DNA from: Rhodobacterales bacterium HKCCSP123
Lineage (GTDB): Bacteria; Pseudomonadota; Alphaproteobacteria; Rhodobacterales; Rhodobacteraceae
Direction: 5' to 3'
NCBI GenBank assembly: GCA_015689745.1
Contig: WVSO01000031.1
Location: 1-34,573 of the forward strand
DNA: 34,573 bases
In this document: piece after piece, positions 1 to 34,573 of the stretch
Layout: each line of letters begins with the position of its first letter
Position numbering within the stretch: position 1 is the stretch's first letter
Made by a program: the position numbers and the translations under genes
The notes under the pieces: model-generated
Seen by the model: the letters and a program-made list of their open reading frames with translations, nothing else
Database searches by the model: none
Told to the model about the DNA's origin: nothing

Positions 1-170
1 AGCGCCGCAAGCCGGTCCGCGGCCTGCCCCTCGGTCGCCGCCTCCGCGCCCATGGCGGCGAGCAGCGCCGCCGCCGTCTCGCGGTCCGTCTCCCGCACGA
101 GGCCCGTCTGGTCGGTGTAGCGGGGCAGGATGCCCATGGCTTCTGACAGCTGGCGGACCGGATCGCTCAC
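1..170 (-). CDS. malQ: 4-alpha-glucanotransferase (amylomaltase), N-terminal fragment
   Basis: Only the first 56 codons are in the window; the gene continues past the left edge. The GTG start at 170 overlaps the glgX stop (GTGA, 4 bp), and a GGAGG ribosome site lies 7 nt upstream inside glgX. The visible protein reads MSDPVRQLSEAMGILPRYTD, followed by a glycine-containing turn, then ETAAALLAAMG. This matches the N-terminal helical segment of MalQ proteins (an LA..GI...Y.D..G motif, then ET...LL.AMG). MalQ transfers 4-alpha-glucan segments between maltodextrins and would recycle the short chains released by GlgX and GlgP in the cytoplasm. The catalytic GH77 barrel is not visible, so the call rests on the N-terminus and on being last in a glg operon. 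A TreY-like glucan enzyme is less likely. Confidence 0.72.
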   Translation of the reverse strand, partial: MSDPVRQLSEAMGILPRYTDQTGLVRETDRETAAALLAAMGAEAATEGQAADRLAA

Positions 171-2251
171 GCCCGTGCCTCCAGAACAAGGGCGAGGACG
201 CAATCGGACGGGCAGGGGATGGTGCCACTTGCGGGACGGTTCACGGCGACGCCGTCTTCCGAGGTGTCGATGCGGGTCACCCAGCCCATGCCGCGCGGGG
301 CGGGCGGCAGGGTGATCTCGACCGCTTCGCCTGCGTTGAAGACGAGGAAGATCGCGGTTTCCAGCGCGGCGTAGGGCGGCGTTCCGGCGGCGGTTCGCTT
401 TTCCACGCATAGGAGGCGGCGGTGGTCGTCATGCCAGTCGGCATCGGTCATCTCGGCCCCGTCCTCGCGCCACCAGAAGAGGTCGGGCAGGCCGTCCACG
501 GCGCGCTCGCGGGCGTGCAGGAAGCGTTTCTGCCGCAGGATCGGATGCGCGCGGCGGAAGGCGATCAGCGCGGCCACCGCACCGGCCAGCGCGGCGTCGG
601 CGCCGTCCCAGCCGATCCAGCCGATCTCGTTGTCCTGGCAATAGGCGTTGTTGTTGCCGGATTGCGTGTTGCCGATCTCGTCGCCCGCGAGCAGCATCGG
701 CACCCCCTGCGAGAGTAGCAGCGTGGCGAGCATGTTGCGCTTGCGCCGCGCGCGGGCGACGCGGAGGACGGGGTCGGCCGTCGGCCCCTCGACGCCCATG
801 TTGTCCGAGTAGTTCGCCCCGTGCCCGTCGCGGTTGCCTTCGCCGTTGGCCTCGTTGTGGCGCCGGTCGTAGCTGACCACGTCGGTCAGGGTGAAGCCGT
901 CATGGGCGGTGACGAGGTTGACCGATGAGGTCGCGGGCCGCCCCGAATGGTCGAACTGCTGCGCCGAGCCGGTGATCCGGTCGGCAAGCCGCGGCACCTG
1001 TCCCGCATCGCCGCGCCAGTACTGGCGCACGGCGTCGCGGAAACGGTCGTTCCATTCGAGGAAGGGCGGCGGGAAGGCGCCGAGCTGGTAGCCGCCCGGC
1101 CCGATGTCCCAGGGTTCCGCGATCAGTTTCACGCGGGTCAGGACCGGGTCCTGACGCACCGCGTCGAAGAAGGCGGCGCCGGGGCTGAACCCCTCGTTCC
1201 CGCGGCGGCCGAGCGTGGCGCAGAGGTCGAAGCGGAAGCCGTCGACATGCATGACCTCGACCCAGTACCTGAGCGAATCCATGATCATGCGCAGGACCAT
1301 CGGGTGATCGACGTTCACCGTGTTCCCGGTGCCGGTGTCGTTGATGTAGAAGCGCCGGTCTTCTGCCAGGCGGTAGTAGCTCGCGTTGTCGAGGCCGCGG
1401 AAGGCGAGCGTCGGGCCAAGCTCGGTCCCCTCGCAGGTGTGGTTGTAGACCACGTCGAGGATCACCTCGATGCCCGCGGAATGCAGCCGCGCGACCATCT
1501 GCTGAAACTCGGAGATGTCGCCGCCGGTCAGGTAGCGCGGGTCGGGCGCGAAGAAGCCGAGGGACTGGTAGCCCCAGTAATTGGTCAGCCCCTTGTCGTG
1601 CAGGAACTTGTCATCGACGAAGGCATGCACGGGGAGAAGCTCCACCGCGGTGATGCCGAGCCGGGTGTAATGCTCGAGCATCGGGTCGGACGCGACGCCG
1701 AGGAACTTGCCCTTGGGGCTCGCCTGCGGATGCAGCCGGGTCAGGCCCTTCACATGCGCCTCGTAGATCACGCTGTCCTCGGCGGGCGTCTCGGGCGGGC
1801 GATCGTTGCCCCAGCTGAAACTGGGGTCCACCACCACCGAGCGCGGCATCCAGGGCGCGCTGTCGAGGGTCGAGAAGCTCAGGTCATCGCGCGCGATGTC
1901 ATAGCCGTAGAGCGCGTCGTTCCACCGGGGGTGCCCGGTCAGGCGCCGGGCGTAGGGGTCGATCAGAAGCTTGTTGGGGTTGAAGCGGTGCCCCTGGTGC
2001 GGGGCGTAAGGGCCATGCGCCCGGTAGCCGTAACACTGGCCGGGGCGCAGCCCCGCGATATAGCCGTGCCACACGTCGCCATCGCGCTCGGGCAGCGGGA
2101 TGCGGTGCGTCTCGCGCCCGTCGGGGGCGAAGAGGCAGAGCACCATGCGCGTCGCATGGGCCGAGAAGACGGCGAAGTTCACGCCCTCACCATCAAAGAC
2201 CGCACCGAGCGGCGCGGCCCGGCCGGCGGAAATCGTTACATCTGTCATCAT
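167..2251 (-). CDS. glgX: Glycogen debranching enzyme GlgX (GH13_11)
   Basis: This 694-residue cytoplasmic protein hydrolyses alpha-1,6 branch points of phosphorylase-trimmed glycogen. An N-terminal CBM48-like domain (about 10-105, with VNFAVFSAHA) precedes a GH13 barrel. Barrel motifs are DVVYNH at 266-271, the nucleophile Asp342 in DGFRFDL, the acid/base Glu379 in LIAEPWD, and the transition-state stabiliser Asp451 in VTAHDGF. The length fits GlgX/isoamylase-type debranchers (about 650-720). The start is the first of two tandem ATGs; it overlaps the glgA stop by one base (TGATG), so translation is probably coupled. The stop overlaps the malQ GTG. All three catalytic residues are present and nothing is broken. 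The family call is firm; its preference for short branches is inferred from GlgX in general. Confidence 0.95.
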   Translation of the reverse strand: MMTDVTISAGRAAPLGAVFDGEGVNFAVFSAHATRMVLCLFAPDGRETHRIPLPERDGDVWHGYIAGLRPGQCYGYRAHGPYAPHQGHRFNPNKLLIDPYARRLTGHPRWNDALYGYDIARDDLSFSTLDSAPWMPRSVVVDPSFSWGNDRPPETPAEDSVIYEAHVKGLTRLHPQASPKGKFLGVASDPMLEHYTRLGITAVELLPVHAFVDDKFLHDKGLTNYWGYQSLGFFAPDPRYLTGGDISEFQQMVARLHSAGIEVILDVVYNHTCEGTELGPTLAFRGLDNASYYRLAEDRRFYINDTGTGNTVNVDHPMVLRMIMDSLRYWVEVMHVDGFRFDLCATLGRRGNEGFSPGAAFFDAVRQDPVLTRVKLIAEPWDIGPGGYQLGAFPPPFLEWNDRFRDAVRQYWRGDAGQVPRLADRITGSAQQFDHSGRPATSSVNLVTAHDGFTLTDVVSYDRRHNEANGEGNRDGHGANYSDNMGVEGPTADPVLRVARARRKRNMLATLLLSQGVPMLLAGDEIGNTQSGNNNAYCQDNEIGWIGWDGADAALAGAVAALIAFRRAHPILRQKRFLHARERAVDGLPDLFWWREDGAEMTDADWHDDHRRLLCVEKRTAAGTPPYAALETAIFLVFNAGEAVEITLPPAPRGMGWVTRIDTSEDGVAVNRPASGTIPCPSDCVLALVLEARA

Positions 2252-3654
2252 CAGCTTCGGATCAGGCCGTCATAGAGCGCCTTGTACTCGGCGGCCGATT
2301 GGTCCCAGCCGACGGGCGCGCGCATCGCGTTTTTCTGCATCCTGAGCCACAGATCGGGTTGCCTGTAAAGCGCCGTCAGCCGGTCGAAGGCGCGGGCAAG
2401 CGCGTCTGCCGAAATAGGGTGCACCTGGAGGCCGGTTGCCACGCCCATGCGCAGACCGGCGGGCGAGGCGTCGATCACCGTATCGGCGAGCCCCCCGGTG
2501 TGGGACACCAGGGGGATCGTCCCGTGGCGCAGACCGTAAAGCTGCGTCAGGCCGCAGGGCTCGAACCGGGACGGCACCAGGATCGCGTCGCCGCCTTCGA
2601 TCAGCAGGTGGGCGAGGGCCTCGTCATAGCCGATGCGCACGGCGACGTTGGGATGGCCGGCGGCGTCGAGAAAGGCGCGTTCGAGCGCCGGGTCGCCCGA
2701 GCCCAGAAGGGCAAGCTGCCCGCCCTCGTCGATCAGCCGGGGCAGCGCGGCGAGGAGCAGGTCGAGCCCCTTCTGGTGTGTCAGCCGCGAGACGACGACG
2801 CAGAGCGGGCCATCGGTCTCGGGCAGGTCCATCGCGCGCCTGAGCCGCGCCTTGAAGCGGCGCTTGCCGGCGGGCGACTTGTAGGGCGGTGTCCAGGCCT
2901 CGAGATCGACACCGTTCAGGATGCCCGACAGGTCCTGCTGGCGGGCGCGCAGGATCCCGTCCATCCCCATGCCGAACTCGGGCGTCAGAAGCTCGCCCGC
3001 GTAGGTCGGGCTGACCGTGGTGATGCGGTCGGCGGCGACGAGCCCCGCCTTGAGCGCGCTGATGTCGCCCCAGAACTCGAACCCGTCCTGCGTGAGCCCC
3101 GAGGCGCGCAGCCGCAGGCTGGGCAGTTTGCCCGCCTCCGCCTTCCCCTGGAAGGCGATGTTGTGGATCGTCAGGATCGAGCGCGCGGCGCTGCCCGGAT
3201 GCCGCTCGCGCAGGTACCAGGGCGCGAGGCCGGCTTGCCAGTCATGGGCGTGCAGGATGTCGGGCTGCCAGCCCGTCAGCGCGCCCCCCGCGATCTCGGC
3301 GGCGACCCAGGAGAGCGCCGCGAAGCGTTCCGGGTTGTCGGGCCAGTCCGCGCCGCCCGGTCCGTTGTAGGGCGCGCCCTCGCGGTCGTAGAGGTGGGGG
3401 GCGTCGAGGATCAGGAGGTCGAGGCCCTGAGCCTTCGCCGCCAGCACGCGCGCCGGGCCGCCGAAGAGGTCGGCGTCCTCCCAGACCGTTTTTGCCTTTC
3501 CCGCGGCCGCCATGACCTTTGGGTAGCCCGGCAGCAGCGTCCGCATCTCCACCCCGAGGGGCGCAAGCGCCCCCGGCAGGGCCCCCGCCACGTCGGCAAG
3601 CCCGCCGGTTTTCACCAGCGGCGCGCATTCCGAGGCGACGGAGAGGACCTTCAT
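2251..3654 (-). CDS. glgA: Glycogen synthase (ADP-glucose, GT5)
   Basis: This 467-residue enzyme transfers glucose from ADP-glucose to the non-reducing end of an alpha-1,4-glucan. The protein opens [20 protein letters not shown]; Lys15-Thr-Gly-Gly-Leu is the ADP-glucose-binding motif of GT5 synthases. Further signatures are LHAHDWQAG (134-142), [18 protein letters not shown] with Arg290 and Lys295, and the C-terminal [11 protein letters not shown] with Glu365. HTGGLADTV follows. The open frame extends 24 codons further upstream, but that stretch is out-of-frame glgC sequence. The ATG at 3654 gives the family N-terminus and an ATGA overlap with the glgC stop. The stop overlaps the glgX start. 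The length is normal (about 470-480). Confidence 0.96.
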
Positions 3655-4916
3655 CTTGCGGCTTGCCACTTGGCGATCATCTCCTCGGTGATGAGGGTCA
3701 CGCCGCCGGGGGTGACGTGGAACCACCTGGCGTCCTCCTCCGGGTCCTCGCCCACGACGAGGCCGCGGGGGATCACCACGCCGCGGTCGATGACCACGTT
3801 CTTCAGCCGCGCGTGACGTTCGACCACGACATTCGGCAGGACGACGGCGCGCACCAGCTGCGAATAGGAATTGGTGTGGACGTTGGTGAACAGGAGCGAC
3901 TCGCGCACTTCCGTGCCCGAGATGATGCAGCCGCCCGACACCATCGAGGAGATCGCGCTGCCGCGGCGGTCGGCCTCGTCATGGATGAACTTGGCGGGCG
4001 GGACCGACTCCGAATAGGTCCAGATCGGCCAGTTGGTGTCCCACAGGTCGAGCTCCGGCGTGAAGCTCGTCAGGTCGATGTTCGCCTTCCAATAGGCGTC
4101 GACCGTGCCGACGTCGCGCCAATAGGCGGGCGCGTCCGCGGCGTGGCGCACGCAGGACGCCTCGAACCGGTGGGCCATCGCCTTGCCGCCCGCGACGATC
4201 TGCGGGATCAGGTCGCCGCCGAAATCGCGGCCCGAGTTGGGGTCTTCCGCGTCGCGGATCAGCAGGTCGCGCAGGAAGGCCCACTTGAACACGTAGATGC
4301 CCATCGAGGCGAGCGTGACATTCGGGTCCTCGGGCGTGCCGGGCGGGTCTTTCGGCTTTTCGAGGAAGCTGGTGATGCGGTCGTTGTCGTCGATCGCCAT
4401 GACGCCGAAGGCGCTGGCCTCGGCCCGCGGGACGGTGAGGCAGCCGATGGTGACGTCGGCATCGGTGTCCCGGTGCTGGCGCAGCATGACCTCGTAATCC
4501 ATCTTGTAGATGTGGTCGCCCGCCAGGATCACGACGTAATCCACGTCGTAGCTGTCGATGATGTCGATGTTCTGGAACACCGCATCGGCCGTGCCCTGGT
4601 ACCAGTGCACCTCGTCCACGCGCTGCGAGGCGGGCAGGATGTCGAGGTATTCGTTGCGCTCGGCGCGGAAGAAGTTCCAGCCGCGCTGGCAGTGGCGGAT
4701 GAGCGAATGCGCCTTGTATTGCGTGGCGATCGCCATCTTGCGGATGCCCGAGTTCAGCGCGTTGGAGAGCGCGAAATCGATGATCCGGCTCTTGCCGCCG
4801 AAATAGACGGCGGGCTTGGCGCGCTTGTCGGTGAGCTGCATCAGGCGGCTTCCGCGCCCGCCCGCCAGCACGAATGCCATGGAACGGGACACGAGCCTTT
4901 GCGATGGTCCGGCCAT
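3651..4916 (-). CDS. glgC: Glucose-1-phosphate adenylyltransferase (ADP-glucose pyrophosphorylase)
   Basis: GlgC makes ADP-glucose and pyrophosphate from ATP and glucose-1-phosphate, the committed and usually allosteric step of glycogen synthesis. The 421-residue protein has the nucleotidyltransferase loop LAGGRGSRL (17-25), WYQGTADA (105-112), [10 protein letters not shown] (132-141), AFGVM (169-173) and EKP (186-188). The C-terminal third carries the left-handed beta-helix typical of the family ([14 protein letters not shown] and following). The open frame runs back to 5138, but the stretch before [10 protein letters not shown] is low-complexity and overlaps glgB. The ATG at 4916 follows an AGGGAG ribosome site and gives the usual family length (about 420). 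The stop forms an ATGA overlap with glgA. Confidence 0.96.
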
Positions 4917-4965
4917 TGTCTTTTTGTCTCCCTCTTGGGTGCGCCGCCTCCCCGCGGCGCTTGGG

Positions 4966-7170
4966 TCAGTCGTCTGGTACCAGGAACAGTGTCGAGAGCG
5001 GGGGCAGGTAGACCTGCGCATGGGCGGGCTGGCCGTGGCTTTCGCCGGCCTGCGCCTCGATCCGTCCCATGTTGCCGCGATTGCCGCCGCCGTAGAGCGC
5101 GGCATCGGTGTTGAGCGCCTCGCGCCAGGGCCCGGCATGGGGCAGGCCGATGCGATAGGCGGGGCGTTCCACGGGAGTGAAGTTCGTCAGCATGACGACC
5201 GGCTTGTCGCCGGGACCGCCGCGCCTGAGCCAGGCGATGACGGAGTGATCCGCATCGCCGCCCTCGAGCCACTGGAACCCGTCCGGTTCCGCGTCCTTGA
5301 CGTGAAGCGCGGGCGTGCCGCGATAGAAGGTGTTGAGGTCCCGCACCAGGCGCTGCACGCCCTTGTGGCCGGGATCGTCGAGATGGTGCCAGCCGATCTC
5401 GGCGTCATGGTTCCACTCGGCCTGCTGTCCGAACTCCTGCCCCATGAAGAGCAGTTTCTTGCCCGGATGGCCCCACATGAACCCGTAATAGGCCCGCAGG
5501 TTGGCGAGCTTCGTGGCATGATCGCCGGGCATGCGGGTGTACATGCTGCCCTTGCCGTGGACGACCTCGTCATGGCTGATCGGCAGGACGAAATTCTCGG
5601 AAAACGCGTAGTGAAGGCCGAAGGTCAGCTTGTCGTGGTGGTACTTCCGATTGACCGGGTCCTCGGCCATGTAGCGGAGCGTGTCGTTCATCCAGCCCAT
5701 GTTCCACTTGAACCCGAAGCCGAGCCCGCCCGCGTCCACCGGGGCCGAGACCCTGGGGAATGAGGTGCTTTCCTCGGCCACCGTCATGATGCCGGGATGC
5801 GCGCCATAGGCGGCGATGTTCATCGCCTTGAGGAAATCGATCGCCTCGTAATTCTCGTTGCCGCCGTCCTTGTTGGGGACCCACTCGCCCTCGGCGCGGG
5901 AATAGTCGCGGTAGAGCATCGAGGCGACGGCATCCACGCGCAGCCCGTCGACGTGGTATTCCTCGAGCCAATACAAGGCGTTGGCGGTGAGGTAATTCTT
6001 CACCTCGCGCCGCCCGTAATTGTAGATCAGCGTGTTCCAGTCGCGGTGGAACCCTTCCTTCGGATCGGCGTGCTCGTAGAGCGCCGTCCCGTCGAACCGG
6101 CCCAGCCCGTGCGGATCGGTCGGGAAATGGCCCGGCACCCAGTCGAGGATCACGCCCAGCCCCGCCAGGTGCGCCGCGTCGATCAGGTCGCGGAACTCGT
6201 GCGGGGGGCCGTGGCGGACGGTGGGGGCGTAGAGGCCCACGGGCTGGTAGCCCCATGAGCCGTCGAACGGGTATTCGCTGACCGGAAGAAGCTCGAGGTG
6301 GGTGAAGCCCATTTCGGTGGCATAGGCCACCAACTCCTCCGCGGCTTCCTTGTAGGAGATGCGGCGGCCATGGGCCTTGCGCCGCCAGCTGCCGAGGTGG
6401 ACCTCGTAGATGGAAATCGGCGCGCTGCGCGATTGCGCCTGCGCGCGCGACTCCATCCAGCCCGCATCCCGCCAGCCGTAGCCGGTGATGTCGCGCACGA
6501 CCGAGGCGTTTTCGGGCGGATGTTCCGAGCCGAAGCCGACCGGGTCGGCCTTGAGCGGCTGGGCCACCCCGTCGGGGCCGAGGATCTCGTACTTGTAGGC
6601 CGCGCCTTCGCCGACGCCGGGCAGGAAGATCTCCCACACACCCGTGGCACCCCGCTTGCGCATGACATGGCGCCGCCCGTCCCAGGCGTTGAACCCGCCC
6701 ACCACCGAGACGCGCCGGGCGTTGGGCGCCCAGACCGCGAAATGCGTGCCGTGGACATGCTCATGCGTCATCACATGGGCCCCGAGCGCGTGCCAGAGCG
6801 CGTGATGCGTGCCCTCGCCGATCAGGTATTCGTCGATCTCGCCCAGCACCGGGCCGAAGCGGTAGGGGTCCTCCATCTCCCACAGGGCGCCGTCGGGGCC
6901 GGCGGCGCGCAGGCTGTAAGGACCATCGCCCGGCACCGGACCGGAGAAGAGGCCGGGCGCGCCGGCGACGGGAGAGAGAGGATGGGCGCTGTCGCCCGCG
7001 AGGGCCGTCATGCCGGCCGCGCCGGGATCGAACACGGTCACGTGACGGGCCGACCCGCTGCCATGCGGCCCGAGCACGGCGAAAGGGTCGTCATGGGTTC
7101 CGGCGAGAATGCGGGCTGCCTCCCCCGGCGGGGGGTGGGCGGCGGAGGCTGTGTCGGGGCCTGGGGACAT
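4966..7170 (-). CDS. glgB: 1,4-alpha-glucan branching enzyme (GH13_9)
   Basis: GlgB cuts an alpha-1,4 chain and re-attaches it in alpha-1,6 linkage, creating glycogen branches. The 734-residue protein has the N1 module ([10 protein letters not shown] near 28-37), a CBM48 domain ([20 protein letters not shown], about 141-160) and the GH13 barrel. Catalytic residues are Asp413 in [10 protein letters not shown], Glu466 in TVAEEST and Asp534 in [10 protein letters not shown]. The length matches the long E. coli-type form (about 728). The ATG at 7170 gives a plausible N-terminus with only a weak ribosome site, and lies 31 bp after the glgP stop. A 49-bp gap separates it from glgC, the largest inside the glg operon. 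Confidence 0.96.
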
Positions 7171-7201
7171 GCGTTCGACGCTACAGAACCACGGTCACAG
7201 G

Positions 7202-9604
<2,403 letters not shown>

Positions 9605-9629
9605 TGTCCCTGCCTCGTGACTGGCACGT

Positions 9630-9641
9630 GTTAGCGCTAAC
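9630..9641. promoter_or_regulatory. Palindrome GTTAGCGCTAAC, probable LacI-family operator
   Basis: This is a perfect 12-bp palindrome, 26 bp upstream of the glgP start codon. Even-length palindromes with a central CG are typical of LacI-family operators, and TTAGCGCTAA-like sites are known for sugar regulators of this family in proteobacteria. It sits where a bound repressor would block RNA polymerase or its first steps toward glgP. The binding protein is not identified. Confidence 0.62.
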
Positions 9642-9663
9642 TACTCCTGTCCGGCGGGAAATA

Positions 9664-9673
9664 AAAGCGCTTT
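9664..9673. promoter_or_regulatory. Palindrome AAAGCGCTTT, probable second LacI-family operator
   Basis: This perfect 10-bp palindrome shares the AGCGCT core with the site at 9630-9641. The two centres are 33 bp apart, about three helical turns, so dimers on both would face the same side of the DNA. It lies 118 bp before the amylosucrase start and 59 bp before glgP, so it could serve either divergent promoter. I could not place -35/-10 elements with confidence. Confidence 0.5.
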
Positions 9674-9791
9674 GGGTCACGGCTCCGACTTCGGTGCGCC
9701 ACCCCGCCGGGAATGCGCCAAGGCTGTCACTCCGGGCAGCAGCGTCAAGCCCTCTTGCATTGGCGTCACCGGCGGGGTTCTGTCGCGCACC

Positions 9792-11693
9792 ATGAAAGAC
9801 ATCACGCCTTCCCCCGCCGCTGTCAGCGACGCCGAGCTTTACGAGATGCGCGTCCGGCGCAGCGCCGAGGACCTCTGGCCGATGCTGGAGGCGCTTTATG
9901 GCGGCCATCCCGACTATGACGCCTTCCGCGCCGACCTGACCCGCGCGATGCGTGCCGCCTGGGACGCGCGCGCACCCGAGCTGAAGCGCCTCGACCTGGC
10001 CCGCGACCTGGAGCCCGACTGGTTCCAGCGGCCCGGCATGGTCGGCTACGTCTTCTACATCGACAGGTTCGCGGGCGACCTGAAGGGCGTGCGCCAGCGC
10101 CTTGATTACCTTGCCGATCTGGGCGTCACCTACATCCATTTCATGCCCTGCCTGAAGCCGCGCGAGGGCGACAGCGACGGCGGCTACTCGGTGCAGGATT
10201 ACCGGCAGATCGCGCCGCATCTTGGCACGATGGCGGAGTTCGAGGAAACGGTGGCGGCGGCCCGCGCCCGCGGGATGAGCGTCTGCATCGACATGGTGCT
10301 GAACCACACCGCCAAGGAGCATGACTGGGCGCTGCGCGCGCGGGCGGGCGAGGCCGGGTATCTCGACTACTACCTGACATTCCCGGATGACACGCTGCCC
10401 AAGGCATACGAGGAAACCGCCCACGAGGTCTTTCCGGTCCATGCGCCCGGCAACTTCACCTTCTACGAGGACATGGGCCGCTGGGTCTGGACCTCGTTCA
10501 ACGAACACCAGTGGGACCTGAACTGGGCCAACCCGCGCGTCTTCCTCGAGATGGCCGAGGTGATGCTGTTCCTCGCCAACAGGGGCGTCGAGGTCTTGCG
10601 CTTCGACGCCGTTGCCTTCCTGTGGAAGCGGCTCGGCACGCGCTGCCAGTCGGAGCCGGAATGCCACATGATCCTGCAGGCGCTGCGCGCGATCAGCCGG
10701 ATCGTGACGCCTGCGGTGATCCACCTCGAGGAGGCCATCGTCGGCCCGGCCGAGATGCTGCCCTATCTCGGGCGCGGTATCCATGACGGGAAGGAAGGCA
10801 ACCTTGCCTATCACAACTCGCTCATGGTGCAGGTCTGGTCGGCGCTGGCCGCGCGCGACACGCGGATGATGACGCATGTGCTGGGCACCCATTTTCCGCC
10901 CGCGCTGACCAACGCGACCTACGCCAACTACCTGCGCTGCCATGACGATATCGGCTGGGCCGTCACCGACGAGGATGCCGCCGCGGTCGGCCTGTCCGGT
11001 CCGCTTCACCGGGCTTTCCTGTCGGATTTCTACGAGGGCGTCTTTCCCGGCAGTTTCGCGCGCGGCGAGCTGTTCCAGCACGACCCGGAGACGGGCGACA
11101 AGCGCATCAGCGGCAGCTGCGCCTCGCTGGCCGGGGTGGAGAAGGCGCTGGAGTCGGGCGACCCCGTGGCGCTCGATCGCGCCATCGACAGGGTCCTCAT
11201 GGGCCATGCGCTGATCGCGAGTTTCGGGGGGATCCCGCTCATCTACATGGGCGACGAGCTGGGGATGCTGAACGATTACGGCTACACCGATTACGCCCCC
11301 CATGCCCATGACAGCCGGTGGCTTCACCGCCCGCTGATGGACTGGGCCCGGGTCGAGACCGCGCAGGGCGACCCGGCCTCGGTTCCCGCGCGGCTCCTGG
11401 CAGGGGTCAAGGCGATCATGGCGCGGCGGGCGGCGACGCCCGAGATCCACGGCGCAACCCCGACCGAGGTGCTCGACACCGGCCACCGCGCGCTCTTCGC
11501 CTTCGCGCGGCGGGCCGCGACGGGGCCGCTGATCTGCGTCTTCAACTTCTCGGAACAGTGGCAGAGCCTTCCGGTGGACTGGGCGTCGCTCCATGGCGCG
11601 ACCCGCTTCGAGGATGCCCTGTCGCAGGCCCCCGTCGGCGACGGGAACGGGCGCATCCCCCTGCCGCCCTATGCGCGGCTCTGGCTGCGCTGA
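9792..11693 (+). CDS. Amylosucrase (GH13_4)
   Basis: Amylosucrase moves the glucosyl unit of sucrose onto an alpha-1,4-glucan and releases fructose, so it can lengthen glycogen without ADP-glucose. The 633-residue protein closely follows Neisseria polysaccharea amylosucrase: the FMPCLKPREGDSDGGYSVQD region, DMVLNHTAKEHDWA, the nucleophile Asp272 in LRFDAVAFLWK, the acid/base Glu314 in EEAIV, and His384-Asp385 in RCHDDIGW. Asp129 (SDGGY) and Arg509 (HDSRW) correspond to the salt bridge that closes the sucrose pocket. The open frame extends to 9672, but the ATG at 9792 gives the family N-terminus and normal length (about 636). The ribosome site is poor. Sucrose hydrolase is a close alternative, but the context favours polymer synthesis. 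Confidence 0.88.
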   Translation: MKDITPSPAAVSDAELYEMRVRRSAEDLWPMLEALYGGHPDYDAFRADLTRAMRAAWDARAPELKRLDLARDLEPDWFQRPGMVGYVFYIDRFAGDLKGVRQRLDYLADLGVTYIHFMPCLKPREGDSDGGYSVQDYRQIAPHLGTMAEFEETVAAARARGMSVCIDMVLNHTAKEHDWALRARAGEAGYLDYYLTFPDDTLPKAYEETAHEVFPVHAPGNFTFYEDMGRWVWTSFNEHQWDLNWANPRVFLEMAEVMLFLANRGVEVLRFDAVAFLWKRLGTRCQSEPECHMILQALRAISRIVTPAVIHLEEAIVGPAEMLPYLGRGIHDGKEGNLAYHNSLMVQVWSALAARDTRMMTHVLGTHFPPALTNATYANYLRCHDDIGWAVTDEDAAAVGLSGPLHRAFLSDFYEGVFPGSFARGELFQHDPETGDKRISGSCASLAGVEKALESGDPVALDRAIDRVLMGHALIASFGGIPLIYMGDELGMLNDYGYTDYAPHAHDSRWLHRPLMDWARVETAQGDPASVPARLLAGVKAIMARRAATPEIHGATPTEVLDTGHRALFAFARRAATGPLICVFNFSEQWQSLPVDWASLHGATRFEDALSQAPVGDGNGRIPLPPYARLWLR

Positions 11694-11732
11694 CGCCCGC
11701 GCACCCGGACCCGAACCGACAGGAGAGCGCCC

Positions 11733-12539
11733 ATGCCCCACCCGCTCGTGACCGAAGCCGACATCGCCGCCTATGCCCGCGACGGCGCGGTGATGATCAA
11801 GGGGCTCTTCGCCGATCACGTCGAGAGCCTGCGCGCGGGCGTCGCGCGCAACATGGCGGAGCCCGGCCCCTATGCCGCCGAGAACCTGAAGCCCGGCGAG
11901 GGCGGGCGGTTTTTCGACGATTACTGCAACTGGCAGCGCATCCCCGAGTTCGAACAGGTGATCCACGCCTCTCCGGCCGCCGAGGTCGCCGCCGACCTGA
12001 TGGGCGCGACGCGCGTGCAGCTGTTCCACGACCACGTGCTCGTGAAGGAGCCCGGCACCTCCAAGCCGACGCCCTGGCACCAGGACGGACCCTATTACTT
12101 CGTCGAGGGGCGGCAGACCGTCAGCTTCTGGTCGCCGCTCGACCCGGTGACCACGGCCAGCCTGCGCTGCGTGGCGGGCTCGCATCTCTGGCCGCGGTCC
12201 GTGCTGCCGACGCGCTGGCTGGCCGAAACGAGCTTCTACCCGAACGAGGACGACTACATGCCGGTCCCCGACCCCGATGCCGAGGGGATGGAGGTGCTGG
12301 AATGGGAGATGGAGCCGGGCGACGCGGTCGCCTTCCATTTCATGTCCCTGCACGGCGCGCGGGGCAACGAGACGGCGGCCCGGCGGCGGGCGTTCTCGTT
12401 GCGGCTTCTGGGCGATGACGCACGCTACGTCGAGCGCCCCGGACGCACCTCGCCGCCCTTTCCGGGGCATGACATGGTGGCGGGGCAGGTCCTGCGCGAG
12501 GACTGGTTCCCGGTCATCTGGACGCGCCCCGCCGCCTGA
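11733..12539 (+). CDS. PhyH-family Fe(II)/2-oxoglutarate dioxygenase
   Basis: This 268-residue protein belongs to the phytanoyl-CoA dioxygenase family of oxygenases that hydroxylate small molecules using Fe(II) and 2-oxoglutarate. The iron triad is visible as His116-x-Asp118 in TPWHQDGPYY and His207 in SLHGARGN; an arginine in ARRRAFSLR (217-224) would bind 2-oxoglutarate. An AGGAG ribosome site sits 7 nt before the ATG. It lies 39 bp after amylosucrase on the same strand and is probably co-transcribed. The substrate is unknown: related proteins act on acyl-CoAs, compatible solutes such as ectoine, and many others. No ectoine or lipid gene lies nearby, so I do not assign one. Confidence 0.8.
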   Translation: MPHPLVTEADIAAYARDGAVMIKGLFADHVESLRAGVARNMAEPGPYAAENLKPGEGGRFFDDYCNWQRIPEFEQVIHASPAAEVAADLMGATRVQLFHDHVLVKEPGTSKPTPWHQDGPYYFVEGRQTVSFWSPLDPVTTASLRCVAGSHLWPRSVLPTRWLAETSFYPNEDDYMPVPDPDAEGMEVLEWEMEPGDAVAFHFMSLHGARGNETAARRRAFSLRLLGDDARYVERPGRTSPPFPGHDMVAGQVLREDWFPVIWTRPAA

Positions 12540-12548
12540 GGGCGGGGG

Positions 12549-12593
12549 CAAGGCGCGTGCAAGCGCCTTGGCAAGCCCGTTGCAACGGGCTTG
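12549..12593. terminator. Tandem hairpins between convergent genes
   Basis: There are two adjacent perfect hairpins in the 66-bp gap between the dioxygenase (+) and the reductase (-). The first has arms CAAGGCGC (12549-12556) and GCGCCTTG (12563-12570) with a 6-nt loop. The second is a 22-bp perfect palindrome at 12572-12593, half-arm CAAGCCCGTTG. They would terminate transcription from both sides. Neither has a clear T-run. The shared CAAG...CTTG ends suggest a repeat family rather than a one-off terminator. Confidence 0.65.
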
Positions 12594-12605
12594 TCGCGCC
12601 CTGCC

Positions 12606-13583
12606 TCAGCCGTAAAGCCCGGCGACACGCCCGCGCAGCTGCACCAGCGCCAGCACCGTGTCGATCGTCGGCGTCGCCGTCCCGGTCACGCGGCCCAGCT
12701 CCTGCACGGACCCCAGAAGCGCGTCGATCTCCATCGGGCGGCCTGCGTCGAGATCCTGCAGCATCGAGGTGCGGTGCGCGCCCACCGCCGCGCCGCCCTC
12801 GATCCGGCGGTCGACGTCGATGGGGAATTTCACGCCGAGCTTCTCGGCGATCTCCTGCGCCTCGAGCATCATGTTGCGCGCCACGGCCCGTGTTCCGGGG
12901 TCGGTGCAGAGCACGTCGAGCGTGGCATGGGTCAGCGCCGAGATCGGGTTGAACGACAGGTTCCCCCAGAGCTTCACCCAGATCTCGTCGCGCAGCTTGG
13001 GCCGGACGGGGGCCTTCAGCCCGGCCTTGCCCAGCGCCTCGGACAGGCGCTGCGCGCGCTCGGATTTCGAGCCGTCGGGCTCTCCCAGCGAAAAGCGGTT
13101 GCCCTCGATATGCTTGACCACGCCCGGCTCGATCACTTCCGCCGCGGGGTAGACCACGCAGCCCAGCACCCGGTCGGGGCCGAACCCGTTCCATTGCGCA
13201 TCCCCCGGATCGACCGAGGCCAGCCGCGTCCCTTCGAGCGGGCCGCCGATCTTGTGGAAATACCACCAGGGCACACCGTTCACGCCCGAGACGATGGTCG
13301 TCTCCGGCCCGATCAGCGGTTGCATCCTGTCCACGACGGGCGGCACCGAATGCGCCTTGAGCGTGACGATGACGTAATCCTGAACCCCCAGCGCCGCCGG
13401 ATCGTCCGAGGCCTTGACCGGGAAGGTATTCGTCTCGCCCTCCTCGATGAGCGTCAGGCCCTTGGCCTTCATCGCGGCGAGATGCGGGCCGCGGGCCACG
13501 AGGCTCACCTCGGCCCCCGCCTCGGCCAGTTTCGCGCCCATGTAGCCGCCGATCGCGCCGGCACCGAAAATGCAGATCTTCAT
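12606..13583 (-). CDS. 2-dehydropantoate 2-reductase-like (PanE/ApbA family)
   Basis: This 325-residue NADPH-dependent reductase belongs to the ketopantoate reductase family, which reduces 2-dehydropantoate to pantoate on the way to pantothenate and CoA. The N-terminal Rossmann motif is GAGAIG (7-12), and the catalytic lysine region WVKLWGNLSFNPISAL has Lys204 and Asn208. The frame could begin at 13610, but the ATG at 13583 starts directly with MKICIFGAGAIGG and has a GAGGA ribosome site 8 nt upstream. No pan genes are nearby. Many bacteria carry several members of this family acting on other 2-oxo acids, so the exact substrate is uncertain. It follows the acyl-CoA synthetase gene on the same strand after a terminator. 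Confidence 0.78.
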   Translation of the reverse strand: MKICIFGAGAIGGYMGAKLAEAGAEVSLVARGPHLAAMKAKGLTLIEEGETNTFPVKASDDPAALGVQDYVIVTLKAHSVPPVVDRMQPLIGPETTIVSGVNGVPWWYFHKIGGPLEGTRLASVDPGDAQWNGFGPDRVLGCVVYPAAEVIEPGVVKHIEGNRFSLGEPDGSKSERAQRLSEALGKAGLKAPVRPKLRDEIWVKLWGNLSFNPISALTHATLDVLCTDPGTRAVARNMMLEAQEIAEKLGVKFPIDVDRRIEGGAAVGAHRTSMLQDLDAGRPMEIDALLGSVQELGRVTGTATPTIDTVLALVQLRGRVAGLYG

Positions 13584-13640
13584 GTTGCGTTCCTCAGGGG
13601 CCGTCCGCACCAGCAGGCTCGACCCGTCGCTTCATCTTTC

Positions 13641-13686
13641 CGAAAATACGCTCGGGGGAGCGCGAGGGGGCAGACAGCCCCCTCGC
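13641..13686 (-). terminator. Double-hairpin terminator after the acyl-CoA synthetase gene
   Basis: Read on the minus strand, transcription leaving the gene at 13720 meets a perfect 10-bp stem (13662-13671 with 13677-13686, GCGAGGGGGC and its complement, 5-nt loop). A second stem CGCTC/GAGCG (13649-13662) and the T-rich stretch TATTTTC follow. This is a good intrinsic-terminator layout. It separates this gene from the downstream reductase gene. Confidence 0.7.
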
Positions 13687-13719
13687 ACGGGTCGGCGCCG
13701 AAGGCGTCGATCCCGACCC

Positions 13720-15255
<1,536 letters not shown>

Positions 15256-15344
15256 GGTTGTCCCTCCCCTCGGTCGTCCGCCTCTGCCCGGACGACCCTC
15301 CTTATCTAGCGTGTCGGTCCATCACGGCCAGTCACGCGCGAAGG

Positions 15345-15384
15345 ATTGTTGCAGCGCACCGCGCATGGATTGTCAATTGTTGCA
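15345..15384. promoter_or_regulatory. ATTGTTGCA direct repeats in a divergent promoter region
   Basis: The 174-bp gap between the acyl-CoA synthetase (-) and the cuyA-like gene (+) contains ATTGTTGCA twice, at 15345-15353 and 15376-15384. The repeats are 31 bp apart (three helical turns). GGATTGT also occurs twice (15343-15349 and 15368-15374). Same-face direct repeats suggest a transcription-factor site. The factor is unknown, and chance cannot be excluded. Confidence 0.4.
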
Positions 15385-15429
15385 AAGCATGCATCACTCG
15401 CCCGACCCTGACCCACCCCGGAGGCCCCG

Positions 15430-16427
15430 ATGCATCTCGCCCGTTTTCCCCGTGTCCACCTCGCCCATCTTCCGACCCCGCTGGAGCGGCTGGACCGGCT
15501 GACCGAGGCGCTGGGCGGGCCCGAGATCTGGATCAAGCGGGACGATTGCACGGGCATGTCGACGGGCGGGAACAAGACCCGCAAGCTCGAATTCCTGATG
15601 GCCGAGGCGATCGCCGGGGGCGCCGACATGGTGATGACGCAAGGTGCCACCCAGTCGAACCACGCCCGCCAGACGGCGGCCTTCGCGGCGAAGCTGGGGA
15701 TGGGGTGCCACATCCTGCTCGAGGACCGGACCGGTTACCAGAACCCCGATTACACGGAAAACGGCAACGTGCTGCTCGACCACCTGCACGGGGCCACGAC
15801 CGAGCTGCACCCCGGCGGCACCGACATGGTGGCGGCGATGGAGGCCGCGGCCGAGGCCGAGCGCGCGACGGGCCGCAAGGTCTATGTCATCCCCGGCGGC
15901 GGGTCGAACCCGACGGGTGCACTTGGCTACGTCAATTGTGCGCTGGAGCTTCTGGCGCAGGCCAACGAGCGGGGGCTTGTCATCGACCGGCTGGTGCATG
16001 CCACGGGGTCCTCGGGGACGCAGGCCGGGCTTGTGGCGGGCATGTGTGCGCTCAACGCGGGCATCCCGGTTCTGGGCATCGGCACCCGCGCGCCGCAGGA
16101 GCGGCAGGAGCAGATGGTCTACGACCTTGCCTGTCGGACGGCGGACAAGCTGGGCTGCCCCGGCGTGGTCCGGCGCGAGGACGTGGTGGCCGACACCAGC
16201 TACGTCGGCGCGGGCTACGGCCTGCCGCGCGAGGATACGCTCGAGGCGATCCGCATGTTCGCGGAACTGGAGGGCGTCCTGCTTGACCCGGTCTATTCCG
16301 GCAAGGGCGCGGCCGGGCTGATCGACGGGTGCCGAAGCGGCCGCTTCAAGGCGGGCGAGCGGGTGGTCTTCCTCCATACCGGGGGCGCGGTGGGGCTGTT
16401 CGCCTACAAGGGGGCGCTTGCGCGGGG

Positions 16428-16431
<4 letters not shown>
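15430..16431 (+). CDS. cuyA: L-cysteate sulfo-lyase / D-cysteine desulfhydrase (PLP-dependent)
   Basis: This 333-residue PLP enzyme is of the ACC-deaminase/DcyD fold. The cofactor lysine is Lys49 in [12 protein letters not shown], and Ser76-Asn-His ([10 protein letters not shown]) holds the substrate carboxylate. [16 protein letters not shown] and [19 protein letters not shown] are typical. CuyA cleaves L-cysteate to pyruvate, ammonia and sulfite; DcyD cleaves D-cysteine to pyruvate, ammonia and sulfide. The start MHLARFPR and the [15 protein letters not shown] segment recall the Ruegeria CuyA enzyme from memory, hence the symbol, but the two activities cannot be separated by eye. The coupled racemase downstream would fit either amino acid chirality. 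No sulfite exporter (CuyZ) or sulfite dehydrogenase follows. Confidence 0.72.
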
Positions 16432-20394
<3,963 letters not shown>

Positions 20395-20448
20395 GCGGGT
20401 CCGAACAGGAAGGCGGGGCGCGCGCGTCCCGCCCTGGAAACGCGACGG

Positions 20449-20480
20449 GGACGGCCCGTGGGGAAACCCTCGGGCCGTCC
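20449..20480. terminator. Bidirectional hairpin between katG and a dehydrogenase gene
   Basis: A perfect 10-bp stem, GGACGGCCCG (20449-20458) with CGGGCCGTCC (20471-20480), has an inner GGG-AAA-CCC extension. It lies 55 bp after the katG stop and 51 bp after the stop of the convergent gene, so it can end both transcripts. There is no T-run, as is common in GC-rich genomes. Confidence 0.75.
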
Positions 20481-20530
20481 TGCAATGCAAGGGACACGGA
20501 TCGTCCCGTGGGCGGGCGCCCCGCGCGCGG

Positions 20531-21547
20531 TCACAAGGTCACGACCCGACCCGACCGGATGCTCTCGTCGGCCGCGATGCAGATCGCCAGCGACCGGACC
20601 GCGTCCGCAATGTGCCGCCCGAGATCCATATCCTCGGCGATGGCACGCAGCACGAAGCCCTGCTCGGCGTCGCACAGCGCCTGGTGGCCCGGTTCGTCGG
20701 GCAGGTCGATCATCTCGTCCCCGGAGGGGCGATGCACCCTGAGCCCTCCCACCTTCGTGTGCCCGTCGATGTCCGAGGAACCGGACTTGTCCGCATCCGT
20801 GATCGAGACCGCGCCATTGGGGCTGACGATATCCTTCACGAAGAACGCGGTCTCCGACATCATCGGCCCCCAGCCCGCCTCGTACCAGCCGACCGACCCG
20901 TCGGCGAAAACGACCTGCAATTGACCGTAGTTGTACATGTCGGGCGCGATCTCGTCCGACAGGCGCAGGCCGATCCCCTGCACCCGCACCGGGGCCGCAT
21001 CCGTCACCTGGCACATCACGTCGACGTAATGCACCCCGCAATCCACGATGGGCGAGGTCGTCTGCATCAGCGCCTTGTGCGTCTCCCACTCCGCGCCGCT
21101 CGACTGCTGGTTCAGGTTCATCCGGAAGACATAGGGCCCGCCCAGGCGCCGCGCCTCGGCGATCATCCGCACCCAGCTGGGGTGATGACGCAGGATATAG
21201 CCCACGACGAGCTTGCGCTTCAGCCGCACCGCCGTCTCGACCACCCGCTCGGCATCGGCCACGGTCGTGGCCAGCGGCTTTTCGACGAAGACATGGGCGC
21301 CCGCCTCCATCGCGCGGATCGCCAGGTCGGCGTGGCTGTCGGAATAGGTGGCGATCACCACGAGGTCGGGGCGCGTCCGCATCCCCTCCTCGAACCTGTC
21401 GAACCGGGGATAGGCCGAGAGCGCCCCGGGCAGGTCGCGCGGCGAGCGGTTGACCAGCCCCACGATCTCCGCCCCCTCCGCGGCATGATGGGCCAGCGCA
21501 TGGCTTTGCCCCATGTTGCCCAGTCCCACGATCAGCACCCGTGTCAT
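20531..21547 (-). CDS. Gfo/Idh/MocA-family NAD(P)-dependent sugar dehydrogenase
   Basis: This 338-residue protein has the two-domain Gfo/Idh/MocA fold. The N-terminal Rossmann domain has GLGNMG (8-13), and the EKP motif is at 89-91 (HVFVEKPLAT). The active-site D-x-x-x-H is Asp169 and His173 in IVDCGVHYVD. Members oxidise or reduce a ring hydroxyl of sugars, cyclitols or their derivatives in the cytoplasm. It is divergent from the SIS-domain gene at 21654, with a 106-bp shared upstream region, which suggests joint control. The substrate is unknown. It is not part of the larger operon but is of the same broad family as three of its proteins. Confidence 0.88.
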   Translation of the reverse strand: MTRVLIVGLGNMGQSHALAHHAAEGAEIVGLVNRSPRDLPGALSAYPRFDRFEEGMRTRPDLVVIATYSDSHADLAIRAMEAGAHVFVEKPLATTVADAERVVETAVRLKRKLVVGYILRHHPSWVRMIAEARRLGGPYVFRMNLNQQSSGAEWETHKALMQTTSPIVDCGVHYVDVMCQVTDAAPVRVQGIGLRLSDEIAPDMYNYGQLQVVFADGSVGWYEAGWGPMMSETAFFVKDIVSPNGAVSITDADKSGSSDIDGHTKVGGLRVHRPSGDEMIDLPDEPGHQALCDAEQGFVLRAIAEDMDLGRHIADAVRSLAICIAADESIRSGRVVTL

Positions 21548-21653
21548 GCGATCCTCCCGCCTTTTGCGTCAGGATGACGGGCCACCGGGCGCGGTGCAAG
21601 CCATGGACATTCGCCCGCATTGGGCGCAGCCTTCGGGGTGAGGGAGGACCAGC

Positions 21654-22676
21654 ATGACCGACACGCAGATGCGCCGCGAGATCGCCGAGATCCCCGAGGC
21701 GGTGGCCCGCCTGCTCGACCTCGGGGCAGGTCCGGTGGCGGCCGCGGCCGGGGCGATGCGCGCGGCCGATCCCGCGCTGGTCGTGACCGTCGCCCGCGGG
21801 TCCTCCGATCACGCCTGCACCTATCTCAAATACGCCTCGGAACTGCTGCTCGGCCTTCCCGTCGCCTCGGTCGGGCCATCGGTCGCCTCGGTCTACGGGG
21901 CGAAGCTGCGCCTTGGCGGCGCGGTCTGCCTGTCGGTCTCGCAATCGGGGGCAAGCCCCGACATCGTCGCCATGACCCGCGGCGCGCGGGCGGGGGGCGC
22001 GCTGACCGTGGCGCTCACGAATGACGCAGGCTCGCGCCTCGCCGCCGAGGCCGAGCATGTCATCGACATCTGCGCCGGCCCCGAGCGCTCGGTGGCGGCG
22101 ACCAAGACCTTCGTGACCTCGGCGCTCGCCGGCCTCTGGCTGCTGGCCGAGGTGAAGGCCGATGCGGCGCTTCTGGCGGCCATCCGCGACCTGCCGGCCG
22201 CGCTCGAGGCTGCGCGCGCGGTGGACTGGTCCGCGCTCGACGCAGCGCTCGGGGCCGGGTCGGTCTACACCCTCGGCCGGGGTCCGGCCTGGGCGATCTC
22301 GAACGAGGCCGCGCTCAAGTTCAAGGAGGTCGCCCGCGTCCACGCCGAAAGCTACTCCTCCGCCGAGGTGCTGCACGGGCCCGTCTCCATCGTCGAGCGC
22401 GGCTTCCCGGTGCTCGCCTTCGCCGCGGGCGACGCCGCCGAGACGCCGCTCGCCGAGGTGGCCGACGCGCTGGCGGAAAAGGGGGCCGCGGTCTTCGCCA
22501 CGACCGACCGCGTCCGCGCGGCCCATGCGCTTCCCGTGGTCCGCACGGGCCACCCCCTGACGGACCCCCTGTCGCTGATCGTCAGCTTCTACGCCATGAT
22601 CGAGCGGCTGGCGGTGGCCCGCGGTCTCGACCCCGACATGCCGCGGCACCTGAAGAAGGTGACCGAGACGACCTGA
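21654..22676 (+). CDS. SIS-domain aminosugar-phosphate deaminase/isomerase (NagB-II/AgaS/GlmS-C type)
   Basis: This 340-residue protein has two SIS domains, like the isomerase half of GlmS without the glutaminase half. VARGSSDHA (47-55) and SVSQSGASPDIV hold the sugar phosphate. EAALKFKEVARVHAE and EVLHGPVSIVE are GlmS-like active-site segments, and the C-terminus MPRHLKKVTET is the usual tail. Such proteins (NagB-II) convert glucosamine-6-phosphate to fructose-6-phosphate plus ammonia; relatives act on fructosamine-6-phosphate or galactosamine-6-phosphate. A GAGGGAGGA ribosome site supports the ATG. No N-acetylglucosamine deacetylase or PTS gene is nearby, so the substrate may be unusual. 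It is divergent from the dehydrogenase at 20531. Confidence 0.83.
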   Translation: MTDTQMRREIAEIPEAVARLLDLGAGPVAAAAGAMRAADPALVVTVARGSSDHACTYLKYASELLLGLPVASVGPSVASVYGAKLRLGGAVCLSVSQSGASPDIVAMTRGARAGGALTVALTNDAGSRLAAEAEHVIDICAGPERSVAATKTFVTSALAGLWLLAEVKADAALLAAIRDLPAALEAARAVDWSALDAALGAGSVYTLGRGPAWAISNEAALKFKEVARVHAESYSSAEVLHGPVSIVERGFPVLAFAAGDAAETPLAEVADALAEKGAAVFATTDRVRAAHALPVVRTGHPLTDPLSLIVSFYAMIERLAVARGLDPDMPRHLKKVTETT

Positions 22677-23055
22677 CGGACGGCCCGCGCAATGGCCGCC
22701 CGCCGCGCCCGTGGCGGGGTCGGGGAGCCTCCGGCGGCCATGCTCGAGGGAGAGAGATGGAGCTGTGCGCGACATCCTCCCCGGCTGTCCCCGGGGGCTT
22801 CACCGGGGAGGATGTGCATCTCCATCCGCGGTCATCGGCATGGCTGCCTGTCCCGCAGCGCCACCATGGCAGGACGAGCCTAACAGGTGATGAACGCCCT
22901 TCGCATCTTCATCCCCCAAATATGGCCGCCGGAGGCATCCGGACCCTGCCACCCGTCCGACCGCGGAGAGCCGGGCGCACCCGCTCCACCGGGCCCGCGA
23001 AACGCGCGTTTCGCGCCGGGGCGACGCCGAAGGCGGCGCAATCCCCCTCGTCTCG
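22677..23055. other. 379-bp convergent gap with several inverted repeats, no gene
   Basis: This is the only stretch longer than 300 bp without a gene. It lies between two converging genes. Contents: (1) a 13-bp perfect inverted repeat, ACATCCTCCCCGG (22772-22784) with its complement at 22803-22815, extended outward by GATGGAG (22756-22762) and CTCCATC (22820-22826); (2) an 18-bp perfect palindrome GCGAAACGCGCGTTTCGC (22997-23014); (3) a small CGCCGAAGGCGGCG stem near 23025, followed by the stop of the 23056 gene. Short open frames here lack family features and good ribosome sites, and I do not call them. The outer repeats are probable terminators for the two converging transcripts. Confidence 0.6.
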
Positions 23056-24180
23056 TCAGGACAACAGCCGCCGCGCCGCGCCGACCGTCACCTCGCGGCC
23101 CGTGATCCGGCTTTCGACAGCGGCGAAGGCCAGCGCGAGGGACCTCAGGTTCTCCCGCGCCCCGTTCGAGGGCTCGCGCCCCTCCTCGATGGCCGAGAGC
23201 AACTCGCCCATGGTGCCCGCGAAGCCGTCGTTGAACCATTGCCCCTCCAGATCCGGGCGCGCGATGCCCGCGGGCGTGGTCAGCACCACCCGTTGCGCGC
23301 CCAGGTCCGGCCCGTCCGACACGAGGCTGCCCGCCGTCCCGCCGATGAAGCTCGTGTCGCGCGGGCCATGCGCCACGCCGCCGTCGAAGACGAGGCTCGC
23401 CTGCCCGCCCTCGCAGCGCACCAGCGCCTGCGCCAGCAGCGGCACCTTGTTGGCCTGGCCCGCCGCGCGGGCGGCGCTGGCGAAGACGCTTTGCACCCGC
23501 TCGCCCATGATCGAGGCCACGAAGTCGAACCAGTGCACCCCGAAATCGTACAGCACCAGATCCTCGATCTCGTCGAAGGGGGTGCCCGCGGTCCAGCCGT
23601 GGGTCCAGTGGATCGCGACATGGGCCGAGATCGGCTCTCCGATCAGACCGCTGCGCACCGCCTCGCGCATCCAGGCCTTGTGGGGCGCCCAGCGGCCGTT
23701 CTGGTTGACGGCAAGCTTCACGCCCTTGTCCTCCGCCAGCTTCACCAGGTCCTCGCCCAGGTCGAGGTCGGTGACGAAGGGCTTCTGGCTCAGCACATGC
23801 TTGCCCGCCATCAGCGCCGCGCGGATGATCTCGACCCGGTGTTCGGGGTGCAGCGTCACGTCGATGACGTCGATGTCGGGGTCGCCCAGCATCGCGCGCC
23901 AGTCCTCCTCGATCCGCGCGCCGGGGCAATACTCGGCGGCTTTCGCCTCGGCCTTGGCGCGGGTGCGGTTCCAGAGCGCGGCCACCTCCCATCCCGCAGC
24001 CCGGTAGGCGTCGAGGTGACTGCCCGAGATGCCGCCGGTCCCGATCATCCCGATCCTCGGCCGGTAAGCCTTCGGCATCGGCGGGCGATAGGGCAGGTCG
24101 GGCGCCGCGATCTCGGGCAGATCGGCGGATTTCAGGGCATAGGTGTCCTTGTCGCCCGCATCCTTCGTCGTCTCGCTCAT
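23056..24180 (-). CDS. Gfo/Idh/MocA-family dehydrogenase with N-terminal extension
   Basis: This 374-residue sugar or cyclitol dehydrogenase is the last gene of the nine-gene operon. About 40 residues (MSETTKDAGDKDTYALKSAD onward) precede the Rossmann motif GTGGISGSH (47-55), longer than in the other family members here. The EKP position reads QKP (132-134), a common variant. The catalytic D-x-x-x-H is present in LYDFGVHWFDF. An AIHWTHGWT segment lies in the substrate domain. Its ATG overlaps the stop of the preceding family member (ATGA), so the two are made together. They could work on successive steps, or as a pair, on the same imported compound. The substrate is not known. Confidence 0.87.
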   Translation of the reverse strand: MSETTKDAGDKDTYALKSADLPEIAAPDLPYRPPMPKAYRPRIGMIGTGGISGSHLDAYRAAGWEVAALWNRTRAKAEAKAAEYCPGARIEEDWRAMLGDPDIDVIDVTLHPEHRVEIIRAALMAGKHVLSQKPFVTDLDLGEDLVKLAEDKGVKLAVNQNGRWAPHKAWMREAVRSGLIGEPISAHVAIHWTHGWTAGTPFDEIEDLVLYDFGVHWFDFVASIMGERVQSVFASAARAAGQANKVPLLAQALVRCEGGQASLVFDGGVAHGPRDTSFIGGTAGSLVSDGPDLGAQRVVLTTPAGIARPDLEGQWFNDGFAGTMGELLSAIEEGREPSNGARENLRSLALAFAAVESRITGREVTVGAARRLLS

Positions 24181-25253
24181 GGGACCAGCTCCAGCGTGCG
24201 TTTCCGAGCGGCCGAGAGCGCCGCGGTGTCCACGATGCGCTGCGCCGTCAGGCAGAGCGCGGGGTCGAGCGGGCCGCCCACGGGTTCATCCCGCGACAGG
24301 CACCCGAGGACATACTCGATCGCGTTCCGCTCCCCCTCGGGCAGGGGATCGACCGGGATCTCGTGCCGTTCGGGGCGCGCCCGCGTCTGGACGGTGACAT
24401 GGCGCGCGTAGTCGGGGCTGGCGATGGTCCCGTCCGTGCCGACGAAGGTGAAGCCGCAGGTGGGTTGCGGCTGGTGCGTCCAGGGGTCGGTGAAGGTGCC
24501 CCAGCGCGTCTCCATCTTCGACAGGCCGCGGGCGTAGCGGCAGACGGCGATGGCGTGCTGGTCGACCTCGATCCCCGGTGTCTCGTCGACCGTGCAGGTC
24601 ACCTCGAGCGGCGCCTCGCCGCCCATGAACCAGGTGCCGAGCGTGGCCCCATAGCCCATGTAATCCAGGAGCGACCCGCCCCCCGTGGCGCGCTTGTACC
24701 ACCAGCTGCCGGGCTTCTGGCGCTCGACCTCTTCCGGGCTGACCTCGACCTTGTCGGCCAGGTGGTAGAGCGGCCCGCGGTTGCCGTCGTGGAAATGCAC
24801 CTCGCGCAGCTCGCCGATAAGCCCCTCGTCGATCAGGCGCTTGGCGGTGACATGGCTTTCGACCCAGCGCAGCGGCCAGTTGATCGCCATCTGCCTGCCG
24901 GTCCCCGCCATCGCCGCCATCATCCGCCGCGCATCGGCCGCCGAGGCGGCGAAGGGCTTCTCGACGAAGACATGGACCCCGTGCGGCGCCAGCCGCTCGA
25001 CGTAATCGGCGTGATCCGCCGTCGCCGCGCAAAGGATCGCCATGTCGTAGGGCCCCGCCGCCATGCAGGCGTCGAAATCGGTGAAGTAGCGCTCGGCGGG
25101 CACGTCGAACTTGCCCGCGACGGCCTGCATCTTCCCGAGGTCGGGATCGTAGAGGCCCGCGATCTCGGCCTCGGGATGATCGTGCACCAGCCGCAGCAAA
25201 TCGCCCATGTGCATGTGGTCGAAACTGATGCCAACGATGCGGAATTTCGCCAT
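24177..25253 (-). CDS. Divergent Gfo/Idh/MocA-family protein lacking canonical cofactor and catalytic motifs
   Basis: This 358-residue protein keeps the family outline, with VHVFVEKPFA and EKP at 98-100. Two hallmarks differ. The nucleotide loop reads GISFDHMHMGD (8-18) instead of GxGxxG, and the active-site D-x-x-x-H reads Asp187-Tyr-Met-Gly-Tyr191, so tyrosine replaces the histidine. WWYKRATGGGS precedes it. It may be an oxidoreductase with changed chemistry, or a lyase or isomerase that uses the fold. The open frame runs back to 25757, but the ATG at 25253 has an AAGGAGG ribosome site and the family N-terminus. The stop overlaps the 24180 start (ATGA). Confidence 0.82.
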   Translation of the reverse strand: MAKFRIVGISFDHMHMGDLLRLVHDHPEAEIAGLYDPDLGKMQAVAGKFDVPAERYFTDFDACMAAGPYDMAILCAATADHADYVERLAPHGVHVFVEKPFAASAADARRMMAAMAGTGRQMAINWPLRWVESHVTAKRLIDEGLIGELREVHFHDGNRGPLYHLADKVEVSPEEVERQKPGSWWYKRATGGGSLLDYMGYGATLGTWFMGGEAPLEVTCTVDETPGIEVDQHAIAVCRYARGLSKMETRWGTFTDPWTHQPQPTCGFTFVGTDGTIASPDYARHVTVQTRARPERHEIPVDPLPEGERNAIEYVLGCLSRDEPVGGPLDPALCLTAQRIVDTAALSAARKRTLELVP

Positions 25254-25267
25254 CGTCTCCCCCTCCT

Positions 25268-26275
25268 TCAGCGTGTGCCGGTGATCCGGACGTAAAGGGC
25301 CGTGACCGCCAGGATGATCAGCCCGAAAAGCGCGGTGCGCGCCCCCTCGGGCATCTGCAGAAGCGTCAGCATCGTGTCGAGCACCCGCAGGATCAGCGCC
25401 CCCACGATCGCGCCGGCGAAGCTGCCGCGCCCCCCGAAGATCGAGGTGCCCCCGATCACCGCCGCCGCCACCGAGGGCAGCAGAAGCGGGTTGGCAAGGC
25501 TGAGGGACGGCGCCCGGATCATGCCGAGATAGAGCAGCCCCGTCAGCGCCGCGATCAGCCCCGAGAGCGCGTAGAGCGCCATCAGCACCTGCCAGCTCTT
25601 CACGCCCGAAAGCTTCGCCGCGGTCTCGTTCGACCCGAGCGCGAAGAGGTTTCGGCCGAAGCCCGTGTAGCGCATCAGCCAGAGGATGAAGGCGGCGAAG
25701 GGCAGGAACAGGAACAGCCCGTTCGGCATCCCCATCGTCCGCCCGGTGCCCAGCCATTCGAGGAAGGCGGGGATCTCGGACCCGGCGTTGATGACGTAGC
25801 GCTGGTAGACCTGCAGGCAGCCCGTGGCGATCAACCCCGTGCCCAGCGTCATGATCAGCGGATGCACCCGCACGATGCCGACGCCGAAGCCGTTGACCAG
25901 CCCCACCACGAGCCCGCAGGCAAGCGCCATCATCACCGCCTGGGGCACGCCCCAGATCGAACTGAGCGTCGCGCAGACGAAGGCCGAGACCGTCGCCACC
26001 ACGCCCACCGACAGGTCGATGCCCGCCGTGAGCATGGTCAGCACCTGGCAGGCCGCCAGCATCGCCAGCGGGATGGCGAACTTGATCAGGTTGCCGAGCC
26101 AGAAGCTCGAGATCAGCCCGTCCCGCCCGATCCTGAAGGGCATCACGATGCCCGGCCGCATCACCTCGAGCACCGCGATCAGCAGGAGCAGGAAGGCGAT
26201 GAGCGGGATCATCGGGTTGTCGCGCAACACGCGCCCGAAGCGGACCAGCGGGGTGTCGGTGTCGGCCATGCTCAT
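25268..26275 (-). CDS. Sugar ABC transporter permease, RbsC type (second)
   Basis: This 335-residue inner-membrane permease of the BPD_transp_2 family has about eight to ten hydrophobic helices. The conserved AGIDLSVG segment marks the ribose/galactose (CUT2) permease group, and GRNLFALGSNETAAKLSGV is the cytoplasmic loop that contacts the ATPase. VIGGTSIFGGRGSFAGAIVG is also typical. The start MSMADTDTPL at 26275 overlaps the stop of the upstream permease (ATGA). It probably pairs with that permease as a heterodimer carrying the solute delivered by the binding protein at 28770. Confidence 0.92.
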   Translation of the reverse strand: MSMADTDTPLVRFGRVLRDNPMIPLIAFLLLLIAVLEVMRPGIVMPFRIGRDGLISSFWLGNLIKFAIPLAMLAACQVLTMLTAGIDLSVGVVATVSAFVCATLSSIWGVPQAVMMALACGLVVGLVNGFGVGIVRVHPLIMTLGTGLIATGCLQVYQRYVINAGSEIPAFLEWLGTGRTMGMPNGLFLFLPFAAFILWLMRYTGFGRNLFALGSNETAAKLSGVKSWQVLMALYALSGLIAALTGLLYLGMIRAPSLSLANPLLLPSVAAAVIGGTSIFGGRGSFAGAIVGALILRVLDTMLTLLQMPEGARTALFGLIILAVTALYVRITGTR

Positions 26276-27213
26276 GATCGTCGCCCCCTCAGCGTCAGCG
26301 CCGTTCCCAGCATGACGACGCCGACCATGATGACCCCCTCGACGATGGTGGTCACGTTCGGATCGACCGCCATGAGGGTCAGGATGGTGCGGATGATCCG
26401 CAGGATGAAGACCGCGATGATCGGCCCGAGCAGCCCGCCCTTGCCGCCGCCCAGCACCACGCCGCCCAGCACCACGGCCGCGACCGAGGCCATGAGGTAG
26501 GGACCCGGCACCGGTTCCCCGATCCCCGTCAGCGCGGCAAGGCTCAGGCCGCCCATCGCGCAGAAGAGGCCGCAGATCCCGTAGGCCGCGACCTTGGTCC
26601 AGCCCACCGGCACGCCCGAGCGGAAGGCCGCCATCTCGTCCGAGCCGACCGCGTAGATCGACAGGCCCAGTTTCGAGCGCCGGATCGGCACCCAGACCAG
26701 CGCGATGCAGATCGCCATGATGACGAAAGGTTTGGGCAGCAGGTCGATGCCCACGAAGCCGCGCGTCGCCCGCTCCAGCCAGTCGGCGGTGTTCCCGCCC
26801 GGGCTTTCGAGGATCAGGAGCGCCACCCCCTCCCACACGAAGAGCATGGCGAGCGTGACCACGATGTCGGGCACCCGCGTCAGCACGATCAGCGCGCCGT
26901 TGATCAGCCCCATGGCCAGCCCCACGCCCAGCACGATCATCAGCGCGGGCACACCGGCCATCCGTTCCATCAGCACCGCCGCCGTCACCGCGCAGACCGC
27001 CATCATGGAGGCGACGCTCAGGTCGATGCCGCCGACGATGACCACCACGGCCATCCCCGCCGTGGCGAAGGCGAAGGGCAGGGCCGCGCGGGCGAGGCTT
27101 TCGAGGCCCGAGGCGCCGAAGCCCGGCTGGATCGCCTTGGTGATCCCGAGCAGCACCGCCAGAAGCACGGCCAGCCCGATCACCCAGGCGTGTTTGCGAA
27201 GGAAAGCGCTCAC
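26272..27213 (-). CDS. Sugar ABC transporter permease, RbsC type (first)
   Basis: This 313-residue multi-helix inner-membrane protein is of the same CUT2 permease family, with VGGIDLSVASMMAVCA and SIYAVGSDEMAAFRSGVPV (ATPase-contact loop). The C-terminal VLGGVVLGGGKGGLLGPI replaces the usual GGTSI..G.G motif. Two different permeases in one CUT2 operon imply a heterodimeric channel. Both ends overlap neighbours by 4 bp: the ATPase stop at its start, the second permease ATG at its stop. The substrate is set mainly by the binding protein. Confidence 0.92.
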   Translation of the reverse strand: MSAFLRKHAWVIGLAVLLAVLLGITKAIQPGFGASGLESLARAALPFAFATAGMAVVVIVGGIDLSVASMMAVCAVTAAVLMERMAGVPALMIVLGVGLAMGLINGALIVLTRVPDIVVTLAMLFVWEGVALLILESPGGNTADWLERATRGFVGIDLLPKPFVIMAICIALVWVPIRRSKLGLSIYAVGSDEMAAFRSGVPVGWTKVAAYGICGLFCAMGGLSLAALTGIGEPVPGPYLMASVAAVVLGGVVLGGGKGGLLGPIIAVFILRIIRTILTLMAVDPNVTTIVEGVIMVGVVMLGTALTLRGRRS

Positions 27214-28694
27214 GCCGCGCCCTCCTGCGCGGTCAGGCCGTAGGCCGCGCGCATGAGCGTCGCCTCGTCCGCCGCGCCGGCCTCGATCACGTCGACGACG
27301 CGGCCGCCGAAGATCACCACGGCCCGGTCGCAGGCCAGCGGCACCTCGGCCAGTTCCGAGGTGTAGAACAGCACCGCCGCCCCCTGTTCGGCCAGTTCGC
27401 GCACCAGCGGGTAGATCTGCCGCTTGGTGCGCACGTCGATCCCCCGCGTGGGGTCGAACAGCAGGAGCGTCTCGACCCCGGTGGCGAGCCAGCGCCCGAT
27501 GGTCACCTTCTGCTGGTTGCCGCCCGAGAGGCGCTGCACCTCGCCCTGGGCGCGGGTGTCGATCTGCAGTTTCTCGATGGCATGGGCGACCCGCGCCCGT
27601 TCGTGGCGCAGCCGCAAGGGGCCCCAGTCGCGCATCCGGGCCGAGAAGGGCAGGGCGATGTTCTCGCGCACCGACCGCTGCGCGAGCAGCGCCTCGGCGC
27701 GGTTGCCCGGCACGTAGGAGAGGCCCGCGGCGATGGCATCGGCGGGATGGGCGAAGCTCGCCGCTTGCCCGTCGACCGAGACCGTGCCGCCGGTGGGTTT
27801 CCGGAAGCCCGCCAGCACGTCGAAAAGCTCGTCCTGGCCCTGTCCCTCGAGCGCCACGACGCCAAGCACCTCGCCCGCATGCAGGTCGAAGGAGACATCC
27901 TGAAGCTTCGGCGCGGCGGCCAGCCCCCGGACCGCCAGGCGCGGCGTGCCGCGGCGCACCGCCTGAAGCGTGGCCGCGTCGCGCTGGCCGAGGTCGATGG
28001 TCTCGCCCAGCATCAGCTCGACCGCGCGGTCCTCGACGCCCGGCTCGATGGGCAACTCGCCCACCGTGCGCCCGTCGCGCAGCACGGTCGCGCGGTCGCA
28101 GAGGCGCGAGATCTCGGTGAAGCGGTGCGAGACGTAGATCACGCCCAGCCCCGCATCGGCCTTGGCGCGCACGGTCTCGAGCACGCGCTCGACAAGGTCG
28201 GTCGGCAGGGCCGCCGTCATCTCGTCCAGAAGCAGCACGTCCGGTTCGGCGGCCAGCGCGCGGGCGAGGTCGAGGATCCGCAGCGTCGCCAGCGGCAGGT
28301 CGCCGATCAGGTCGGTCAGGCGCAGGCCCTTGATCCCCAGCGCCTCGACCCAGTGGCGGAAAGGGTCCACGGGCGTATCGCCCAGCCGCAGGTTGTCCAT
28401 GACGTCAAGGTCCGGGATCAGCGACGGCTCCTGGTAGACCGGCACGAGGCCGGAGCGCCGCGCGCCACGCGGGCTGCCCACGCGCGCCTCCTGTCCCCGG
28501 ATCAGCACCCGGCCCCGGTCGGGCCTGAGCGCGCCGGTCAGGATCTTGACGAAGGTCGATTTTCCGGCCCCGTTCGCCCCCATCAGCGCCACGACCTCGC
28601 CCCGCGCCACGGTCAGGCGCGCATCGGTCAGCGCCTTCACGGCGCCAAAGCTTTTCGCGACGCCGCTGGCGTCCAGAAGGGGCGTGTCTGTCAT
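27210..28694 (-). CDS. Sugar ABC transporter ATP-binding protein, RbsA/MglA type
   Basis: This 494-residue protein with two fused nucleotide-binding domains powers the importer at the inner face of the membrane. Domain 1 has Walker A GANGAGKST (39-47) and Walker B LLLDEMTAAL (Asp157-Glu158), but its signature reads LPLATLRI instead of LSxGQ. Domain 2 has the degenerate Walker A usual for this family (ALEGQGQDEL) and an intact RLSGGNQQK signature. The best composite site would combine domain-1 Walker A with the domain-2 signature. The ribosome site is weak. A strong hairpin lies between this gene and the binding-protein gene. The stop overlaps the permease start (ATGA). Confidence 0.93.
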   Translation of the reverse strand: MTDTPLLDASGVAKSFGAVKALTDARLTVARGEVVALMGANGAGKSTFVKILTGALRPDRGRVLIRGQEARVGSPRGARRSGLVPVYQEPSLIPDLDVMDNLRLGDTPVDPFRHWVEALGIKGLRLTDLIGDLPLATLRILDLARALAAEPDVLLLDEMTAALPTDLVERVLETVRAKADAGLGVIYVSHRFTEISRLCDRATVLRDGRTVGELPIEPGVEDRAVELMLGETIDLGQRDAATLQAVRRGTPRLAVRGLAAAPKLQDVSFDLHAGEVLGVVALEGQGQDELFDVLAGFRKPTGGTVSVDGQAASFAHPADAIAAGLSYVPGNRAEALLAQRSVRENIALPFSARMRDWGPLRLRHERARVAHAIEKLQIDTRAQGEVQRLSGGNQQKVTIGRWLATGVETLLLFDPTRGIDVRTKRQIYPLVRELAEQGAAVLFYTSELAEVPLACDRAVVIFGGRVVDVIEAGAADEATLMRAAYGLTAQEGAA

Positions 28695-28727
28695 CTTTGC
28701 TCGGGTCTCGGGCCTGCCTGTCGATAT

Positions 28728-28761
28728 GCTCCGGCCCCCGGGGAGAGACGGGGGCCGGAGC
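28728..28761 (-). terminator. Intra-operon hairpin between binding protein and ATPase genes
   Basis: A perfect 13-bp stem, GCTCCGGCCCCCG (28728-28740) with its complement (28749-28761), has an 8-nt loop. It starts 9 bp after the binding-protein stop. Stable hairpins here usually protect the upstream mRNA or partly stop transcription, so the binding protein is made in excess over the membrane parts. No T-run follows, so attenuation or mRNA stabilisation is likelier than full termination. Confidence 0.7.
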
Positions 28762-28769
28762 GGATGGGA

Positions 28770-29807
28770 TCAGCCCTCGCCGGGTCCTTCACAGGCGATG
28801 ATCTGCTCCATCGTGTAGTCGGTCCAGCCGGGGATCGAGACCGAGACCGGCCATTCCGGGTCGAGGTTCGGGTTCTGCGCCGCGGCCAGCGTCGCGCGGC
28901 CTTCCTCGGTGGTGTTCTCCCACAGGACGGGATCGACCAGCACCACGTTGCTGTCGGGTGCCTCGCCGTTCAGGATGTCGACGGCCAGCGCGATGCCCGC
29001 GCCGCCGACCGATCCGGGGTTGGTCACCGCCGCGCCCTGCAGCCCCTCCACGCTGGAGAGCTGCCCGACGAAGCCCGCGTTGTCGGCGCCCACGATCGGC
29101 ACCAGCGGCGCACCGCTTTCGACGAAGGCATCGACGATCACGTTGTCGATGCCGGAGGTCCAGACCCCGTCGAAGGGGATGCCGGTGGCGAGGAAGTCGA
29201 ACATCTGCTGCTTGCCCTGGTCCTGCTGCCAGCCGGTGAAGACCTCGTGCACGACCTCGATGCCGGGGAATTCCGCCAGCGCGCGGCGGAAGCCGTTGTC
29301 GCGGTCGGTATCGGCCGAGACGCCCGCGATGCCGCGCATGTAGACGACATCCCCCTCGCCGCCGAGCTGCTCGAAGAGCCAGCGCGCGCCGAGATAGGCG
29401 TATTCCTCCTGGTTGTTGGACAGGATGTAGGCACCCTCCGCCGTGACGCCCGCGTCCACGGCCACCACGACGATGCCCGCCGCCATCGCCGCCTCGAGCG
29501 CCGAGTTCAGCGCGTCGGGGTTGGAGGGGTTGAGGACGATGGCGTCCACGCCCGCCTCGATCAGGTTGTTGATGTCCTCGAGCTGGCCCGCGCTGTCGGT
29601 GTTGCGATGCGCCACGATCAGGCCCGTGACATCGCCCTCGACCAGCGCCTGTGCCCGCATGGCGCAGATCATCTCCTCGCGCCAGCCATTGCCCTGCACC
29701 GTGTTCGACACGCCGATCGTGTAGCCGCCGTGGGCATCGGCGAAGGCGGCCGGTGCGAAGCTGACCGAAACCGCAAGAGCGGCAAGTCCCGTTAACACTT
29801 TCTTCAT
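28770..29807 (-). CDS. Periplasmic sugar-binding protein, RbsB family
   Basis: This 345-residue solute receptor is of the CUT2 ABC importer group. A signal peptide is clear: MKK, a hydrophobic core, then AFA cleaved after residue 23. The mature protein starts DAHGGYTIGVSNTVQGNGWR. The two-lobed fold shows IEAGVDAIVLNPSNPDALN (lobe 1), VDAGVTAEGAYILSNNQEE and GADNAGFVGQL. There is no lipobox, so it is free in the periplasm. A GGGAGGA ribosome site supports the ATG. The ligand is unknown; the family binds ribose, galactose, inositol, autoinducer-2 and many others. The operon context favours a sugar, glycoside or cyclitol. Confidence 0.93.
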   Translation of the reverse strand: MKKVLTGLAALAVSVSFAPAAFADAHGGYTIGVSNTVQGNGWREEMICAMRAQALVEGDVTGLIVAHRNTDSAGQLEDINNLIEAGVDAIVLNPSNPDALNSALEAAMAAGIVVVAVDAGVTAEGAYILSNNQEEYAYLGARWLFEQLGGEGDVVYMRGIAGVSADTDRDNGFRRALAEFPGIEVVHEVFTGWQQDQGKQQMFDFLATGIPFDGVWTSGIDNVIVDAFVESGAPLVPIVGADNAGFVGQLSSVEGLQGAAVTNPGSVGGAGIALAVDILNGEAPDSNVVLVDPVLWENTTEEGRATLAAAQNPNLDPEWPVSVSIPGWTDYTMEQIIACEGPGEG

Positions 29808-29863
29808 CTGGTAGTCCTCCCTGGTAAGGTTTCCTAAAGGTTCTCGGGGCGCGCGCCGCCCTT

Positions 29864-30778
29864 CTACTTGATGAACGGGGACAGCACGTCGCGGGCCAGC
29901 AGGAAGCCCCGCTTGACCTTCTCGTCCGTCCCTTCGAACAGCCGGTCCTCGTGCTCGATGATGACCGGCCCGTCATAGCCCGCGCGGTAGAGACCGCTGA
30001 AGAAGTCGCTCCAGTCCACCTCGCCGAGCCCGCAGAGGCGGGGGATCTGCCAGCCCATTCCGGCCGACAGGATGCCGCGCTCGTAAAGCCCGTCGCGGTC
30101 GATCATCAGGTCCTTGGCGTGCACATGCGCCATGTGCGGCCCGAATTCCTTGATGAAGCGGGGCATGTCGATGAATTGCAGGACAAGGTGGGAGGGGTCG
30201 AAGTTCATCCCCACCGCGTCGCCCCATTCCTCGAAGATCCTCCGCCAGATGCGCGGGCTGTAGGCGATGTTGTGACCGCCCGGCCACTCGTCGTAGCTGA
30301 AGATCATCGGGCAGTTCTCGAAGCAGAGCCGGACGCCCGCGTCCTGCGCATGCTTGACGATGGGCGCGAAGATGCCTTGCGCGCGGGCCCAGTTCTGATC
30401 GACGTTCAAATTCCGGTCGCCGCCGATGAAGGTGTTGACCACGCCCACCCCCATGACGCCCGCCGCCGTGATGACCTTCTTCAGATGCCCGATCACCGCG
30501 TCGCGGTGGTCGGCGTCGGCGTGGAGCGGGTTGGGGTAATAGCCCAGTCCCGAGATCCCGATCCCCCGCTCGGCGAGGCCGCCGATGATCTCCTGCCCGC
30601 GGGCCGCCGTCAGTCCCTCCACGTCGATGTGGCTGGTGCCCGCATAGCGCCGCTTCTCGCCGCCCGAGGCGGGCCAGCAGGCGACCTCGAAGGCGGAGAA
30701 CCCGTTCGCGCCCGCCCAGTCGGCCACCTCCAGCAGGGGCGTGTCCTCGAAGGGGGCCGTCAGCAATCCAAGTTTCAT
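29864..30778 (-). CDS. AP-endonuclease-2-fold sugar isomerase/epimerase (or keto-sugar lyase)
   Basis: This 304-residue TIM-barrel protein belongs to the sugar phosphate isomerase/epimerase superfamily (xylose isomerase-like). Likely metal ligands are Glu154 (CFENCPM), Asp194 and His197 (FDPSHLVLQ), His220 (HVHAKD) and Glu275 (IIEHED). Relatives include IolE, hydroxypyruvate isomerase, E. coli YcjR and enzymes that eliminate or epimerise 3-keto-glycosides. Proteins of this fold next to Gfo/Idh/MocA dehydrogenases often act on the keto product. The frame extends to 30979, but MKLGLLTAPF at 30778 follows a GGGAGGACAGGG ribosome site. It lies 13 bp after the upstream dehydrogenase and 56 bp before the binding protein. 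Confidence 0.85.
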   Translation of the reverse strand: MKLGLLTAPFEDTPLLEVADWAGANGFSAFEVACWPASGGEKRRYAGTSHIDVEGLTAARGQEIIGGLAERGIGISGLGYYPNPLHADADHRDAVIGHLKKVITAAGVMGVGVVNTFIGGDRNLNVDQNWARAQGIFAPIVKHAQDAGVRLCFENCPMIFSYDEWPGGHNIAYSPRIWRRIFEEWGDAVGMNFDPSHLVLQFIDMPRFIKEFGPHMAHVHAKDLMIDRDGLYERGILSAGMGWQIPRLCGLGEVDWSDFFSGLYRAGYDGPVIIEHEDRLFEGTDEKVKRGFLLARDVLSPFIK

Positions 30779-30791
30779 CCCTGTCCTCCCC

Positions 30792-31946
30792 TCAGACCTC
30801 GTCCAGCCGCACCCAACGCCCCTCGCGCGCCGAGCGCAGGACCGCGTCGCACAGCTGCATCTCGTAATGGCCGTCCTCGAAGCTGGCCCATGTGCTGCCG
30901 TCCTGCCGCCCGCCCGCCGCGACATCGGCATAGACTGCCCGGAAGAAGTTGAAGAAGCTGTCGGCGAAACCCTCGACATGGCCGGGCGGCAGGCTTGCGG
31001 CGGCGACGCCCCTGGCGTTCATCAGCGTGAAGTCGCGCATCAAGGTCTCGTTGGCGCGGTCGCGGTGCCCGACGAAAAGGTGATCCGGCGTCTCGCTGTC
31101 CCAGGCGAGGCTCGCGCCCGCGCCCGCGATGTCCCATTGCAGCGAATTCTTGCGCCCCATGTTGACCTGGCTCGTGCTCATCACCCCGCGCGCCCCGTTG
31201 GGGTAGCGCAGAAGGATCATCGCGGCGTCGTCGGTGTCGATCGGCACGGTTTCGGTTGCGCCCGCCGCGCTCGAGAAGGTCTCGACCGGGCCGACGGGCC
31301 TTGCACGCTCGGGCAGGAATGTCGCCAGCTCCGCCATCACGGCCTCGGCCCTGAGCCCGGTGATGAAGCTCGTGAGGTCGATCCAGTGTGTCCCGATATC
31401 GCCCACCGAGCGCAGCGCGCCGCCCATCCCGGATTGCAGCCGCCAGTTCCAGTCGGTCGGCTTGGCCAGCCAATCCTGGTGGTAATGCCCCGAGACGAAG
31501 CGGATATCCCCGATCTCTCCCGCCTCGACCATGCCGCGGGCCTGCTGGTTCAGCGGGTAGAAACGGATGTTGTAGCAGACCGCCGCGACCTTGCCGGAGG
31601 CGCGGGCGATCCCGACCATCTCGGCGGATTGGGCGCTGGTCATGGCCAGCGGCTTTTCGCAGATCACGTGCTTGCCCGCGGCGAGGATCGCCTTGACCTG
31701 CGGGTAATGCGCATGGTTGGGCGAGGTGACATGGACCACGTCAACGCTGTCATCGGCCAGCAGGTCGTCCAGGCTGGCATAGGCATGGGGCACGCCGATG
31801 GCGGCTGCACGCTCGGCCCCTCGCTCGGGCGAGGAGCCGAGCACGCCGCGCAGTTGCACCCCGAGCCGTCGCAGCGCCTGCACATGCACCGTGCCGATGA
31901 AGCCGGTGCCGATCACGGCTGCGCCGATGCTTGCGACCTCCGTCAT
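30792..31946 (-). CDS. Gfo/Idh/MocA-family dehydrogenase (canonical)
   Basis: This 384-residue oxidoreductase is the second gene of the operon. The Rossmann motif is GTGFIG (13-18), EKP is at 97-99 (HVICEKPLAM), and Asp183 and His187 (VGDIGTHWID) form the active-site pair, so full dehydrogenase activity is expected. HYHQDWLAKPTDWNWRL is a long aromatic substrate-loop segment. It is 12 bp after the SDR gene and 13 bp before the isomerase, with a GGAGG ribosome site. Of the three family members in the operon it is the best candidate for the first oxidation of the imported compound. The position of oxidation (C3 in several related enzymes) is inference. Confidence 0.89.
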   Translation of the reverse strand: MTEVASIGAAVIGTGFIGTVHVQALRRLGVQLRGVLGSSPERGAERAAAIGVPHAYASLDDLLADDSVDVVHVTSPNHAHYPQVKAILAAGKHVICEKPLAMTSAQSAEMVGIARASGKVAAVCYNIRFYPLNQQARGMVEAGEIGDIRFVSGHYHQDWLAKPTDWNWRLQSGMGGALRSVGDIGTHWIDLTSFITGLRAEAVMAELATFLPERARPVGPVETFSSAAGATETVPIDTDDAAMILLRYPNGARGVMSTSQVNMGRKNSLQWDIAGAGASLAWDSETPDHLFVGHRDRANETLMRDFTLMNARGVAAASLPPGHVEGFADSFFNFFRAVYADVAAGGRQDGSTWASFEDGHYEMQLCDAVLRSAREGRWVRLDEV

Positions 31947-31958
31947 GCGCTCCCTCCG

Positions 31959-32687
31959 TCAGACAACCGAGTATCCCCCGTCGACGGGCAGGCAGGTGCC
32001 CGTCATGAACCCCGCCGCGTCCGAGGCGAGGAAAAGCGCCGCCCCCGCGATGTCGCCGGGCTGGCCCCAGCGGCCCATGGGCGTGCGCGCCTCGACGGCG
32101 GCGGTGAAGGCCGGGTCCTGCCGCGCGCGGGCCGATTGCTCGGTCACGATGAAGCCCGGCGCGATGGCGTTGACGCGGATGCCGTCGCCCGCCCAGGCGA
32201 TGGCCAGCGACTTGGTCAGTTGCTCCACGCCCGCCTTGGACGCGCCATAGGCCGGGTTCCGCGGGCTGCCGAACCGGGCGTACATCGAGGCGATGTTGAT
32301 CACGCTTCCCTTCGCCGCCTTCAGTGCCGGGTGCAGCGCCTCGGCGCAGCGGAAGCTGCCGGTCAGGTTGACGTCGAGGACATGGGCGAAGAACTCCGGC
32401 GCCATCTCCTCGCCGCGCCGGGTGATGGCGGCGCAGTTGACGAGGACATGCACCCTGGAATGGGCGGCGGCGAAGCTGCGGACGGCCCCGGTATCGGTCA
32501 CGTCGAGACGGGCATAGGCGAAGCGCGCGGCATCTTCGGGGGCGGGGGCATCCTCGACGCCGGTGATGACGACCTCGGCGCCCGCATCGGCGAAGGCGCG
32601 GGCGATGGCCGCACCGATGCCGCCGCGGCTGGCGCCGATCACCAGCACATGCGCGCCGGTGAAGTCGAAGGCGACCCCTGCGCTCAT
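31959..32687 (-). CDS. Short-chain dehydrogenase/reductase (SDR)
   Basis: This 242-residue classical SDR is the first gene of the nine-gene operon. The cofactor loop is GASRGGIG (18-25), with NCAA replacing the usual NNAG/NAAG. Catalytic residues are Asn107, Ser134 (NIASMYA), Tyr147 and Lys151 (YGASK). The C-terminus GTCLPVDGGYSVV is standard. Such enzymes oxidise or reduce sugar, polyol or keto-acid hydroxyls. The frame continues far upstream, but the ATG at 32687 gives a proper family start; a GTG three codons upstream is a possible alternative. The operator pair lies 75-130 bp upstream, so this is the promoter-proximal gene. Confidence 0.9.
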   Translation of the reverse strand: MSAGVAFDFTGAHVLVIGASRGGIGAAIARAFADAGAEVVITGVEDAPAPEDAARFAYARLDVTDTGAVRSFAAAHSRVHVLVNCAAITRRGEEMAPEFFAHVLDVNLTGSFRCAEALHPALKAAKGSVINIASMYARFGSPRNPAYGASKAGVEQLTKSLAIAWAGDGIRVNAIAPGFIVTEQSARARQDPAFTAAVEARTPMGRWGQPGDIAGAALFLASDAAGFMTGTCLPVDGGYSVV

Positions 32688-32761
32688 CGCCGACACCGGC
32701 CCGGCCTGCTGCGGCAGATCTCCGACACCTCGCACCCTCCATTGCCCGTGCTTTGCGGGTC

Positions 32762-32775
32762 TGTAATCGTTTACA
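32762..32775. promoter_or_regulatory. LacI-family operator O1, TGTAATCGTTTACA
   Basis: This is an interrupted-perfect dyad (six of seven half-site pairs match) with a central CG, typical of LacI-family operators. It lies in the 192-bp region between the SDR-led operon (-) and the lacI gene (+). It is the site nearer the operon start (75 bp away). Confidence 0.75.
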
Positions 32776-32778
32776 TCG

Positions 32779-32799
32779 GCGGGAATACCCTCTTCCCGC
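32779..32799. repeat. Inverted repeat GCGGGAA-N7-TTCCCGC midway between operators
   Basis: This is a 7-bp perfect inverted repeat with a 7-nt spacer. Its centre (32789) falls at the midpoint of the two operators, making the whole 32762-32817 region roughly symmetric. It may be a second factor's site or just a hairpin in the divergent leader. Confidence 0.5.
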
Positions 32800-32803
32800 A
32801 TGA

Positions 32804-32817
32804 TGAAATCGATTACA
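32804..32817. promoter_or_regulatory. LacI-family operator O2, TGAAATCGATTACA
   Basis: This near-perfect dyad has the same half-site (TGTAATC) as the operator at 32762-32775. The centres are 42 bp apart, four helical turns, so two repressor dimers would sit on the same DNA face. It is 62 bp before the lacI start, so autoregulation of lacI is likely. Confidence 0.75.
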
Positions 32818-32879
32818 TACTCCTCACCCGTACAGATTCGAGTCAAGCGCGGAAATTGTCGGAGGCGTGCAGGCCGGCG

Positions 32880-33908
32880 ATGCGGAAACAGGCCCAGAAA
32901 ACCGCGACCATCCAGGATGTCGCCCGCGCCGCCCGTGTCTCGACGGCGACGGTCAGCCGGGCGCTGTCGGCGCCGGGCAAGGTTTCGGAGACGACGCGCG
33001 AGGCGGTGATGGACGCGGTCCGGGCGACCGGCTACCGGGTCAACCAGGCGGCGCGCAACCTTCGGATGCAGCGCGCGGGCGCGGTGCTGGTGCTGGTGCC
33101 GAACCTTGGAAAACCCTTCTACTCCGGCATTCTCGCAGGCATCTCCGAGGGGTTCGCGGGGTCCGACTATGCCGTCCTGATCACCGATACCGAGACCGAT
33201 CCGCTCAGCGACGGGGCGCTGGCGGGCTATTTCCTCGACGGGCGCATCGATGGCGCGATCTCGCTCGACGGAGGGTTGCCCCGGAGCGCGCTGGCGCAGT
33301 GCGCGGCGCAGGGGGTGGGCGACCGGATCGTGTTCCTCTGCGAATGGGTGGAAGGGGCCGAGTTCCCGGTGATCGCGGCCGACAACGTGCAGGGCGCGCG
33401 GCTCGCGATCCGGCACCTGCACGGGCTCGGCCATCGCAGGATCGCCCATGTCACCGGGCCTGAGGGCAACGTGCTGACGGCGGCGCGGCGCGCGGGGATG
33501 CTGGACGAACGCGCGCGCCTCGGCCTGCCCGCGCGGGAGGAGTGGATCATCCGCGGCGATTTCTCGCTCGAGTCCGGGCACGAGGCGGCGGCGCGCATCC
33601 TGGCCATGTCCGAGCGGCCCACGGCGGTCTTCTGCTCGGCCGACATGGTGGCCTTCGGACTGATCGCGGGGCTGAGGGCCGGGGGGCTTGACGTGCCGCG
33701 CGACATCTCGGTCGTGGGCTTCGACGACATCGAGATGTCGGAATATTACGTGCCCGCTCTGACCACGATCCGGCAGGATCGCCAGCGCCTTGGCCGGCGC
33801 GCGTCGGAGGTGCTGCTCGCCCGGCTGTCCGGCGGGGCGCGGCCCGGCCCCGAGCCGCCGATCCCGGTCGAGATCGTGCTGCGCGCCTCGACTGCGCCCC
33901 CGCGCTAG
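32880..33908 (+). CDS. LacI-family transcriptional repressor
   Basis: This 342-residue regulator has an N-terminal helix-turn-helix (ATIQDVARAARVSTATVSRAL, about 9-29) and hinge helix (VNQAARNLRM, 54-63). A periplasmic-binding-protein-like effector domain follows (GAVLVLVPNLGKPFYSGI, later VVGFDDIEMSEYYVPALTTI). It most likely represses the divergent SDR-transporter operon through the two nearby operators and is released by the imported sugar or a derivative. The ATG at 32880 starts at the usual HTH position; the GGAGG upstream is 14 nt away, a little far. A TTG eight codons earlier is possible but unsupported. The stop codon overlaps that of the convergent SDR. Confidence 0.92.
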   Translation: MRKQAQKTATIQDVARAARVSTATVSRALSAPGKVSETTREAVMDAVRATGYRVNQAARNLRMQRAGAVLVLVPNLGKPFYSGILAGISEGFAGSDYAVLITDTETDPLSDGALAGYFLDGRIDGAISLDGGLPRSALAQCAAQGVGDRIVFLCEWVEGAEFPVIAADNVQGARLAIRHLHGLGHRRIAHVTGPEGNVLTAARRAGMLDERARLGLPAREEWIIRGDFSLESGHEAAARILAMSERPTAVFCSADMVAFGLIAGLRAGGLDVPRDISVVGFDDIEMSEYYVPALTTIRQDRQRLGRRASEVLLARLSGGARPGPEPPIPVEIVLRASTAPPR

Positions 33909-34573
33909 CATGGCGCCCCCGTCACTGCCTGTTCCAGGTCCAGCGACACGCCCGTCATCGGGGCCGAGGCGTCCGACAGAAGCCAGACCGCCTGCCGCGC
34001 CGCATCCTCGGCCGAGACGAAGCGGCCGATGGGCCGCCCGGCGGCCTGCGCGTCCATCCATCCCGGCCCCTTGCCCAGCGTCACCTCGTGCAGGTGCCGC
34101 TCGGTTTCGGTATCGACCCAGCCGAGGTTGATCCCGTTCACCCGGATGCGGTCGCGCAGATGGGCGTTGGCCGCGTTCGCGGTCAGCACCTGCAGCGCGG
34201 CCTTGGTCGCGGAATAGACGGTGAGGTCGGGCGCCCCGCAATGGGCGTTCATCGACTGGATGTTGACGATGCTGCCCGGCGCGGCCCGCGCCCTCATGTC
34301 CGCGATCGCGCCCGCCATCAGGAAGAAGGGCGCGCGGGCGTTGACCGAGAACATCCGGTTCCAGAGCGCGACATCGGCGTCGCCGAAGCTGCCGCGGGTG
34401 GTCAGGCCCGCGGCATTGACCAGCCCGTCGATCCGCCCGAACCGCGCCAGCGCGGCCCCGGTCACCGCCACGGGTCCCTCGGGCGTGGCGAGATCGGCCG
34501 CCACGGTTTCGACCGGGCAGGGCCAGTCGCCCGGAACCGGGTCGCGGTCGGCCAGCACCAGCGCCGCGGCCCC
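33905..34573 (-). CDS. Short-chain dehydrogenase/reductase, N-terminus outside window
   Basis: The visible 222 residues run in one frame to the right edge, and the TGxxxGxG cofactor loop is missing, so the true start lies beyond the window. Visible motifs are VNAAG, Asn in FSVNARAPF, Ser in VNIQSMNAH, and the catalytic YSATK. The ending MTGVSLDLEQAVTGAPC is less canonical than DGG. A GTG at 34558 could be read as a start but would remove the Rossmann strand, and the codons before it (GAALVLAD) are typical SDR. It converges on lacI and the two stops overlap in the shared CTAG. It probably belongs to the same sugar-utilisation locus. Confidence 0.88.
   Translation of the reverse strand, partial: GAAALVLADRDPVPGDWPCPVETVAADLATPEGPVAVTGAALARFGRIDGLVNAAGLTTRGSFGDADVALWNRMFSVNARAPFFLMAGAIADMRARAAPGSIVNIQSMNAHCGAPDLTVYSATKAALQVLTANAANAHLRDRIRVNGINLGWVDTETERHLHEVTLGKGPGWMDAQAAGRPIGRFVSAEDAARQAVWLLSDASAPMTGVSLDLEQAVTGAPC

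Follow-up and report, generated by a model that had tools for sequence, protein, structure and literature searches.

A conserved nine-gene import and redox operon in Rhodobacteraceae and rhizobia, a candidate for non-hydrolytic sugar conversion

What is taken up and converted by an operon that encodes a complete importer, four oxidoreductases and a single isomerase-fold barrel, and no kinase or aldolase? The window analysed here, an entire contig of 34,573 bases, carries nine closely spaced minus-strand genes between 32687 and 23056: one short-chain dehydrogenase (SDR), three Gfo/Idh/MocA proteins, a xylose-isomerase-type barrel and a CUT2 importer. From SDR1 to GFO3 the intergenic gaps measure 12, 13, 56, 75, -4, -4, 14 and -4 bases, sizes that fit a single operon. 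The open reading frames bear out both the coordinates and the order of the nine genes given in the original prediction, Pfam matches every family assigned there, and the Pfam search agrees that kinase, aldolase and iolB/C/D are missing from the nine. The extent of 23056 to 32687 holds real genes but proved too narrow, as the neighbourhood of interest also takes in a LacI-family gene, two palindromes and SDR2. The features are as follows.

33905 to 34573, minus strand: SDR2, second short-chain dehydrogenase (PRK06198, 257.7 bits, above the cut-off of 240)
32880 to 33908, plus strand: LacI-family regulator, divergent from the operon
32804 to 32817, no strand assigned: operator-like palindrome TGAAATCGATTACA
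32762 to 32775, no strand assigned: operator-like palindrome TGTAATCGTTTACA
31959 to 32687, minus strand: SDR1, short-chain dehydrogenase, first gene of the operon (PF13561, 208.9 bits)
30792 to 31946, minus strand: GFO1, Gfo/Idh/MocA dehydrogenase (LevoglcsnDh profile, matches to PDB 4H3V and 6A3F, tree)
29864 to 30778, minus strand: xylose-isomerase-type TIM barrel, AtHYD-like (PF01261; sequence and structure comparison)
28770 to 29807, minus strand: CUT2 substrate-binding protein (PF13407, 175.8 bits; top PDB match 4PE6)
27210 to 28694, minus strand: CUT2 ATPase with two ABC domains (NCBIfam and Pfam)
26272 to 27213, minus strand: CUT2 permease 1 (PF02653)
25268 to 26275, minus strand: CUT2 permease 2 (PF02653)
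24177 to 25253, minus strand: GFO2, divergent Gfo/Idh/MocA protein
23056 to 24180, minus strand: GFO3, Gfo/Idh/MocA protein, pair partner of GFO2
20531 to 21547, minus strand: GFO4, fourth Gfo/Idh/MocA protein, downstream of the operon

The comparison of gene order proposed at the outset showed that all nine genes recur at 50% identity or more in 44 of 80 named loci, with order and strand also retained in 42 of the 80; among loci on long-enough contigs, 43 of 64 have all nine genes. The nine-gene set is thus conserved far beyond chance. It is common to Rhodobacteraceae and rhizobia, with the named genera Ruegeria and Roseicyclus among its carriers, and can be called widespread. Within it, GFO1-barrel and GFO2-GFO3 are separable modules. 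This separability, SDR2, the regulator and the mocDE-type oxygenase link in relatives had all been overlooked in the original prediction.

The interval between the LacI gene and SDR1 contains the two palindromes, a pattern for which, with up to two mismatches, a mean of 0.01 matches is expected in shuffled sequence; at least one site of this type lies in the same interval in 17 of 21 named loci. Exact palindromes are confined to this region and none occurs within 400 bases upstream of any oxygenase gene, so that shared control of operon and oxygenase is left unsupported. The best NCBIfam model for SDR1 is PRK07231 (185.9 bits, below the cut-off of 215). SDR2 runs into the contig end roughly 30 codons past its start, and in many relatives genes of the mocD, mocE or panB type directly precede it.

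This association extends to whole genomes: a gene for a mocD-type (rhizopine) oxygenase is present in 21 of 24 operon genomes vs 3 of 36 others. Oxygenases of this kind are linked to methyl-group removal, and the association suggests a so far unrecognised way of using capped sugars or sugar alcohols. The window's own genome yielded neither a desaturase-type match at E 1e-60 nor a PanB-type match at E 1e-20, and its single match to the MocE model (55 bits, under the cut-off) lies within a 431-residue frame on another contig; two further operon genomes lack a desaturase. As the contig ends inside SDR2, a sequence gap may hide oxygenase genes in this genome. Desaturase-type genes occur in inositol loci too, and one such locus of the same bacterial family (L154; IolD 885.6 bits, IolE 371.4 and an IolC-aldolase fusion 693.8, all above cut-off) contains desaturase-, MocE- and PanB-type genes.

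The barrel comes closest to AtHYD, a 2-hydroxy-3-keto-glucal hydratase (24% identity in the structural alignment), which is closer than IolE or IolI; the DPSH motif is common to the barrel and AtHYD-type proteins, and in one Mesorhizobium locus (L134) an AtHYD orthologue occupies the barrel's slot. Support in the barrel tree is too weak for placing the protein, and the cut-off of the iolE model TIGR04379 is not reached. From these sequence and structure comparisons we propose that the barrel is a hydratase, or an eliminase/hydratase, of a 3-keto sugar. The A. tumefaciens glycoside operon (GlycDH, the eliminase AtOGE, the hydratase AtHYD and a Gfo reductase) similarly combines an AtHYD-related PF01261 barrel with Gfo oxidoreductases in a single unit. 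It differs from the present operon, which has three Gfo genes plus SDRs, its own CUT2 importer and, by Pfam, no GlycDH-like gene among the nine; there is one PF01261 enzyme here, whereas the A. tumefaciens and B. smithii systems each have two. Two distant GFO1-barrel pairs have glucokinase-type genes nearby, and among six distant barrel contexts examined a kinase is unlisted in two (A. rubi and R. etli). The best match to the glucokinase model in the window's own genome scores 155.3 bits, below the cut-off of 225.45.

GFO1 shares a superclade with the levoglucosan and scyllo-inositol dehydrogenases, and its best NCBIfam model, matched over nearly the full length, is LevoglcsnDh. None of the four Gfo proteins reaches the 650-bit cut-off of the LgdA equivalog NF052479 (GFO1 176.9, GFO2 36.5, GFO3 53.5, GFO4 43.5 bits) or that of TIGR04380 (iolG). 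The sister branch of GFO1 includes a Gfo gene from the own genome's inositol locus (L167), and the Gfo gene of L154 scores higher than GFO1 on the levoglucosan model, at 286 bits; GFO1 itself therefore does not favour glycosides. A role as a 3-dehydrogenase/reductase is proposed for it. With levoglucosan dehydrogenase, scyllo-inositol dehydrogenase, YcjS and iol-locus Gfo genes as references, and DgpA and LgdC outside the set, no Gfo protein of this locus joined a characterised branch, nor did all members group tightly with one characterised pathway, the outcome named beforehand as evidence against a new route. Among the NCBIfam matches listed, none of the nine proteins reached an equivalog cut-off, in line with the expectation that the operon would match no characterised pathway exactly.

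The original prediction had placed the operon near the E. coli Ycj guloside route and proposed that oxidation replaces hydrolysis. The first part was not supported: an importer does stand alongside a Gfo dehydrogenase and a barrel in both, but YcjR matches the barrel at E 0.73 at best, YcjS falls in a different branch, and the Ycj route has two phosphorylases. It also includes a zinc-type dehydrogenase. Oxidation in place of hydrolysis is what we infer from the AtHYD-nearest barrel, the AtHYD orthologue in L134 and the glucokinase-type genes near the distant pairs.

We tentatively favour, at somewhat less than even probability, a non-hydrolytic 3-keto route acting on a capped, perhaps O-methylated, glycoside, in which (i) the CUT2 system, which comprises a binding protein, a double-domain ATPase and two permeases, would bring in a sugar-like compound; (ii) GFO1 would oxidise the incoming glycoside or anhydro-sugar at C3, and may also catalyse the last step, the reduction of 3-keto-glucose; (iii) the AtHYD-like barrel would hydrate the 3-keto intermediate, or eliminate from it and then hydrate; (iv) GFO2-GFO3 and both SDRs would form a second redox module acting on the other part of the molecule, coupled in many relatives to a MocDE-type diiron oxygenase and a ferredoxin; and (v) a common hexose would join ordinary metabolism with no dedicated kinase in the operon. 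Given the oxygenase coupling in many relatives, the natural substrate probably carries a methyl-ether cap that is taken off by oxidation. Methylated sugars and cyclitols are made by plants and algae. If correct, this reading would add to Rhodobacteraceae and rhizobia a sugar pathway invisible to glycosidase-based annotation, and the methyl-ether link would provide a genetic handle on bacterial use of methylated sugars or cyclitols. Operator-like sites, regulator, binding protein and enzymes within one small unit make a compact test system.

The main rival, which we regard as doubtful, is an O-methyl cyclitol route: the importer would take up an O-methyl inositol (pinitol, ononitol or a rhizopine-like compound), a MocDE-type oxygenase would demethylate it, the Gfo and SDR enzymes would reset stereochemistry, the barrel would serve as an inosose isomerase or dehydratase, and an inositol pathway encoded elsewhere would take over the product. 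According to the respective reports, MocDEF is part of rhizopine catabolism (PMC10107442, PMC3538637), and mocDEF homologues of R. mesoamericanum are induced by root exudate with pinitol as its most concentrated component (PMC5789663). The oxygenase-type genes of L154, the GFO1 sister gene in L167 and a 46% relative of SDR2 adjoining iolD in a second locus (L155) point the same way, as does iolD, found above cut-off in 21 of 24 operon genomes vs 23 of 36 others (Fisher p 0.039). The own genome's inositol locus lies on a separate contig (iolD 806.7 bits, C147; iolC 303.8 bits). Against this route, three operon genomes have no iolD above cut-off, two of which (G050, G244) hold the whole operon. 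Partner genes of the iolBCDE type just outside the window had been named beforehand as a second outcome against a new route; in relatives, IolB, IolC and IolE lie beside the operon in none of 103 loci at E 1e-20 (80 named and 23 others, some sharing genomes), a search in which IolB and one of two IolE queries fell below their own cut-offs and the query labelled IolB_own12 is an aldolase. IolD gave only two 26% matches there; at E 1e-5, IolE queries matched only AtHYD-type genes of three loci (54 bits at most) and IolC queries gave one 48-bit match. The similarity of the barrel to AtHYD, the low score of the binding protein on the rhizopine model and the glucokinase-type genes near distant pairs also speak against it. 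Inositol catabolism shares the Gfo family, barrel folds and, in one iol locus, the desaturase/MocE/PanB genes, but the operon misses its marker cut-offs and partner genes. Rhizopine catabolism (mocCABRDEF) resembles the operon's relatives in their MocD-like membrane proteins and MocE-family ferredoxins, whereas the operon has LacI instead of MocR, its binding protein reaches 20.4 bits with the MocB rhizopine-binding model NF052284 (cut-off 420), the own genome lacks mocDE at the thresholds used, and identity of its Gfo genes with MocA is unsupported.

A narrower form of the favoured glycoside route, unlikely in its full detail, would make the operon one half of an undescribed pathway for O-methylated glycosides: a MocDE-type diiron oxygenase would release the methyl group in the form of formaldehyde, whose carbon a PanB-like protein would transfer to folate, GFO2-GFO3 and the SDRs would rework the demethylated part, and GFO1 and the barrel would release glucose without a glycosidase. 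In one plasmid, FolD and PurU accompany the PanB-like protein. Rhodobacteraceae and rhizobia would have this pathway in common, and its GFO2-GFO3 pair would reach as far as a haloarchaeon.

Slightly less probable still is a rare polyol or ketose route, with dehydrogenases interconverting alditols and ketoses and the barrel as a tagatose/psicose-type 3-epimerase; no ketose epimerase is among the barrel's sequence matches, AtHYD and 2ZDS outrank epimerases structurally, and the oxygenase link would go unexplained. The levoglucosan pathway itself, with GFO1 as LgdA and the barrel as an LgdB-type enzyme, is very improbable: LevoglcsnDh tops the models for GFO1, and the B. smithii lgd locus shares LacI, binding protein, ATPase and two permeases with this one, but GFO1 lies far below the cut-off, levoglucosan dehydrogenase clusters apart from it with 4H3V, 4GQA and scyllo-inositol dehydrogenase (SH-aLRT 97 and 99), the GFO2-GFO3 pair and SDRs are additional, and there is a single barrel. 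LgdB1 is the sole LgdB in 126 of 265 loci (PMC10066097).

Among the remaining Gfo proteins, GFO4 directly follows GFO3 in some relatives, but Ruegeria TM1040 has it inside an amino-sugar locus, which leaves its membership of the operon uncertain. GFO2 carries DxxxY, and GFO1, GFO3 and GFO4 carry DxxxH. The adjacent GFO2-GFO3 pair is found in a haloarchaeon as well, at 49% identity for GFO2 and 52% for GFO3.

All nine genes of the original prediction are present at the predicted positions on the minus strand (32687 to 23056), with intergenic gaps of -4 to 75 bases. Pfam also agrees with its part list of one short-chain dehydrogenase (SDR1), three Gfo/Idh/MocA proteins (GFO1-3), one xylose-isomerase-type barrel (PF01261) and a CUT2 importer, which consists of a binding protein, a double ATPase and two permeases. 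The window is the entire contig (34573 bases), and three further genes of interest lie outside the predicted interval:

20531-21547: GFO4, a fourth Gfo gene
32880-33908: LacI gene, divergent
33905-34573: SDR2, a second short-chain dehydrogenase gene, truncated by the contig end

The contig end falls about 30 codons inside SDR2. The upstream region common to LacI and SDR1 contains two palindromes (four strand-wise matches vs a shuffle mean of 0.01). GFO4 adjoins a SIS-domain gene (21654-22676, plus strand) whose best NCBIfam model is the glucosamine-6-phosphate deaminase NagB-II (274.4 bits, below the cut-off of 430), and in Ruegeria TM1040 GFO4 sits within an amino-sugar locus. Judged by eye from translations, 167-9604 (minus strand) resembles a glycogen cluster in the order glgX, glgA, glgC, glgB, glgP, and 17146-20394 holds a catalase-peroxidase gene with a divergent OxyR-like LysR regulator.

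Scanning genome contigs with GFO2 gave 80 named loci, with titles mainly from Rhodobacteraceae and, at the lower end, Rhizobiales. All nine genes occur at 50% identity or more in 44 of the 80, with order and strand kept in 42; several of these contigs are short, and among the 64 loci on a long enough contig 43 have all nine. Across the 80 loci, the importer is represented by permease 2 (73), permease 1 (71), the ATPase (71) and the binding protein (69), and the enzymes by GFO2 (80), GFO3 (67), barrel (62), GFO1 (58), SDR1 (50), SDR2 (43) and GFO4 (20). LacI is present in 21, and in 17 of the 21 loci having both LacI and SDR1 at least one palindrome lies between them; palindrome pairs also precede SDR1 in L054, L055, L056, L058 and L116, where the divergent neighbour is a gene other than LacI. 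In an order-level sample of 292 genomes, GFO2 turned up in 24, one of them the window's own; it was missing from both sampled congeners.

All parts of the operon come from families already described, and there are precedents for the chemistry. Their combination, however, matches none of the pathway definitions that could be tested, and no description of it was found in the literature searched. The best model for GFO1 is levoglucosan dehydrogenase (176.9 bits, far below the cut-off of 650), a match that cannot separate a glycoside from a cyclitol, since the same model gives 286.1 bits to one of the Gfo genes from an inositol locus. A quick tree of 57 Gfo proteins, whose references included YcjS and Gfo genes of iol loci but neither DgpA nor LgdC, places GFO1 and the levoglucosan and scyllo-inositol dehydrogenases in one superclade (SH-aLRT 99), with GFO1 excluded from the subclade uniting the other two (SH-aLRT 97). 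Its own branch takes in relatives from Chloroflexota and genome G599, and its sister branch includes Phyllobacteriaceae GFO1-like genes and a Gfo gene from the inositol locus of the window genome. GFO2, GFO3 and GFO4 form separate lineages. As read from the sequences, a Lys and a DxxxH pattern are kept in GFO1, GFO3 and GFO4, and GFO2 has DxxxY, which glucose-fructose oxidoreductase also shows in an alignment; we take these residues to be catalytic. Adjacent counterparts of GFO2 and GFO3 (49% and 52% identity) occur in a haloarchaeon, on a plasmid of Halomontanus rarus (L034:14995-17248) with GH88, DeoC, ribokinase and ribose-pyranase genes nearby, which suggests transfer between domains.

Both by sequence and by predicted structure, the barrel is nearest to 2ZDS and to AtHYD, the A. 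tumefaciens 2-hydroxy-3-keto-glucal hydratase, and it has the DPSH and HxKD motifs in common with AtHYD-type proteins. In sequence it is no close relative of IolE or YcjR. In Mesorhizobium sp. LHD-90 an AtHYD orthologue (L134:15742-16800; 516 bits in direct comparison) takes the place of the barrel; further AtHYD-type hydratase genes, assigned by clustering with it, are located within or close to the GFO2 loci of Rhizobium vallis (L119:18543-19607) and an alphaproteobacterial MAG (L127:1690-2736). Both SDRs are generic, with SDR2 above the PRK06198 cut-off, and the binding protein scores below the cut-off of all 11 models matched.

We tentatively favour a 3-keto route for a capped glycoside or anhydro-sugar, in which GFO1 and the barrel would act on the substrate to yield a common hexose, GFO2-GFO3 and the SDRs would act on another part of it, and in many relatives an oxygenase would take off a methyl ether. 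Passages of PMC7676230 and PMC10628242 describe the same chemistry for levoglucosan and for flavonoid glucosides.

Outside Rhodobacteraceae the gene set divides into two modules. GFO1 and the barrel adjoin a ROK kinase on a Chloroflexota plasmid (glucokinase-family model, 227.7 bits, below the cut-off of 260.35), and in G599 they accompany an MFS permease and a LacI gene; a glucokinase scoring 276.2 bits (cut-off 225.45) lies 4 to 5 kb off. In Niallia the barrel, accompanied by other Gfo genes, has a ROK glucokinase nearby (320.2 bits, above cut-off), and in E. raffinosus it adjoins one that scores just below cut-off (247.9 bits); next to the latter is a gene annotated DUF6379, a domain of C-glycoside lyases. 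For the distant barrel relatives of A. rubi and R. etli, the incomplete plasmid gene tables list no kinase within 10 kb. GFO2-GFO3 stand beside an oxygenase module, without other operon genes, in Aminobacter L133 and L137, in G042 (L053) and, as far as the 5 kb covered upstream there shows, in L124. In Pseudaminobacter soli and five more genomes the barrel and importer remain linked to SDR2 and a mannitol-dehydrogenase-family gene, and a divergent GFO1-like gene accompanies them.

The oxygenase-type genes of relatives occupy one of two places, either upstream of SDR2 or in the interval that separates permease 2 from GFO2. They encode a fatty-acid-desaturase-family membrane protein (PF00487 144.1 bits for the L115 copy, histidine boxes read from its sequence), a MocE-family Rieske ferredoxin (157.6 bits, cut-off 136.15) and a PanB-like protein, accompanied in some relatives by a ferredoxin reductase. 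At least one of the desaturase, Rieske or PanB genes occurs in 34 of the 80 loci. Of 30 loci with SDR2 and window-type LacI, one lacks room; such a gene lies immediately upstream of SDR2 in 21 of the other 29, or 16 of 22 without seven contig-repeating loci. Across whole genomes, a desaturase-type gene was found in 21 of 24 operon carriers vs 3 of 36 non-carriers; in 13 of those 21 it lies no more than 20 kb from GFO2, and in the other eight elsewhere. The window's own genome has no desaturase, MocE/Rieske or PanB-type gene at the thresholds used, which counts against a simple reading of this link. Passages of PMC10107442 and PMC3538637 assign MocDEF to rhizopine catabolism. The A. tumefaciens HAMBI 105 plasmid carries LacI, desaturase-type, MocE-type, ferredoxin reductase, PanB-like, PurU and FolD genes in series (L148:10810-17305), a row suggesting that formaldehyde is made and then handed to folate; its PanB paralogue may serve one-carbon transfer rather than pantothenate synthesis. 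That folate-linked demethylation is joined to a 3-keto route for methylated glycosides seems to us improbable. On Acidiphilium multivorum pACMV1 (L147:11977-22027), four barrel and three Gfo genes come after desaturase-type, MocE-type and reductase genes, a further mix of the same part types.

The chief rival to the 3-keto route, that the operon serves an O-methyl cyclitol route, we regard as somewhat less likely. In its favour, desaturase, MocE and PanB genes also occur in a complete-looking inositol locus. Against it, no iol partner genes accompany the operon in 103 relative loci (IolB, IolC and IolE absent at E 1e-20, IolD seen as two 26% hits), iolD over cut-off is missing from two genomes carrying the operon complete, and the barrel is AtHYD-like. 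That inositol locus (L154:108-14202; genome G152, of the window's family) encodes IolD (885.6 bits), IolE (371.4) and an IolC-aldolase fusion (693.8), with two Gfo genes, a CUT2-type importer and, at its end, the PanB-like, MocE-type and desaturase-type genes, and is likely an O-methyl inositol catabolic locus.
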